Below, one piece after another: positions 1 to 64,000 of a stretch of 64,000 bases of DNA. Where the stretch lies: positions 1 to 64,000 of the forward strand of contig CAJXUY010000022.1 in the NCBI GenBank assembly GCA_913060665.1, written 5' to 3'. The position numbers and the translations under genes are program-made. The notes beneath the pieces are model-generated. The model made no database searches and was not told where the DNA came from. It was given only the letters and a program-made list of their open reading frames with translations. The stretch's first letter is position 1, and every line of letters starts with the position of its first letter. The stretch comes from an uncultured Oleiphilaceae bacterium. GTDB taxonomy: Bacteria > Pseudomonadota > Gammaproteobacteria > Pseudomonadales > Oleiphilaceae.

Positions 1-191
1 CAACCTTACTCATGAATGAAACGCTACCACAAGGTGGGGTTTAATTACCGCTTACGTATAAGGACAATATTTTTTATTTGGAATAAGTATATAACTAATT
101 CGAATAAATGTGTTTTGACTCTTGTTTTTCTGACATTACAGGCGTAGAGTTCGCGCTTAAATTTATTACATCACAAAGTAGGAGGTTCAAT

Positions 192-287
192 ATGGTTCAG
201 GTAAATAATTCACATACGTTGTTGGGCTTCGCTGCATCCACTGCTAAAACATATCTAGTTCAGATCTGTCATAGCCAGTTCAGTTAA
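192..287 (+). CDS. possible small protein or leader peptide, 31 aa
   Basis: A short ATG-to-TAA reading frame has a very good Shine-Dalgarno sequence (GTAGGAGG at 178-185, six bases before the ATG). The protein would start MVQVNNSHTLL and end CHSQFS. I recognise no family. The left arm of a long inverted repeat (220-235 with 308-324) lies inside it, so it could be a leader peptide whose translation affects folding upstream of the RNA ligase gene. The ribosome binding site is seen; expression and role are inference. Confidence 0.35.
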   Translation: MVQVNNSHTLLGFAASTAKTYLVQICHSQFS

Positions 288-324
288 GTTCGTTTAGCTG
301 CATTCTCGCAGCGATTGCCCAACA
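220..324. repeat. long-spaced inverted repeat upstream of rtcB
   Basis: TGTTGGGC-TCGCTGC arms at 220-235 and GCAGCGA-GCCCAACA at 308-324 pair almost completely across about 72 bases. The outer boxes read GTTGGGC and GCCCAAC. They resemble integron attC core boxes but are in the wrong order for attC. No T-run follows, so it is not an ordinary terminator. Confidence 0.5.
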
Positions 325-586
325 TTTAATGCTAGTTTGATTGCTTTAAGTTTATTAGAGCATGGATCATTATATCCGCTTTATGCGTGTAATTTTATCC
401 ATCACCTTTAATAGCGTCTAAACCACTCGAACAATTCAAAACCAAAAGTATATTTGCGAAAAAAATTAATTTTTTTGCACGGGATTCTATTGCCTAAAGC
501 TTTTGATTAGCGCGCTTTTGGTATTTTTAAGGGCCTTAATTCTAAGCCTTTAAGGAAGATGTCCCGAGTAAAAAACGAGAAAGAAA
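288..586. other. intergenic region upstream of rtcB
   Basis: AT-rich sequence with no convincing gene. I looked for a sigma-54 promoter, as used by E. coli rtcBA. The TTGCAC and TTGC boxes near 475-493 have the wrong spacing for the GG-N10-GC pattern. No clear promoter could be assigned. Confidence 0.4.
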
Positions 587-1813
587 ATGGGCACATTAAT
601 AAAAGAAATTCCGACTACAAGCGATGCTGGAAACAACAAAACAAAAGTTCGCATCGTAATATCGGACAAAAATTGGCTGGAGTCATCAGCTATTGAACAA
701 CTTAAAAAAACGGCTGAATTACCTGGAATGTGTTTTGGCATTGGTATGCCGGATTTGCATCCTGGAAAAGGTCAGCCAATTGGTGCAGCGCTTATATCGC
801 ACGATAAGGTTTATCCGCATTTAGTGGGTAGTGATATTGGTTGTGGTATGGGTGTCTGGAAACTAGATATCGCAAAGAAACGAGTGAAATTAGATAAGTG
901 GGAAAAGAAATTAACAGGTTTGGATGAGGTTTGGGAAGGCAACCCTGCTGAATGGTTAAAGGCTCCTGGGCAACCTATGGAAGGTGAATCAAGCATGATT
1001 GAAGCGATTTCTCATACTATTAATTCAAAGCTGGGAACCATTGGTGGCGGCAATCACTTTGCAGAACTACAAGCGGTTTCAGAAATTTTTGACGCAGGTG
1101 TATTTGATGACATCGGGCTTGACCAAGACTCTGTGACACTACTGGTACACAGCGGCTCACGAGGGTTAGGTCAAAGCATTTTGCGAGATCATGTTGATAC
1201 ATTTGGGGCACAAGGTTTTAACAGTACTGAAAGCCAACACTATCTTCAGCAGCATGACTATGCCGAAAATTGGGCTGTATGTAATCGCGCTTTGATTGCT
1301 CATCGTTTTTGTCAGCGTCTGGGTGTGAAATCGGAGGGCATCTTGGATGTTTCTCATAATACGGTTTTAAAACTAAACGCGAATGAAATTAAAGCTCTTG
1401 AGTTGGATAAAACTGAACAGAACTATTGGATTCATCGAAAAGGTGCGAGTCCAACAGACAAGGGGTTAGTAATGATTCCTGGGTCAAGAGGCAGTCTGAG
1501 CTATTTAGTAAAACCAAAGGAGGATCTTAATGCCTTAGCGTTGGGTGGTTTCTCTTTGGCACATGGTGCTGGTCGTAAATGGAAACGTTCTGACGCGAGA
1601 GGCCGATTAGAAAAACGTTATCACGTAAAGGATTTAGAAACGACTAAATTGGGAAGTCGAGTGATTTGTAAATCACGGGATTTGTTATACGAAGAAGCGC
1701 CACAAGCATACAAAGACATCGACTTAGTCGTAGATGATTTAGTAAAAGCTGGAATGGTAGATCTGATTGCTTCTTTCAAACCGTTGATCACCTACAAGAC
1801 AAGGAATAAGTAG
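587..1813 (+). CDS. rtcB: RtcB-family RNA ligase (PrfH-associated type)
   Basis: RtcB joins RNA ends carrying 2',3'-cyclic phosphate or 3'-phosphate to 5'-OH using GTP and Mn2+. At 408 residues it has the usual length. The expected metal and catalytic residues are visible: D83 and C86 in GSDIGCGM, H157 in GGGNHF, H188 in VHSGSRGLG, H257 in DVSHN, and H326 in LAHGAGR, the histidine expected to be guanylylated. Start: ATG after a purine-rich GAGAAAG. The prfH gene begins two bases after its stop, so the two are probably translated together. In this family the prfH-linked RtcB is thought to repair damaged RNA, with ribosomal RNA the likely substrate. The family is certain; the substrate here is inferred from the neighbour. 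Confidence 0.95.
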   Translation: MGTLIKEIPTTSDAGNNKTKVRIVISDKNWLESSAIEQLKKTAELPGMCFGIGMPDLHPGKGQPIGAALISHDKVYPHLVGSDIGCGMGVWKLDIAKKRVKLDKWEKKLTGLDEVWEGNPAEWLKAPGQPMEGESSMIEAISHTINSKLGTIGGGNHFAELQAVSEIFDAGVFDDIGLDQDSVTLLVHSGSRGLGQSILRDHVDTFGAQGFNSTESQHYLQQHDYAENWAVCNRALIAHRFCQRLGVKSEGILDVSHNTVLKLNANEIKALELDKTEQNYWIHRKGASPTDKGLVMIPGSRGSLSYLVKPKEDLNALALGGFSLAHGAGRKWKRSDARGRLEKRYHVKDLETTKLGSRVICKSRDLLYEEAPQAYKDIDLVVDDLVKAGMVDLIASFKPLITYKTRNK

Positions 1814-1815
1814 TC

Positions 1816-2541
1816 ATGAACTATCAAAATAGTAGTGAAAATCCAATTGGCAGTATAAATAAAAGTGTGGCTTGGCTTCAAATAACAGCCGGGCAAGGTC
1901 CTAAGGAATGCGGTTGGGTGGTAGCACAGGTATTTAGAACAATTTGCCAAGAAGCAAAATTCCAGTCACTGAAGTTACAGCTAATCGAGACCTTAGCCTA
2001 TGACAAGGTGCTCAGAAAACAGGACATGATTGAACCGGATGCATATTTATCAGTACTAGTGCGCATAGAAGGGCAAAGTGCAAAAGCGTTTTCGAAAAGC
2101 TGGGCGGGTGATATTAAATGGCATGGAGAAAGCCACTATAGACCTAAACACAAACGCCTGAACTGGTTTGTGGGTGTTGTTGATATAAGCGCAGAGGCTT
2201 TAAAGCAGAATTCATGCAGCATCAATGAGCAACAACTGAAACAAGAGGTGTCATTTGAAGCGATGCGTTCTGGTGGAGCAGGTGGCCAGCATGTAAATAA
2301 AACTAGTAGCGCGGTTCGAATAACCCATAAACCGACGGGTATAAAAATAAGGGTTGAGGCAGAGCGTTCTCAGCATCGCAATAAACAACTCGCTATGGAG
2401 AGATTGAAAATGATTTTGGAGCAAGGAATTAGTGAAGGGCAAAAAGATCAGGTAAGAAATCGGTGGCTAAATCATTACCAAGTTAGCCGAGGTAATCCTC
2501 TTAGAACATTTATCGGTAGTGACTTTAAAGAAAAGAATTAA
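1816..2541 (+). CDS. prfH: peptide chain release factor homologue PrfH
   Basis: A 241-residue class I release-factor relative. The catalytic loop GGQHVNKTSSAVR is at about residues 156-168, with GGQ at 156-158. The region in front is much shorter than in RF1 or RF2 and lacks an obvious stop-codon recognition domain, which is the PrfH architecture. It would hydrolyse peptidyl-tRNA on the ribosome. The two-base gap to rtcB implies joint expression. The pairing suggests a salvage module: release the nascent chain from a ribosome with damaged RNA, then religate the RNA. That role is from family knowledge, not shown by this sequence. Confidence 0.95.
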   Translation: MNYQNSSENPIGSINKSVAWLQITAGQGPKECGWVVAQVFRTICQEAKFQSLKLQLIETLAYDKVLRKQDMIEPDAYLSVLVRIEGQSAKAFSKSWAGDIKWHGESHYRPKHKRLNWFVGVVDISAEALKQNSCSINEQQLKQEVSFEAMRSGGAGGQHVNKTSSAVRITHKPTGIKIRVEAERSQHRNKQLAMERLKMILEQGISEGQKDQVRNRWLNHYQVSRGNPLRTFIGSDFKEKN

Positions 2542-2602
2542 CGTAGCCAAATTAGTAGATGGTTGGATTGGATAAACAGTTCGACCAAACAGGAGAAACA
2601 AT

Positions 2603-2770
2603 ATGAATTATTTCAAGGTGCCTTTAGGCATTTGCACGACACAAAAAATTCTAAAGGAATTGCCGACGTCCAGTTGGCAGTTCGACTTTATAAAAATATT
2701 GAAAAAGAATCGGGTTAATTATTATGAAACACGAAGACGTAAAAGAAATAATCTCGTGCTTAGGTGGTGA
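2603..2770 (+). CDS. possible small ORF, 55 aa, overlapping next gene
   Basis: ATG at 2603 is preceded by AGGAG (2591-2595) at good spacing, better than the signal in front of the next gene at 2724. The 55-residue product is basic, with RRRKR near its C-terminus and W as last residue, and matches nothing I know. It overlaps the following gene by 47 bases in another frame. It could be a translational-coupling leader, a true small protein, or chance. Confidence 0.3.
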   Translation: MNYFKVPLGICTTQKILKELPTSSWQFDFIKILKKNRVNYYETRRRKRNNLVLRW

Positions 2771-3680
2771 AAAGCAGGTATTTCATTACTTTAAAGACCG
2801 TTATTGTTTAGACAGCATTGACTATGCGATGGTGCGCCAAGAAAAATCTTCATTCAAAGTAAGTGAGTTAAAAGCAAGCGAGTTAGGCCGGTTTACTTCG
2901 AAGCCAGTAATCAAGGAGAAGCTCAAATACTTTGGGACAGGAGAAATACAACAATCAGAACTAGCGCTTTTGTGGCCAGAAAGTAGAGAGTCTTTCGTGC
3001 TAGGCTTGGATTGCTGGGGGAAGGCTGATAGAGGTTGGGATCAAACTACACGTAATCAATGTAACCTAGTATTGCAGCTAAACTTCAGCCAGCAGCACAT
3101 AAAAGATTATCTGCGTTTGGTAAAACCCAATGACAGTTATGGGCCATTTGAATATCGGGGGCATCCCATTTCAAGGTGCGACCGAAAAACGATGTCTTGG
3201 GTGCGGATGGATATAGATTTCGATACGAATGAAGTCTTGATTGAAGAAATACAAAGTGACTGGCTAAGAAATGCTAAGCGAGTATTGAATCGACTTAGAA
3301 AGCGACGAGAAAAAGCACCGCAAACTAAGCCTAGCCAGGTAAATAGGTTTATCGATGCTAATTACGAAGAGCTGGAGAAATATGTAGAACAAGTGTTAAG
3401 CCCTTACGACAAAATATGGGCTGAAGCATCCATGACAGCAGCCATTAATTTTATTCGAAAAGATTTAGGGATAAATAACATTTACTACCATAGTTTTGAA
3501 ACTGGCGTAAAAATAAAGCAGGTCTGTGGAAAGCCCCCAAGATCAATGTACACCAAACTACCTAAACAATTTGGTTTTGAATTAGGTAGCGAAGCACCGA
3601 AATTTATTAGTGATGACAAAAATTCAAAACGATATCTTAAAGCGATAAAGAACCCTATGTTTTATAGGTTAGCGTCTTAA
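2724..3680 (+). CDS. unknown protein with EIQSDW motif, third gene after rtcB-prfH
   Basis: 318 residues, no confident family. Residues 160-185 read as a beta-rich stretch ending in VLIEEIQSDWLRNAKR. The EIQSDW motif recalls a domain seen in large polyvalent proteins of phages and plasmids, whose function is not established. A basic run (about 188-200, RLRKRREK) follows. The middle (about 95-120) has LGLDCWGKADRGW. There is no signal peptide or membrane segment, so it should be cytoplasmic. It lies 182 bases after prfH on the same strand and ends at a strong terminator, so it may belong to the RNA-repair transcript. The start at 2724 has no clear ribosome binding site; coupling to the small ORF at 2603 is possible. 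Confidence 0.75.
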   Translation: MKHEDVKEIISCLGGEKQVFHYFKDRYCLDSIDYAMVRQEKSSFKVSELKASELGRFTSKPVIKEKLKYFGTGEIQQSELALLWPESRESFVLGLDCWGKADRGWDQTTRNQCNLVLQLNFSQQHIKDYLRLVKPNDSYGPFEYRGHPISRCDRKTMSWVRMDIDFDTNEVLIEEIQSDWLRNAKRVLNRLRKRREKAPQTKPSQVNRFIDANYEELEKYVEQVLSPYDKIWAEASMTAAINFIRKDLGINNIYYHSFETGVKIKQVCGKPPRSMYTKLPKQFGFELGSEAPKFISDDKNSKRYLKAIKNPMFYRLAS

Positions 3681-3710
3681 GGCCTTTATTATCCTATGAG
3701 TGGTGTCTGC

Positions 3711-3754
3711 AAGTTATGGCAGCCTAATAAAATTATTAGGATGCCATAACTTTT
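3711..3754. terminator. strong bidirectional terminator
   Basis: Near-perfect hairpin: AAGTTATGGCA then CCTAATAA, pairing with TTATTAGG then TGCCATAACTT, with a single mismatch position, followed by TTTT on the plus strand and preceded by AA on the minus side. It lies between the plus-strand gene ending at 3680 and the convergent helicase gene ending at 3986. Confidence 0.85.
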
Positions 3755-3985
3755 AGGTGGCTTTAACATATTGTTAATGAAGGGGAAAAAGTTGATTTTA
3801 ATTTCAGGCAACAAGTGAAAACACATAAAAGCTGCGATCCAAAATTACAATCATGGCTGTTTAAACACAATATACATAGTATTTAAAAAAACGGTCGTGG
3901 GTAAGACATGATGAGCATTACCTTGTCGGCTATTTTGCAAATAGCAGTGTAAATAGTGTGTTAGCTGTATATTGATTTAGTCTCC
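3755..3985. other. convergent intergenic region
   Basis: AT-rich spacer between the terminator and the helicase stop codon. No gene or clear signal was seen. Confidence 0.4.
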
Positions 3986-6658
3986 CTATTGCCACCTGTC
4001 CTGACGTTTTATTTCTCGTTTGAAAGTCGATGAAAAGGCTTTCATTCTAGCTTTGACCAGGTTTTTTCTGCCTTCAGGCGTGCGTGTATATATAAGCTCA
4101 GTTGGCCCAACATACTTGCACCACGATTTGAAAAACATTTGAGCGAGTTCTTTTTTTACACCTAGTTTGAGTGGGACTGCATGATAGTCATCACGCTTCA
4201 TTCCGAAAAGCTCTCCTTCGCGAACAACAATGTAGCGAGGGTTTTCGATGGGGGCGAGTATTTCGGCTAAACAGTCCGAGAACAGGGATGATTCGTAGAA
4301 GGTGCTGCCAGTTAAAGAAACATAAAAACTACCATCATGGCTTTCGACGATATTAACTTTCATGCGCCGAATTGAGGTTTCAATCAATCCTGCTTGGCAT
4401 AGTGACTCACATAACGCGAGACCGATTTGTTTTAATGACCCATCAACCGGTAAGTGCTTCATTAATATCCGTATGGCTGATATTGTCTGAGGTAGCTTGT
4501 AAATCATAGCGCCTATTATCGCGACTGACATAAGTAGAAATAAATTTGATGCTGACTTTGGTTGCGATTGCATGACCAGTGTTACGCCAAGACTGAGTGC
4601 TGCCCCAAGTTGAAGTAACAAATACTTCAATGTGTGTTTTAAGTGGTAGCTTCTTATGCTTGGGATAGTCGGTGTTTCTACTGAAGGGACTACTCTGGCA
4701 GACTCGTCCAAGGTTAGGGCTTTGTTCCATCGTTGCCCGATATCAGCGACTTTCTCATAACGTTTACGCATCATCTGGTTGTTTGCAAATACTGGGTTGC
4801 CAGGGTTCAGTTCTTTAATTACGTTAAATGCGGTGGCATTCATTCTTTCGAAACCACTTTCAATGGTAGGTTGTTTTTCTGACAAACCTACAAATGTTTC
4901 AAATCTGTTTCGTAAATCATTATAGTCACTCCAACCGGAGTAATGCGACTCGCTATCAATAGCTACTAGATGCCAAATCGAACTTATTTTTTCAGGCTTC
5001 TGTTTATCAATACGTATTGCTCTGCCACGCATCTGATTGGTTAGCATAAAAGAGCCAACCGAGCTGGCTAGCACTAAAGAGTTGATAGCGGGAGCATCCC
5101 AGCCTTCGCCTAATAGCGAACGGGTACCCACTAAAGTTTTGATCTTGCCTTGCATTAATAAACTAGTAAAAGCCGTTGTGAGTTGATTTAACGGTCCTGA
5201 AACTTTTTGGAACTGGCCTTCAGTACCCATAGGTTCAGTCTTAAATCTATGTTCATCAACCAGGGTGAGAAGACTATCCAACAGGCTAGTGTGAATAATG
5301 CTTAGTCTTCCTGTTAACAAAGCGATTTGATTCGAAATAACAGAAGAGGAGGTCAGACCTCTAAAAATAGGCCAAGCGCCTAGATTTAGCTCGCCTGTAT
5401 CAATACCAGAAACAAGTTCTTCATCGCGAATATAATCTGTTAAAACAACTTGGCGGAGCTCATTACCTCGTTGTTCGTGCTCAAGTTTATGAAGACTCAT
5501 GCAGGCGCTTACCTTTGAAGCGCTTTGTGATAACGAACGTCCCAGTCTTCTAGATCGCGCTAAGGAGAGTTCTCGTTTGTGAAGTAACTCAGATGATCTG
5601 AGTTGTTTCTTGAGCTGATCAATAGACTGCTTATGCGCATCACTATGCATAAACGTCTTGGAGAACAACACCGATTCTACGAGCACTTGCCACCAATGGC
5701 GACTTAGTTCAGGAATATCGTTTTCGGCAAGGTCTAGCGTAATAAGTAGGCCTTCAGGCAGTTGGAGCTTTTTTTCTTTGATGAAAGTTAAGATTGAAAT
5801 GGCAATCTCAGGTGCCTTTATAACATCTTGTTCAGCAAAATCCTGGTTTAACCAAGGATGGGCCAGAACAATATCCTCAAATTCTTGCTGTTTGATTAAG
5901 GTGTTACAGAGGGTAGAAACCCTATTATCGTATTCCTTGATCTTTTCTTTTTCGGTCGAGCTAACATCTACCGCCCAGATATAGTCTTGGTGGCCACATA
6001 ACGTACCAGCTTTAACCAATTCAGGAATCGAAATTTCTTCATCGATTGGGCCGCATAACTGCTCGTATCTATTCCATTCGTGCCCCTGAGAATCGTAAGG
6101 AGGAGTAGCCGTCAAAGAAACCAAAACTATATCAGGTAGTTCTTTGCATACTTTGTCTAAAGCTCGCCACCATTCTGCTCTTAAGTGATGCGCTTCGTCC
6201 AAAATAATGACTTTAATATTATTGGTCTTCAGGGTGGTGATAAATGAACTTAACTCATTATCACTAACACCTTCGTCGAGCTCCAATGCTTCGGCTTCAT
6301 CTTCTACTGCTGCTAATTCTTCACTGAGTTGAGAATGCAAAGCTTGGTAGGTGACTGAAGTCAGCATTTTAGGTTCATGGATTGACTTGCTAACCCATGG
6401 GAAGCTTGTAACATCATCTGAACAACAAAAGTCTGATAATCGATCTATCCACTGATCTCTAATTACACGAGTTGGAGATAAAACCAAAGTTGGTTTTCTA
6501 AGCCGTTTAAATACCTCTAGACCTAGGGTCGTTTTTCCTGCGCCGGGCGCGGCCACAATGTGTAAGCGTACATCGTCAAGGTGGTCATCAATCGCATCAA
6601 GAACACGTTGTTGGTATGGTCGCCAGCTGTAGCGGAATTTAAGTGTCTCAAACGGCAT
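3986..6658 (-). CDS. SF2 DEAH-type helicase with two membrane segments
   Basis: 890 residues. Walker A APGAGKTTLG at 37-46, a Q-motif-like RPYQQRVLDAI near 13-23, motif Ia LSPTRVIRDQW, motif II DEAH at 154-157, motif III SLTATPP, and motif VI QMRGRAIR near residue 540, so both RecA-like domains are complete. Between the helicase motifs is a long helical insert rich in K, E and R. Two hydrophobic stretches at roughly 680-735 (LLLQLGAALSLGVTLV and LFLLMSVAIIGAMIY) suggest a membrane anchor, which is unusual for an SF2 helicase. The C-terminal 150 residues match nothing I know. It is the last gene of the minus-strand operon headed by tetR, 31 bases after a small phosphatase gene. A role in DNA handling or phage defence is possible but unproven. 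Confidence 0.85.
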   Translation of the reverse strand: MPFETLKFRYSWRPYQQRVLDAIDDHLDDVRLHIVAAPGAGKTTLGLEVFKRLRKPTLVLSPTRVIRDQWIDRLSDFCCSDDVTSFPWVSKSIHEPKMLTSVTYQALHSQLSEELAAVEDEAEALELDEGVSDNELSSFITTLKTNNIKVIILDEAHHLRAEWWRALDKVCKELPDIVLVSLTATPPYDSQGHEWNRYEQLCGPIDEEISIPELVKAGTLCGHQDYIWAVDVSSTEKEKIKEYDNRVSTLCNTLIKQQEFEDIVLAHPWLNQDFAEQDVIKAPEIAISILTFIKEKKLQLPEGLLITLDLAENDIPELSRHWWQVLVESVLFSKTFMHSDAHKQSIDQLKKQLRSSELLHKRELSLARSRRLGRSLSQSASKVSACMSLHKLEHEQRGNELRQVVLTDYIRDEELVSGIDTGELNLGAWPIFRGLTSSSVISNQIALLTGRLSIIHTSLLDSLLTLVDEHRFKTEPMGTEGQFQKVSGPLNQLTTAFTSLLMQGKIKTLVGTRSLLGEGWDAPAINSLVLASSVGSFMLTNQMRGRAIRIDKQKPEKISSIWHLVAIDSESHYSGWSDYNDLRNRFETFVGLSEKQPTIESGFERMNATAFNVIKELNPGNPVFANNQMMRKRYEKVADIGQRWNKALTLDESARVVPSVETPTIPSIRSYHLKHTLKYLLLQLGAALSLGVTLVMQSQPKSASNLFLLMSVAIIGAMIYKLPQTISAIRILMKHLPVDGSLKQIGLALCESLCQAGLIETSIRRMKVNIVESHDGSFYVSLTGSTFYESSLFSDCLAEILAPIENPRYIVVREGELFGMKRDDYHAVPLKLGVKKELAQMFFKSWCKYVGPTELIYTRTPEGRKNLVKARMKAFSSTFKREIKRQDRWQ

Positions 6659-6689
6659 TATGTATATTTATTCCTTTAAAGTTTAATCG

Positions 6690-7016
6690 CTACAGGCCTA
6701 GTATAGAGCCGACGGAAGACTCTAATTCATCAATTAAGTCTGAATCCATATATTGGTATTCATCTGGAATATCCAGTACGTGTATCGTTTTGTGCGTAAG
6801 CATTCTAGAGAAGTCAGCTTTAAGTCTATTTTTATGTTTTTCTTCCATGACGAAGATTATGTCAGCCCAAGTAATATCCGTTGAACTCACCGTCTTTCGT
6901 GCCTTTGTATTCGTACCTGCTGACCTTACATTTAGGTCGGGGTGTTTACGCCAAATATTTTCAGCTGTTGGGCTACGCCATTGATTTTTACTGCAGATAA
7001 ACAGGATATTTCTCAT
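6690..7016 (-). CDS. small low-molecular-weight protein-tyrosine-phosphatase-like protein
   Basis: 108 residues, shorter than the usual 140-160 of the family. The N-terminal P-loop has the CX5RS signature (C8 to R14, ICSKNQWRSPTAE) but lacks the usual G-N-x-C arrangement within the loop. A DIPDEY segment at 82-87 may carry the general acid. It would dephosphorylate a protein or arsenate-like substrate in the cytoplasm. Start ATG overlaps the stop of the DoxX-like gene (ATGA), so translation is coupled. It is sandwiched between a membrane protein and the helicase in one operon. Its partner or substrate is unknown. Confidence 0.85.
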   Translation of the reverse strand: MRNILFICSKNQWRSPTAENIWRKHPDLNVRSAGTNTKARKTVSSTDITWADIIFVMEEKHKNRLKADFSRMLTHKTIHVLDIPDEYQYMDSDLIDELESSVGSILGL

Positions 7017-7390
7017 GCCTTTTTCTCGTTAATCGATGAGTAATAAACCCAAACCAGCACAGCGATCGGTAGGTTTTTAGTAACTGGACCGAATGGATGA
7101 AACCAATATGAGGCGTCAATACCGGTTAGCAAAATAGTGAATAAGGCGATCACAGATATTTGTATTTGATAACAGAGTTTTTCTTTAATGCCTGTAAGAA
7201 TCCAAATACCAATCATCATATCTGTTAGAGAGCCGCTAATTAGGCATAAATCTGCAAAGCCTCCGTCAACCCCACCGGTTTCTAAAATTTGGTATCCTAC
7301 TTCTGGTGCAAAGAAGAGGGAGGTTAAGCCGGTGAAGATCCATAAAAATGCCAGACTTAACTTTGCTGCTAATTTTTGTTTCTTAGTCAT
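7013..7390 (-). CDS. DoxX-like small membrane protein
   Basis: 125 residues with four hydrophobic helices and the LAFLWIFTGLTSLFF opening typical of the DoxX-like family. These are inner-membrane proteins of poorly defined function. It sits 9 bases after the DUF2269 gene and overlaps the phosphatase gene by 4 bases, in the tetR-led operon. DoxX-like, DUF2269 and saccharopine-dehydrogenase-like genes fit together as one membrane/redox unit; the phosphatase and helicase look like additions. Confidence 0.8.
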   Translation of the reverse strand: MTKKQKLAAKLSLAFLWIFTGLTSLFFAPEVGYQILETGGVDGGFADLCLISGSLTDMMIGIWILTGIKEKLCYQIQISVIALFTILLTGIDASYWFHPFGPVTKNLPIAVLVWVYYSSINEKKA

Positions 7391-7399
7391 TGAAGTCCT

Positions 7400-7873
7400 T
7401 TAAACCACGGAAAGCGGCTTAAATATCATAAGCCAAAATATAACGATGACCGAAGCAAACGCAGGTATACCAAGAGCCGTCCACAACTTCATTGTCGCCT
7501 TAAACGAATCACTTATTACACCTTCTTCTAAAGCCTGATCAGCAAAGTGCTTCAATCTGTATTGCAAGTAGATCACCGGCAACCAGCAAACGCCGATAAA
7601 AATAAATAGGCTAATCACAGCTAAAAACCAGGCAGAGCTATAGGAATAGTTGAGAATATTCACCAACATAATGCCTGTAACGAATTGGACAACCACAGCC
7701 GGAAAAGTAAATAGCCAGTCAGCTAGCACAACATGCTTTGTCGTTACGGCAATGGCTTGAATGTTGTTGGATTGGTTTGCCATGAACATGAAAAAGGCAA
7801 TACCTGTTCCTGTACCAGCTACTACAACAGCAGCCAATATGTGAATCATCTTGATAGTTAAATAGTAATCCAT
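7400..7873 (-). CDS. DUF2269-family integral membrane protein
   Basis: 157 residues, four predicted membrane helices, beginning MDYYLTIKMIHILAAVVVAG, with conserved histidine early in helix 1 as in the DUF2269 (predicted integral membrane) family. Function unknown. It begins 6 bases after the upstream reductase gene in the operon. Confidence 0.8.
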   Translation of the reverse strand: MDYYLTIKMIHILAAVVVAGTGTGIAFFMFMANQSNNIQAIAVTTKHVVLADWLFTFPAVVVQFVTGIMLVNILNYSYSSAWFLAVISLFIFIGVCWLPVIYLQYRLKHFADQALEEGVISDSFKATMKLWTALGIPAFASVIVIFWLMIFKPLSVV

Positions 7874-7879
7874 CTGCAG

Positions 7880-9025
7880 TTACCTAATTTCCTTTGGTTC
7901 ATAGCTTTCTTCCGTATGAAAGATTCCCCATTGGTTTGCATAATGATCAAACTCATCAAGGCTATACATTCCTTGGCAAGCCATCGCACCAGTTTCTTGT
8001 ATTGAGTCGTTGATTAGTTTTTTGGCTAGAATAACTGTTGAGATAATAGGGATATAAGGACCAACACCGTCTTCAGCGAATAGAGTCCAATCGATTTGAA
8101 GCGGCTTTTCATTTTTACCTATACCTTTCAATGTCACTTGCATGCCGCCGTTGTCAGTACCAAAAGGTAACAATAACTCGCTGCCTTTCACTATCCACTT
8201 GGTTAATGGGGCCCAATTCTTAATGAGTTTTATTTGCACAAATTTAGACATCAAGCTCATACCATGATGAAGTAGTGATACTTCAAGGCCTGCTTGGAAG
8301 TGTACGGTTTCCGCAGAAGGGTAACGATTTGGAAATAACTCTAAATCTGGGATATCGATGTTCGCTAACCAGCGAGAACCTATTGATCCACCAAAACCTC
8401 TTTTTCGTGATTCTCCCCAGCCAAATACGTTGATCCATTCTTTGTTTCTTAATACCTTGAAAGGATGGCCTGTATAAGAAAGGATCGCTCTGATCGTTGC
8501 TTCCCCACGTTCAGCTTTATTCCCTGGTGATATAGCAAAATCTATAGTTTTCAACTTCTCGAATTGAGGCAAATAGTGATCTACGATGGTTGAAGATAAG
8601 CCAGGTACTGAACTAGCACCGCTGACAACTAACACGTTATTTTCTTCAGCCGCGGAATTAAGTTGGTTTATATCACATACGAACCGCCGATCATCTGCCA
8701 AATCTATGTAGTGACTACCAGCATTTATACAAGCTTGCGGTACGGTGTAATCTTGTCCCTGAAAGGGGCCGCCAGTATGGATAACGAGGAAAGGCTGTAA
8801 ACAATTAAGCATCTGTTCGAAATCAGGACTCTGAATATCTAATTGAGCAGGCTTCACCTTAACCTTGGACTTTCGTTGCTTTAATTGAGCGCACAGTTCG
8901 GCAGCTTTATCGAGACTTCTTCCGGATATAAAAATAGTTACGTTTGGTATATAAAGCAGGTTCTCGGCAATTCGTTTACCGAAGTTTCCATAACCCCCAA
9001 GAATGATAATGTTTTTGTTTTCCAT
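7880..9025 (-). CDS. saccharopine dehydrogenase-like NAD(P)-binding protein
   Basis: 381 residues. The N-terminal Rossmann motif is IIILGGYGNFGKRIAENL (about residues 6-23), followed by an NAD-binding fold and a C-terminal domain as in saccharopine-dehydrogenase-like or trans-acting enoyl-reductase-like proteins. VHTGGPFQGQDY and SGASSVPGLSS are typical of this group. A soluble oxidoreductase of unknown substrate. It starts 4 bases after tetR, so it is regulated with it. Confidence 0.85.
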   Translation of the reverse strand: MENKNIIILGGYGNFGKRIAENLLYIPNVTIFISGRSLDKAAELCAQLKQRKSKVKVKPAQLDIQSPDFEQMLNCLQPFLVIHTGGPFQGQDYTVPQACINAGSHYIDLADDRRFVCDINQLNSAAEENNVLVVSGASSVPGLSSTIVDHYLPQFEKLKTIDFAISPGNKAERGEATIRAILSYTGHPFKVLRNKEWINVFGWGESRKRGFGGSIGSRWLANIDIPDLELFPNRYPSAETVHFQAGLEVSLLHHGMSLMSKFVQIKLIKNWAPLTKWIVKGSELLLPFGTDNGGMQVTLKGIGKNEKPLQIDWTLFAEDGVGPYIPIISTVILAKKLINDSIQETGAMACQGMYSLDEFDHYANQWGIFHTEESYEPKEIR

Positions 9026-9029
9026 AACG

Positions 9030-9626
9030 TTATTTATTGATACTCGCTTTTATAATTTCTAATACAGATTCCGCCGCATAATTCTTTGGCATGATTTCAT
9101 TTGCTGTCGCTGAAAGCTGAAATGCACCTTCCATAGCGGAGATAACGATTGCACTTAAATGGACAACTTCTTTGCTATTAACTGACTTATTTTGCCAAAC
9201 ATCTGCAACTAACTTCTTTAGAAGGTTTAACTGTTGCTCAATTAAGCCCTGATAGATCTCTTTTATTTCTGGCTGCCTGATAGATTCTCCGGCAATGACA
9301 ACCCAAGCAGAAACCACTTGAGGCAGCTCGGTTTCACCGGTTGCTAATCTGGCGTTAATGAAAACTGTGAGCTTATCCCAAGGGTCACTTACTTCAGTTT
9401 CCATTCTATCAAGGCGTTCTGTTGCCGAAGAGGCGATCCAATTCACTAGCCCTAGCAAGATTTCTTGTTTTGTCTTGAAATGATAATGAATTAAGCCTGG
9501 TGCTAAGCCTGCTTCTTTAGCAATCGCTTGAATAGATGCTTTTTCATAACCTCGCTCAGCCATCACTCGGAGTAATGCATTAATAATCTCTTGCTTTCGC
9601 TGCTCTGTATTGGATGGCCGGCCCAT
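9030..9626 (-). CDS. TetR-family regulator (BetI-like C-terminus)
   Basis: 198 residues with an N-terminal TetR HTH (about 27-53, ASIQAIAKEAGLAPGLIHYHF) and a C-terminal ligand-binding domain resembling BetI. It is the first gene of a six-gene minus-strand unit and faces a divergent plus-strand gene. Two copies of TTGGTT-N4-AACCAA lie in the shared promoter, one 20 bases upstream of its start, so autorepression is likely. Despite the BetI resemblance, the operator differs from the BetI-like box at 35064 and no choline gene is nearby. Confidence 0.92.
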   Translation of the reverse strand: MGRPSNTEQRKQEIINALLRVMAERGYEKASIQAIAKEAGLAPGLIHYHFKTKQEILLGLVNWIASSATERLDRMETEVSDPWDKLTVFINARLATGETELPQVVSAWVVIAGESIRQPEIKEIYQGLIEQQLNLLKKLVADVWQNKSVNSKEVVHLSAIVISAMEGAFQLSATANEIMPKNYAAESVLEIIKASINK

Positions 9627-9646
9627 GAAGGTATATCTCTTTAATT

Positions 9647-9674
9647 AGTAATTTGGTTATTTAACCAAATTACT
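9647..9674. promoter_or_regulatory. palindromic operator, copy 1 (TetR site)
   Basis: Perfect 12-base arms AGTAATTTGGTT and AACCAAATTACT around a 4-base centre. It lies just upstream of the tetR start and shares its core with copy 2. Confidence 0.8.
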
Positions 9675-9713
9675 TTGCATTTCACCAGTTATTTATATAG
9701 TGTGATTTATAAG

Positions 9714-9729
9714 TTGGTTGTATAACCAA
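9714..9729. promoter_or_regulatory. palindromic operator, copy 2 (TetR site)
   Basis: TTGGTT-GTAT-AACCAA, the same core and same 4-base spacer as copy 1. Centres are 61 bases apart, close to six helical turns. It is nearer the divergent gene at 9781. Confidence 0.7.
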
Positions 9730-9780
9730 TATATTGTTTGAAAATTATTACTACGAACACTTCAGAAAAAGGCGTTTCTT

Positions 9781-10155
9781 ATGAATAAAGAGTTCAATTT
9801 AGCAACAGGCAAGCATTGCAGGCTTTTAAGGATTCGTCGTGAGCTAATTCCAAATTATTACATCCTAGCATTCCCTGTAAATCAGGGGGAGCCAACTGCT
9901 AATGAAGTGACTGAAATGCTCAATCTCGGTACCTCTCATGCTCAAAACTTAGCGTTTGAAAATGTAGGTGATGCAGAAGCTTTTTCTATTTTGTATAGCG
10001 GATACAGTTCCCGACGTGAAAAGGGGTGGCACATCCATATTGTTCTTTTGGGTAGTCGTTGGAAGAAAGCATGGCTTTATATGATTCTGTCAGGAAAGAA
10101 CATAGTTCAAGCAATTGGACTGAGAAAGGATGACGCCCCGAGGATATGTTCATGA
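9781..10155 (+). CDS. unknown protein, possibly HIT-like
   Basis: 124 residues, not confidently recognised. The segment ILYSGYSSRREKGWHIHIVL (about 71-90) resembles the last strand and HxH part of HIT-fold nucleotide-binding proteins, but the full HxHxHxx motif is absent. LGSRWKKAWLYMILSGKN follows as a conserved-looking basic and aromatic stretch. It overlaps the HD gene by 10 bases, so the two are translationally coupled. It is transcribed from the TetR-controlled divergent region. The HIT assignment is a weak inference. Confidence 0.6.
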   Translation: MNKEFNLATGKHCRLLRIRRELIPNYYILAFPVNQGEPTANEVTEMLNLGTSHAQNLAFENVGDAEAFSILYSGYSSRREKGWHIHIVLLGSRWKKAWLYMILSGKNIVQAIGLRKDDAPRICS

Positions 10156-10763
10156 ACTATGAAAGATGGCTTCTCCTGATGAAAAATTTAGGATTTGGTA
10201 AAAATCAGGATACTTATGATGGTTTGGTTAAAGCGTATTCTGAACCACACCGTTATTATCATAATAAATCTCATATAGGCACTGTTCTGGCCTATCTCGA
10301 TAGCTTTAGTGCTCTAGCAGAGAGCAAATCTGAGATTGAGTTAGCCTTATGGTTTCATGATGCAATTTATAAAACTTTCTCATCATCGAATGAAGCCGAT
10401 AGTGCTGATTGGGCCTTTAGGTTTCTGGTCAAAAACCAAGCTCGAATTGAAACTCAAAAGACCGTTCACAGCCTCATTATGGCTACTTACCATTCCCATG
10501 TTGCTAGTGGTAATGATGAGATGCTCATAACAGATATAGATCTAGCAATACTGGGAAGTGGGGAAGAGAGCTATTCACGATTCAGCACCGCAGTGAGGCA
10601 AGAGTATAAATCAGTACCTGAGTTTATTTATAAGAGAAAAAGACGAGTAGTGCTGAAGGGGTTCTTAGATAGAGATCGTATTTACACTCATGATTTATTT
10701 CATAACGAGTTTGAGGTGCGTGCTCGAGAGAATATCTGTAACGAATTGAACCAATTAAGTTGA
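10146..10763 (+). CDS. HD-superfamily metal-dependent phosphohydrolase-like protein
   Basis: 205 residues. The HD signature is visible: H in YYHNKSHIGTVL (about 37-48), HD in LALWFHDAIYKTF (about 75), an H in TYHSHVASG, and D in ITDIDLAILG. This matches the conserved bacterial HD protein of about 200 residues (COG4339-type), probably acting on a nucleotide or phosphoester. Either ATG, 10146 or 10152, could be used; both overlap the previous gene. Confidence 0.85.
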   Translation: MFMNYERWLLLMKNLGFGKNQDTYDGLVKAYSEPHRYYHNKSHIGTVLAYLDSFSALAESKSEIELALWFHDAIYKTFSSSNEADSADWAFRFLVKNQARIETQKTVHSLIMATYHSHVASGNDEMLITDIDLAILGSGEESYSRFSTAVRQEYKSVPEFIYKRKRRVVLKGFLDRDRIYTHDLFHNEFEVRARENICNELNQLS

Positions 10764-11081
10764 GGTGACGCGTGAAACACCTTTGCCCAAAAAGAGTAGA
10801 AAACTTAGTGCAATTCAAATAAACCGTGTAATAAGCCTCTAATTGGATCCTTTCGAATAAGCTGGCTGACAAAACGCTATAAGCTCAATAATGATGAAAT
10901 AAAACTTGTAAATATCCCAAACTAGGATATTAATTAAATGTTTGCTGTACAAATTATAAACAATTAGAGCTCGCTTGTTAATAAGCCCCTATTGCTAACG
11001 TAACACGCAATTTTTTGAAAGTTTTAGAACTATTGCTTCTTGGTAGTTTGGTGTTTCACAGAAACCCAAAAGGTGAATTTG
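10764..11081. other. intergenic region upstream of tnsA with repeats
   Basis: AT-rich, no gene. It contains TAATAAGCCTCTAATTG at 10829-10845, TAATAAGCCCCTATTG at 10979-10994 and an inverted CAATTAGAG at 10961-10969. The left end of the Tn7-like element would be expected here, but the site motif found at its right end is not present. Confidence 0.45.
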
Positions 11082-11720
11082 ATGAAAATTCTAAAAAGCA
11101 AGAAAGTGATTACGTGCTCACCAGTGCACTCAATCACCCGCATTCCTTCAGAGAAAAATGGTGAGCGCATAGCGACCATGTCACGTAATGAGCGCAACGT
11201 AGGCTGGAAACTCGAAACGTTAGGAGCAGTGACTTGTTATAAGTCTCAACCGTTTACCTGTGAATTCGAGATGGATGGTAAGACACGTCGTTACACACCA
11301 GACTTCGAAGTTCATTTTAAGGATATAGCGAAGCCACTGGTAATCGAGGTTAAACCAGCAAAGTTCTTAGAAGATCTTTATCTACAGAATAAACTAAAAA
11401 TTGTGGCTCGTGACCTCCCTAAACTAGGTTACAACTTCATGATAATGACTGATGGTCAAATTCCTTCACAGACGGAATATTCCAATTTTCGTTTTTTGTA
11501 CCACCACCGCTCACGCTTGCCTTCGGAGGATGTGATCAAAGAGGTTTTGTATCTTGTTCAACAAGGAGTAAATCGCGCTTGGATGTTAGATGACTATATT
11601 CAGCGTTACGACAACGAGCAAAGTTCTGTCTATGCCATGATTGCTCATGGTTACCTGTTTGCTGATATCTCCCAACCAATAGATTACCAAACTCTAGTAT
11701 CAATCACGGAGGGTGGGTAA
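11082..11720 (+). CDS. tnsA: TnsA-like transposon endonuclease
   Basis: TnsA cuts the 5' strand at the transposon ends and works with TnsB. From the ATG at 11082 (AAGGTG seven bases before it; an upstream TTG at 11040 is less likely) the product is 212 residues. The restriction-enzyme-like active site is visible as E in RNERNVGWKLETL, D in YTPDFEVHF and the E-x-K of VIEVKP, followed by a C-terminal helical domain. It leads the tnsA-orf71-tnsB-tnsC operon; its stop codon overlaps the next start (TAATG). Having TnsA implies cut-and-paste movement rather than cointegrate formation. Confidence 0.92.
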   Translation: MKILKSKKVITCSPVHSITRIPSEKNGERIATMSRNERNVGWKLETLGAVTCYKSQPFTCEFEMDGKTRRYTPDFEVHFKDIAKPLVIEVKPAKFLEDLYLQNKLKIVARDLPKLGYNFMIMTDGQIPSQTEYSNFRFLYHHRSRLPSEDVIKEVLYLVQQGVNRAWMLDDYIQRYDNEQSSVYAMIAHGYLFADISQPIDYQTLVSITEGG

Positions 11721-11935
11721 TGTTTATATTTGCAGAGCCAGGCCAATTATATATTCGCAATGGCTTGAGTTGGATCGTCGACTCTATCAATGGAAATCTC
11801 GTTAAGTCTCGTGCTGTCGACTTTGATGTTCAGGATCTCGAAATTCTGGCGCAGTTTAATCGTGAGGTTATCGCAGGGTTAATCACGTTTCCTGAATTAG
11901 CAAACGAGGCAAGTGATTGTCAGGAGGGTAATTAA
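11720..11935 (+). CDS. 71-residue protein resembling the TnsB N-terminal domain
   Basis: It has a strong ribosome site (GGAGGG, 11708-11713) and shares one base with the tnsA stop. Compared by eye with the first 60 residues of the downstream TnsB, positions line up almost without gaps: G, Y, W-x-V, I, V, R, E, F, V, G, I, P, A are identical in order (about 14 of 54). This suggests a duplicated TnsB N-terminal domain made as a separate subunit, perhaps a regulator or end-binding accessory. I know no named Tn7 component of this kind. Similarity this low needs a structural test. Confidence 0.75.
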   Translation: MFIFAEPGQLYIRNGLSWIVDSINGNLVKSRAVDFDVQDLEILAQFNREVIAGLITFPELANEASDCQEGN

Positions 11936-11936
11936 T

Positions 11937-13934
11937 ATGGCCCAGGCTGTCTGTATTGCTAATATCGGTGCTGAATATGAAATTGATAAACGTCTTTGGA
12001 AAGTAACGCATATTAAAGATGATAAGGTCGTATTGCGTTGTTCAACCAAGTCTATTGAAGCGGTGGAGTATACTTACTTTGAATTCAGTGCTGCTGTATA
12101 TGAAGGGGAAATTAAAATCCCTAACTTCGCTGTAGATTCAATTCCTTTACCTGATTATCGCTACGCTGATCTGCCGCAGCATGTGAAGCAAAAGATCTAT
12201 CGTAAAAATGCATATGTTAAACAATATGCAGTTGATAAAAATTCGAACGCTATTTCCACTGTAGAATCGATTGCGTCTGTAGCTTCGAAACTGAAAGACG
12301 TTGGTCCGCCTTCCATCAGGTCTCTAGAACGCTGGTATGAACGGTGGCAACAATTTGAAGAACACTGGATGGCATTCATCCCCAAAAAGTATCTTGAGCA
12401 TGCCTCTACACGGGTTAACCCGATTGTTGAAGAAATAATGATCGAGGCGATTGAAAGTTTATATTTGGTCAGAAACTCCAAACATTCTCTCGAGGGTGTT
12501 TGCGAGGATATCGAAGATACATTGGCAAAGCCCGAGTATGCGCACTTAGAAGAAAACGTGCCTTCTAAATCTACCATTAAGCGTCGCCTAGATCAGAAGT
12601 ATGGCCGAATTGAGATAGTGCGTAGACGAGAAGGTGAAGAAGCAGCCAAAAGGCTTGAAGAGGTACTAGGCGTTCCTGAGAGACCCACAAGAATTCTACA
12701 GTGTGTTGAAATTGATGAGACGGTTCTTGATTGCTTTATTGTTGATGAGAATGGAGTCCCGGTAGGTAGACCGACATTAGTACTGATTGTCGATGTGTAC
12801 TCGAAAATGATTACAGGAGTTTATGTAACATTTCAGAGCCCATCTGCTGCGGTTGTTCTACAAGCTATAAAGATGTCAATTTTACCCAAAGAACCCGTTA
12901 TTGCTGGCATTGAAGATATTGTCGGTATGTGGCCTTGTTACGGAATACCTGAGGGTATTAGAACCGATAATATTCGACATTATCTCAGTGTCGCCTTCGG
13001 TGAAGCGTTGTTTGATTTACAAATTGAACAGGAGCAATCACGTGTAAGAAAGCCAAAGGGAAAGGCTAGTGTTGAACGGACCTTCCTAACGGTCAATACT
13101 GGTCTCTTAAATAGCTTGCCAGGGTATGTTGATTCAATCGCTGAAAGAATTATAGATGCAAAGTTGGACCCACAGAAAACAGCAGTATTAACATTAGATG
13201 AATTTAAGGAACACCTGTTTAGATGGATAGTGAATGAACAGAATTATCGTCAGTCAGAAAGGCTTGATAATCGGCGCCCTATAGATGTGTGGAACGAAAG
13301 TTTGGCGTTACATAAACCTCTAAATAACAGGTCACTTGAGTCGCTTGACGTTTCACTTTTGCCCACAGTGAAAGATCGAACAATACAGGCAACGAAGGGT
13401 ATTAGATTCAACAAAACACAGTACACAAATACTGAGTTAGCACGCTTAAGAGCGCGTCTACTTGGTCGAAAAGACTTCAAGAAAAATACTCAAAACCCAG
13501 TTGTTAAATTTCGTTGGAATCCAGATGACCTCGGTTATATTTGGGTGCAGGATCCCGAAACCCTTCAAAACATCCAGGTCTGGACTAATGATAAGACGTA
13601 CCATGGACTCAGTGAGCAGTTGTACAAGTGCGCTAAAGAGCTCAAAGCCAGGATTCTTAATCAGGACGGTAAGCATATTTCGGTAAAAGAGGCCGTCGTT
13701 AGAACTCGCAGAGAGCTAGCCGAGATGGTGGGCGGAAAGGCTAAGGTGGCTGATAAGAAGCGTCTTGCAGCTATAACCAGCAAACTTGATCAGAAAAAGC
13801 TTGATGAACCTTACGTCAAGAATGGTAGTGATTTCGCTAGTGATATTAATAGTGGAAAACACCTGCCCAATAATCCTGAGTCGCAGCAAACTGATTTGCC
13901 GCGTTTTAACCCTAGTCGTTATATGGAGGATTAA
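11937..13934 (+). CDS. tnsB: TnsB-like DDE transposase
   Basis: 665 residues from ATG 11937, which has AGGAGGG at 11922-11928; an in-frame start at 11913 has none. TnsB binds the transposon ends and performs 3' cleavage and strand transfer. The retroviral-integrase-type core is present: D in VEIDETVLDCF, LVLIVDVYSKMITGVY, the D of IRTDNIRHY and E of KGKASVERTFL, followed by a Mu-type C-terminal beta-barrel region and a lysine-rich tail likely to contact TnsC. It begins two bases after the 71-residue gene ends, so the pair is coupled. Confidence 0.95.
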   Translation: MAQAVCIANIGAEYEIDKRLWKVTHIKDDKVVLRCSTKSIEAVEYTYFEFSAAVYEGEIKIPNFAVDSIPLPDYRYADLPQHVKQKIYRKNAYVKQYAVDKNSNAISTVESIASVASKLKDVGPPSIRSLERWYERWQQFEEHWMAFIPKKYLEHASTRVNPIVEEIMIEAIESLYLVRNSKHSLEGVCEDIEDTLAKPEYAHLEENVPSKSTIKRRLDQKYGRIEIVRRREGEEAAKRLEEVLGVPERPTRILQCVEIDETVLDCFIVDENGVPVGRPTLVLIVDVYSKMITGVYVTFQSPSAAVVLQAIKMSILPKEPVIAGIEDIVGMWPCYGIPEGIRTDNIRHYLSVAFGEALFDLQIEQEQSRVRKPKGKASVERTFLTVNTGLLNSLPGYVDSIAERIIDAKLDPQKTAVLTLDEFKEHLFRWIVNEQNYRQSERLDNRRPIDVWNESLALHKPLNNRSLESLDVSLLPTVKDRTIQATKGIRFNKTQYTNTELARLRARLLGRKDFKKNTQNPVVKFRWNPDDLGYIWVQDPETLQNIQVWTNDKTYHGLSEQLYKCAKELKARILNQDGKHISVKEAVVRTRRELAEMVGGKAKVADKKRLAAITSKLDQKKLDEPYVKNGSDFASDINSGKHLPNNPESQQTDLPRFNPSRYMED

Positions 13935-13938
13935 GTCC

Positions 13939-14916
13939 ATGGCAAACATAGTTAAGAATGCATTTGTTGAATCGCTAGGGCTTACAAGCATCATTGATGA
14001 AATTGAATCCCGGCGTGGTGAGGGGCATAAGCGCTGCCCTGATAATCTCGTTGTTGTTGGACCCTCTGGGTCCGGCAAAACCACCTTAATCAAAGAATTA
14101 GTCGAGGTGCGTTTTCCACGCACTGTCTCAGAGAATAATGATAAGGATATTGTACCGCTGTTATCCGTATCATTTCAGAAAGATAAATCTACACTTGCGA
14201 TGGTTAATGACTTAATTACTCAGCTGGGGGACCCTGAAACAGACGAAAAGGATATCGATAATGCGTATGAAAGGCTTTGGCATTTACTCGAAGCGTGTCG
14301 CGTAGAGTTCATATGCTTTGATGAGTTCCACAACATTCGCAAAGGTAAAAGTGAGCAGGTTTCGTCAGCTGCCGAGAAATTTATTAAAGATATAAATAAT
14401 CACAGTGCAGTGATAATGATCGCGTTTGGTACAGGCGAAGTTCAAGAGTTAATTACTGCAGTTGATGAACTAGATACTCGATTTGATGAGTATCTCTACA
14501 TGCCTTCTTTTTCTGTGTTTGGTGGGAAACGTCCAGAGTTTGTTAAGTACTTACTCGATTTAAGTGAATACGCAGATATAGATAACCGCGAGTTTCTATA
14601 CGAAGGCGATATGCCCGAAAGACTCTACATAACAACAGAAGCAAACCCTCGAAGAATAGCCCGGTTAATTCACAGAGCGATTAAATTGGCTAAGGATGAT
14701 AACGGTCGTAGAGAGTTAAAACATAAAGACCTATACGAAGCAGCTCAAAAATTTGGCTCATCAGATAAACAAGCTCAGGTTTTCAGGCTTAGTAAAAAGA
14801 AATTCAACAACCTTCTTGATATGGGGGAGTTTGAAGCAGCTGATCTGACGAGAACACACCAGGTTATGTCGGAATTCTTTTCTAAGAAGAGAAATTTCTT
14901 AGGTTCATATTGCTGA
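13939..14916 (+). CDS. tnsC: TnsC-like AAA+ ATPase
   Basis: 325 residues from the ATG at 13939, supported by GGAGGA at 13925-13930, five bases after the tnsB stop. An upstream in-frame ATG (13786) lies inside tnsB and is unlikely. P-loop VVGPSGSGKTTL, Walker B EFICFDEFHN and a sensor-1 stretch VIMIAFGTGE identify the family. TnsC forms ATP-dependent filaments on target DNA and links TniQ/TnsD to TnsB. The C-terminus overlaps the antisense tniQ by 35 bases, and a terminator-like palindrome follows at 14943. Confidence 0.93.
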   Translation: MANIVKNAFVESLGLTSIIDEIESRRGEGHKRCPDNLVVVGPSGSGKTTLIKELVEVRFPRTVSENNDKDIVPLLSVSFQKDKSTLAMVNDLITQLGDPETDEKDIDNAYERLWHLLEACRVEFICFDEFHNIRKGKSEQVSSAAEKFIKDINNHSAVIMIAFGTGEVQELITAVDELDTRFDEYLYMPSFSVFGGKRPEFVKYLLDLSEYADIDNREFLYEGDMPERLYITTEANPRRIARLIHRAIKLAKDDNGRRELKHKDLYEAAQKFGSSDKQAQVFRLSKKKFNNLLDMGEFEAADLTRTHQVMSEFFSKKRNFLGSYC

Positions 14917-15550
14917 ATAAAGTGAATTGCTTCATAGGCCATAAGCTAGAAAGTTCAGTTGCGACTGAGCTATCTAGCTTTTGCCGGTGCAGAGGTAATG
15001 AGTCTATTAGATTTTGCGTCTCATTAACTCGTTTGTTTAAGAAGTTTGGGCTAGAGAAGATCTCGTCTAGTGCGATGATAACTTCGGAAATCATGTCTCT
15101 AGAATGAAGAGCAAGGGGCATTTGCGGGTGGTCATGAATTGCCAACTCGTAGATATGCTCATGGCAAAAAATATATGGCTCCAGGTACCACTGGTCTTTT
15201 ATTAGGTTTGGTGTCGCCTGCTGGCAAATTGGACAGATTCTTGGAGTGGATCGAATCAAAGATGAGTCAAATAGCAAACCGTGCCAGGATATTTTGTCCG
15301 AGCAAGCTTTTGTCGCTAGCTTTGATCGAATGGTCTTTTGTTCGATCTTAAATCGACGGTGGTAATTCTCAACAAAGTTCCCTGTCACGAAGGTCGCATG
15401 ATTAGCCGGTTTTAGTTGATGGGGATGCATCAACTGCAATCTATGCGAAACGCGCAGAGGAGAGACAAGGTTTGCCTCTGCAGAGCGAAGTAAATGTCCG
15501 TAAAGTGATTCGCTAGGTCCAATTGGTGGGCGTATTAAATAGGGTTTCAT
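14882..15550 (-). CDS. tniQ: short TniQ-like protein, antisense in the tns operon
   Basis: 222 residues from the ATG at 15550 (an upstream in-frame start at 15595 is possible). The N-terminal TniQ signature is clear: MKPYLIRPPIGPSESLYGHL, then a zinc-binding CPIC (C106, C109) with CHEH (C129, H132). The second zinc ribbon and the long C-terminal region of TnsD are missing. TniQ proteins bridge target recognition and TnsC. It is convergent with tnsC and divergent from the long tniQ. Its last 30 codons run through the palindrome at 14943-14980, so its end may have been reshaped. It could be a second targeting subunit, a regulator, or a truncated copy. Confidence 0.85.
   Translation of the reverse strand: MKPYLIRPPIGPSESLYGHLLRSAEANLVSPLRVSHRLQLMHPHQLKPANHATFVTGNFVENYHRRFKIEQKTIRSKLATKACSDKISWHGLLFDSSLIRSTPRICPICQQATPNLIKDQWYLEPYIFCHEHIYELAIHDHPQMPLALHSRDMISEVIIALDEIFSSPNFLNKRVNETQNLIDSLPLHRQKLDSSVATELSSLWPMKQFTLFSNMNLRNFSS
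14943..14980 (+). terminator. 38-base near-palindrome, terminator of tnsC
   Basis: AAGCTAGA arms with further paired AG, TCAGT and ACTGA blocks (32 of 38 positions symmetrical), ending CTAGCTTTT. It lies 27 bases after the tnsC stop and reads as a Rho-independent terminator. It is inside the coding sequence of the antisense tniQ, and both strands encode SSVATELSS there. Confidence 0.65.
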
Positions 15551-15627
15551 AACTCGTATCCTGTTGTCTAAAGTTTCAGGATACGGTTCTTTCATTAGTA
15601 AAAAGATCCAAATGGTTGCGAGTTATG
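15548..15627. promoter_or_regulatory. divergent tniQ-tniQ promoter region with nested inverted repeats
   Basis: The start codons of the two divergent tniQ genes share the same context: CATAACTCG at 15548-15556 and CGAGTTATG at 15619-15627. Between them CGTATCCTG (15555-15563) pairs perfectly with CAGGATACG (15577-15585). The symmetry suggests a shared operator or an RNA structure controlling both genes. Confidence 0.6.
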
Positions 15628-17919
15628 GCAACAAAACTACTGATTAGGCCACAGCCGTTTCCAGAAGAGTCAATACATAGTTGGTTGGCAAGAATTACGG
15701 AAAGCAATGCGTTCAGAAACCGATGGCGCATATTGGTACTCGCCAGAGCTATCGGTCTGAGTCGAAGGGCATCGGGTGCGCCGTTATTCGACGATGACCA
15801 ACTTGGTCGCATTTCGCGATTGTTGGGGTGTAGCCCTGAGTATATAAAAGGACTGGTTTGGGATGAGCTTCGTGGCTCTGACTCAGACAAAATTTTTTCT
15901 AGGCAATTCTTGTTTACGCGCCACGGTAAGATATGTCCAATGTGTTTAGGAGAGAAAGGTTATTGGGCAAAAAACTGGCAGCTCTTGCCAGTTACCTGTT
16001 GTATTGACCATGGTTTGAGGTTGGTGAGTTCCTGCAAATGTGGCGCGTCAATAGACACTTACCCATTCTCAGTGAATAAGTGTGCCTGTGGCAGACGTCT
16101 ATCTAAGTTAAGGAGAATCGACGCTACCTCTTATGAAATTAAAATTGTTTCCTTTCTTGATAGCGCCATGAGTGCTGAATCATCTTGTTTATTGCTTAAC
16201 AGGCTTTATGAGCTTCAGTTTTGTCTTTGGTATTGGTACCAGAGTGTAAGGAACCATGATGAACTGTTAATTCAGTCTTGGAATCAACGGCGAGTCGTTA
16301 GTGGTTGTAAGTATGTCGGTACATTAATCGAAAATGACATCATTAATATTGAGCCTCTAATGAGGCGGTATGTTGAATCTCAAGGGAGACGCGAAGTTAG
16401 ATTTCGTTCTATTCTGGGTGATTGTCATGATTATGTGAAGCGAATGGTTGAGTCTGGGTATACGGGGGATTTTTATAATCAGCTAACTGTATTTGAAGAG
16501 GGTGGATGGCATGGATCAAAGCTTCTGCGAAGGTCGAGATATGGCGAAAGCTCTTTGTTAAAAACCATCAAGGAAACTGCTCGAGATTATGAGAGCAAAC
16601 CAACTAATATTGAAAGGGTTGTTGAATACGAAAATTTAGATGTGGTTCAGAAGAACCAGCGAATCCGGTTGGTCGATGCAAGTGATGACGGTCTTCTGAC
16701 AGAAAGTGTTGGTTCATGGCTGTCACTTGATCAAGCAGCCAAGCTTACGGGTATATCTAAAAACTGGGTGCAGCAGCTTGTTGAGGCAAAACTGCTGGAT
16801 GGTAGGAAGCGGCTCCATCAAAGAGATTGGTTGATACAGAAGAAGTCTTGTTATTCGTTGAATGAAAAGCTCAAGATGGGAGCGTCTTCAGATGACATAA
16901 GATGTGTCCCTTTGAGAACTTTGCAGTTGTTTCCAGAGCAAGCTTTCTCCAAAGTTATATACAAGTGCCTAGAGGGAAGCATCGTTTATAAGTTTCACAG
17001 CAATGTCGGCCCACTAGGCAATCTTGTGATCGAGAGGCAATACCTTCAAGCGCTTGAATCACTTGAAAAAAGAGAGTTGCGTTCGGCGAAAGAAACTTCG
17101 GAATTCTTAAATATCAATCTGAATGCTCTCTATTATTTGATCAAGAAACGTTACATCACGTCAAGTTCCCGTTGTTGTAGAAATAGGAATGTATACGGGT
17201 TTTCTGACGTAGATATTGATAACTTTCGGGATAGATATTGCTTTCATATAGCGGCAAAAGAGTTTCTTTTATCTAGCGGTAGGGAAGACCTCATACCTTC
17301 TTTAAAAGCAGTCAATTCTAGATGTACACACCGCAGTAGAATCCGCATATATAAGTGGCAATATATCAAAACTCTGGTGAGTCGACTAAAGCAGCATAGC
17401 AAACCAAGCTTGTTGTATGGGCTGAACGCTGCAGCTCAATACGTGGGTGTAACGGTTAATAAATTGCGTTTATTAACGCGAGACGAATGGATCCTCCCAT
17501 ACACGCACCCGGGGCATCATTCAAAGAGTTTGCCTGGCATTCAATTTACAGTGGCCGATTTAAACCGACTAAAAGCACTGCTCGAAAATTACCCGGAAAT
17601 GATGCCCTTGAGAGCTGCATCTAGACAACTCGGCTACGACCGCTCCCATGTAAGAAAACAATTTGTCCTGTCTGGCTATCTGCGCTCGACATCTGTTCCT
17701 GAATGCCCAGGAGAAATTCTCTGTTTTAAGAAAGAAGTGTTTGCACTTAAGCGGATAATTGCGAGAACGGTGACAGGTCCTCAGTTAGCGTCATTGCTCG
17801 GTGTAACAAGAAACACCGTTTATAAATGGATGCGTGCAGGTAAATTGGTTCCAATAATTTCACCGACTGATGAAGGCTTTGGTAACTACCGTTATTCCAT
17901 CCCGAATAAAGGCCGATAG
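15625..17919 (+). CDS. tnsD: TniQ/TnsD-like target selector with five HTH-like modules
   Basis: 764 residues from ATG 15625 (a TTG at 15616 would add three). N-terminus: TniQ domain RPQPFPEESIHSWLARI, zinc ligands CPMC (104, 107), CCIDH (125-129), then CKC and CACG. The C-terminal half carries five excisionase/MerR-like HTH segments at about 366-392, 485-512, 597-624, 661-687 and 717-742, with patterns such as AAKLTGISKNWVQQLVEAKLL and LASLLGVTRNTVYKWMRAGKL. TnsD proteins bind a chromosomal attachment sequence and recruit TnsC; the HTH array would read the target. It is transcribed apart from tnsABC. Confidence 0.9.
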   Translation: MATKLLIRPQPFPEESIHSWLARITESNAFRNRWRILVLARAIGLSRRASGAPLFDDDQLGRISRLLGCSPEYIKGLVWDELRGSDSDKIFSRQFLFTRHGKICPMCLGEKGYWAKNWQLLPVTCCIDHGLRLVSSCKCGASIDTYPFSVNKCACGRRLSKLRRIDATSYEIKIVSFLDSAMSAESSCLLLNRLYELQFCLWYWYQSVRNHDELLIQSWNQRRVVSGCKYVGTLIENDIINIEPLMRRYVESQGRREVRFRSILGDCHDYVKRMVESGYTGDFYNQLTVFEEGGWHGSKLLRRSRYGESSLLKTIKETARDYESKPTNIERVVEYENLDVVQKNQRIRLVDASDDGLLTESVGSWLSLDQAAKLTGISKNWVQQLVEAKLLDGRKRLHQRDWLIQKKSCYSLNEKLKMGASSDDIRCVPLRTLQLFPEQAFSKVIYKCLEGSIVYKFHSNVGPLGNLVIERQYLQALESLEKRELRSAKETSEFLNINLNALYYLIKKRYITSSSRCCRNRNVYGFSDVDIDNFRDRYCFHIAAKEFLLSSGREDLIPSLKAVNSRCTHRSRIRIYKWQYIKTLVSRLKQHSKPSLLYGLNAAAQYVGVTVNKLRLLTRDEWILPYTHPGHHSKSLPGIQFTVADLNRLKALLENYPEMMPLRAASRQLGYDRSHVRKQFVLSGYLRSTSVPECPGEILCFKKEVFALKRIIARTVTGPQLASLLGVTRNTVYKWMRAGKLVPIISPTDEGFGNYRYSIPNKGR

Positions 17920-17971
17920 TGCCAAGTATTAATTTCAATCTAAGCGTATGCTTTACTTACAGGAGCTGAGT

Positions 17972-18532
17972 ATGGGTGTTTCAATTTATGTTGGGTTCTA
18001 TGCTTCATGTTTAAAATATGACCCGGATATTGCGGTAACCCTCGAACAACAATTCAAGGCAATGAATACGGTTCTGGTTGAGCAGGGAGTTTCTACGCAT
18101 ACTGAGCCTACAGCCATTGTAGATATGAAAAATCGAGCGGCTAGCAATGACTTTAGCTACGGCAAGATATTTCAGCTACGCCAACTCTACACAGACACAA
18201 TGGATGGTCATTCTTCTGAAAGTCATCTAGTTTGTCATTCTGATTTCGATGGCTTTTATTTGCCGGTTGAGTTTCATAATGTGAGCAACGACAAGCGAAT
18301 ACAGGGTACTTTTCTTGGCTCAAGCTACGAGCTGATGAAGGAATTAGTCTCACTGGCTCCTGAGCTTGGTATAAGTCTAAGAGATGGAATCCTATGTGAT
18401 GAGGAAGCTGCAGAAGTCAACGCTAGAGCATGGTCAAGCGATAGACATAGTGACGAGCTAATGGCGTGGATAGCTTTGTTTGAAGCGGCCAGATTGAGTA
18501 TTGAGCATAAATCTGCAATAGTCTTTCGCTAA
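17972..18532 (+). CDS. unknown protein, only cargo gene of the Tn7-like element
   Basis: 186 residues from ATG 17972, which has AGGAG at 17961-17965; an upstream in-frame start at 17948 is weaker. It begins MGVSIYVGFYASCLK and contains VCHSDFDGFYLPVEF near the middle. The composition is soluble, with no signal peptide or membrane helix. I do not recognise the family. It lies between the target-selector gene and the right end, a position where Tn7-like elements keep cargo or an accessory target factor. With no other cargo present, an accessory or immunity role is as likely as a defence role. Confidence 0.75.
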   Translation: MGVSIYVGFYASCLKYDPDIAVTLEQQFKAMNTVLVEQGVSTHTEPTAIVDMKNRAASNDFSYGKIFQLRQLYTDTMDGHSSESHLVCHSDFDGFYLPVEFHNVSNDKRIQGTFLGSSYELMKELVSLAPELGISLRDGILCDEEAAEVNARAWSSDRHSDELMAWIALFEAARLSIEHKSAIVFR

Positions 18533-18711
18533 ACACCTGCTAGTCTTTTGTAGACGGTTCGTATTGATCCGTGTATTTTTATTATCAGTAACATAGAATC
18601 CTTGCTTACTAGCAAATCGTATATCTGTTAAAAACTGTCTCAGATATTTTGCTCTCGAACAGGCTTAAAATGGAGTGCTTTGTATCCTGTTGATTTTAAA
18701 GGAAAATAAAA

Positions 18712-18842
18712 TGCGACATTTTGAGCGAAACAAATAGGATTTTACGACAAAATTAACAAAACACACGCGACAGCTCTAAGAAACGAAAACAACGCAATGC
18801 GGGTTGTAGAGCTGTTTTTACGACAACTTAAACGAAACGGCA
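18712..18842. repeat. right end of Tn7-like element with four TnsB-type sites
   Basis: On the plus strand the pattern TRCGACA-N7-CRAAAC occurs at 18712-18731, 18743-18762 and 18819-18838, with a variant (N6, AGAAAC) at 18766-18784. All point the same way, as TnsB sites do at one end. No such site occurs upstream of tnsA. The last site ends 70 bases before the thioesterase start. Confidence 0.75.
18770..18820 (+). terminator. hairpin with T-run inside the transposon end
   Basis: ACAGCTCTA (18770-18778) pairs exactly with TAGAGCTGT (18807-18815), with CAAC/GTTG pairing inside the loop and TTTTTA following. It could terminate transcription leaving the element. Confidence 0.5.
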
Positions 18843-18907
18843 TATGTGTTCTTCAGCTTGATGTATTTAGACTCAATGTCCTTGATACCTGTTTGCGGAA
18901 CTACAGA

Positions 18908-19360
18908 ATGAACGAACCAATAATAGAATGGCAGTGGCCCAATCCGTTTTTAAATGAGATTACTGTTAAATCAGAACATACCGACCGGCTAGGGCATACC
19001 AACAATGTTCGCTACCTCGAGTGGCTTGAGGGTATAGCTTGGAACCATATCGAAGCACTCGGGTGTGGGTGGGATGTAAAAGAGTCGCTGGGTAAAGCGA
19101 TGGTGATTATTCGTACTGAAATAGATTACTTATCGGCCTCTTATGAAGGGGATGAACTTCTACTGGGTACCTGGGTTACATCGAGTGATATGAGGCTACA
19201 ATCCACTCGTCATTTTCAATTGGTGAACAGGTTAACCGGTAAAACGATATTGAAGGCGAAAATGGATTTCGCCTGTATCTCTCTTAAAACAGGAAGGCCG
19301 TCAAAAATGCCTGAAGAGTTTGTCGTTGCTCATGAAAAGGCATTAAAGGCATCACTTTAA
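18908..19360 (+). CDS. hotdog-fold acyl-CoA thioesterase
   Basis: 150 residues from the ATG at 18908. An upstream in-frame ATG at 18797 would begin inside the transposon end and is rejected. The 4-hydroxybenzoyl-CoA-thioesterase-like motif HTDRLGHTNNVRYLEWLE carries the likely catalytic aspartate. It hydrolyses an acyl-CoA in the cytoplasm; the substrate cannot be told. The Tn7-like element ends about 65 bases upstream, so its native promoter is probably displaced. Confidence 0.88.
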   Translation: MNEPIIEWQWPNPFLNEITVKSEHTDRLGHTNNVRYLEWLEGIAWNHIEALGCGWDVKESLGKAMVIIRTEIDYLSASYEGDELLLGTWVTSSDMRLQSTRHFQLVNRLTGKTILKAKMDFACISLKTGRPSKMPEEFVVAHEKALKASL

Positions 19361-19395
19361 CGTTAGAAAACTGCGCCACTTTTGCGCGATGTTTG

Positions 19396-21186
19396 TTAAT
19401 GAAACTGCTTAAACTGCAGTTGAACTAACCTCTGGTACAGCTCACTATTATCCATTAATCGTTGATGATTGCCTATATCCATCAACCGGCCATTCTCCAG
19501 CACCGCAATTTTATCGGCATGCTGAATAGTGGATAGTCGATGAGCGATGATCAAGGTGGTGCGACCTTTCATCAACTCATGAAGTGCTTGCTGAACATGG
19601 TGTTCACTCTCACTATCCAGTGCGCTGGTCGCTTCGTCTAATAATAGTATTTTAGGATCTTTTAGTATCGCTCTTGCAATGGCGATACGTTGCCGTTGGC
19701 CTCCGGATAAGCGAACGCCTCGTTCACCTAAGAAGCTTTTATAGCCTTCTGGAAGCTTCAGAATAAACTCATGGGCATGGGCTTTTTTGGCTGCTTCTAT
19801 TACCTCTTCGTCGCTCGCCTTTGGGTTTCCATAGCGAATGTTGTGAAATACATCATGGCTAAATAGGGCAGGCTGCTGAGGAACGAGCGCCATCTGTTTG
19901 CGGAGGTCGTCTGGGTCTATTTGACGTATATCGGTTCCCCCCAGACAAATGAGACCTGATTGAGGGTCGTAAAAACGCTGCATTAATTCAAATAGGGTTG
20001 TTTTACCGGCGCCAGAAGGCCCCACCAGTGCGAGGACTTTACCTTGTTCTGCGACTAGCGATAGCGATTCGGTAGCCGGTTGGTTTGGGCGAGATGGGTA
20101 ATGGAAGGTAACATTCTTAAATTTAACTTCAGGCCTGAGCGTGGAGCTTGAAACTGTGTTGCTAACGGGACGCCGTATATGGCTTTTTTCATGGAGTATT
20201 TCTACTAACCTTTCTGTCGCACCTGCCGCTTGTTGGAGTTGCCCGAATACTTCGGATATTGTTGCTAAAGAGGAACCGACTAAAATAGCATAGAATACAA
20301 AGGCGGCTAAATCTCCTCCGCTCATGACGCCTGATATTACATCACTGCCACCGACCCAAAGCATGCCGGTAATCGCACTGAATACGATAAGGATGACGCC
20401 TGCTATTAACGTAGCGCGCTGTCGTATTCTGTTTTTTCCGATGGAGAAGGACTTTTCAACTTCATTAGAAAACGAACGTCTTTCTTCGGTTTCTCGGGTA
20501 TAGCTTTGTACTGTTTTAATATGTTCAATGGCTTCTCCGGCATAGCTACCCACATCCGCCATTGAGTCTTGACTCTTACGAGAAAGCGCTCTTACTCGCC
20601 GACCATAAACAAGTAAAGGCACCAGTATAAAAGGAACAGATGCCATTACGATTAGCGTTAGCTTAATATTAGTAGCAAATAGCATGGCTAATGCACCTAG
20701 GAACATCAGAGCACTTCGCATAGCCATCGAAAATGATGACCCAATAATGTTTTGCAGCAGCGTGGTATCGGTCGTAATGCGCGACATAATATCGCCGCTT
20801 CCATGGGTTTCGAAGTAACTAGGGTGAAGGGTAATTACGTGATTAAATACAGCTAAACGAATATCGGCACTAACCCGTTCACCCAGCCAAGAGACCAAAT
20901 AGAAGCGAAAAAATGTACCGCTGGCAATCAGTACCGTAATGCCAAGTATAAAAAATACCGCCTGTTTTAGTTGTTCTTGAGACTGCTGTGCAAACCCGTC
21001 GTCGATCAGTAGTCGAACGCCTTGGCCTATCGACAATGTTACTCCTGCCGTAAAGATAAGTGCTACGAACGCAGCGAAAACAATCCTTTTATAGGGTTTT
21101 ATAAAGCTGATAAGTTCGAATAAAACTGATAAACGCTTGTTATGTTTTTCTTCAGGGTGATGTTTGTTGTGTGTGTCGGGCTGCAT
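19396..21186 (-). CDS. MsbA-like ABC exporter (fused permease and ATPase)
   Basis: 596 residues from the ATG at 21186 (an in-frame ATG at 21234 would add 16). Six membrane helices form the N-terminal half (ABC transporter type 1 domain). The ATPase half has Walker A LVGPSGAGKTTLFEL, Q-loop VPQQPALFSHD, signature LSGGQRQRIAIARA, Walker B ILLLDEATSALDS and H-loop IIAHRLST. Half-transporters like this dimerise and export lipids or drugs. No neighbour points to a substrate. Confidence 0.92.
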   Translation of the reverse strand: MQPDTHNKHHPEEKHNKRLSVLFELISFIKPYKRIVFAAFVALIFTAGVTLSIGQGVRLLIDDGFAQQSQEQLKQAVFFILGITVLIASGTFFRFYLVSWLGERVSADIRLAVFNHVITLHPSYFETHGSGDIMSRITTDTTLLQNIIGSSFSMAMRSALMFLGALAMLFATNIKLTLIVMASVPFILVPLLVYGRRVRALSRKSQDSMADVGSYAGEAIEHIKTVQSYTRETEERRSFSNEVEKSFSIGKNRIRQRATLIAGVILIVFSAITGMLWVGGSDVISGVMSGGDLAAFVFYAILVGSSLATISEVFGQLQQAAGATERLVEILHEKSHIRRPVSNTVSSSTLRPEVKFKNVTFHYPSRPNQPATESLSLVAEQGKVLALVGPSGAGKTTLFELMQRFYDPQSGLICLGGTDIRQIDPDDLRKQMALVPQQPALFSHDVFHNIRYGNPKASDEEVIEAAKKAHAHEFILKLPEGYKSFLGERGVRLSGGQRQRIAIARAILKDPKILLLDEATSALDSESEHHVQQALHELMKGRTTLIIAHRLSTIQHADKIAVLENGRLMDIGNHQRLMDNSELYQRLVQLQFKQFH

Positions 21187-21452
21187 GATTTTCCTAAAGG
21201 TATCCGCGTGTTCTAGCGCAATATTTGGCATCATTAATGTGGGAGTAATGAGGTGGACTACTGCTTAGTGTTGGGGTGGTTTTATCAAAAACAAGTAAAA
21301 CAACGCCAACTCAACCTATGACTACTGAATGCTATTGAGCGCTTAAGATTAAATCAATTGCTATATTGCCCCGCTCGAGGTGTTTGGGAATTAGAGGATG
21401 CGGGTTTTAAAGAGTGGATTCTGCCCCGTTAGTTTTTTGAGCCGAAATACAG

Positions 21453-22274
21453 TTACTTCTTGTTCGTATCGTATATTTCTGCGTAACGCCCAGATTGTTT
21501 AAGCTGTCGTAGGCCGTTATTGAACTTATCTAATAACGCTTTACTTTTGTTGTCTTGGTTAAAAACTAAGTGCAACGGGTTAAATGATAAGGCTTTAGGG
21601 TGAATAGTAAATTGATTAAATGCGTCTGGTGTTTGTGAGCGGATGAGTTGTAGTCCAACTTCACGGTTGGCAGGGAAAACATCAATACGCTTGGTTAATA
21701 GCATATCAATAAGCGATTTTTCTTTATTAACTCGGAATACTTCAAAATCACCTTTCTTTTCACCTTTATCAAAGCCTTCGCTGTAGGCGTAGCCTAGGGC
21801 CGCGCCAATATAATAATCTTCAAGATCGCTTAATTGTTTCCAGTCGAATACAGTACTTTTAAGGTGGAAAAATACATTTTGGTTGTCGTAAATACCGTCA
21901 CTAAACAGAAACTCTTGCTCTCGATCCTTTGTTATCCGCCAGGCTGAGCTTGCTATCGCTCGACCGATCCTTAGTTCTTGCAACGCTCGTTTCCACGGAA
22001 AAAATTGAAATTCGACTTTAATTCCACTGATTGCAAACGCTTCGGAAATAACTGTAGAAATTGGCCCGCCCCCTATTTTTCTATTGGATATAAGGGGGGG
22101 CCACTCACCGGTGGTGACGATAATCGTTCGGGTTAATAGCGTTGGTTGGTTGGCAGAGCTTAGGTGAGAGGCTTTTTTTCCTGCATATAGATCCGGTGAG
22201 AACCAACAAAAAAGCGATATGATTAATATCGTCATAAATCTATGGGGTAATCTTAATGCCCTCTGTTTAATCAT
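21453..22274 (-). CDS. periplasmic substrate-binding protein, family 3
   Basis: 273 residues with an N-terminal signal peptide (LPHRFMTILIISLFCWFS, cleavage likely after about residue 31). The mature part follows the amino-acid-binding family 3 fold: GEWPPLISNRKIGGG, AFQFFPWKRAL-like segments and DVFPANREVGLQLI. No permease or ATPase gene is adjacent, so like many such marine proteins it may act alone or as a sensor. Substrate unknown. Confidence 0.85.
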   Translation of the reverse strand: MIKQRALRLPHRFMTILIISLFCWFSPDLYAGKKASHLSSANQPTLLTRTIIVTTGEWPPLISNRKIGGGPISTVISEAFAISGIKVEFQFFPWKRALQELRIGRAIASSAWRITKDREQEFLFSDGIYDNQNVFFHLKSTVFDWKQLSDLEDYYIGAALGYAYSEGFDKGEKKGDFEVFRVNKEKSLIDMLLTKRIDVFPANREVGLQLIRSQTPDAFNQFTIHPKALSFNPLHLVFNQDNKSKALLDKFNNGLRQLKQSGRYAEIYDTNKK

Positions 22275-22610
22275 AACTCTACTTGTTAGGTTTTCAGTGA
22301 TGTGATTACTGTAATTGCTTTGAGTATTACTTATCTCAGCGCAATTTTCTATCCGAGAGGGAATATTTAATCATAATTTACATTTCAGATAAGTCGATGA
22401 AATACTCAATGATGGTTGGTTATATCCAACGTTGTGCTCGTGTTCTGTGGATTACATACTGATTAACTTCTTGAAATAGTGCTTTAGCCCAGGTTTGGCA
22501 AGTATTTCGAGTAAGCGCTTGTTCATTACACATTGATGACAGCGTTTCTTTAATAACGCTAACAATCTATAATTTACACCATAAATTTATGAAGTTAGAC
22601 GGCCTTAAAC
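22275..22610. other. intergenic region, divergent promoters presumed
   Basis: 336 bases between two divergent genes. I see no gene, strong hairpin or recognisable operator. Confidence 0.4.
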
Positions 22611-22973
22611 ATGCGCAGAACGGATAAAAAGATAGATAATAATGTCAGGAAGGCGCTTACCATTGCCTGCGATACCGCTTTAGAGCATGTTCAAGGGTTT
22701 AAGTGGCTGACCCATACTGCAAAATATGACTGTTTTCCGGGCAGCTTGGTGGTTACCTGTGTGTTTGACACAGACGAGTCGTTAGATAAAGCTCGTGAGC
22801 AAGCGTTAGATACGTATTTTCGTAACCTTATTCAAGGCAGTCTGCTTAAGGTTGGTGTGAAGTTTAAACACGTACAGAAACAAGTGTGTTTTGATACTGA
22901 AGAAGCATGTGAAAGTCAGCATGGTGGTAACTGGAGTAAGCGTATTGCTGAGAGGTCTGTGATGATAAACTAA
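22611..22973 (+). CDS. conserved hypothetical protein, 120 aa
   Basis: A small soluble protein beginning MRRTDKKIDNNVRKALTIAC, with GFKWLTHTAKYDCFPGSLVV in the middle. It resembles a gammaproteobacterial family of unknown function that is sometimes annotated as Fis-like without good reason. No domain with a known activity is visible. It is monocistronic, with a hairpin-rich interval downstream. Confidence 0.8.
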   Translation: MRRTDKKIDNNVRKALTIACDTALEHVQGFKWLTHTAKYDCFPGSLVVTCVFDTDESLDKAREQALDTYFRNLIQGSLLKVGVKFKHVQKQVCFDTEEACESQHGGNWSKRIAERSVMIN

Positions 22974-23006
22974 TGCAGGTACTTTTCTAGGACGCGAATT
23001 TTAGGC

Positions 23007-23050
23007 AAAAAAAAAGCGATACATGATGCCGAACGTTGATCATGTACCGC
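23007..23050 (-). terminator. minus-strand terminator hairpin
   Basis: On the minus strand GCGGTACATGAT pairs with ATCATGTATCGC (11 of 12) around an 11-base loop and is followed by nine T. No protein gene lies upstream on that strand within 850 bases, so the transcript it ends may be a small RNA. Confidence 0.7.
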
Positions 23051-23221
23051 TATAGGATAGGGCGAATAATGTAGGATTGCCCTTATTGAAAATCTTCGAA
23101 TAAAACGACATAAACGGCCTGAAGGTTTAAGTCGTTTCACTCTTTTGAAAAGATGAGTTTATAGTACGGGTGAGGGGGGCGTAGTGTAATCGTCCGTAGG
23201 GCGTATTTTCTTTATTAAATA

Positions 23222-23288
23222 CAAAAAAAGCCCTGTTCAGTTTGCAAGTCTTCAAAAATATCCTCTGGAAGACCGTAAGGTTAAACAG
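23222..23288 (-). ncRNA. candidate small RNA 3' end with terminator
   Basis: On the minus strand a 21-base arm beginning CTGTT and ending GTCTTC faces GAAGAC through AACAG, leaving a symmetrical internal bulge, then GGCTTTTTTT. This looks like the 3' end of a minus-strand small RNA starting between about 23300 and 23400. No promoter is convincing. Confidence 0.4.
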
Positions 23289-23360
23289 ATGCGTAGAGAG
23301 CCGCGAAAAAAAATGAATACCGCAGCATAGGGTTTTAAGCAACCTGCTTTGCTCGTTAAC

Positions 23361-23397
23361 AAGCCGATGACAGTAATATTATCATTGGCTTTTTTTG
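23361..23397 (+). terminator. plus-strand terminator
   Basis: AAGCCGATGA pairs fully (one G-T) with TCATTGGCTT around an 11-base loop and is followed by seven T. It is 390 bases after the nearest plus-strand gene, so it may end a long 3' UTR or a separate small RNA. Confidence 0.7.
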
Positions 23398-23488
23398 TCA
23401 TGATGTTTATTTCTTACATATTTCTTCCTTATTTAGTCTGTAACCTTCAATGCATACAATTTTCTTACATGGTTAAAAGGAAGGGAAG

Positions 23489-23887
23489 ATGAAAACACTA
23501 ATAGGGTTAAATACGTTATTTATTAGTTTATTTATGTTAATTACACTTTTTTTGTATTCACAAGCTGGGCAGGCACAAACCTCTGGTTCACCTGAGCGAG
23601 AGGGGCGAAAAGGACCGGAACATTTGGTTGAACTTCTTAAGTTGTCAGAAGATCAAAGTGTGAGCTTTTTGAGTGTTATGGAACGGCAACATGAAAAAAG
23701 AATGGATGTACGAAAGCAAAACCAATCTTCGCGCGAACAAGAGAAAAATATGATGGATGCACTTCATGAGGAAACAATTCAGTTACTAGTGCCTATTTTG
23801 ACAGCTGAACAATTGACTCAATTTGAGGAAATAACCAAAAATCAGCGGCCTCCTCACCCTGAAAAAGAGACCAGAAACCTCAAATAG
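23489..23887 (+). CDS. small periplasmic protein, Spy/CpxP-like
   Basis: 132 residues with a signal peptide (hydrophobic 8-28, AQA-like cleavage near residue 32). The mature part is helical and highly charged, with HLVELLKLSEDQ near the start and LTAEQLTQFEE near the end, which match the LTxxQ repeats of Spy/CpxP-type envelope chaperones. SD AAGGAAGGG lies before the start. It probably binds unfolded envelope proteins or helps metal stress responses; no sensor kinase is adjacent. Confidence 0.7.
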   Translation: MKTLIGLNTLFISLFMLITLFLYSQAGQAQTSGSPEREGRKGPEHLVELLKLSEDQSVSFLSVMERQHEKRMDVRKQNQSSREQEKNMMDALHEETIQLLVPILTAEQLTQFEEITKNQRPPHPEKETRNLK

Positions 23888-23895
23888 TTTTTAGT

Positions 23896-25002
23896 TTAGG
23901 GCTGGGTATTCTTTCTTATTAGTAAAATTCCACACTCTACGTGGTTAGTGTAAGGGAACTGGTCAAACAGTGCGAAGCGTTTAATATCGTGGGTTTGAGC
24001 GAATACTTGTAGGTTGTTGCATAAGGTTTCAGGGTTGCATGAAATATAGATAATATTGTCATATTTCTGAACCTGTTTGACTGATTCATCATCCAGCCCC
24101 GCTCTAGGGGGGTCTACCAGAACGGTATCAAATTGATACTCCGAAAGGTCAATTCCTTCTAAGCGACGAAACTCTCGTTCGCCCTGTAGAGCCTGTACAA
24201 ACTCTTCACTGCTAAGTCGGGCAATGATCAGGTTATCGATGTTGTTTTCCTGAATATTGTACTGAGCCGCGTTAACCGACGTTTTAGATATTTCTGTTGC
24301 TAGTATTTTACGATAGTGCCCAGCCAATGCGATTGAGAAGTTACCATTGCCACAATAAAGCTCAACTAAATCGGAGTCTTTATAGGGTGCGGTTAAACTA
24401 GAACAGGATTGTGCCCAGGTCAGCATGGTTTGGTTCATCTCACCATTTGGTTGTGTGAAGCCGCCTTCTATTTGTTTGTACTTATATAACTGGTTATTAA
24501 CCGTTAACGCTTCAATGACGTAATCCCGATCTAAAGCAACTTTTTGTTTTCTTGCTCGCCCAATGATCGAGACCCCTAGTTTTTCTTGCAGCGCCAGAGC
24601 AAGGGTCTTCCAGTTATCATCGAGTTGACGGTGATAGATTAGAGTAATTAATGCATCACCACTAAGAGTGGTTAAAAACTCGGCTTGAAACAATCGATGC
24701 TTAAGCGCGTCAGTACTATTGAGCTCTGCCAGTAGGGCTGGCATGAGTGTATTGATGAGTTCTGAGGCAATAGGAAAGTCGGTCACTTCATAAATATTTT
24801 TATTGTTACCTTTTTCGGTCATCGCATAATGACAACGATTTCCAGTATGCCAGACGCGAAATTCGGCGCGCAGGCGGAAGTGGCTTGGCTGGCTGGAAAA
24901 TACCTCTAACTCAGGTACGGTGAATTCAGCAAACCTTTGTTTGATGTGTTCGGTTTTGCTGGCTAGAAGTGCTGGGTATTGGCTGGTATCGATAGTATTC
25001 AT
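23896..25002 (-). CDS. trmA: tRNA (uracil-54-C5)-methyltransferase TrmA
   Basis: 368 residues, the E. coli TrmA length. It makes T54 in tRNA using S-adenosylmethionine. The SAM motif LVELYCGNGNFSIALAGH, the DPPRAGLD motif and the nucleophile in YISCNPETL are present, with H-E near the C-terminus (NHVECGILL). Lack of an N-terminal TRAM/FeS segment separates it from RlmD and RlmC. Convergent with the Spy-like gene; no operon partner. Confidence 0.96.
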   Translation of the reverse strand: MNTIDTSQYPALLASKTEHIKQRFAEFTVPELEVFSSQPSHFRLRAEFRVWHTGNRCHYAMTEKGNNKNIYEVTDFPIASELINTLMPALLAELNSTDALKHRLFQAEFLTTLSGDALITLIYHRQLDDNWKTLALALQEKLGVSIIGRARKQKVALDRDYVIEALTVNNQLYKYKQIEGGFTQPNGEMNQTMLTWAQSCSSLTAPYKDSDLVELYCGNGNFSIALAGHYRKILATEISKTSVNAAQYNIQENNIDNLIIARLSSEEFVQALQGEREFRRLEGIDLSEYQFDTVLVDPPRAGLDDESVKQVQKYDNIIYISCNPETLCNNLQVFAQTHDIKRFALFDQFPYTNHVECGILLIRKNTQP

Positions 25003-25086
25003 TTAGCGGACGCTTACAAAAGGTAGAGTAAATAAGCGGAGAATTATACGCCAATTTACTCTATTCAACCGCACTATTTTTCTGAA

Positions 25087-25806
25087 TTACTTTTCAGGTA
25101 TTAATAGCTCGTCCAACGCTATCTTTTTAGGCTTGTAGCTATTGACCTTATCGTCTTCTGGATAGCCCAAGGCTAATCCGCAGACCAGTTTATAGTCTTT
25201 CGGGATGCTAAAGTGTTTATCAATAGGGGAGCGCCATATTCCTAACGCGCCTTGTGCGCAAGTACCCAGCCCCTTGTTTGTGGCTGATAACATCAAAGAT
25301 TGCATTAAGATGCCCGCATCAAGCAATGCGGTATGCTGCATACCGGGGTGAATAAAAACGAATATTGCAACGGGTGCATCAAAAAACGTAAAGTTCTTGG
25401 CCATCTGCTCATCACGCGCTTTTTTATCCTTTCGCTCAATTCCCAATACTTCATATAGGCCCATACCAGTAGACATTCTTCTCTCTTGGAATACCGAGGG
25501 ATATTTACCTAACATAGGTTTAAAATCACTATCTGGAAGTGCATCGCTCGTGATGGCAGAGATGATCTTTAGTGGTAATGGTTGCTTCTGAATTTTATTG
25601 GACTTGTGGTACTTGGTAAGCAGTTCGTTACCTAGCTGCTTACAGGTCTCTCCGGTTGCTACTGCGAATTTGTAGGGCTGAGTATTCGAACTGGAGGGTG
25701 ATTCCAGTGCTTCAAGTAGGATCTCATCCAGAATAGCCTGATCAACGGGCTTATCTGAAAATGCTCTAATACTTCTACGACTCTTTAGTACTTCCGTAAA
25801 ATCCAT
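25087..25806 (-). CDS. nitroreductase-family flavoprotein
   Basis: 239 residues with the FMN-binding N-terminus LKSRRSIRAFSDKPVD and the ESPSSSNTQPYKFAV segment, plus GLGTCAQGALG near the C-terminus. A cytoplasmic NAD(P)H-dependent reductase; physiological substrate unknown. Monocistronic. Confidence 0.9.
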   Translation of the reverse strand: MDFTEVLKSRRSIRAFSDKPVDQAILDEILLEALESPSSSNTQPYKFAVATGETCKQLGNELLTKYHKSNKIQKQPLPLKIISAITSDALPDSDFKPMLGKYPSVFQERRMSTGMGLYEVLGIERKDKKARDEQMAKNFTFFDAPVAIFVFIHPGMQHTALLDAGILMQSLMLSATNKGLGTCAQGALGIWRSPIDKHFSIPKDYKLVCGLALGYPEDDKVNSYKPKKIALDELLIPEK

Positions 25807-25973
25807 ATCGTTTTTCCGTGTATTGCTTTTGTTGTAAATGCTGAATTCGTAGCAGTGTAACCTTACTAAAAGCCGATTGACTAGCCCGTATGACGTACAA
25901 AGATATCTAGAATGCTGTGTTTCAGTGTAGGAACTATATAGAATGATGGTAATTAAAGTTTTATAAAAAGGAT

Positions 25974-26519
25974 ATGAATATGCTGTTTAAGGGATTTAGA
26001 TTCTCTCAGGCTCATAAGATAGTTGTTTTAATATCAGCGTCATTATTAGCTTCGGTGGTTTGCGCGTTTGGCTTTATGATTGGCGAATCTCAAGTAAATG
26101 CCATGTTAGAAATGACCTTCCCCTATGAGACCCGTATGGGGGAGAATCATATTACGCTTTCTGAGCCTAAACCTCACTTTTACGAAAAGTCGCAAGAAGT
26201 GGGTATTGCTCTGAATATATCACTTAAAGATGTGGTTAGTGGGCAAACAGCTAAGGCTAAAGCATTGGTGAAAGGTGGCATTCGCTTTGATAATAAGGCA
26301 CAACAGTTACAATTGGTTAAACCTAAAATAGCCAGTTTGGATTGGTTAGGTTCTTCAGCCGCAGCCGATAAGGATCTGGTCAATCAGGTTACCCAGTTAG
26401 TAGGGCAGGACCTACCGGTTATTGTATTGCTGGATATAAAACAGTTAACAGGCAGTGCATTTACCCCCACCTTGAGTGATATCAATGTTAAGCGCTCAGG
26501 TATTGAAGTTGTATTTTGA
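25974..26519 (+). CDS. DUF1439 (YceB-like) envelope protein
   Basis: 181 residues with an N-terminal membrane or signal segment (about 16-36). The remainder has the beta-rich pattern of the DUF1439/YceB family: MLEMTFPYETRMGENHITL and VNVKRSGIEV-like ending. No lipobox cysteine is placed as in E. coli YceB. ATG 25974 and 25980 are both possible. It is 33 bases upstream of the FKBP gene, so the two are likely cotranscribed. Confidence 0.75.
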   Translation: MNMLFKGFRFSQAHKIVVLISASLLASVVCAFGFMIGESQVNAMLEMTFPYETRMGENHITLSEPKPHFYEKSQEVGIALNISLKDVVSGQTAKAKALVKGGIRFDNKAQQLQLVKPKIASLDWLGSSAAADKDLVNQVTQLVGQDLPVIVLLDIKQLTGSAFTPTLSDINVKRSGIEVVF

Positions 26520-26552
26520 TTTTGAGACATAAAAACTATAAAGGTAATTATT

Positions 26553-27026
26553 GTGGCACAGATTGTAATTGTTGTGGTGGTGGCATTGATCGCCGCGTTT
26601 CTAGTTCGCAGGTCGATCGTCAATAAAAAACTAGCAGCTGAAAACAAGGCTAAAGGTGCAGAATTCTTAGCGGAGAATGCTCAAAAAGAAGGCGTTAAAG
26701 TCACGGACTCAGGTTTGCAGTATGAGGTGATCCACCAAGGAACGGGTACAGTTAACCCGAAAGGTAGTGATCGTGTAAACGTTCACTATCATGGAACGCT
26801 TATTGATGGTTCAGTTTTTGATAGTTCCGTCGCACGGGGGCAGCCTATTGATTTTGGCTTGAATCAAGTCATTAAAGGCTGGACCGAAGGGTTACAGCTA
26901 ATGGTAGAGGGTGAAAAAACGCGCTTTTTTATCCCTAGTGATTTAGCTTACGGTGACGGCGGGGCAGGCCCTATAGGTCCAGGGTCAGTATTGATATTTG
27001 AAGTTGAACTGCTGGGTATTAACTAA
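26553..27026 (+). CDS. FKBP-type peptidyl-prolyl isomerase
   Basis: 157 residues from a GTG start preceded by AAAGG. An N-terminal hydrophobic segment (about 2-17) suggests membrane anchoring, followed by an FKBP domain: [42 protein letters not shown] and [20 protein letters not shown]. This is FklB/Mip-like. It speeds proline isomerisation of proteins in the periplasm or at the membrane. Confidence 0.92.
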
Positions 27027-27117
27027 CCGGTTTATTATCCTTTTTAGATTGTTGACCTCTCAGCTTTCTTGCAATTTCTGATACACTGCGCGCAATATAA
27101 TTTGTGAGTAGTGTGTT

Positions 27118-28371
27118 ATGGATTTTTCTTCTTTAGGCCTGAATAAAAATTTAGTTGCTGCAGTTTCATCACTCGGCTATAGAGAGCCCACTCCAATTCA
27201 GGCTGAAGCGATCCCCGCAATTTTAAACCAACAAGATATTATGGCAGGTGCTCAGACGGGGACCGGTAAAACTGCTGCATTTGCTTTGCCCATTCTTCAT
27301 CAGCTCAGCGAAAGTTTGTCACCTTCAACGCTACAGGAAGAATCCTACCGTCCTGTTCGTGCATTGGTTTTAACGCCTACAAGAGAGCTGGCTCAGCAGG
27401 TTCATAGTAGTTTTGTGGGTTATGGGCAGAATACCTCCCTACAAATCAACATAGCCTATGGTGGCGTTAGTCTAAACCCGCAAATAAAAGAACTAAGGCA
27501 AGGTACCGATGTGCTCGTTGCGACCCCGGGTCGATTGCTTGATCTAATGTTTAAAGGGGTTGTTAAGCTCGACCAATTACAGGTTTTAGTGTTTGATGAA
27601 GCTGATCGCATGCTTGATATGGGGTTTAGTGATGAGATTAATCGTATTTTGAAACAGGTTCCTGCCGCTAGACAGACACTACTTTTCTCTGCCACCTTTG
27701 ACCAAGCGATATTTGATCTCAGTAAGCATCTGCTCAAATCACCTAAATTAATTGAGGTCGACAGCCGCAATACTGCAGCGGAACAGGTTGAGCAAATCGT
27801 CTATGCAGTCGATGCAGACCGTAAGCGCGAATTGATATCACATCTTATTGGGGCAAAAAACTGGCATCAGGTTCTGATATTTACTCGAACTAAACAAGGC
27901 GCAGATGCACTAGCCCGTGAAATGTGCAAAGACGGCATCAAAACGCAGTCTATTCATGGGGATAAGTCTCAAGGTGCGCGCGAGCGAGCGCTTGAAGAAT
28001 TCAAGCAAGGTAAAACTCGAGCCTTGGTGGCGACAGACGTAGCTGCCAGAGGGCTGGATATTGAGCAACTAAAGTTCGTTATTAATTATGAGCTGCCGTA
28101 TATAGCTGAAGACTATATACATCGTATAGGGCGCACGGGCAGGGCTGGGGCTTCAGGTTTGGCAATATCATTGTTAAGCTCAGATGAAAATTGGTTGCTG
28201 GAAGAGATTGAAGCGATTTTAGATGCCCGTTTGCCGCAGCAGTGGTTGCCCGGATATGAGCCTGATCTCACTAAAGAAGCACCTGTATCCCGCAAAAATA
28301 CCCGAACGGCTCAAAAGCGGCGCACTAAAGATAGAGCGTTTGGGAAGAAACCATCTAATCGTCGGCGTTAA
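27118..28371 (+). CDS. rhlE: DEAD-box RNA helicase, RhlE type (copy 1)
   Basis: 417 residues. Q-motif [67 protein letters not shown] and [10 protein letters not shown] are all present, followed by a basic tail (KNTRTAQKRRTKDRAFGKK). RhlE-type helicases remodel rRNA and mRNA. A second RhlE-like gene is at 57067. Confidence 0.93.
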   Translation: MDFSSLGLNKNLVAAVSSLGYREPTPIQAEAIPAILNQQDIMAGAQTGTGKTAAFALPILHQLSESLSPSTLQEESYRPVRALVLTPTRELAQQVHSSFVGYGQNTSLQINIAYGGVSLNPQIKELRQGTDVLVATPGRLLDLMFKGVVKLDQLQVLVFDEADRMLDMGFSDEINRILKQVPAARQTLLFSATFDQAIFDLSKHLLKSPKLIEVDSRNTAAEQVEQIVYAVDADRKRELISHLIGAKNWHQVLIFTRTKQGADALAREMCKDGIKTQSIHGDKSQGARERALEEFKQGKTRALVATDVAARGLDIEQLKFVINYELPYIAEDYIHRIGRTGRAGASGLAISLLSSDENWLLEEIEAILDARLPQQWLPGYEPDLTKEAPVSRKNTRTAQKRRTKDRAFGKKPSNRRR

Positions 28372-28465
28372 CGTACACCTTTGTTGTTAACTCAAAGACT
28401 GTTTTTCTGAAAGGTTCTTTGTGTCGCAGCCTGATTATAGCGTTGATGAAAAATGATGGACAAAA

Positions 28466-28492
28466 AAATGCCCAGCGAATGGCTGGGCATTT
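28466..28492. terminator. terminator between rhlE and the PEP-CTERM gene
   Basis: AAATGCCCAGC and GCTGGGCATTT pair perfectly (11 bases) around GAATG. An A-run on the plus strand gives a T-run on the minus strand, so it mainly ends the PEP-CTERM transcript, and may also serve rhlE. Confidence 0.85.
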
Positions 28493-28515
28493 GATTATTT
28501 AGCCTAAAGCTAAAC

Positions 28516-29148
28516 TTAAGCCTGCTTGCGTCTGCGGCTAGCAAGACCCAATAGGCCAAGACCTAGAAGCGCAATAGAAGCCGGCTCAGGCACTGATGCT
28601 ACCTTCAAGCTAACATTATCGATAAACCCACCTAATGTATTCTCTGTACCTGTAGCAGAGAACGTAAGCGTCATTTCTGCTGCTGTAGCGGTTAGGAAGC
28701 CTGTTACTAATGTCCAAGGCATTGGTGCGACACCATCAACATTGAATGCGTAAGTGAAAGGAGATAGGTCAGGTGACTCACCCCAGCTAACATTGATGCC
28801 GTTGTCATTGGTTGCACCGGTACGAGCTTTATACCAGAAATCTAACTGGTAAGTCTCACCAACCGATAGGCCAAACAAGTCTTGCGACATTGAGCTGTTG
28901 CTGTTTCCGTGGTGGCTATCTAATTCAACATACTGACTACCATCTTGTGCGGTAGTAATAGTGTTTCGCTGAATTTCAATACCTGAACCATCTGAGGTAT
29001 ACCAGCCATCAATAGAGTTAAATACTCCCCATTTTGAACCGGTTAAGCCTACGTTTGACTCAAAGCTTCCGTTCGTAATAACAGTAGCGCTAGCTGAAGT
29101 AGCAAACAGGCTGCCTGCCATAATGATGCTTTTAACTGTATTTTTCAT
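28516..29148 (-). CDS. PEP-CTERM surface protein
   Basis: 210 residues. Signal peptide of about 22 residues (AGSLFATSASA), a body beginning ITNGSFESNVG, typical of beta-sandwich carbohydrate-binding-like DUF642 proteins, and a C-terminal sorting signal: VPEPASIALLGLGLLGL followed by RRRK. Such proteins are cleaved and anchored by an exosortase, and usually go with exopolysaccharide and flocs. No exosortase gene is in this window. Confidence 0.9.
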   Translation of the reverse strand: MKNTVKSIIMAGSLFATSASATVITNGSFESNVGLTGSKWGVFNSIDGWYTSDGSGIEIQRNTITTAQDGSQYVELDSHHGNSNSSMSQDLFGLSVGETYQLDFWYKARTGATNDNGINVSWGESPDLSPFTYAFNVDGVAPMPWTLVTGFLTATAAEMTLTFSATGTENTLGGFIDNVSLKVASVPEPASIALLGLGLLGLASRRRKQA

Positions 29149-29371
29149 ATAAGTTTAATCTCTAGTAATGGGACTGCAAAAACCATTTCCGCACTTTACT
29201 ACGGCTTTTTTATCTTAAAGCTAAAAATGTGCCATATTTTTTAAGTGATTATAAAATATAATAAAACTGTTATTTTGTCGTGAGGTTGAGCAATTATTGT
29301 GTAAGTATTTTCGACAGGTCTTGGTTTATGTGTAAAATATTATTTAATTTATGGAAGGAAGAGGTGTAATA

Positions 29372-32300
29372 CTACGCCCCACTTAATGTAATATTGCTAC
29401 CCTGAGCGGTGCTATGAACGTCTATGCGTAAGGCCATCTGGTCTCGTAATTCACTTACATGGGATATGATGCCAATCATTCTGCCACTGCTCTGAAGGTC
29501 TATCAGCATTTTGATGGCCAGATCGAGAGACTCTTGATCAAGGCTGCCAAACCCTTCGTCAATAAACAGAGTTTCAAGTTTAATTCCTCCTGCATAAGCC
29601 TGTACTGCATCTGAGAGCCCTAGTGCTAACGATAGCGCAGCCATAAATGACTCTCCTCCAGATAGAGTAGCGACTGAGCGTGTTTTGCCGGTGTATGCAT
29701 CCTCTACTTCTAACTCAAGCCCTGAAGCCTTGTTGCCTTTTGCTCGTTCTTCTTTCCGTATTAATAAGTATCGTCCTTTGCTCATATTGTTAAGCCTATG
29801 AGAGGCTTCAATGAGTACGTCATCTAGCAATACACTTAGCACAAAGCGTTGTAAGCTAATCTTGTTGCCTGTTTGGCCATTGGCTACATCGCTTAGTGTG
29901 CCATAGATTTTATATTGCTTTTCTAAGGCGTGGTTAGATTTATGTGCCTGTTCTAATTTATTTACCACATTAGCGAGTTGCTGGTACCGGTTCTCTAGTT
30001 TTTTACAGAGATTAAGTGCTTGCTCTGACTCGGCTTTTAAGTTGTGCTGCTCTGCTTCAAGCTTTTCTATATTGGGCCGAGTTTGTTCAGCCAGTTGACG
30101 TTTTTGCTGGGCTAAAGTTGCCTTGCAACCACTGAATTGATGTGTGAATGTTTCTATTTCGTTCAGCAGTAACGCTTGGTCTGGTTCAGTGGTTAATGCC
30201 TGTAGGAAATTATTATCGTCTTTAAAGGCGCTTCTGTTGAGCGCTTGTTCCCAGTTATATTGTGCTTCGGTATATGCTTGATCAATTGTTTTTTGTTGTA
30301 TTTGTTGTTGTTCACGTATCGTTAATGTCTGGGTGACTTTTTGTCTGCTGACATCAAAGCTGTTTAGCGCCAGCTCATATATCGTGGTTATTGACTTTAT
30401 TTGGGCATCCAAATGCCGAATTTGTTGAGAAAGTACACCGATTGCTCTGTAATATTCAGGCAGGGCTTGTTCAATATGCAGTTTGTTTTGCATAGCGATG
30501 GTTTGGTCTTGTTGCGCTTTTTGCAAAGTAATTCGACTCGTATCGAGTTGTTGTTCTGTTTGTATTCTTTGTTGAGCCAGTGTTTGTAGTTGGGTTTCGA
30601 GCTCGATTTGTTCTTTTTGACGTGTCAGAAGAGACGCTATTTCTTCATTGAGCTGTCGCCAATCCTCACGAAGCTGATTGGTTGATTTATGTAGGCTATC
30701 GCCAAGCTCATGTTGCTGCTCTTCCAGTAATACGTGAATGCTTTGTAATCGAGTGGATGTTTGCGTGACATGGTTTTGGGCGTCGGTCAACTGTTGCTGA
30801 TATGTGGTTTGAGTGGCTCTTGCGGCTTCAATATCCTGCTTGGTAACATGGCTAACCTCTGATTGAGTGTTAGCGGGCGCTGGGTGCTCCTGGCTACCAC
30901 ACACCGGGCAGGGCTCGTTTTGTTTAAGTTCTGCGGCTAATATTGCTGCCTGACTACTATGCCAGTTGAATTCTAATGTCTTAACTTGATTGGCTTGTAC
31001 CTCGAAGCGACTTTTGCAACTGTTAAGCTGCACTTCTCTCTTGCTGTATTCTTGTTTGAGAGTATTGCACTCATCCATTCGCTTATCTAAATTTGCTCGT
31101 TGCTGGCCCAATAAGCGCAAGCTATCTAATTGGCGTTGCTTGTCGGGTAATGTGGCAGACGATAGTCTTAATTGGTTAACCCGTTCTTCCGAGGTGGCAA
31201 TGCGGGTAATGAGTTGCTTGTATTGCGACTGCTGTTGCTCAAAAGCGGTGTTTGCTTGTTCGACTGAGGCTTGTGTTATTTGAGCTTGCTTTACTGCATC
31301 AGTCAATTGATTGATTTTGGGCTCTAGCTTTCGTAAGTCTGCTAATTGCTCTTTCAATTGATCGATTGGTTGCTTGTCTTTTTCTGCCTGATCTAACGCT
31401 AACTGCGCTTGGGCAAGGTTGTTTTGGTACTGGGTCAGGCTTTGCTCTGTTGCGACCACATCTTTGCGTAACTGCTCTTTGTCCTGACTTGACTTGGTCA
31501 GCGCTGTACGAAGGTGTTCAATTTTTTGTGCTGCTTGAGCGCGCTTTAGAGTTTGTTGTTTTGTATTGATGCAGGGTTGTTTGGCTTCGAGTACATCAAA
31601 CACTTTTTGCGTTTCATTTAATGCTAAAAAGGCTTTGGTCAGTATTTTACCGGCTTCTAGATTTTTTTCCGCTTTTACTAGCGCGTCGCCTGTTTGTTCT
31701 TTTTGCTGCGTGGCGGCTTCTAGTTGTGGTCTCAATATTCTAAGCTGATCTTGTGCCTCTTGTTCTGCTTCTAAGTCTGCGCTTTGTAATATGCCTTTTA
31801 TTTGGTTTTGTAGCCCATCAACATCTTTGCGAATAGAGGCAGCCTTTGTTTTAAGTGCATCTTCGATACGTTTATAAATTTGAGTTTGGAAAAGCTTACT
31901 AAATATCGACTCTCGTTGACTGGAGTCTGCCATCAGAAAGTCTCTAAACTTGCCTTGTGGCAGCACCATTACTTGCCGAAACTGTTCTACATTAAGGCCG
32001 GTAAGGGTTTCTATTGTAGTGGTGGCTTCTTGTGCTTTTTGAGGCACTAAAAGGTCGTCGCCTTCAGGTTTTAATTGCCATAGCTGCGCTTCAGTCTGGT
32101 GGGTGGTGGTGCCTTCCCCTCTAGACTTTGGGCGCTCTTGTGTGGGGGCTCTGCGAATACGATAGTGTTGATCGCCTAGTGAAAAATCCAGTGTTATCTC
32201 TGTTAGCAAGTCAGGTGCAGCATGATCGCAGCGCATGTGGGAAGGTTCACGTTCTTTCCCGGTTGTTTGGCCGTAAAGTGCAAAGCAGATTGCGTCGAGA

Positions 32301-32431
32301 ATGGAGCTTTTACCTGCTCCGGTAGGTCCGTTTATTAAAAATAGGGGGTTATCGCCCAGAAGCGTAAAATCTAGCGCTTCTTTATTGGCAAAAGGGCCGA
32401 AGGCTTGAATGGTTAATCTATTCGGCCTCAT
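29372..32431 (-). CDS. sbcC: exonuclease subunit SbcC
   Basis: 1019 residues. Walker A LINGPTGAGKSSILDAICF near 33-51, long coiled coils on each side of the zinc hook CPVCGSQEHPAP (about 510), signature LSGGESFMAALSLALGLS and Walker B LFIDEGFGSLD. SbcCD cuts hairpins and protein-blocked DNA ends. The start overlaps the sbcD stop by 4 bases, so the two are coupled. The many glutamine-rich repeats are ordinary coiled coil. Confidence 0.96.
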   Translation of the reverse strand: MRPNRLTIQAFGPFANKEALDFTLLGDNPLFLINGPTGAGKSSILDAICFALYGQTTGKEREPSHMRCDHAAPDLLTEITLDFSLGDQHYRIRRAPTQERPKSRGEGTTTHQTEAQLWQLKPEGDDLLVPQKAQEATTTIETLTGLNVEQFRQVMVLPQGKFRDFLMADSSQRESIFSKLFQTQIYKRIEDALKTKAASIRKDVDGLQNQIKGILQSADLEAEQEAQDQLRILRPQLEAATQQKEQTGDALVKAEKNLEAGKILTKAFLALNETQKVFDVLEAKQPCINTKQQTLKRAQAAQKIEHLRTALTKSSQDKEQLRKDVVATEQSLTQYQNNLAQAQLALDQAEKDKQPIDQLKEQLADLRKLEPKINQLTDAVKQAQITQASVEQANTAFEQQQSQYKQLITRIATSEERVNQLRLSSATLPDKQRQLDSLRLLGQQRANLDKRMDECNTLKQEYSKREVQLNSCKSRFEVQANQVKTLEFNWHSSQAAILAAELKQNEPCPVCGSQEHPAPANTQSEVSHVTKQDIEAARATQTTYQQQLTDAQNHVTQTSTRLQSIHVLLEEQQHELGDSLHKSTNQLREDWRQLNEEIASLLTRQKEQIELETQLQTLAQQRIQTEQQLDTSRITLQKAQQDQTIAMQNKLHIEQALPEYYRAIGVLSQQIRHLDAQIKSITTIYELALNSFDVSRQKVTQTLTIREQQQIQQKTIDQAYTEAQYNWEQALNRSAFKDDNNFLQALTTEPDQALLLNEIETFTHQFSGCKATLAQQKRQLAEQTRPNIEKLEAEQHNLKAESEQALNLCKKLENRYQQLANVVNKLEQAHKSNHALEKQYKIYGTLSDVANGQTGNKISLQRFVLSVLLDDVLIEASHRLNNMSKGRYLLIRKEERAKGNKASGLELEVEDAYTGKTRSVATLSGGESFMAALSLALGLSDAVQAYAGGIKLETLFIDEGFGSLDQESLDLAIKMLIDLQSSGRMIGIISHVSELRDQMALRIDVHSTAQGSNITLSGA

Positions 32432-33579
32432 TGTTTGGCTTCCTTCTTGTGAAGGCTATCAATGACGGTTTCTAACGCGCTATTTTGCTCTGCTGATAAA
32501 TTATTGCCAGAAACCTGATCAAAAAAATCCTGAAACATTTCCATTTCACCTCGTTTCAGCTTCTCTTTATTCATGGCTTTTTTCTCGCCCACAGCCATGA
32601 TTCCAGGCTTTTCGAGGTGCAGAATATTGGGGTATACAGACCTGAGTTTACCCATCGAATCCAGAATTGCATGTGTATCTGTGAGCCTGACCATTATGTA
32701 GTCATTGCTGCCGGGGTCTGTTTTTCCAGAGTCGATAATATCCGCTAGCGACCCTTCAATCACTCTCATGTCTCTCAACGGGGAGAGGGTGAGTGGGGTT
32801 ATGTCAGCTTTGCCGTTAGCATCAAGTTCCACTAATGAGATGCCTTTTTTCTGATGTTGTTCAGAGAAACTGTATTTTAGTATTGAACCGGAATAGCGAA
32901 TAGTGGGTTCACCTCTATATTGGGGGCTATGCAGGTGACCGAGTGCAGTGTAATTGAAAACAGTCATTGGCATATAAGATACCCTATCAGCTCCACCTAT
33001 TGAGAGGGGCCTTTCTGATTCGGACTCTTCAGCGCCATCCACAAAGCAGTGGCTCAGTAATACGTTGATTGAATCGGGCGAAGGTATTGACTGCTTGATG
33101 GTATCTACCAGAAACGAATGGGCTTCATCGTGGTTGCTAACGGGGGTGTCGTAGTGATGCCTGACTAGCTCTGGGTCATGATAGGGGATGCCATAAAAGT
33201 TCACCGCAATGCCTGATGAATCCTCTACGGTGACCGCCTCAGCCACCTTGTTGATATCACTCATGATGTGAAGACCCGCTTGCTTAAGTTGCCTTGCACC
33301 AAAACGCAAACGTTCTGCACTGTCGTGATTGCCAGAAATGATAATGACCGGTACGCTTAGTTCATGACAGACCTTGTTAAGTACTTCATCCAATAACTCA
33401 ACTGCAGCGGCTGGGGGCACTGATCGATCATAAATATCCCCCGCTATTACTAATGCGTCTACATGCTCTGATTGTATATAGTCAACTATCTGCGCAAGTA
33501 CATGTCGTTGGTCTTCAAGCAGTGAGACATTATGAAACTGCCGGCCGATATGCCAGTCAGATGTATGGATGAACTTCAT
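32428..33579 (-). CDS. sbcD: exonuclease subunit SbcD
   Basis: 383 residues. Metallophosphoesterase motifs HTSDWHIGRQFH, AGDIYDR, SGNHD and LGHLHSPQ bind the two Mn ions of the nuclease site. Forms a heterotetramer with SbcC. First gene of the sbcDC unit. Confidence 0.96.
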   Translation of the reverse strand: MKFIHTSDWHIGRQFHNVSLLEDQRHVLAQIVDYIQSEHVDALVIAGDIYDRSVPPAAAVELLDEVLNKVCHELSVPVIIISGNHDSAERLRFGARQLKQAGLHIMSDINKVAEAVTVEDSSGIAVNFYGIPYHDPELVRHHYDTPVSNHDEAHSFLVDTIKQSIPSPDSINVLLSHCFVDGAEESESERPLSIGGADRVSYMPMTVFNYTALGHLHSPQYRGEPTIRYSGSILKYSFSEQHQKKGISLVELDANGKADITPLTLSPLRDMRVIEGSLADIIDSGKTDPGSNDYIMVRLTDTHAILDSMGKLRSVYPNILHLEKPGIMAVGEKKAMNKEKLKRGEMEMFQDFFDQVSGNNLSAEQNSALETVIDSLHKKEAKQ

Positions 33580-33614
33580 GTGTGTTGATTTAACCTATCC
33601 GTTGATTGCTGGGT

Positions 33615-34937
33615 TTAAGGGTTTAGTGCCTCTTGCATCGATTGTGATGCAACCTTCTCCAACCAGTTCAAGTCAACTGCTTTATGAGCTTCACAGATAA
33701 ACCAAGGTTCGCGAGAATCAGGTTCCAGCATAACGCCATTTTTTATCAGGTTATGAGCGAACGTGGTATAAAGGTCGCTGTTGGTTTTCTTCCAGTCACG
33801 ATAGTTATGGGGGACGTCATCGCCAAAATGTACACCAAACATCGCATTTGGGCCTGCGAATCGGTGTTCAATTCCGAATTGGGTGAATACTCTGCCCAGT
33901 ACCTTCTGAATATCTGCACCAATTTGATCGATGATACCTAATGCATCAGTCTCTTTCAGGATGGTTAGGGTCGCTTTTGCTGCGCTTAGGGCAACCATAT
34001 TGGCGGTGTAGGTGCCTCCATGAGTCACACCATCTGGACCGAATTTGATCATATCCATGACATCTGCTCGACCTCCAAAGGCTGCTACAGGGTAGCCGTT
34101 CCCCATCGCCTTGGCGTAGGTAGTTAGGTCTGCTTTGATTCCGTAAAGTTCTTGCACGCCACCTTTAGCAACTCGGAAGCCTGTTTTAACTTCATCCATA
34201 ATTAGAAGTGAACCGTTTTTATCACATATGTCTCGCAGCCTTTGCATATATTCCTGGGTGGATGAAATACTTCCACAGTTCCCCATAATCGGCTCGATTA
34301 CGATAGCCGCAATATCATTTCCGACCCTGTTAAACACCTCATCTAATGCATCGAAATCATTCAGTGGCACGGTTTCAAGGTGTTCGCGAGTATTTTCCGG
34401 AATGCCTGCTCCAAACGATATAATCTCGGGGGCTGGTTGGCTTTCACTATCCCAGTTGTCAACATCTGGTTTCCACATCATTTCGTCATATAGACCATGA
34501 AAGCCTCCTTCTACCACTACCACTTTATTGCGACCGGTAAACCCTCTTGCGGTACGTACTGCTCCAATCACCGCTTCGGTGCCTGAGTTGGCAAAACGCA
34601 TTTTTTCAATGTGGGGGCAGAGTGCTTTTACAAGGCTTACGACTTCTGAGTCGAGAGCGGTACTAAAGCCTGAGATAGTGCCGATTTCGGTGATCGCAGA
34701 GATAACCGCTTGATCAACCCGAGCGTCACGATAACCCAAAATAATAGGCCCATAGGCCAAACGAAAATCTACAAATACGTTGTCGTCACAATCGGTGATA
34801 GTGCCACCTTTCATGCTTTTGAGGAACACAGTATCTTGCTCGCCCCAGTAGCGGTAGGAGTCCGCAACACCCAGAGGCATATGTTTGTGAGCGTCATTAA
34901 GCAATGCCTTGCCTGTTGTTGTGGGCGAGTTGGTCAT
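33615..34937 (-). CDS. class III aminotransferase, glutamate-1-semialdehyde-aminomutase-like
   Basis: 440 residues from ATG 34937, which has AGAGGAAG before it; an in-frame start 24 codons upstream (35009) lacks support. PLP-binding lysine in TYAKAMGNGYPVAAFGG, with MDEVKTGFR and NSGTEAVIGAVRTARG. It resembles HemL in sequence but the context is choline metabolism: divergent from choline dehydrogenase across a BetI-type box. It is more likely a catabolic aminotransferase than the haem enzyme. The substrate is not evident. Confidence 0.85.
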   Translation of the reverse strand: MTNSPTTTGKALLNDAHKHMPLGVADSYRYWGEQDTVFLKSMKGGTITDCDDNVFVDFRLAYGPIILGYRDARVDQAVISAITEIGTISGFSTALDSEVVSLVKALCPHIEKMRFANSGTEAVIGAVRTARGFTGRNKVVVVEGGFHGLYDEMMWKPDVDNWDSESQPAPEIISFGAGIPENTREHLETVPLNDFDALDEVFNRVGNDIAAIVIEPIMGNCGSISSTQEYMQRLRDICDKNGSLLIMDEVKTGFRVAKGGVQELYGIKADLTTYAKAMGNGYPVAAFGGRADVMDMIKFGPDGVTHGGTYTANMVALSAAKATLTILKETDALGIIDQIGADIQKVLGRVFTQFGIEHRFAGPNAMFGVHFGDDVPHNYRDWKKTNSDLYTTFAHNLIKNGVMLEPDSREPWFICEAHKAVDLNWLEKVASQSMQEALNP

Positions 34938-35063
34938 AAAGCTGCTTCCTCTCTGGGGAAATAAATAGAAATAGCGAATTATAGGGTAGAAATTGAGGGG
35001 GCGATACACAAGATGGGTTGTCTAAAATTGCTACCGTCTTTGTTGGTAGCTAAACTAATATTA

Positions 35064-35077
35064 ATTGAACGTTCAAT
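35064..35077. promoter_or_regulatory. BetI-type operator
   Basis: ATTGAACGTTCAAT, a perfect 14-base palindrome, with flanks extending the symmetry to 18 of 20. It matches the kind of box bound by the choline-responsive repressor BetI and sits between the divergent aminotransferase and choline dehydrogenase genes. No betI gene is in the window near it. Confidence 0.7.
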
Positions 35078-35155
35078 CAATAAAAAATATATAGCCAAAT
35101 GCCGAAAGTTGGGGTCGAACCTATTCGAAAAAAACAGCTGATATACGGTGGGTGC

Positions 35156-36847
35156 ATGAAGCAGGAAAATAAGTTCGACTATATTATCGTTGGAGCCGGC
35201 TCCGCTGGTTGCGTGCTCGCCAACCGACTGACTGAAGACAAGAATGTAAGCGTACTTCTGCTAGAAACTGGTGGTAGTGACAAAAGCATTTTTATTCAGA
35301 TGCCTACTGCGCTTTCTATCCCCATGAATACTAAAAAATACAATTGGCAGTTTGAGTCAGCGCCAGAGCCTTATCTGAATAATCGTCGTATGCATTGTCC
35401 GCGCGGTAAGGTGTTGGGAGGTTCATCGTCAATTAATGGCATGGTTTACGTGAGAGGACACGCAAAAGATTTTGATGAATGGGAACGTCATGGCGCAGAA
35501 GGTTGGAGTTATGCCGATTGTCTACCCTATTTCAAAAAAGCAGAAACTTGGGCATTTGCATCGAAATCTGATGAAGAGAATACCTATCGAGGAAGTAGAG
35601 GGCCTCTTGCTGTTAATAACGGTAATCAGATGCAAAACCCGCTATACCAGACGTTTATTCGTGCGGGTGTGCAAGCAGGTTACATTCGTACTGAAGATTA
35701 TAACGGCAAGCAGCAAGAAGGCTTTGGGCCAATGCACATGACAGTTAAAGATGGCGTTCGCTGGTCTACCGCCAATGCTTATCTTAAACCCGCATTGGTG
35801 CGGCCTAATTTAACGGTTATCACTCATGCGCTGGTTGAAAGGATTCTGTTAGATGGTAAAAAAGCGGTAGGTGTTCAATACCAACATAAAAGCCAGCAAA
35901 AGATAAGCTTGGTCTCTAAAGAGGTTATCTTGTCTGCTGGTCCAATTGGTTCGCCCCATCTGCTACAATTATCAGGCATTGGGTCTAAAACAGTGTTGGA
36001 AAAAGTGGGGGTCGAGTTAACGCATGAACTGCCGGGGGTAGGTGAGAATTTACAGGATCACCTTGAGTTTTACTTTCAGTTCAGATGCAAGAAACCGGTC
36101 ACCTTAAACGGCAAGTTAGACTACTGGAGCAAGCTCTTAATCGGTGCTCGTTGGTTCTTTTTTAAAGACGGACTTGGTGCGACGAATCATTTTGAATCTT
36201 GTGGGTTTATTCGGTCAAGACCAGGGATAGAATGGCCTGACTTGCAGTATCACTTTTTACCTGCGGCCATGAGTTATGATGGTAATACCGCCTTTTCAGG
36301 GCATGGTTTTCAGGTTCATATTGGGCATAATAAGCCCAAAAGCCGTGGAACAGTGATGATCAAAAGTGCTGATCCACGTCGGAGTCCGGAGATAACGTTT
36401 AATTATTTGGCGCATGAAGTAGACCGTGAAGGTTTTCGTGACTGCGTGAAATTAACCAGGGAGATTATTAATCAACCCGCATTCGATGAATATCGAGGTA
36501 GTGAGATACAGCCGGGTGAGCAGGTCGTAACGGATGCACAGATTGATGATTTTATTCGTAATAGTGCAGAGAGCGCCTATCACCCCAGTTGTTCGTGCAA
36601 AATGGGGATGGATGAAATGGCGGTTGTTGACCCTCAAACTCGGGTGCGTGGCATTGCACAGCTGCGAGTGGTGGATTCTTCTATATTCCCGACTATTACG
36701 AATGGTAATTTGAACGCTCCTACTATTATGGTGGCAGAGCGTGCGGCAGACCTTATTAAAGGTGCGCAATTACTCGAACCCATTAGTGCTGATGTCGGAA
36801 TGGATGACGACTGGGAAACAAAACAAAGAAGTAACGAATATAACTAA
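35156..36847 (+). CDS. betA: choline dehydrogenase, GMC family
   Basis: 563 residues from ATG 35156 (GGTGGG before it); an upstream in-frame ATG at 35099 adds 19 residues not seen in the family. FAD motif [19 protein letters not shown]-like near the start, GMC signature [19 protein letters not shown], catalytic region [10 protein letters not shown] and the C-terminal [13 protein letters not shown]. Oxidises choline to betaine aldehyde at the membrane. Upstream of the choline ABC transporter genes, and under the BetI-type box. A close alcohol-dehydrogenase GMC relative cannot be excluded, but the context favours choline. Confidence 0.85.
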
Positions 36848-36871
36848 AATACTCAGAGAGTAGAAAAAGAC

Positions 36872-37834
36872 ATGAACAAACTCAGTAAACTTGTATCTAT
36901 GAAGCGAGTGCTATCTGCTATTGCGATAACACCCTTGTTGTTACAGCCCGTGTCATTGCAGGCGAGGCAGTGTGATACCGTCTATTTTTCCGATGTCGGA
37001 TGGACTGATATTACCGCGACAACAGCTACTGCCTCAGTCGTGCTAGAGGGGATGGGTTATAAAACCAAGACCCAACTACTCTCGGTACCGGTTACTTATA
37101 AGTCGCTTGAAAATAACGATATTGATGTGTTTTTGGGTAACTGGATGCCAACCATGGAAGGCGACATTAAAGCCTACCGTGAGAGAGGAACCGTTGAAAC
37201 TATCCATAAAAATCTAGACGGCGCCAAGTACACCTTAGCTGTGCCTAAGTATGTCTATGACGCGGGTGTTAAATCATTTGCGGATATCGCAAAATTTGCA
37301 GATAAATTCGAAAACAAAATTTACGGTATAGAACCAGGTAATGATGGTAACCGCTTAATTCAGGGTATGATTGATCAAGACGTGTTTGGCCTAAAAGGGT
37401 TTAGTGTTGTGGAGTCTAGTGAAGCGGGCATGCTCTCGCAGGTTAAACGTAAAAAACACCGTGATCAGTGGATCGTATTCTTAGGGTGGGAGCCGCACCC
37501 AATGAACGCAAATTTTGAGCTAATGTACCTCGAAGGTGGCGATGACTTTTTTGGTCCAAACTTGGGTGGTGCGACCGTGCATACCAATGTTCGAAAGGGC
37601 TATGTTGAAGAGTGCGGTAATGTTGGTAAGTTACTAACTAATCTAACCTTCACGTTGCAGATGGAAAACGAAGTTATGTCGGCAATATTAGATGAAGGTA
37701 AAAAGCCAAATGCAGCTGCAACAGCATGGTTGAAGGCTAACCCTCAAGTTCTTGATCAGTGGTTGTCAGGCGTTACAACACTTGACGGAAAGCCTGCTCT
37801 TGCCGCGGTTAAAACTGCGCTAGGTTTAAATTAA
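36872..37834 (+). CDS. choX: choline ABC transporter substrate-binding protein
   Basis: 320 residues with a signal peptide ending near residue 33 (LQA). The mature part follows the ChoX/OpuAC fold: CDTVYFSDVGWTDITATTA, NWMPTMEG, and WEPHPMNANFELMYLEGG. The aromatic residues spaced along it fit a quaternary-amine cage. It lies 24 bases after betA. A terminator hairpin follows before the permease gene. Confidence 0.92.
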   Translation: MNKLSKLVSMKRVLSAIAITPLLLQPVSLQARQCDTVYFSDVGWTDITATTATASVVLEGMGYKTKTQLLSVPVTYKSLENNDIDVFLGNWMPTMEGDIKAYRERGTVETIHKNLDGAKYTLAVPKYVYDAGVKSFADIAKFADKFENKIYGIEPGNDGNRLIQGMIDQDVFGLKGFSVVESSEAGMLSQVKRKKHRDQWIVFLGWEPHPMNANFELMYLEGGDDFFGPNLGGATVHTNVRKGYVEECGNVGKLLTNLTFTLQMENEVMSAILDEGKKPNAAATAWLKANPQVLDQWLSGVTTLDGKPALAAVKTALGLN

Positions 37835-37852
37835 CAAGACCTGCCCTTAAGA

Positions 37853-37899
37853 AAGCCCCGACAGTTCCAAATCTAACGAGTTGTCGGGGCTTGTTTTTT
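37853..37899 (+). terminator. terminator hairpin between choX and choW
   Basis: AAGCCCCGACA and TGTCGGGGCTT pair perfectly (11 bases) across an 18-base loop, then GTTTTTT. It lies inside the operon, 18 bases after the choX stop, and would let the binding protein be made in excess over permease and ATPase. Confidence 0.85.
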
Positions 37900-37920
37900 A
37901 CCCATGCAATGCGAACAATT

Positions 37921-38754
37921 ATGAGCTGGATTACTGAGAACAAGGTCCCCATTGGTGACTGGGCCGAAGACTTGATAGATGGCTTGATTGAGCATAGTGG
38001 CGAGTTTTTTGACTACGTTGCGATGTCGTTGGAGTTCTTAATTCAAGGCTTGATAAATGCACTGTTAAGCCTTCACCCTGTCGTTTTTATGTTATTGGTC
38101 GCAGCGCTTTCGGTCTGGCGGCAACGGCATTGGGGAACTGCATTGTTTTGTGGCTTGTCACTCATGCTAATCTGGAATTTGGGCTACTGGCAACAAGCCG
38201 TTGAAACCTTGTCGCTGGTATTGTTTGCAACAGGTTCATGCGTCTTGATTGGTGTGCCTGTTGGTATTGCGGCAGCGCACCGTCCGATGCTATACCGTTT
38301 TTTACGTCCAGTACTCGACTTAATGCAAACCATTCCAACATTTGTCTACCTAATACCGACGCTGACATTGTTTGGATTAGGCGTTGTGCCAGGGCTAATC
38401 TCTACTATTGTATTTGCAATTGCAGCGCCTATTAGGCTGACTTATCTGGGGATATCGGAAGTTCCTCCAGAGTTGCTGGAAGCAGGTAAGGCATTCGGCT
38501 GCACCAATAGAAATTTATTGGTAAAAGTTGAAATACCCGCCGCAATGTCGAGTATTCGAGCCGGAATTACTCAATGCATAATGTTGTCTCTATCGATGGT
38601 GGTTATTGCTGCGTTGGTAGGTGCGGATGGCCTCGGAAAGCCCGTTGTTCGAGCGCTGAATACGGTCGATATAGCCATGGGGTTTGAAGCCGGATTAGCG
38701 ATTGTGCTGGTTGCCATCATGTTAGACCGTTTATCTAAGAGTAGATATCAGTGA
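37921..38754 (+). CDS. choW: choline ABC transporter permease
   Basis: 277 residues from ATG 37921. The longer ORF would start at 37891, inside the terminator hairpin, so it is rejected. Several membrane helices and the ABC permease loop EAGKAFGCTNRNLLVKVEIP in the C-terminal half. It overlaps choV by 4 bases. No strong ribosome site is visible; the ATG at 37909 is an alternative. Confidence 0.88.
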   Translation: MSWITENKVPIGDWAEDLIDGLIEHSGEFFDYVAMSLEFLIQGLINALLSLHPVVFMLLVAALSVWRQRHWGTALFCGLSLMLIWNLGYWQQAVETLSLVLFATGSCVLIGVPVGIAAAHRPMLYRFLRPVLDLMQTIPTFVYLIPTLTLFGLGVVPGLISTIVFAIAAPIRLTYLGISEVPPELLEAGKAFGCTNRNLLVKVEIPAAMSSIRAGITQCIMLSLSMVVIAALVGADGLGKPVVRALNTVDIAMGFEAGLAIVLVAIMLDRLSKSRYQ

Positions 38755-39929
38755 TTGAATTTAAAGATGTTGATGTGGTATTTGGTAAAAATCCAGAGCG
38801 CGCTATACCACTACTCGATAAGGGAATGAGTCGCAGCGATATTCTTGATAAAACGGGGTTAACGGCAGGGGTTCGTAATGCTAGTTTATCGGTAGCGAAG
38901 GGTGAGATATGTGTGCTGATGGGTTTATCGGGTTCGGGTAAGTCAAGCTTATTGAGAACGGCTAATGGGTTGAACCCTATTACTCGAGGAGAGGTACTTT
39001 TAGAGACCGATCAGGGGATGCAGAGCTTTTTAGCGTTATCTGAAGCTGAAAAACGAAAAGTGCGTATGGAACGCATCACCATGGTATTTCAGAAATTTGC
39101 GCTAATGCCTTGGTTAACTGTTGCCCAAAATGTAGCGTTTGGGTTAGAGCAAAAAGGGTTAGAGAAAAAACATATTCGTGACCGTGTGATGCATCAGTTG
39201 GATTTAGTTGGCTTAACGCAATGGGCAAAAATGCGTCCGTCAGAGTTATCGGGCGGCATGCAGCAGCGCGTGGGGCTAGCCCGGGCGCTTGCGATGGAAA
39301 CCGATATTATTTTAATGGATGAGCCTTTTTCAGCGTTAGATCCACTGATTCGAAATCAGTTACAAGATGAGTTATTGCGGTTACAGCAGCAACTTCAGAA
39401 GACGGTTGTATTTGTAAGTCACGATCTGGATGAGGCGTTAAAGCTTGGTAACCATATTGCCATCATGAAAGATGGTGAAATTGTTCAACATGACACACCG
39501 GAAAATATCGTTCTTAATCCCGCAGATGATTATGTCCGGAACTTTGTTGCTCATACTAACCCGGTTGAAGTAGTTAAAGCCAACGCGTTACTCCGGCCGT
39601 TAGGAGAGCTTCCTATGGTAAATGATGAATACTGCCTGAGTCGACGTCATGATTATTGGTTGAAGCCGGGTGAGACCCCTTTGAGTTGCCGGGTACGTTA
39701 TGGCAGTCAAGAGCATGCTTTTCAGCAATGGTCGCCAGGTCAGACGGTTGAAACGTTATTAAAGCAGCCTTCATTAGTAAACACCAATACGTTGATGAAG
39801 GATGTAATGGAGATTCGCTATCATACGGGTCATGGTATGCTGGTGGTTGATCAGGATAGTGTAGTAGGTTACATCGGAGATAAAGATATCTATCACGCAA
39901 TGTTAGGGAAGCTGTTTGAAGAAGATTAA
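38751..39929 (+). CDS. choV: choline ABC transporter ATP-binding protein
   Basis: 392 residues. Walker A LMGLSGSGKSSLLRTANGL, signature LSGGMQQRVGLARAL, Walker B IILMDEPFSALDP and H-loop SHDLDEA. The C-terminal 120 residues resemble a CBS-type regulatory region found in ProV/ChoV subunits, which sense ionic strength. It completes the uptake system feeding choline dehydrogenase. Confidence 0.93.
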   Translation: MIEFKDVDVVFGKNPERAIPLLDKGMSRSDILDKTGLTAGVRNASLSVAKGEICVLMGLSGSGKSSLLRTANGLNPITRGEVLLETDQGMQSFLALSEAEKRKVRMERITMVFQKFALMPWLTVAQNVAFGLEQKGLEKKHIRDRVMHQLDLVGLTQWAKMRPSELSGGMQQRVGLARALAMETDIILMDEPFSALDPLIRNQLQDELLRLQQQLQKTVVFVSHDLDEALKLGNHIAIMKDGEIVQHDTPENIVLNPADDYVRNFVAHTNPVEVVKANALLRPLGELPMVNDEYCLSRRHDYWLKPGETPLSCRVRYGSQEHAFQQWSPGQTVETLLKQPSLVNTNTLMKDVMEIRYHTGHGMLVVDQDSVVGYIGDKDIYHAMLGKLFEED

Positions 39930-39950
39930 AATCTATGGAGTGTTTCTGAG

Positions 39951-40147
39951 ATGGACCAGGCGAAAAAGAAAATAGCCGTGATAGGAAGTGGCATAGCAGG
40001 CCTAAGTGCTGCTTGGTTATTGGGTAGGGAGCACGTGTAACCTTATTCGAACGACACGAAAACCCAGGCATGGGAGCGTTCAATCTCAGCTATAAAGATG
40101 GAAAAATAGAGGAGCGGCTTGACTGTGAAGTACCTTGGAAGAGGTAA
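39951..40147 (+). pseudogene. remnant of FAD/NAD-dependent oxidoreductase
   Basis: From ATG 39951 the frame reads MDQAKKKIAVIGSGIAGLSA, an FAD-binding start, up to a stop in GREHV. A one-base shift near 40028-40035 restores VTLFERHENPGMGAFNLSY before a stop at 40145. The family is about 400 residues, so only the first 65 codons remain. The gene has been frameshifted and truncated. It lies 21 bases after choV. Confidence 0.75.
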
Positions 40148-40341
40148 GAGACAAATCGATAGGTGAAGGGATTCAAAAGGATTAGGTCAAGATATGATCA
40201 GTTTGTAGCGTTATCTGGTCAAAAGTCATAATATATATACACCTTTTTGCTATTATAAAAAGGTCAGGCACATTTAAATTATTGCTTACTTTAAGTTAAT
40301 AAAATGGGAATGCTTAGATGATCTGTAGGGTGTGGGTCAGT

Positions 40342-41052
40342 ATGAGGAAGTTGTTAGTTGCTATTTTAGGCGCCTCATTTGTTCTGGCTCCAGCATTGGC
40401 GTTCTCTTCTGCAGGCATTAAAAAGATAGTTCATGCCGACGGACGTATAGAGTACACCAATGTTAAGAATAGCGGTGCAAAAGTTATTAGCTCTCAGAAA
40501 AGGCCGTCGCTCGGCAAAATATTCAAATTCCGTCATGATGATGGTGTTGTTACCTATTCTGACACGGCTCCCGAGAAGGGCATTGCCCACGAGGTTTATA
40601 AGGTGGCCTGTTTTGCTTGTAGCTCTCACTCAACCGTAAACTGGCATACAACAAAGCTATTTAAATCAAAATATTCTGATCAAATTCATCAAACAGCGAC
40701 ACGGTATAACGTTGACCCGGCATTAATTAAGGCTGTGATTCATGCAGAGTCTGCGTTCAATGATAAAGCTAAATCAAGCCAAGGAGCGATGGGGCTTATG
40801 CAGCTGATGCCTGCAACGGCGAAAGAACTTGGAGTTGATAATGCTTTCAATAGCAAGATGAATATTGACGGCGGAACGAAATACCTTGCCCAGCTACTTC
40901 ATAGGTTTGATGGCAATATCGAATTGGCTTCAGCGGCTTATAATGCGGGGCCAAACGCAGTGAAAAAGTATGGTGGTATTCCTCCGTACCGTGAAACTCA
41001 AAACTATGTAGAGAGAGTGGGCATTCTTCATTCTCGATATCAAAAGTTGTAG
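40342..41052 (+). CDS. lytic transglycosylase, SLT family, with DUF4124-like N-terminus
   Basis: 236 residues from ATG 40342 (an in-frame ATG at 40318 is less likely since MRKLLVAILGASFVLAPALA is a clean signal peptide). Two DUF4124-like repeats (GRIEYTNV and GVVTYSDT) precede a transglycosylase domain: catalytic E in AVIHAESAFNDKA, then GAMGLMQLMPATAKELGV and AAYNAGPNAVKKYGG. Cleaves peptidoglycan glycan chains in the periplasm. Confidence 0.93.
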   Translation: MRKLLVAILGASFVLAPALAFSSAGIKKIVHADGRIEYTNVKNSGAKVISSQKRPSLGKIFKFRHDDGVVTYSDTAPEKGIAHEVYKVACFACSSHSTVNWHTTKLFKSKYSDQIHQTATRYNVDPALIKAVIHAESAFNDKAKSSQGAMGLMQLMPATAKELGVDNAFNSKMNIDGGTKYLAQLLHRFDGNIELASAAYNAGPNAVKKYGGIPPYRETQNYVERVGILHSRYQKL

Positions 41053-41098
41053 TTTAAGCGATACAAGTCTACTCCGATCCTAGCTTTCCGGGGTCGGC

Positions 41099-41115
41099 GT
41101 CAGAGGCTGACTTTT
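41099..41115 (+). terminator. weak terminator after the transglycosylase gene
   Basis: GTCAG pairs with CTGAC around AGG and is followed by TTTT, preceded by a second small hairpin (CCGATCC/GGGTCGG). It sits in the interval between the transglycosylase and the convergent MATE gene. Confidence 0.4.
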
Positions 41116-41335
41116 AGCGGAAGAGTCAATACGGGAAAAACTAGAGAGAGTTAACTCATGCTCTGGATTGTTAGCGGTCATTATTTGCAGAAGTGCGAAT
41201 GGCCAGCTTTCGACCTAAAGCTTGCCTTTTTCGATATTTAGTAGTCTGCGCTTAATGAGCTTTAGGGTGACGTATAGGAAAGTATCGATACCGATAGGAA
41301 TAGGGTTAATACGATACTATTCTGGGTTACTGAAG

Positions 41336-42685
41336 TTATTGACTTCTGGCTAAAACGCAATTTTCAAGTGTGTTATTTAGTGACAGTGTCTTTGTTTTTT
41401 TTTTGTAAATAGTCCAGCTTAGGAAACCAGCGAGAAAGTTTCCTGTCATCGCGCCTATAAATAAGCCGGATGGTCCGCCAAGCTCAGACCCGATCCAGAG
41501 CAAAGGAAGGTAGCAAGCAAATAATCGAACGATTGAAATTATCAAAGAGGTTCGAGGCGTGCCGAGTGCACTACAAACCGAGACCATAATCATGCACACC
41601 CCCAGTGCCCCGAAACTCAATGGTAGGAACCATAAGTAGCTACTCAAAATATCCATAATATCCCTATCGTCGGTAAAAAGACCTCCGATCATGGATGAGA
41701 ACGTTATTAATAGAAGCGACACCACTAATTGCCACACAAGTACAAAGATAACACTCGCCTTAACAAGTTGGTGAATCTGGTCAAAACTGTTACTTCCGCG
41801 TAGCCTTCCAACAATAGGCGGCATAGCCATTGTTAATGCTAGAACGATAATAATTGAGAATAGTTCTAAGCGACTTCCGAGCCCCCATGCCGCAACAGCT
41901 AAGTCACCATGCGAAGATATAACGATTGTTGCTAGCATGGCTGATAAGGGGGGGATAAATTGACTGAGCATGGATGGCGTCAAAAATGAGAAGATTCGAT
42001 TAAAACCATCGATTACTTGTTCTTGTTGTGTGGGTAGCGATAGAAACTCACGTTTTATCATCTGATAATAAAGTATCAGGCAGCCAATTCCAAAGGCAGC
42101 GCAGCTCGCCCATGCAGCACCAGCCAAGCCCATATCGAGAGCGAATATAAAGACAGGATCTAGGATGATATTGATGAGGCTTGTCAGGATCATGAGTAGG
42201 CCTGGTAGTAAGGTCTCTCCATATGCTCTGAAGATGCTATACCCAAAATAAAGCATGGCACCTAACCAACAACTTACTAGCCATGGCATCCAATATTCAT
42301 GAATAAGCGGAAGAATTTCTGGTTGAGCGCCTAACATCAACACAATGCTGTCTTGAACGGACCAGATAATAAAACATAGCGCTAATATAAGAATAAAGCC
42401 GGTTATGATCACCAAACTCGCCAATTGTTTGGCATTTTGTTTATTCTGAGCACCAAGGGTTATGGATATCACGCTCGTTGTCGCAATACCCAAACCAACC
42501 TGTACACCAATAATAAGTTGATATATTGGGGGGGTAAATCCAATGGCTGTTAACTGTGACGGGCCTAGTTGACCAATAAAAGCACTGTCTACCAAGTGAC
42601 AACTCATGATGGCCAGCAATCCTGCCAACATGGGTAAGGTCATTTGAAATAACTGCTTATTGAGAGGCGTACTTAGCGTATTCAT
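41336..42685 (-). CDS. MATE-family efflux transporter
   Basis: 449 residues, twelve hydrophobic segments. The MATE pattern is visible: LPMLAGLLAIMSCHLVDSAFIGQLG at the start and repeated in the second half with SRLELFSIIIVLALT. Na+ or H+ coupled export of cationic drugs. Monocistronic, 57 bases from the quinone reductase stop on the same strand. Confidence 0.9.
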   Translation of the reverse strand: MNTLSTPLNKQLFQMTLPMLAGLLAIMSCHLVDSAFIGQLGPSQLTAIGFTPPIYQLIIGVQVGLGIATTSVISITLGAQNKQNAKQLASLVIITGFILILALCFIIWSVQDSIVLMLGAQPEILPLIHEYWMPWLVSCWLGAMLYFGYSIFRAYGETLLPGLLMILTSLINIILDPVFIFALDMGLAGAAWASCAAFGIGCLILYYQMIKREFLSLPTQQEQVIDGFNRIFSFLTPSMLSQFIPPLSAMLATIVISSHGDLAVAAWGLGSRLELFSIIIVLALTMAMPPIVGRLRGSNSFDQIHQLVKASVIFVLVWQLVVSLLLITFSSMIGGLFTDDRDIMDILSSYLWFLPLSFGALGVCMIMVSVCSALGTPRTSLIISIVRLFACYLPLLWIGSELGGPSGLFIGAMTGNFLAGFLSWTIYKKKTKTLSLNNTLENCVLARSQ

Positions 42686-42742
42686 CGTATGCCTCAGCGC
42701 GTAGATTAATTAACAAAAAAGTCTGTACTTTCTAATTTTTAA

Positions 42743-43732
42743 TTAAATATCTACGACAACCTTACCCATTGCTTGACCGCTAGAAAGACGATCATGCGCT
42801 TTACCTACGTCTTCAAGTGAGAAGGTTTGTTTGTCTAGCACGGGGCGAAGTGAACCTGCTTCGGCAATATCGGTCAATTGCTGAAGAATCTTTCCATGTG
42901 CCGCGCGATCATGATTATGGAGCATTGGAATTAGCATGAACACAACGTGTAAAGATAGCCCTTTGAAGTGTGCCGTGGTTAAATCTAACTCAACCATTGA
43001 AACAGTCGAGGCTATCTGACCATTTAATGCCGCGGCCTCAAAAGAGTTTGCCATATTGGCACCGCCTACTGAGTCAAAGACAACATCAAAGCCTTTGTCG
43101 TCGGTGTGGTTGTGAACATAATCAGAAACAGTCTCTGTTTTATAGTTGATACCTGTTGCACCAAGCTCCTGAATCAAATCAATTTGTTGCTCGCCCCCGC
43201 CTGTTGCATAAACCTCAGCACCAAAGTATCGTGCTAATTGCAAGGCGATATGGCCTACGCCCCCTGAGCCACCATGTACGAGCACCTTCTGACCCTTGCG
43301 TACTAGTGCGCGCTTAAGTCCTTCGAAAGCAGTAATGCCGACCAACGGAATAGCAGCAGCTTCGCGCATCGTTAAATTTTTAGGCTTGCGGGCAATCAAT
43401 TGCGCATCGGCCGTCATGTATTCAGCTAGAGCACCCTGAAGATCGGCCAAGCCGCCCGCACAGCCATAGACCTCGTCGCCTTCAACAAACTGAGTGACAC
43501 CCTCACCAACAGCGGTCACAGTACCGGAAAAATCCATGCCTAGTACGCCTGGTAGTGCAGGTGATAATGGCGCTAAATCCTCGCCCATTTGGCGAATCAT
43601 CGTGTCAACGGTGTTAATACTGGATGCAGCTACTTTGACTAAAACATGTCCGGCCTTTAAATCAGGCATGGGAATATCTGATGGCTCGAACACATCGGAA
43701 CTACCAAATTCTTTGATTATCATTGCTTTCAT
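42743..43732 (-). CDS. quinone-oxidoreductase-type medium-chain dehydrogenase
   Basis: 329 residues. NADPH motif VHGGSGGVGHIALQLARYFGA (first 20 shown here as GGSGGVGHIALQLARYFGA), GVLGMDFSGTVTAVGEGV near 63-80. The zinc ligands of alcohol dehydrogenases are absent, so it is in the zeta-crystallin/quinone reductase group. Divergent from a LysR regulator that probably controls it. Confidence 0.88.
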   Translation of the reverse strand: MKAMIIKEFGSSDVFEPSDIPMPDLKAGHVLVKVAASSINTVDTMIRQMGEDLAPLSPALPGVLGMDFSGTVTAVGEGVTQFVEGDEVYGCAGGLADLQGALAEYMTADAQLIARKPKNLTMREAAAIPLVGITAFEGLKRALVRKGQKVLVHGGSGGVGHIALQLARYFGAEVYATGGGEQQIDLIQELGATGINYKTETVSDYVHNHTDDKGFDVVFDSVGGANMANSFEAAALNGQIASTVSMVELDLTTAHFKGLSLHVVFMLIPMLHNHDRAAHGKILQQLTDIAEAGSLRPVLDKQTFSLEDVGKAHDRLSSGQAMGKVVVDI

Positions 43733-43778
43733 AAAAGTAGCCTCTATTTGATTTAGTCACTCATTTTATTTAAGATTG

Positions 43779-43834
43779 AATTGATTGATAATACCTGCAT
43801 AAATTAAATCACTTTATAGAATTAATTGATAATA
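43779..43834 (+). promoter_or_regulatory. direct repeats in lysR-quinone reductase promoter
   Basis: AATTGATTGATAATA at 43779-43793 and AATTAATTGATAATA at 43820-43834 differ at one base and are 41 bases apart, about four helical turns. Likely LysR binding sites or overlapping promoter elements. Confidence 0.45.
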
Positions 43835-43838
43835 AGCG

Positions 43839-44735
43839 ATGAATATTGATCACCTTAAACTGTTTGTTCGGCTAGCGGCCACACACAATATTAGTATGGC
43901 TGGCAAGGAGCTTGGTCTATCGCCTGCAGTGTCCAGTTCTTACATCAATAAACTCGAAGATGGCTTAGGCGTTAGACTGGTGCACCGCACCACACGCAAG
44001 GTTTCTCTGACTCAGGAGGGTTTGGTCTTTTTACCTCACGCTGAGGAGGTGCTGTCTAATATTGATGCTGCTCGGGCCTCTGTTGGCGCAGGAAAAGTAA
44101 GTCCCTCTGGAACCTTACGCGTTAGTGCGCCCGCTTCGTTTGGACGTATGCACTTAATACCTGCGCTCAAAGGCTTCTTAGAAAAGTACCCAGACCTAAA
44201 TATCGACCTAAGGCTAAGTGATAGCATAATTGACTTAGTCGAAGGTGGTTTTGATATAGCCATTCGAGATGCTGAACTCAATGACTCTAGTCTGATTGCT
44301 CGAAAACTCGCGCCTGATAAACGCATTATTTGCGCATCACCAGACTATATAAAAACGTTTGGTGAACCGACTACTCCCAAAGACTTACGCAACCATCAAT
44401 GCCTGACACTGATGGGGTTGGAATCTTGGACGTTTGAAACGGAACATGGCCTGCAAACGGTGAAAGCTAAAGGGAATTTTAGAACGGATAATGGTGAAGC
44501 GGTGAGAGACGCATCGATCTCAGGGCTCGGTATCACGCTTGGGTCTACATGGAGCGTCTACAAATATTTGCAAAGTGGCGCGTTGGTGGAAATCCTTAAA
44601 TATACGCCTTTAGTAAGTAATACCGCTATTTGGGCCGTGTACCCTAGCTCAAGATTACTAGCACCCAAGGTGCGTGCCTTTATAGACTATTTTTCTAAAT
44701 ACTATGGTGACTTACCGTACTGGGATAGTTGTTAG
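43839..44735 (+). CDS. LysR-family transcriptional regulator
   Basis: 298 residues. N-terminal HTH FVRLAATHNISMAGKELGLS through LGVRLVHRTTRKVSLTQEG, then a substrate-binding domain (SAPASFGRMHLIPALKGFL, DIAIRDAELNDSSL). Divergent from the quinone reductase gene; the direct repeats between them are probable sites. Aldehyde or quinone inducers are usual for this arrangement. Confidence 0.92.
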   Translation: MNIDHLKLFVRLAATHNISMAGKELGLSPAVSSSYINKLEDGLGVRLVHRTTRKVSLTQEGLVFLPHAEEVLSNIDAARASVGAGKVSPSGTLRVSAPASFGRMHLIPALKGFLEKYPDLNIDLRLSDSIIDLVEGGFDIAIRDAELNDSSLIARKLAPDKRIICASPDYIKTFGEPTTPKDLRNHQCLTLMGLESWTFETEHGLQTVKAKGNFRTDNGEAVRDASISGLGITLGSTWSVYKYLQSGALVEILKYTPLVSNTAIWAVYPSSRLLAPKVRAFIDYFSKYYGDLPYWDSC

Positions 44736-44806
44736 AGCGTAACTGGAATGACTTAGTTGTGAATGTGCAGGAAATTAACTAAGTTGAGAAAGATAAAATT
44801 GAATTT

Positions 44807-46662
<1,856 letters not shown>

Positions 46663-46663
<1 letters not shown>

Positions 46664-47274
46664 TAGTTGTGCCCTTTTATGATGGCGTTTAGGTCACTGT
46701 TCACAAATGGGAATTTGCCTGCTATGTCTAAATCTAAGGTACTATTCTTCAAGGCCAATACGACTCTACGATAGTCTTCAGCATGCGCCTCTATTTCTGC
46801 ATGAGGCAAGCCTCTATGTGCGCCTAGCACTGTAAATGGTGGCAACCATCTCAAGCAACACAGGTTTGCTGTGGCTTGCATCGGAGAAGTTAACTCCTCA
46901 ATAGTAAAGCGGTTGAGCCCTTCTCGTTGATATGTGTCTGCGTCACCGCCACCACTGAGAGCCTGAAGAAATATTTTTCCCTCCAGCGCCTTGCCCGTTG
47001 TGCCATACGCCCAGCCATGCTCCAGCACTAAGTCCATCCATTCTTTTATTATAGCGGGGGTAGAGTACCAATAGAGGGGATGCTGAAAGATGATTACATC
47101 GTGTGTTTCACATAGCACTTGCTCCCTTTCAGTATCGATCATGAAGTCGGGGTATTGTGCATACAAATCATTAATCGTCACGCCTTTAATATCTTGCACG
47201 GCAGCTCTTAAGGCACTATTTATTTTTGAATGCGAACGTGCAGGGTGAGCAAAGTTTATTAGTACTTTTTTCAT
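46663..47274 (-). CDS. kefG: KefF/KefG-like NAD(P)H quinone oxidoreductase
   Basis: 203 residues with the flavodoxin-like start [37 protein letters not shown], and [13 protein letters not shown]. These ancillary proteins activate the Kef channel and also reduce quinones. Order and coupling to the antiporter gene support that role; the choice of G over F is from the KefB-type partner and is not firm. Confidence 0.88.
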
Positions 47275-47324
47275 TGCTTTTCTCTAAAGTCCCTAAACAG
47301 CGATGGTATTTAAAAGATTTATTT

Positions 47325-48155
47325 TTATTGAGGTGTCAGCACACCCGAAAGCTTATTATCCATCCACTGAACCAATTCGTTCACAAGTGAGTCATTTAAG
47401 GCGTCAGAGTGAGGGTTGGAAAAGCGGCCTATATCATTATCAAAGTACTGACCAAAGGCATGACTAAATTCTTCTGCAAGAGCGGCACTAACTAAAATAT
47501 CTGCGCCAATTTTCAAGTCGCCGCCTGCTACGCCATAGGCATCTTTTACCATTTTGCTACCCAACAGGGACTTTGGGTTAACAGATACGACCACAGGTCC
47601 AATTTCAGCTAAAGATAAGCCCAAATGTCGTGACCACATGGTCAAAAGTAACTTGCTTTGCGCATAGGCTGCACCATCCGACAGCGGTGCATTGCTTTCA
47701 ATAGCGGCTTTATTAACCGTCGCTTGTGCCGCAGAAGATAAATTGACGACTCGTCCTGAATTACCCATAAGCGGCAACAATTTTTTGGTCAGTACATACG
47801 GCGCAAGGGCATTGACGGCAAACCGTAATTCAAAGCCTTCTTGTGTTAAACCACCTTTTGATACAAAGATGCCCGCATTATTGATTAGTACATCAAGTTT
47901 AGTATGTTCTGCCTGAATTTGATTTGCTAACTTAACGGTATCAGCAAGCGATGATAAGTCGGCTAAGTATGTGTGTACAATTCCGTTATCCGTTTTATTA
48001 CCATCTCTCATTTCAAGAAGGGTAGATTTTGCTATCGCCAGCTTTTCAACACTTCGCCCGTGCAATAAAATAGTATGACCCATACCGTAGAGTAACTTGG
48101 CGGTCTCGAGCCCAATGCCATCCGTCGAGCCTGTAATCAAAATAGTCTTAGTCAT
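47325..48155 (-). CDS. short-chain dehydrogenase/reductase
   Basis: 276 residues. NAD-binding ILITGSTDGIGLETAKLL, LINNAGIFVS, and active-site S-Y-K in GAAYAQSKLLLTMWSR. Resembles retinol dehydrogenase-like SDRs. Fifty bases upstream of kefG on the same strand, so it may be in the same transcript, where electrophile detoxification would make sense. Confidence 0.88.
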   Translation of the reverse strand: MTKTILITGSTDGIGLETAKLLYGMGHTILLHGRSVEKLAIAKSTLLEMRDGNKTDNGIVHTYLADLSSLADTVKLANQIQAEHTKLDVLINNAGIFVSKGGLTQEGFELRFAVNALAPYVLTKKLLPLMGNSGRVVNLSSAAQATVNKAAIESNAPLSDGAAYAQSKLLLTMWSRHLGLSLAEIGPVVVSVNPKSLLGSKMVKDAYGVAGGDLKIGADILVSAALAEEFSHAFGQYFDNDIGRFSNPHSDALNDSLVNELVQWMDNKLSGVLTPQ

Positions 48156-48458
48156 ACTGTTATCCTGAATAAGTATTTTGCTATTAGTTTAAAGAAGCAT
48201 TTGTTCTGTAGATCAATATTAACAGTTAAAGAATAAGCATGTAATTGGGTTATAAATAGAATCTCTTTATATTTTTTGTTGATAATTGAGTTCCTGATCT
48301 AAATGAAAAACGCACCTTAGAAAGGTGAAAAGTTATCATACTCGTTACAGGGTAATGACCAACACTCTTCATTGCTTTACTCCCATTCAGCCCATAGAGA
48401 GTGTTTAGATATTGCCAAAAAAGCATTTAACAGGATGCGCTAATAATTTTTCTTACCG
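48156..48458. other. intergenic region upstream of the SDR gene
   Basis: AT-rich, no gene or strong structure seen. It probably holds the promoter of the SDR-kefG-kefB unit. Confidence 0.35.
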
Positions 48459-48710
48459 CTAATTTTTAGTGATAACCCCTTTCGCTTCTAACGCCTCTCT
48501 AAAACTTTCGGTTCTAAAATAGTTAACAAACAGGTCAGTGATGGCAGTGAGGGACGATGACCGAACATTGAGTCGATTTTCCTCTGGAACGGCTAACACT
48601 TCAAAATAATCGAGAAAGTGAAATACTGTGCTGTAGCTTTTAGCGAAGATATAGCCATTGTATTCATACTCTATAATAGGTTTATTATTTTCATGGTGGT
48701 CTTTTACAGT
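48459..48710 (-). pseudogene. ORF fragment downstream of the flavoprotein gene
   Basis: The minus strand has an open frame encoding about 80 residues that look protein-like (GYIFAKSYSTVFHFLDYFEV, then VRSSSLTAITDLFVNYF) and ending EAKGVITKN with a TAG at 48459. There is no in-frame start codon near its 5' end, which runs into the flavoprotein 3' end in another frame. It could be a decayed gene or the lost C-terminal part of the flavoprotein after a frameshift. Confidence 0.35.
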
Positions 48711-50197
48711 GTATTTGTATGTGACCCAACGGGTCTGGCGAGTGCGAGCGGGCAGGCTCGTTCTTGCGCGAGTTGCTCGGCTAATGAGGTTATGTCTTCT
48801 AACGGCAGTGACTTAGTGACTGGGAATTGTTGGGATAGTTCAGTATTGCCGAATGCTGTCTCGGGAGCTATTAATGCCTCCTCTCTGAGTTGTTCGACTA
48901 TTGCCGTTGCAACCGTTAGTGCCGAAGAGGCTTTCACGATTTCAGCGCGGGCATAGCGGTCTCCTGCAAATGATACGTCTGCGGCACGAAGTGACGGGTC
49001 ATCCCCTGGTATCTGCTGAGCGCCGAACATCGGGCTGCCGCCTACGGTAGCGCGTCCAAAATCAGGGATGAATTGAGCAACATGCTCGACAGCTTTTGCT
49101 GTACGTCGTTCTATTTCGCTCTGGTACCATTTGTCGGTTAGCTTTCTATTAAACAAACTATTAAGCATGGGCTGAGCACTTTTTTCAGTTGAAGCAACGA
49201 GACCTTCTTTAAATAGTGTGATCTCTTCTGTCATGCCATGCAGTTGAAAGTAACCATCGGGGTATGGGGTTAGTTGAGCCATTCCATCGGGTGTACCGCG
49301 CTCTCCGTGAAAAATAACCTCAGGCCAATCTCCCTGACACTCAGGCCAGTGCGCGATGTATGCTGCCTTAAACTCAACCATTCGATCTCGTTGAAAACCA
49401 TGCATATCATCTAAAGTTCCGGTGCGATAGCCACAAGCATTGATTAAATAATCAACGTTGATGGACTGCTCGGCTTGCCCGTTGGTCTGGTAGTCGATTC
49501 TCCAGCCAGGGTGTTCTTGTTGATGCTGTATATGGATGACCTTGGTATTGGTTAATACTGTGGAAGACGCTAACTTCTCAAATGCTAGGCTGACGGTGGA
49601 CGCAATTCGAAAGATACTGAGCCCGTACTCTTGTACAAGAATTAGGGGTAGCTTGAACTCGTCTAAATTTAAGTTTTTGGCGACAGGTATCATCCAGTCA
49701 TCTAACGTGATTGCTTTTTTGGGCGTATCTTTGTGGGCTAACGCTTCAAGTAGTTGACGATCGTATAGTTTAAAATAATCCTTCGCGTTCCCGAGTACGT
49801 TGTTGTTCGGGTTTTGCTGTATTAATCTGGCGTACTCTGTTTGTAACCTTTCTAAGCGAGGAAAAAGGTCGCTCGGAGAGCCGTTATCACGAGAGGGAAT
49901 GGCTATTACGGTGGGCCGTATATTAGCGGTTTGAGGATAAACCTTAAGCGTGTCAATCGACTGACGAAGTAGCGTGATACACTGCTCATCTGAAATTTCC
50001 CGATAAAGGTTTCCGCCTGCATGTAGATGGCAAATGGGAGGGCCGTTAACAAGTGTTTTGCCTGCTTCAAATAGCACAACGTCGATGCCTAGTTCAGCTA
50101 ATCGCAAGGCGACTGTTGAGCCGGCCATACCTCCACCGACGATGCCGATACGAGGTTTGACCGATGAAGCGGAAAGCTGAGGATCATTTTTGACCAT
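48704..50197 (-). CDS. FAD-dependent oxidoreductase
   Basis: 497 residues. Dinucleotide-binding RIGIVGGGMAGSTVALRLAE near 17-36, a DYLINACGYRTGTLDDM substrate/FAD region and a C-terminal SFAGDRYARAEIVKASSALT. It has the DAO-type layout, but I cannot name a substrate. An amide or amine oxidase-like role is possible. A possible out-of-frame continuation follows its stop (48459-48710). Confidence 0.82.
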   Translation of the reverse strand: MVKNDPQLSASSVKPRIGIVGGGMAGSTVALRLAELGIDVVLFEAGKTLVNGPPICHLHAGGNLYREISDEQCITLLRQSIDTLKVYPQTANIRPTVIAIPSRDNGSPSDLFPRLERLQTEYARLIQQNPNNNVLGNAKDYFKLYDRQLLEALAHKDTPKKAITLDDWMIPVAKNLNLDEFKLPLILVQEYGLSIFRIASTVSLAFEKLASSTVLTNTKVIHIQHQQEHPGWRIDYQTNGQAEQSINVDYLINACGYRTGTLDDMHGFQRDRMVEFKAAYIAHWPECQGDWPEVIFHGERGTPDGMAQLTPYPDGYFQLHGMTEEITLFKEGLVASTEKSAQPMLNSLFNRKLTDKWYQSEIERRTAKAVEHVAQFIPDFGRATVGGSPMFGAQQIPGDDPSLRAADVSFAGDRYARAEIVKASSALTVATAIVEQLREEALIAPETAFGNTELSQQFPVTKSLPLEDITSLAEQLAQERACPLALARPVGSHTNTL

Positions 50198-50402
50198 AGT
50201 TTATGGTAACTTGCTCTGTTGATATGTGTATTAAACAGCTGGTTGAATCAATATTGGCGATTTTACTCGGTTCGGGTGTTTATTTGAATGAATATTATCA
50301 GGCTTCTAGGTTATGTCTTTTTGTGACGCAAAGATTGTAACCTTAGTTTGATTTTATCGGTTGTACTAGATGATGTTGACTATTTTATATTAGAGATTTG
50401 AA

Positions 50403-50619
50403 ATGCATTTATATTTCGCCCTTATAGTCCTGTTGATGGGGCTAACTACTTTTTCGTTTGCATCGACATCTGCAAACGTTAAACGCTCTGTTGTCTGATC
50501 TCAACTATGATGGTGGTGTTTCACTTAGAGCAATGATGGCAGGGTTAGTCGTTCGGACTGATGTGGCCGTATCGGAAGAAAGTGAAAGCCTTTGGGTGAT
50601 GGTTGATCACCCTTTCTAA
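50403..50619 (+). pseudogene. frameshifted small secreted protein
   Basis: ATG 50403 opens a clean signal peptide (MHLYFALIVLLMGLTTFSFA) and stops at 50496. Shifting frame near 50465-50490 gives LNALLSDLNYDGGVSLRAM and runs to TAA at 50617, so the two halves make one protein of about 72 residues with a one-base insertion or deletion. A sequencing error would also explain it. Family unknown. Confidence 0.55.
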
Positions 50620-50643
50620 CTTCGTTTGGTTGAACATTTATTT

Positions 50644-52464
50644 ATGGCATTTACGTTACGCAGTTATCAACGCGATGCGGTTAAAGCGACGGTCGAACAT
50701 TTCCGTAAAAGTGATGAGTCGGCGGTTATAGTCTTGCCAACCGGTGCAGGCAAAAGTTTGGTAATCGCCGAATTGGCCCGACTGGCTAAACGTAAGATTT
50801 TAGTGCTCGCGCATGTAAAAGAACTAGTAGAGCAGAACCATGCCAAGTATCAGGGTTATGGGCTTACGGCAAGTGTCTACTCTGCGGGACTGAAGCAAAA
50901 AAACACCTCCCAGCAAGTCACATTTGCGAGTATTCAATCGGTTGCTCGCAATCTGGATGCCTTCTCGGAAGCATACTCTTTAGTCATTATTGATGAATGC
51001 CATCGAGTAAACGGAGAAGTTGATGAAAACCTCGGGTTGGGTACGAGTGAAGATCTATCGCCTAGGGCTTCGACGACTGAAAGCCAATACATTCAACTTA
51101 TTCGCAAACTGAAAGAACATAATTCTGAGCTAAAAGTATTGGGTTTAACGGCAACGCCTTATCGAATGGGAATAGGTTGGATCTATCGGTACCACTATCA
51201 CGGATATACACGAGCAGATGATGCTCGTCCATTTCTTCGTTGTATCTATGAACTGCCGTTAAATTACATGATAAAAAATAAGTATTTAACACCGCCAAAG
51301 GTCGTTGATGCGGCTATTACCCACTATGATTTCTCCAGCCTGAATGCGAACAGTAACGGGCAGTATAATGAACGCGAAGTTAACGAACTGCTATCTCGAT
51401 ATCCTCGCGTAACTCAGGGTATTGTCGAGCAAGTTAAGATGCTGGCAAACGGTCACCCTAACCGGCAAGGCATCATGGTGTTTGCGGCCAGTGTTAAGCA
51501 CGCAAAAGAGATCGCTGGTTACTTGCCCGCTGCAGAAACAGCGTTGATAACAGGGGATACTCCTCATGGGGAGCGAAGTGAGCTGATTTCTAGATTCAAA
51601 TCTCGCGAGTTGAAATTTTTAGTGAATGTTGCGGTGCTCACTACCGGGTTTGATGCGCCTCATGTTGATATGATTGCGATTTTACGGCCGACAGAGTCTG
51701 TGAGCCTTTATCAGCAAATTGTAGGGCGTGGTTTAAGGTTGTCGGATGGTAAAACCGATTGCCTTGTGATTGATTATGCAGGTAATGGATTTGATCTATT
51801 CTATCCTGAAGTGGGAGCAGCTAAACCCTCCACCGACAGTGTGCCGGTTATGGTTCATTGCCCGCGTTGTGAATTTGCCAATACGTTTTGGGGCATCACA
51901 GGTGAGGGTGGGCAGTTGATAGAGCATTATGGCCGTAAATGTTGGGGATATGAGCTTAATGACTCCGGGGTGCCAACGCCGTGTGATTATCGGTTTCGAT
52001 TTAAAGAGTGTCGTCACTGCGGTGCAGAAAATGATATCGCCGCACGGGAATGTACCCGATGTCACGAAGCGCTGATAGATCCTGATGATCAGTTAAAGGC
52101 GGCCCTGCAGCTGAAGAATGCAATGGTGATACGTTGTGCAGGGGTTACTTTTGAGGAGAGTAAAGGCCGGTTAAAGATTATTTATCATGATGAGCAGGGG
52201 GTTGAGTTAAATGAACACTTCGACCTTTCTCATAAAGGTCAGCGCCATATTTTTAACATGCACTTTGGGCGACGATTTAAGCAAGGTGCTGCTCCGAGGC
52301 GGTTTACCTGTATAGAGCAAGTGATTGATGCTGCTGATTCATTTACCGCTCCCGATTATGTGATTGCAAGGAAAGCCACGAGTAAAACAGCAGGAAATAG
52401 TTGGCGGGTTAAAGAACGAATTTTTGACTATCAAGGGAGTTATAGAAAGGCAAACGAAATGTAG
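50644..52464 (+). CDS. radD: RadD-like (YejH) SF2 helicase
   Basis: 606 residues from ATG 50644; a start at 50626 is a non-ATG codon. TLRSYQRDAV Q-motif, Walker A LPTGAGKS, DECH box IIDECHRVNG, LTATPYRMG, and QQIVGRGLRLS. The C-terminal zinc-binding segment has CPRC, CWGYELN, CRHCGAEN and CTRCHE, as in RadD. RadD acts with RecA in repairing double-strand breaks and resisting radiation. Confidence 0.93.
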   Translation: MAFTLRSYQRDAVKATVEHFRKSDESAVIVLPTGAGKSLVIAELARLAKRKILVLAHVKELVEQNHAKYQGYGLTASVYSAGLKQKNTSQQVTFASIQSVARNLDAFSEAYSLVIIDECHRVNGEVDENLGLGTSEDLSPRASTTESQYIQLIRKLKEHNSELKVLGLTATPYRMGIGWIYRYHYHGYTRADDARPFLRCIYELPLNYMIKNKYLTPPKVVDAAITHYDFSSLNANSNGQYNEREVNELLSRYPRVTQGIVEQVKMLANGHPNRQGIMVFAASVKHAKEIAGYLPAAETALITGDTPHGERSELISRFKSRELKFLVNVAVLTTGFDAPHVDMIAILRPTESVSLYQQIVGRGLRLSDGKTDCLVIDYAGNGFDLFYPEVGAAKPSTDSVPVMVHCPRCEFANTFWGITGEGGQLIEHYGRKCWGYELNDSGVPTPCDYRFRFKECRHCGAENDIAARECTRCHEALIDPDDQLKAALQLKNAMVIRCAGVTFEESKGRLKIIYHDEQGVELNEHFDLSHKGQRHIFNMHFGRRFKQGAAPRRFTCIEQVIDAADSFTAPDYVIARKATSKTAGNSWRVKERIFDYQGSYRKANEM

Positions 52465-52661
52465 CTTGTTGACTCCCTTTTCTGTCTGGGTTCTTTATAT
52501 TAATCACTCAATTGTAACACTTGTGAGTTAGTAGTGGAGGTGAGGGTTCTTTTTTTAGGCGTTCGCACGACCGGTACAACTGTAAGCTGAAAGTTTGAAG
52601 TTTAGCTTTCTTACGCGTAGAATTACGTTACTCCTGTTTCTAATAATGACCGAGATATTAA

Positions 52662-53603
52662 ATGCTTAGCTTTCTTCCTAATTGGTTTCGAGGTGTTTTG
52701 GCGTTTACGTTGATTATCGCCAATACCTTTTTTTGGCTTCCATTTCTTTTATTTTGCACATTTCTTAAGTTGGTTTTTCCTGTCGTTATTATTCGTAAAT
52801 CAATGACCTTGTTATTGATAGGCATTGCCAATATATGGGTGGCGCTTAATAGCTCAGTTCTTTCGTTAACACAGCGGATAAACTGGCATGTTACAGGTAT
52901 TGAGGGGCTTAAAAAGAACGACTGGTACTTCGTAAACTGTAACCACCAATCATGGACTGATATCCCGGTGGTGCAAAAAGTACTCAATCGAAAAATTCCC
53001 ATGCTTAAATTTTTCCTAAAACAGGAACTCATATGGGTGCCGGTGATGGGCGTTTGCTGGTGGGCGCTAGACTTTCCATTTATGAAACGCTATTCCTATG
53101 AGTATCTTAAGAAACACCCTGAAATGAAGGGCAAAGACTTGGAAACCACTCGCCAAGCGTGTGAGAAGTTTAAAACTACGCCGGTAGCGGTGTTTAATTT
53201 TTTGGAGGGGACTCGGTTTACGCCTATTAAGCATGCAAAACAGCAGCCTCCGTACCAGAATTTATTGAATCCAAAGTTTGGTGGTGCAGCGTTTGTGATG
53301 GGGAGTATGGGTGATCAAATGCACACTATGTTGGATATTACGATTTATTACCCCGAAGGGCCTCAAGGCGTCTGGGGATTATTGACCGGTAAGATAAAGA
53401 ACATTGTCGTTGACGTGAAAAAAATTGCTATACCGGCCTCGTTACGAGGGAAAGATTACTCGCAAGATCCCGAATTCAAAGCTGAATTTCAGAGTTGGAT
53501 AAAAGGTATTTGGCAAGATAAAGATGTATTAATTGAGCACTTTAAAGCTAAAGAGTTTCAGCCTTGTGATAAAACGATCCCGACTAACCTGAATCAAACC
53601 TAA
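52662..53603 (+). CDS. PlsC-family acyltransferase, YihG-like
   Basis: 313 residues with an N-terminal membrane helix. Acyltransferase motifs: NHQSWTDIPVVQ (HX4D), then FMKRYS, and FLEGTRFTPIKH. YihG-type lysophosphatidic acid acyltransferases set fatty-acid composition, which fits the desaturase gene that follows 126 bases later. A palindrome lies between them. Confidence 0.9.
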   Translation: MLSFLPNWFRGVLAFTLIIANTFFWLPFLLFCTFLKLVFPVVIIRKSMTLLLIGIANIWVALNSSVLSLTQRINWHVTGIEGLKKNDWYFVNCNHQSWTDIPVVQKVLNRKIPMLKFFLKQELIWVPVMGVCWWALDFPFMKRYSYEYLKKHPEMKGKDLETTRQACEKFKTTPVAVFNFLEGTRFTPIKHAKQQPPYQNLLNPKFGGAAFVMGSMGDQMHTMLDITIYYPEGPQGVWGLLTGKIKNIVVDVKKIAIPASLRGKDYSQDPEFKAEFQSWIKGIWQDKDVLIEHFKAKEFQPCDKTIPTNLNQT

Positions 53604-53646
53604 TGTTGACCATGTTCAGTTGAAGTCAATAACCCCCCTGATTTTG

Positions 53647-53670
53647 CTTCGTAGCGTCAACGCTACGAAG
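53647..53670. promoter_or_regulatory. perfect palindrome upstream of the desaturase gene
   Basis: CTTCGTAGCG-TCAA-CGCTACGAAG, ten perfect base pairs and a 4-base centre, with no T-run on either strand. It lies 44 bases after the acyltransferase stop and 60 before the desaturase ATG. Either an mRNA hairpin or an operator for a desaturase regulator (DesT/FabR-type sites also carry AGCG...CGCT halves). Confidence 0.6.
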
Positions 53671-53729
53671 GTGAATTGTTACCCCATTGTTCATTCATGT
53701 TTTATAACCCCTAACCTAAAGACAACATT

Positions 53730-54887
53730 ATGCCCCACACGGAAGATTCTACTGAGAAACGGTTTGAAGATATTCATCAGGCCTTCGAGAGTATTAAACA
53801 GAAACACAGAGATGATCTTGGTGAAAAGGATGTACGGCATATAACCGGTATACGCCGTTACTCTCGAGTATTTGAAGTGATAGGTCGGGGGCTTATTTGG
53901 ATATTGCCTGGTCCTTTTGCACTTCTTGGCGTGCCTTTTCTGTTTTTGCATCGAAATCTGGAGGCGATAGAAATTGGTCACAATGTACTGCATGGGCAAT
54001 ATGACTCGTTTGAGAAAATTCCCCAGTTCCACTCTCGAAAGTTTCGCTGGAAAGCCCCGATGGATGAAGCCGCCTGGCGTCAGGAGCACAACGGCATTCA
54101 TCATGTTCATACCAATGTGTATGAGAAAGATCCAGACCTTAACCATGGTTTTTTACGGACTAACTCAAAAACCCCCCACAATAAATGGCACTGGTTTCAG
54201 GTACCGATCTATCTGTTATTTGTTTATCCAACGATGTTGTATAACTTTGATGCTCAAAATCTTGGTAACAACGACAAATTTAGAGAGCGGCGTTTCCCCT
54301 TAGGCAATAAGGGATATGCAACCTTTGAGAACACTGAAGAGCTGTCTGATGCTGACAGGAACAAAAGGCATCAGCGAGCCGTATGGCGTGTGTGGGTAAA
54401 GGAGTATGCACTGTTTCCACTATTGGCGCTTATCACTGGGTATGGCTTCTTCAAAGTGTTTTTAGCGAACTTGTTAGCCGATGTGCTCAACAATTACTGG
54501 ATTGCGCTAACGATTCAAGCCACCCACCTAACAGAGCCTTTGCAGCCAGAAGAAGCACTTAGGAACAAAGGTAAATGGTATATCTCACAGCTAGATTCGT
54601 CTGTTAATTTTAAAGGCAATCGCTGGCAAAGTGTTTTGTGGGGCCATCTAAATTATCAAGTTGAGCATCACCTGTTTCCTGATATCCCTGCCCATCGATA
54701 CCCCGATATGGCGATTGAGGTGCAGGCGGTTTGTAAGCAATATGACTTGCCCTATAAATCTAATCGTAACTGGTGGCAAGCCATTCGAAATTACATAGGA
54801 GTGCTGTGGCATTTCTCGTTCAAGGATGCAAAGCCAACGACAGAAGAATTGTGTTATTTGAAGCAGGGAGTCGAGAATGTTAAGTAA
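53730..54887 (+). CDS. membrane fatty acid desaturase
   Basis: 385 residues with membrane helices near 55-75 and 225-250. The three di-iron histidine boxes are GHNVLHGQYD, HNGIHHVHTN and QVEHHLFPDIPAH. It puts a double bond into acyl chains of lipids or acyl-CoA. The next gene, overlapping by 11 bases, encodes its electron donor, as in DesC/DesB pairs. Confidence 0.93.
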   Translation: MPHTEDSTEKRFEDIHQAFESIKQKHRDDLGEKDVRHITGIRRYSRVFEVIGRGLIWILPGPFALLGVPFLFLHRNLEAIEIGHNVLHGQYDSFEKIPQFHSRKFRWKAPMDEAAWRQEHNGIHHVHTNVYEKDPDLNHGFLRTNSKTPHNKWHWFQVPIYLLFVYPTMLYNFDAQNLGNNDKFRERRFPLGNKGYATFENTEELSDADRNKRHQRAVWRVWVKEYALFPLLALITGYGFFKVFLANLLADVLNNYWIALTIQATHLTEPLQPEEALRNKGKWYISQLDSSVNFKGNRWQSVLWGHLNYQVEHHLFPDIPAHRYPDMAIEVQAVCKQYDLPYKSNRNWWQAIRNYIGVLWHFSFKDAKPTTEELCYLKQGVENVK

Positions 54888-55971
54888 ATGGAGTAGGGCT
54901 GCCCACCCTTGGGTGATGAAGATATTAGGGCGTGACTGGGTCGAATATATTGCTAGCAACACCATGAATGTGGTGACTCAAAAAGTCGACCCTTTTTTGT
55001 GGACTTATGACTGCAAGGCAGAGGTGGTGGCTATCCGCCAGGAAACACCCGACACAAAAACGTTCGTACTACTGCCTAATCAACACTTTAAACAACCTTT
55101 GCCGGGCCAGCACATAGAACTGAGTGCTGTAATTTCTGAGGGCGAAAAAGCAGAGTCCCGTTGTTACTCCCTCTCGATTATTGATGAAAATACAGTCTCT
55201 ATTACGGTAAAACGTAATCCCGAGGGCAAGGTCTCTAATTGGTTACATGATCATGTAGGTATTGGGGTGGTATTGAATATATCGTCCCCCAGAGGTGCGT
55301 TTATCTATAGAGGCCAAGAGAAACTTCTGTTCATCAGTGCAGGTGCAGGGATTACACCGTGCTTTTCGATTTTGAACGCATTGGAATCAACCGCTAAACG
55401 CCCGGATATCGCTTTTTATTACCGGTCAAGAACCCCAGAGGAGACTATTTTTAGATCTCAGCTAGAGAGTAACAAGGTACGTTCACCCGTTGATATTAGC
55501 TATTCCCGGTCAATAGAGCCCGATGATAGAGTGAACGTAATGCCCAATCAGCTGATGGATGCGTATCCAGATATTAAGGATCGACATATCTATCTCTGCG
55601 GCCCTGATGCGTTTAAGAAAGAGGTGCTTTCGTTTTTGGAATCAATTGAGTACGACTTTGATAACTTGGAGGTGGAGCATTTTGTTCGCTTTAATCAAGA
55701 CCTGACAACGCTTAGAAAGCTTGATGAAGATGTGACGGTTACGTTAAAGTCTCAAAATATTAGCTTTGTAATTGAAGCTGAAAACTGCGATCAAACACTG
55801 TTAGAAGCGGCGGAAAAGAAAGGAATCCATCTTGAGCATGGCTGTCGCTCTGGCATGTGTGGTACCTGCCGAACCAACCTTGTTTCTGGGCAGGTATCAG
55901 GTAATCAACTGGGTAAAACCATCTATCCATGCACGGCTTACCCCGCGTCCACTCAACTGATATTGGAATAA
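54877..55971 (+). CDS. ferredoxin reductase-type electron donor of the desaturase
   Basis: 364 residues. Flavin-binding RCYSLSI and NAD-binding GAGITPCFSIL (ferredoxin-NADP reductase type), then a C-terminal plant-type 2Fe-2S ferredoxin with CRSGMCGTCRTNLVSG and a last cysteine in YPCTAYP. It passes electrons from NAD(P)H to the desaturase. The ribosome site lies inside the desaturase gene; the two are coupled. Confidence 0.92.
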   Translation: MLSKWSRAAHPWVMKILGRDWVEYIASNTMNVVTQKVDPFLWTYDCKAEVVAIRQETPDTKTFVLLPNQHFKQPLPGQHIELSAVISEGEKAESRCYSLSIIDENTVSITVKRNPEGKVSNWLHDHVGIGVVLNISSPRGAFIYRGQEKLLFISAGAGITPCFSILNALESTAKRPDIAFYYRSRTPEETIFRSQLESNKVRSPVDISYSRSIEPDDRVNVMPNQLMDAYPDIKDRHIYLCGPDAFKKEVLSFLESIEYDFDNLEVEHFVRFNQDLTTLRKLDEDVTVTLKSQNISFVIEAENCDQTLLEAAEKKGIHLEHGCRSGMCGTCRTNLVSGQVSGNQLGKTIYPCTAYPASTQLILE

Positions 55972-55972
55972 T

Positions 55973-56941
55973 TTGAAAGCGACCAAAGGCTCAAAGCTGT
56001 CAGTTAAGAAAGCATTCAAAAAAGGCGAGCTTCACCCTAATAACCCTCATCGTGGTCGTTATGATCTAGTCGCGCTATGTAAATCGTCCCCTGAGTTAAA
56101 GGCCTTTATCAAGCCCAACCCGAAAGGGGATAACACCATTGATTTTAGTGATGAGAACGCGGTACTGTGCTTAAATAGAGCGCTTCTGGCTCATTACTAC
56201 CATGTCTCTAATTGGCAGATTCCCGAAGGCTACCTTTGCCCTCCGATTCCCGGTCGAGCGGACTATATACATTACGTTGCAGACCTTTTAGCTCTATGCT
56301 CCTCGCCTGAGCCTGAGCCTGAATCTGCAAACCTCGCCAAAAAGATTAAAGTGTTGGATGTCGGGACAGGTGCAAACTGTATTTACCCTATTATTGGTAG
56401 CCAATGTTATGGTTGGGCGTTTACTGCCACAGATATCGACCCTGTTTCCGTTAATTCAGCAAAGGCAATTGTTAAATCGAATACCTGCTTACAGGGTAAG
56501 GTTGACGTGGTGTTGCAGAAAGACGCTAAGTCAATATTTAAAGGAATTATTCAGCCCCACGATCATTTTTTATTGACCATCTGCAATCCGCCTTTTCACT
56601 CATCAATGGCTGAGGCCAAAGCGGGTAGTCAGCGTAAGTGGAAGAATCTCAATAAAGCAGGGGCGCCCTCGGCTAAAAAGAATGCTGAACCAAAACTAAA
56701 CTTCGGAGGGCAGAAGGCGGAGTTGTGGTGCCAAGGAGGTGAAATTACCTTTTTAACCCGTATGGCGAAAGAGAGTGTGGCGTTTGGTCATCAGGTCGCT
56801 TGGTTTACAAGTCTCGTATCCAAAAAGGAAAATGTTCGGCCGTTGCAAACGTTACTAGCGCAATTAGGCGCTAGTCAGGTTAAGGTGATTGATATGAGCC
56901 AAGGTCAGAAAGTGAGTCGACTGGTTGCCTGGAGGTTCTAG
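55973..56941 (+). CDS. rlmF: 23S rRNA (adenine-1618-N6)-methyltransferase RlmF
   Basis: 322 residues from a TTG start one base after the previous stop; no ATG occurs before the conserved start of the domain. LHPNNPHRGRYDL, LLAHYYHVSNWQIPEGYLCPP-type region, SAM motif VLDVGTGANCIYPIIG and catalytic CNPPFHSS match RlmF. TTG start plus the 1-base spacing implies expression coupled to the desaturase operon, an unusual partnership. Confidence 0.93.
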   Translation: MKATKGSKLSVKKAFKKGELHPNNPHRGRYDLVALCKSSPELKAFIKPNPKGDNTIDFSDENAVLCLNRALLAHYYHVSNWQIPEGYLCPPIPGRADYIHYVADLLALCSSPEPEPESANLAKKIKVLDVGTGANCIYPIIGSQCYGWAFTATDIDPVSVNSAKAIVKSNTCLQGKVDVVLQKDAKSIFKGIIQPHDHFLLTICNPPFHSSMAEAKAGSQRKWKNLNKAGAPSAKKNAEPKLNFGGQKAELWCQGGEITFLTRMAKESVAFGHQVAWFTSLVSKKENVRPLQTLLAQLGASQVKVIDMSQGQKVSRLVAWRF

Positions 56942-57066
56942 GTGATGACGCTATCTATTGGTTACTCATTAAGCATTTACATGGCGCTTAACTATAATAT
57001 CCTGTAAGCTGCACGGCCGCCAAATCGGTGGCTTTTATCATGCATGCAGTAACACGAGAACATTCT

Positions 57067-58341
57067 ATGAGTTTTGATTCCCTGGGCCTATCTGCCCCTA
57101 TTCTAGCGGCCGTAGCCGAGCAAGGTTATGACACGCCTTCACCTATTCAAGCGCAGGCAATCCCAGCGGTTATTGAAGGTAAGGATGTAATGGCGGCAGC
57201 CCAGACTGGCACAGGGAAGACAGCCGGATTTACATTGCCTTTGTTACAGCTGCTCTCTGAAGGTGAGCGGGCTCAAACTAATCAAGTAAGAGCATTGGTT
57301 CTAACACCTACTCGTGAGTTGGCAGCACAGGTGGGCGAAAGTGTGGCGACTTATGGTAAAAATCTACCGTTGCGATCGGCGGTGGTATTTGGTGGTGTTA
57401 AGATTAACCCGCAAATGATGAAGCTGCGCAAAGGGGTTGATGTATTGGTCGCTACGCCGGGGCGCTTGCTTGATCTTTATAGCCAAAACGCGATTAAGTT
57501 TAAGCAGCTTGAAGTGCTCGTTTTAGATGAAGCCGACCGTATGCTGGATATGGGATTTATCCATGATATTAAGAAGATATTGGCCTTATTGCCTAAAGAT
57601 CGCCAGAATCTGATGTTTTCAGCTACGTTTTCAGATGACATTCGCCAGCTGGCAAAAGGGTTAGTGAATAACCCAATTGAGATCTCTGTTTCTCCGCGTA
57701 ACACCACGGTTAAAGCTGTAGAACAGTGGGTTTATCCTGCAGATAAGGCAAAGAAATCAGCCATGTTGACTAAGCTGATTCAGGATAATAACTGGCAGCA
57801 AGTGTTGGTGTTCAGCAAAACCAAGCACGGCGCAAACCGGTTGACCAAACAGCTTGAAACCAGAGGCATTACCGCCGCTGCGATACATGGCAATAAAGGG
57901 CAGGGTGCTCGTACTAGAGCATTGGCTGATTTCAAGAGCGGGGCCGTTAGAGTACTGGTCGCAACCGATATTGCAGCTCGTGGACTCGATATTGATCAGC
58001 TACCTCAGGTCGTTAATTTTGACTTACCCAATGTGCCAGAAGATTATGTGCATCGAATAGGGCGTACAGGAAGGGCGGGTGCTAGCGGTCAGGCGGTCTC
58101 TCTTGTGTGTGCTGACGAGCTTAAGCTGCTTTCAGATATAGAACGTTTAATTGGTGAGCTGTTACCCCGTAAAGAAATTGACGGCTTTCAGCCGGTTAAC
58201 CCACTTCGTGAAACGCGTTTGGATACCCGCCCGCAAAAACCTAAAAAGCCGAAGAAGCCTAAGAAACCAAGAGTTGACCACAAAGATGGCCAACGTTCAG
58301 GTGAGAATGCTCGTGGACACAACCCTTGGAATAAAAAGTAA
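57067..58341 (+). CDS. rhlE: DEAD-box RNA helicase, RhlE type (copy 2)
   Basis: 424 residues from ATG 57067; an upstream in-frame start at 57028 lacks support. [73 protein letters not shown]. The basic tail has a [11 protein letters not shown] repeat. It is followed 36 bases later by rsuA; together they point to ribosome assembly. Confidence 0.92.
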
Positions 58342-58377
58342 ACTATTACCAATATCGATCTGACTGAGTAATTATCT

Positions 58378-59073
58378 ATGCGTCTCGATAAATTTATATG
58401 TACTTGTACCGGTCTAAGCCGCATTCAGGCTAAACGTGTCATAGGTAAAGGCTTAGTTAAGGTCGATGGTGTTATTGAAAAAGACCAAAAGGTAAAAATA
58501 AACGATCAGAATGAAGTGGTATTTGACGGGCGTCACCTTCGTTTCTCTGGCCCTCGTTACATTATGCTAAACAAGCCTGATGGAGCAGTATGTACTTCTC
58601 TTGATGATGACTATCGTTCAGTATTCGACCTTTTTTACGACCTTGAACGATTAGAGGATTTATTAATTGCGGGCCGTCTTGATGCTGACACGACTGGCCT
58701 GCTACTGATTACTGATGATGGAAAGTGGTCTCATAGAATCACATCGCCTAAAAAACAATGTAAAAAATGTTACCGTGTTATCTCAGCAGAGGCCGTGCCT
58801 CAAGACGTGGTCGAGCAGTTTGCTAATGGTATTATGTTGAAAGGTGAAAAGCAGCCCACGCTGCCAGCAGAACTCGAAATTCTGTCGCCTACTGAGTCGC
58901 TATTAACTATCCATGAAGGCAAGTACCATCAAGTCAAACGTATGTTTGGCGCGATCAATAATCGCGTCGTTGAACTGCATCGAGAGCAGGTTGGCGATAT
59001 CGCACTTGATGAAGATCTTGAACCGGGTGAATGGCGTTATTTGACCGACGAAGAAATTGCCTCCGTTAAATAG
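58378..59073 (+). CDS. rsuA: 16S rRNA pseudouridine-516 synthase RsuA
   Basis: 231 residues. N-terminal S4-like domain MRLDKFICTCTGLSRIQAK, then the catalytic GRLDADTTGLLLITDDG with the essential aspartate, and YHQVKRMFGAI. Makes pseudouridine 516 in the small-subunit rRNA. Likely cotranscribed with rhlE. Confidence 0.95.
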   Translation: MRLDKFICTCTGLSRIQAKRVIGKGLVKVDGVIEKDQKVKINDQNEVVFDGRHLRFSGPRYIMLNKPDGAVCTSLDDDYRSVFDLFYDLERLEDLLIAGRLDADTTGLLLITDDGKWSHRITSPKKQCKKCYRVISAEAVPQDVVEQFANGIMLKGEKQPTLPAELEILSPTESLLTIHEGKYHQVKRMFGAINNRVVELHREQVGDIALDEDLEPGEWRYLTDEEIASVK

Positions 59074-59111
59074 CCAGCGAGGTATATTATCGTTGGGTAT
59101 CTGTGCCCGCT

Positions 59112-60569
59112 TTAATGCTCCTGCAACAAGCTCTTCAATGCAGTGATTCCTTCTTCTCGTTGATATTGGGTTGTATTAGCAAACCCTAGCACCAGACCCG
59201 TTTTTGTAGGTTTGTCATTGTAATAAGATGAGAGGGCGGAGCTTCCAAAGCCCTGTTGGTGAAAGTTCTTTTTCAGCGTTAGGTCATCAATGTTAGGTAT
59301 CTCGATGGCCAGATGCATACCGGCACTTTGTAAAATCGGGTTCACTTCTAGGGGGAGCTCCCTATTAATAAGGTCAATAAGGTGCTGCCATTTTTCTTGA
59401 TATAATAATCTCATCTTTCTTAGGTGCCGAACAAAATGCCCTTCGTTGATAAAGTCTGCTACAACGGCTTGTGTCAGCAGGGGAGATTCACCGCCCATAT
59501 AACTTTTGGCTTTAATAAACACTTTAACCAATGCCTCAGGCACGACCAAATAGCCCAAGCGGAGTGATGGAAACAGTGCTTTACTAAAGCTCCCCATATA
59601 GATCACAGGTGTTTGTTCTGCCATGCCTTGCAAGGCTGCGATAGGTTTATGAAAATAGTGGAACTCACTATCGTAATCATCCTCAATTAGCCAGGTGTTT
59701 TGTGTAGCGGCCCAGTCCAGTAATTTAAGTCGCTGAGATGCAGAGAGAATACCGCCCAGAGGGTATTGATGAGTGGGGGTGATGTACATTAATTTAGGTT
59801 TGAGTGTGCTCATGATGTTGCTGTTCTGTAGCGCTATTATATCGACCCCGTTTTCGCTCATGGGGCATGAAACCAACGATGCTCTTCGTGCCAAAAACGC
59901 TTTTCGCGCCCCTAAATAGCCAGGGCTTTCGACTAACACCGCATCGCCTTCATTTAATAATACTTGCGCACAAAGTGATATGGCCTGTTGAGCGCCTTGT
60001 GTGATGATGATTTGCTCAGGCTTGCAGCGCACACCTCGTGACAATTTTAAATATTCAGCAAGCGATTCTCGTAAAGGCGCGTACCCTTGATTGCCGTCAT
60101 AACCCATTAAACTGGTTCGATCTTGATGTCGCCTTTGAATTTGTAACCATGTTTTTTGTGGAAATGAGGATATGTCCGGTATTCCCGGCGTGAACGGCAG
60201 TATCTCTCCATGCTCCATAAGCGGTGTTTGGTTTAGGTACTGGGCGAAATTAGAAAGCTCAGGAAGAGCCCCTTTTTTATTCCAGCTAACGTTAGACGGG
60301 CTGGTAATGCCTTTGGGTAAGTCCGAAGTAACATATACACCTTTCCCTTGAATACTCTCCAAAAAGCCTTCTGATTTTAGCTGCTCCAATACGATAGTGA
60401 CCGTATTTCTACTGACATTCAGTTCTGACGCAAGGCGGCGAGATGAGGGGAGGCGAGAGCCGGATGACAGTCGCCCTGTGCAGATCCATTGCGTTAGTTG
60501 ATGTTGAAGTTGCTCTTGAAGGGGACGCCCAGTATTGAACTCGAATGATGAAAAAGAGGGCACTTCCAT
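59112..60569 (-). CDS. pdxR: MocR/PdxR-type GntR regulator with aminotransferase domain
   Basis: 485 residues: N-terminal GntR HTH (RLPSSRRLASELNVSRNTV) fused to a fold-type I aminotransferase domain with the PLP lysine in YMGSFSKALFPSLRLGYL. These proteins sense PLP. Divergent from a flavin oxidoreductase of the pyridoxamine-oxidase family, which fits a PdxR-like role. The gene name is by analogy. Confidence 0.88.
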   Translation of the reverse strand: MEVPSFSSFEFNTGRPLQEQLQHQLTQWICTGRLSSGSRLPSSRRLASELNVSRNTVTIVLEQLKSEGFLESIQGKGVYVTSDLPKGITSPSNVSWNKKGALPELSNFAQYLNQTPLMEHGEILPFTPGIPDISSFPQKTWLQIQRRHQDRTSLMGYDGNQGYAPLRESLAEYLKLSRGVRCKPEQIIITQGAQQAISLCAQVLLNEGDAVLVESPGYLGARKAFLARRASLVSCPMSENGVDIIALQNSNIMSTLKPKLMYITPTHQYPLGGILSASQRLKLLDWAATQNTWLIEDDYDSEFHYFHKPIAALQGMAEQTPVIYMGSFSKALFPSLRLGYLVVPEALVKVFIKAKSYMGGESPLLTQAVVADFINEGHFVRHLRKMRLLYQEKWQHLIDLINRELPLEVNPILQSAGMHLAIEIPNIDDLTLKKNFHQQGFGSSALSSYYNDKPTKTGLVLGFANTTQYQREEGITALKSLLQEH

Positions 60570-60571
60570 AA

Positions 60572-60618
60572 ACTGGCACCATGTATATTTATAAATTGGA
60601 TCTTATAAAGATACCAGT
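60572..60618. promoter_or_regulatory. inverted ACTGGYAYC repeats, likely PdxR sites
   Basis: ACTGGCACC at 60572-60580 and GATACCAGT (ACTGGTATC on the minus strand) at 60610-60618 face each other between pdxR and the divergent gene. MocR-type regulators bind such spaced half-sites. Confidence 0.5.
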
Positions 60619-60684
60619 AGGGCGCAATAATCGCCATATCAAGACATGCAATAGAGCAAAAGTACTTGGCAAAGGAGTTGAACG

Positions 60685-61266
60685 GTGAGCGAGGTCAGGT
60701 TTACAGAGCATAGTAAAGTGAGACGAGTATCTAAACGAGCAAGCTATGAGAAAGCAGATATTTATCAATTGGTTGATGATCTTAAGCTAGGGCATGTCGG
60801 GTTTATTGTTAATAATCGCCCGGTGGTGATTCCTTTGACGGTTTGGAGGGTTGGTGAACATCTATATTTACATGTGGCGAACAAGAGCCGTATACAGCGC
60901 CTAATTGAAAACGGCGGCGAATGCAGTATCTCCTTTGCTGAGTACAAAGAGTGGGTGATGTCGAAGTCTTCCTATCATCATAGCGCTAACTATCGTTCGG
61001 CTGTTTTATACTGCACCGGTAGCAGAGTGGTTGATGATCATGAGTTCGACCGTGCGTTTGAGGTGATTATTAACCAGGTTGAAGAAGGGCGTTGGGAGCA
61101 TGTTAGGTCACCCAATAAGCTAGAGCGTAAAGCAACTGCGCTGATGAAAATGACTATTAACGAAGGTTCATTTAAAGCGAGAACGGGTGGCCCGATAGAA
61201 GAGCCTGAAGACTTGGCGTTACCGGTATGGAATGGCACTAAGCCTGTGTGTCCATACCATCAGTAA
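60685..61266 (+). CDS. pyridoxamine 5'-phosphate oxidase-family flavoprotein
   Basis: 193 residues from GTG 60685 preceded by AAGGAG. The FMN-binding split barrel pattern is seen in GHVGFIVNNRPVVIPLTVW and HLYLHVANKSRIQRLIENG. Resembles the NimA-like branch more than PdxH. Divergent from pdxR and probably controlled by it, so a role in vitamin B6 or nitro-compound reduction is likely. Confidence 0.82.
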   Translation: MSEVRFTEHSKVRRVSKRASYEKADIYQLVDDLKLGHVGFIVNNRPVVIPLTVWRVGEHLYLHVANKSRIQRLIENGGECSISFAEYKEWVMSKSSYHHSANYRSAVLYCTGSRVVDDHEFDRAFEVIINQVEEGRWEHVRSPNKLERKATALMKMTINEGSFKARTGGPIEEPEDLALPVWNGTKPVCPYHQ

Positions 61267-61293
61267 CAATATGCGTTAATTTAATCATAGCCT

Positions 61294-61328
61294 CCTCCAA
61301 CAGTTATAACCTGAATGCTTGTTGGAGG
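61294..61328. terminator. hairpin between convergent genes
   Basis: CCTCCAACA pairs with TGTTGGAGG (9 bases, extended by further C/G pairs) across a 17-base loop. It lacks a clean T-run, so termination strength is uncertain. Confidence 0.5.
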
Positions 61329-61340
61329 GGAGCTACTTAA

Positions 61341-62048
61341 CTATTGTTCTGCAGCATGGGCTTCTACTGAAACCGCAACCGCTTGAGTGAGGGTCATCAC
61401 GACAACATCACCCACTTCAGATTTCTTAAGATTTTCTGGCTCACGAGCGGTAAACTCTTTAACCATACCGTTAGCGTCTTTCAGCTTGAAGGTATTGGCT
61501 TCGATGTTAATCTCTTCAACCGTAAACATTTCAATTTTTGAATCCATTACCGCGGCTGCTGGCATTTCACCTTCTTCTGCGCGTGCCGCTACTACGATTT
61601 CAGCGGCCCCTGCTTCAGCATTCTCAGCACTAAATACCTCGATCGTTAGATTTTTAATGATTTCAACCGTAATGGTGTCGCCGACGGTAACCTGATCTAA
61701 ATTACGCGCTTCTTCAGAAGCGGTAAATGTAACAGGCTTGCCTTCTTGATCATTAACAGTGACAACCCGAGTTTCATGGTTGATAGCTTCAACTTTTGAT
61801 GTGATGACGACTGCCACACTTGAAGATATCGCGGGCTTTCCTTCAGAGTCTGGAGCGACTTCCTCTTCGGAAACCTCAACATACACTTCTGCTTCATTGG
61901 CGGTTGAGGTGGATGCGACAGGTGTGGTTTCGGTCGTTTCTGTTGTGACACTCGTTTCTGCAGGGGCCTCTGTTTTACTATCGGTACAGGCAGATAGCGA
62001 AACGGTAAGGGTAATGAAAGCAGTCGTTAATAAGTTACGGGAGAACAT
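61341..62048 (-). CDS. predicted lipoprotein of unknown function
   Basis: 235 residues. Signal peptide with lipobox LSAC (cysteine near residue 21) and then a T/E/S-rich linker. Two related beta-rich halves follow, each with a pattern of TVNDQEGKPVTFTASEEARN and LKDANGMVKEFTAREPEN type, so the mature part appears to be an internal duplication. Strongly acidic. Function unknown; outer-membrane location is inferred. Confidence 0.75.
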   Translation of the reverse strand: MFSRNLLTTAFITLTVSLSACTDSKTEAPAETSVTTETTETTPVASTSTANEAEVYVEVSEEEVAPDSEGKPAISSSVAVVITSKVEAINHETRVVTVNDQEGKPVTFTASEEARNLDQVTVGDTITVEIIKNLTIEVFSAENAEAGAAEIVVAARAEEGEMPAAAVMDSKIEMFTVEEINIEANTFKLKDANGMVKEFTAREPENLKKSEVGDVVVMTLTQAVAVSVEAHAAEQ

Positions 62049-62166
62049 TGTTATTAGCCTTGTAAGTGGGTGAAATAGCGAGGTAAGTCTGCGGGCGTAG
62101 ATTAGATAACGCTGTTGTTACATAGTACTTTGAGGAAAAGAAAGAGACAAGAAGAACCGTATTACC

Positions 62167-62185
62167 TTGATGGCTAAGCCATCAA
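62167..62185. promoter_or_regulatory. perfect palindrome upstream of the lipoprotein gene
   Basis: TTGATGGCT-A-AGCCATCAA, nine-base arms, 119 bases before the lipoprotein start and 106 before the PilZ gene. A possible operator; no regulator is assigned. Confidence 0.45.
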
Positions 62186-62290
62186 CGATAGTCATTGATA
62201 TGCAAGGTTATTTTCCATTTATATTAAAAAATAGCCAACGGGGTAACAGAATCGATTTTTGGATCTACGTAAACTGGCTTATCACTGACA

Positions 62291-62710
62291 ATGAGGACCC
62301 ACCTTTTGAAAAATGATCTTCGCGCCAGAAAAAGAATGCCTACAGCGAATTTAACCTCAACCATACGGATATCAAAGGGGTTGTTAAAAAGTATTTGGGA
62401 AGACGCAAGACCTAAAGATTTTTCACTTTTTGGTATGTGTTTGAAGACTAATCGAGTTTACAGCCCCGGTGATAAAATAACCGTTTCTCTATCGCTTGAG
62501 TTAGATATGGGTGCTATTGAGGTTGAACAAATTACAGCAAACGTAATTCGGGTCAATAAACTGGTTGGCTTCTATGAATATGGCATTGAGTTTGATAAAA
62601 AAATCGTTAAAAATCCTAATAATGCTATCACGCTGAACATGATGCGAATTGAAAATTTTCTTGCTAAGCAAGGGGCACTGTCAGCAAAAATTGCCCAAAA
62701 GACGGCTTAA
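62291..62710 (+). CDS. PilZ-domain protein
   Basis: 139 residues. N-terminal LRARKRMP gives the RxxxR type motif that clamps cyclic di-GMP, which supports the upstream ATG at 62291 over 62336. A DFSLFGMCLKT segment takes the D/NxSxxG position, though altered, then a PilZ beta-barrel. Probably a cyclic di-GMP receptor acting on motility or polysaccharide. Binding is uncertain because the second motif is imperfect. Confidence 0.75.
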   Translation: MRTHLLKNDLRARKRMPTANLTSTIRISKGLLKSIWEDARPKDFSLFGMCLKTNRVYSPGDKITVSLSLELDMGAIEVEQITANVIRVNKLVGFYEYGIEFDKKIVKNPNNAITLNMMRIENFLAKQGALSAKIAQKTA

Positions 62711-62858
62711 TAAAGTTCACTTAATGGCCACCGCAAAGTACTGGTTATCACAGTTATGTCGTTAGCGCCATAACGTTTTGATGCCGGGTATCTCTGAACG
62801 CGATATACTGTCTACTGTTTTTAATAGAGGCTGAGCGTTCTTCAGAGGTGTTTCAGAA

Positions 62859-63260
62859 ATGCGAGTAAAACTGGATAACGGAAAAACATACGATATAGGC
62901 GCAATGTTTAAACCGACTAAAGTCGCCAGGGGAGAAGCTTGGGGCTTTTTTAGGGGTAATTTATCGGCTTGGCCGAAGGGGCTTATGATACCGGTAGAAT
63001 CTAAAACAACGTTCAGTGGGTTGTTTAAATGGTTATTGGTATTTCCTCTCCACACTCTTTCTTTGTTGATGTTATTGCCTTTGTGGATATTTGGCTACTC
63101 AACATACGCGTACTCATTTTTTACCAAAGCAGATGGAGAAAAACTCGAAGACTATCGCTCAAGTCTAAAGAAAGTATACGAAGACCTAAGTGATATAGAA
63201 GACCAATATGAATTTAAGAAGCGCTTGAAAGAAGAGATTGCCAAGATAAAACCGTATTGA
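62859..63260 (+). CDS. hypothetical protein with one membrane segment
   Basis: 133 residues. N-terminal 50 residues polar (LDNGKTYDIGAMFKPTKVA), hydrophobic span about 58-85 (LLVFPLHTLSLLMLLPLWIF), and a charged helical C-terminus. No family recognised. Next to a convergent LysE-family gene. Confidence 0.7.
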   Translation: MRVKLDNGKTYDIGAMFKPTKVARGEAWGFFRGNLSAWPKGLMIPVESKTTFSGLFKWLLVFPLHTLSLLMLLPLWIFGYSTYAYSFFTKADGEKLEDYRSSLKKVYEDLSDIEDQYEFKKRLKEEIAKIKPY

Positions 63261-63270
63261 TTATCGCGCG

Positions 63271-63888
63271 CTAACTCGATGCCAGCCATATTCCAACACC
63301 AATTAACAGCGTACCCGCAATTCGATTTAAATGCTCCAAGTTTCCCGACTTCATCATAAATGTGCGAAGCGACTTGCCACCGCCGGCATAGATAAGCAGA
63401 CAGGTAAATTCGAGTAGCAGAATCAGAAAAATAAGCTGAATCAACTGGGCTGTAAGAGGCTGTTCATAGTTCAAAAATGGCGGCAACAACGCTATAAAGA
63501 ATGCCCATCCCTTAGGGTTGGCAATAGCTGTGACAAAACCCTGAATGATGAAGGATTTTTTACTCATGACCGTGTTGTCGTCATCAAGGTTGAGGGCCAT
63601 CTTTCCTTTAGATTGCCACATCTGAATCCCAAGGTAGATAAGGTAAGCGCCCCCTGCATATTTCAGCACCACAAAGAGTGCAGGGTAGGTTAACATTAAC
63701 GCAGCGACCCCAACGGCTGAAAGAGATGCGACTAAACCAACACCGACTAATTCGCCTAACATCATCCAAAGTGTTTTACGTAGGCCAAACCGCATCCCCA
63801 TGGTGAGCGCGAGTGTCATGCACATGCCTGGCGTAATGGAGACAAAGAAGAAGGTGGGTATGAACACTAATAACGTAGCAATGGTCAT
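63271..63888 (-). CDS. LysE/RhtB-family amino acid exporter
   Basis: 205 residues with five or six membrane helices. Starts TLLVFIPTFFFVSITPGMCM, and has the conserved GMRFGLRKTLWMMLGELVG and a mid-protein NPKGWAFFIALLPPF. Exports an amino acid or homoserine lactone-like molecule. Last gene before the edge; nothing coding was seen in the final 112 bases. Confidence 0.92.
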   Translation of the reverse strand: MTIATLLVFIPTFFFVSITPGMCMTLALTMGMRFGLRKTLWMMLGELVGVGLVASLSAVGVAALMLTYPALFVVLKYAGGAYLIYLGIQMWQSKGKMALNLDDDNTVMSKKSFIIQGFVTAIANPKGWAFFIALLPPFLNYEQPLTAQLIQLIFLILLLEFTCLLIYAGGGKSLRTFMMKSGNLEHLNRIAGTLLIGVGIWLASS

Positions 63889-64000
63889 GTGCCGTTATCC
63901 GAATCAAAAAAGAACAGTCTACAGTTAACAAAGAGGTTTGGCTTTAATTATGTTGAAGCAAACTATACCTAAGCCATAAGGTGAATAAGGCGAGGTTGAA

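Follow-up and report, generated by a model that had tools for sequence, protein, structure and literature searches.

Gene content of the element

The window, a 64,000-nucleotide stretch of an uncultured Oleiphilaceae genome (contig C22), carries a transposition unit whose core genes encode TnsA, TnsB, TnsC, a 222-aa TniQ on the minus strand and a 764-aa TniQ with HTH_17 domains (Table 1). Pfam matches to TnsA_N, Mu-transpos_C/rve, TniB and two TniQ domains bear out the unit of TnsA, TnsB and TnsC with a short TniQ and a long TniQ/TnsD that had been predicted from the letters of the sequence; the joint occurrence of these genes qualifies the element as Tn7-like. Having a short TniQ together with a long one (>400 aa), it also corresponds to the dual TniQ-TnsD type as defined in the available text of PMC10293859. 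Core gene starts were picked by comparison with relatives and then verified as open frames.

The palindrome within the promoter-like block upstream of tnsA recurs at the equivalent position in each of the three family elements (position 10913 in the window, 6724 in locus L006 and 8973 in locus L031). Where the window element has its inverted repeat between the divergent tniQ genes, a related element on contig C17 carries another one, and a relative in genome G669 only a partial one.

Table 1. Features of the element and its surroundings (positions in the window).
Feature	Position	Strand	Evidence or remark
Probable cargo, from element right end (contig C17) to tnsA	1..10763	.	Pfam; between two mapped ends
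Promoter-like block upstream of tnsA (TTGTAA, 16 bp, TATTAA)	10906..10933	+	putative promoter
Palindrome TATCC-N7-GGATA inside this block	10913-10929		candidate operator
TnsA, 212 aa	11082..11720	+	PF08722; 63% identity with G669 TnsA
71-aa ORF, tnsA-tnsB gap	11720..11935	+	no Pfam match; 59% identity over 56 aa in G669
TnsB transposase, 665 aa	11937..13934	+	Pfam; closest solved chain Tn6677 TnsB, E=3.6e-46
TnsC, TniB-type AAA, 325 aa	13939..14916	+	PF05621; closest solved chain Tn6677 TnsC, E=1.3e-19
Short TniQ, 222 aa	14882..15550	-	PF06527; ORF open to 15595; convergent with tnsC
Inverted repeat CGTATCCTG...CAGGATACG	15555..15585	.	within the 74 bp that separate the divergent tniQ genes
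Long TniQ/TnsD-like selector, 764 aa, HTH_17 domains	15625..17919	+	PF06527, E=1.7e-17; PF12728, E=6.3e-20
194-aa ORF between long TniQ and left end	17948..18532	+	no family match
Transposon left end, three TnsB-type sites (starts 18711, 18742, 18818)	18711..18844	-	terminus CGAAACGGCATA ending at 18844
5-bp target-site duplication TGTGT	18845..18849	.	equals the 5 bp preceding the right end at C17:75702

Ends, probable cargo and insertion at parE

The span first proposed for the element (11082-18842) comprises the transposase core and one end only: its right edge lies 2 bp from the left terminus, while its left edge is not an edge of the element. An end adjoining tnsA was sought and not found; the right terminus lies instead at position 75702 of contig C17. 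The element therefore extends far beyond this span, and window positions 1-10763 are probably its cargo. This region encodes RtcB, an RF-1-domain protein, a ResIII/DEAD helicase, a LMW phosphatase, and DoxX-like, DUF2269, saccharopine-dehydrogenase-like and TetR proteins, plus ORFs without a Pfam match.

The TnsB-type sites at both ends are predicted TnsB binding sites. Those of the left end are spaced 31/76 bp apart, as in G669, and a weaker site at 18766 was recovered by the first matrix only; the middle site of the right end has a score of 13.5, within background (up to 13.7), and a spacing that fits G669. The end pattern occurs in two copies in the genome and no more (reversed control, 0). 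Several TnsB-type sites at both ends and a 5-bp target duplication together give the element, as judged from its sequence, the boundaries of a Tn7-like transposon; the corresponding duplications are TTTTC for the G669 element and TTGTG for the C17 element.

With both termini and their matching duplications in place, the sequence further gives parE as the insertion site of all three family elements (window, C17 and G669) and the order in which two of them arrived. The C17 element, diverged but of the same layout, lies between parE (identity confirmed by TIGR01055) and the window element, and the junction bases read as a first insertion 6 bp past the parE stop and a second, nested one 5 bp past it; the pair illustrates at base resolution how one site can take two insertions. 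Insertion just past the 3' end of parE, which the window element attains via the nested C17 junction, is the hallmark of the parE-homing Tn7017 branch. Because the comparison of insertion sites among relatives, called for by the original prediction, returned parE in three of three cases, the long TniQ is probably the parE selector; parE elements have HTH_17 matches in their long TniQs. A 394-aa HTH gene adjoining tnsA in the C17 and G669 elements was considered as the target and rejected, as it lies inside both mapped elements, with parE at the edge. Around the thioesterase flank, gene order in four genomes of the same genus was too rearranged to yield an empty site.

Conservation of the short TniQ

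The short TniQ (Pfam E=6e-8) forms one supported group across the three elements (support 96/91), down to 23% identity; the long TniQs group at 91/91, below the star threshold, and the TnsBs at 100/99. The three proteins give the same branching of the three elements (the TniQ tree was built after removal of two Calothrix sequences from a set of 28). Codon-position identity to G669 is 52/66/33% for the short TniQ versus 51/66/37% for the long TniQ; TnsC gave 60/68/33%. At the sequence level, the short TniQ is thus under protein-level constraint resembling that of the long one, and this constraint, together with the supported group in three elements, argues against decay.

By its length and Pfam matches, the short TniQ appears to have no recognised DNA-binding extension; it keeps one zinc-ligand set, the first, but has neither the second zinc motif nor the long extension. 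AlphaFold models of the two TniQs had mean pLDDT of 34 and 33. The strand of the short TniQ suggests that it is separately transcribed. Apart from TnsABC and the two TniQs, the three elements have a single family in common, a 79-aa XRE regulator, so no obvious partner for the short TniQ is encoded; the layouts of relatives were drawn from ORFs (>=80, >=90 or >=60 aa) and purpose-made models, by which very short TniQ-like proteins may be missed. Relatives of the short TniQ were absent from the plasmid collection at E 0.01, relatives of TnsB from phages at E 1e-20, and relatives from viral contigs in two scans.

That no cas gene or array stands beside the unit, as originally stated, agrees with every search made. 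Exact 16-mers repeated at 40–90 bp were absent from the window, L006, L031 and seven more pieces of the three elements, Rfam gave no match at gathering score in 10700-18900, Csy3 had no match anywhere in the genome, and the sole Cas1 match of the genome is on contig C5. The examined pieces of the window element thus lack the Cascade genes and array that a type I-F3 CAST carries.

Proposed mechanism and alternatives

We favor, with a probability of about 0.6, a Tn7-like, Cascade-free element whose long TniQ homes to parE and whose short TniQ is an adaptor to a second kind of target. Transposition would be expected from TnsA and TnsB to proceed by cut and paste, these two proteins cutting and joining DNA and TnsC coupling them to a selector. 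The long TniQ would recognise the end of parE and thereby place the element just past the stop; the short TniQ would most likely bring TnsC to the second kind of target, the selector for this route being provided by the cell or an incoming plasmid. A more specific version, which we put forward tentatively, makes the short antisense TniQ a socket for a selector acting in trans, such as a host or plasmid protein or guide complex, possibly the type I-E Cascade of the host, and so would open a second, undescribed targeting route. Recruitment of selectors in trans by TniQs too short for target selection is an idea already found in the available text of PMC10293859.

The original prediction had assigned the short TniQ to an undescribed targeting route. 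The reality of both TniQs, the protein-level constraint and the lack of CRISPR components leave a second route plausible, but its novelty is weakened, since dual TniQ-TnsD loci without Cascade have been published. A separate target for the short TniQ stays hypothetical; the long TniQ alone could explain three of three insertions at parE. Less probably than in the favored reading, the short TniQ works within the parE pathway itself, capping or trimming TnsC or pairing with the long TniQ as a cofactor, and there is no second target: all three parE elements have both TniQs, and the two genes share one divergent region. However, a strand and a promoter region of its own speak for separate control of the short TniQ, and most published dual elements have one TniQ per pathway, according to the available text of PMC11406308.

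RNA-guided insertion through type I-E Cascade of the host, recruited in trans by the short TniQ, is highly improbable. The host has a complete type I-E operon (Cas1, Cas2, Cas3) and an array of 82 repeat copies on contig C5, separate from the element, and among solved structures the short TniQ comes closest, though not significantly (E=0.91), to a chain labelled TniQ in 8fcu, an entry that we take to be a CAST Cascade complex; the locus nevertheless resembles an ordinary immune system, and the 79 extracted spacers gave only chance-like matches of 15–16 bases in the loci examined. Just as little weight falls on the ends belonging to different elements, with the window element a fragment. The ends do lie on two contigs, and we infer that the end of C17 abuts the start of C22, but they share the target duplication, the genome has only two copies of the end pattern, there is one matching tns set, and the junction bases agree with an arrangement of parE, then the C17 element, then the window element. 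Least probable of all is a decaying duplicate of the long TniQ, which would fit the weak Pfam score (33.9 bits vs. a cut-off of 27) and the missing motif and extension, but the open frame in three elements, supported group, codon-position constraint and retained first zinc ligands point to a conserved gene rather than to the decayed copy for which the original prediction had allowed.

Comparison with known systems

Dual TniQ-TnsD elements without Cascade and homing to parE are both known, and the window element is a variant of this published kind; the available text of PMC10293859 gives 998 dual TniQ-TnsD loci and a branch with dual tniQ-tnsD "mostly lacking Cascade I-F". Tn7017-type elements share with it the two TniQs, the parE site and a branch mostly without Cascade (available text of PMC10293859 and PMC11406308); unlike them, and by comparison with the description of Tn7017 only, it has a 222-aa TniQ antisense between tnsC and the long tniQ. 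The two-pathway logic published for Tn7 (TnsD/TnsE) and Tn6022 (TniQ/TnsF) is a further likeness; among the window proteins scanned there was no TnsE/TnsF model or neighbour, and the short tniQ is flanked by tnsC on one side and by the divergent long tniQ on the other, which sets the element apart from Tn6022 (TnsF).

Its clade is related to the type I-F3 CASTs (Tn6677; Aeromonas plasmid pS44-1, L107), which supply the closest solved chains of TnsB and TnsC but, unlike the window element, have Cascade. The TnsB trio forms its own clade, and the I-F3 sequence from Aeromonas pairs with G535 (99/98); the tree gives no supported order among these clades. As a bounded CRISPR-free relative of I-F3 CASTs with a minimal TniQ kept through deep divergence, the element makes the role of short, partnerless TniQs directly testable.

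In G589, inserted at parE, and Acinetobacter plasmid NZ_OR492670, a 172–180 aa protein, TniQ-like by eye and alignment only and without a Pfam match, adjoins a TniQ of ~490 aa with a weak HTH_17 match. Like the window element, these stretches have no cas gene annotated or seen; unlike it, they have all genes co-oriented. Their short proteins form another group, although joining with the window trio was not rejected (p-AU 0.34). A second kind of target is hinted at in a different clade: G430 has a copy of the G465 parE element (92% DNA identity over 2.87 kb; TniQ of another type, 351 aa) that starts inside an exonuclease gene, away from parE, as seen at one junction.

Core Genes and Distribution of the Layout

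Pfam recognizes all five predicted proteins of the Tn7-like unit in the window: TnsA, TnsB, TnsC, the short TniQ (222 aa, minus strand) and the long TniQ (764 aa, with HTH_17 domains). The host genome (4.39 Mb, 34 contigs, the window lying on C22) holds five TniQ matches: two in the window, two on contig C17 and one on C4. Two further elements share the antisense-tniQ layout. The C17 element has the same order (tnsABC, antisense short tniQ, long tniQ) but, despite this common layout, is deeply diverged from the window element (TnsB 31% identical, short TniQ 23%, long TniQ 28–36% in BLAST pieces and 31% over the alignment). The other, in Gammaproteobacteria bacterium 42_54_T18 (G669; MAAL01000055.1), is nearer (TnsB 56%, long TniQ 44%, short TniQ 44%). 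A 71-aa ORF between tnsA and tnsB of the window element, of no family, is kept in G669. A third Tn7-like set in the host genome (L007) has one 504-aa TniQ, with an N6 methylase (HsdM-like) gene nearby, and adjoins a 289-aa ORF matching part of gamma-glutamyltranspeptidase.

A two-row short-TniQ model matched only the host among 369 genomes of the class (a draw without G669); a long-TniQ model, also of two rows, had matches at E 1e-10 in 11 of the 390 genomes searched from the order, with only the host and G669 above 300 bits (next best, 97). Scanning genome contigs with the TnsB alignment gave 34 loci, among which only that of G669 has the window layout. This count is not exhaustive, as the scan relied on a pair of degenerate peptide patterns and contig ends truncate several of the loci. 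L052, L057 and L059, three of the 34, are arranged differently, with a second, long TniQ (567–586 aa) lying antisense behind the first. None of 72,556 plasmid records contains a short-TniQ relative at E 0.01, and phages yielded no TnsB relative at E 1e-20. With TnsB, 168 plasmid records were matched, at 23.7–29.5% identity among the 30 matches listed. Earlier work already describes elements with a dual TniQ-TnsD set, homing to parE and the proposal of selectors supplied in trans (PMC10293859, PMC11406308, PMC8649781). Neither the antisense short tniQ of this layout nor a nested pair at parE occurs in the literature text searched, though either may be in print in figures or supplements.

Element Ends and Nested Insertions at parE

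The window element's left end has sites spaced 31/76 and terminus CGAAACGGCATA, then TGTGT; direct repeats lie immediately left of the thioesterase gene. In G669, the parE end is followed by six bases and TATGCCGTTTCG, where three sites are spaced 22 and 21 bp; the opposite end of the element shares the 31/76 spacing (in bp) and has the duplication TTTTC. A site matrix derived from the sites of the window and of the G669 right end then located the G669 left and C17 right ends. The window element's matching right end lies on C17, with spacing 22/21 and TGTGT directly before it. A 24-base end pattern (≤2 mismatches) occurs in the host genome only at these two window-element termini, and its reversed control has 0 matches.

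The C17 element (33,567 bp; termini TGTCGGAC...GTCCGACA; duplication TTGTG) follows parE; after it come TTGTG, a single T and the right end of the window element. These junction bases fit a history in which the window element inserted first, at six bases beyond the stop codon of parE, with TGTGT duplicated, and the C17 element second, at five bases beyond it, with TTGTG duplicated. On this order the window element spans parts of both contigs, and would measure 56.9 kb if C17 and C22 abut. The predicted limits of 11082–18842 hold on one side, where the repeats end beside the terminus; the other terminus is on C17, not beside tnsA. TIGR01055 confirmed parE for each of the eight proteins compared with it: seven score above its curated cut-off, and the eighth, a C-terminal piece, falls below. 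All three insertions compared are at parE.

Coordinates of features in the window, its host and related genomes
Feature	Sequence	Position	Strand
RtcB/RF-1-domain genes	window	587–2541	
71-aa ORF	window	11720–11935	
Direct repeats	window	18711–18842	
Window element, left terminus	window	18844	
Window element, right terminus	C17	75702	
Window element, putative extent	C17 + window	75702–113759 + 1–18844	
parE end, host	C17	42123	
C17 element	C17	42129–75695	
parE end, G669	C55	71957	
Other element end, G669	C55	105457	
WYL/394-aa HTH genes	L006 (C17 element)	4133–6356	
WYL/394-aa HTH genes	L031 (G669 element)	6749–8962	
Exonuclease-like gene	L101	2304–2774	-
Exonuclease-like gene	L006	13152–13658	+
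RNase_T ORF, G430	L096	1157–1495 (junction 1491)	
Third Tn7-like set	L007	G000:C4:128000–147000	
I-E operon and array	L116 (G000:C5:52500–72000)	4014–18468	

Ancestry and Constraint of the Two TniQ Proteins

In the TnsB tree (21 rows), the window, C17 and G669 elements form one clade (support 100/99); the Aeromonas I-F3 row groups with genome G535 (99/98), apart from them, the order of these clades being open. The solved structures nearest to TnsB and TnsC are those of Tn6677, an I-F3 CAST. The proposed TniQ phylogeny (core, 26 rows) separates the three short TniQs (96/91; that of C17 flagged as a long branch) from the three long ones (91/91, below the star threshold). Both groups branch as TnsB does, and the pair was therefore most likely present in the common ancestor. 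Between window and G669, the codon-position identities of the short TniQ (positions 1/2/3: 52/66/33%) are similar to those of the long TniQ (51/66/37%); between window and C17 those of the short TniQ are 35/53/32%. These values indicate a protein under constraint and not a relic, contrary to the decayed copy considered earlier. The short TniQs align with a CxxC...CxxH set, but the further C-x-C set present in the long TniQs is missing from them.

Target Selection

In four parE-linked elements (window, C17, G669, and G535), two proteins each match Pfam TniQ above cut-off. G589 combines a long TniQ with an adjoining 176-aa TniQ-like protein that lacks a Pfam match, G569 has a 341-aa TniQ (below cut-off) and, ~19 kb off, a 497-aa TniQ that may belong to a separate element, and G465 (partial locus) has one 347-aa TniQ below cut-off. 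The longer TniQ matches HTH_17 in six (window, C17, G669, G535, G569, and, below cut-off, G589). A parE-targeting TniQ is described in PMC11406308, and from the shared HTH_17 we infer, with good reason, that the long TniQ is likewise the parE selector.

The short TniQ may provide a second targeting route. This suggestion of an undescribed route fits the dual-element logic of PMC10293859, but all three insertions are at parE and the three elements conserve no partner gene. A G430 element that shares its terminus, and 92% identity across 2.87 kb, with the parE element of G465 starts inside an RNase_T exonuclease ORF, not at parE; this possible second-pathway event hints at such a route, on the basis of one junction and with a TniQ of another type.

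No CRISPR was found in the unit, as predicted: there are no array-like repeats in the element pieces examined, Rfam gives no hit across the tns genes of the window, and the host genome has no Csy3. Recruitment of the host's type I-E Cascade in trans is very improbable; the presence on C5 of a complete I-E operon and its array of 82 copies, unlinked to the transposon, is the sole point in its favor.

Control Regions and Cargo

Before tnsA, each of the three elements has a promoter-like block that contains a TATCC-N7-GGATA palindrome, and the gap separating the divergent tniQ genes holds an inverted repeat, clear in two and partial in G669. A 79-aa XRE gene comes next after the right end in each and is, besides the tns/TniQ genes, the sole family common to them (241 ORFs ≥60 aa, E 1e-5); binding of the palindrome by XRE is conjecture.

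Genes for a WYL regulator and a 394-aa HTH protein adjoin HsdM-type methylase genes right before tnsA in the C17 and G669 elements (66% DNA identity over 2.1 kb) and, with TnsA just 28% identical between the two, form a shared cargo module. Both tandem elements carry exonuclease-like genes, 57% identical, of which the one in L101 matches the PADLOC model DEDDh. The RtcB RNA ligase gene of the window, beside that of an RF-1-domain protein, is probably transposon cargo.
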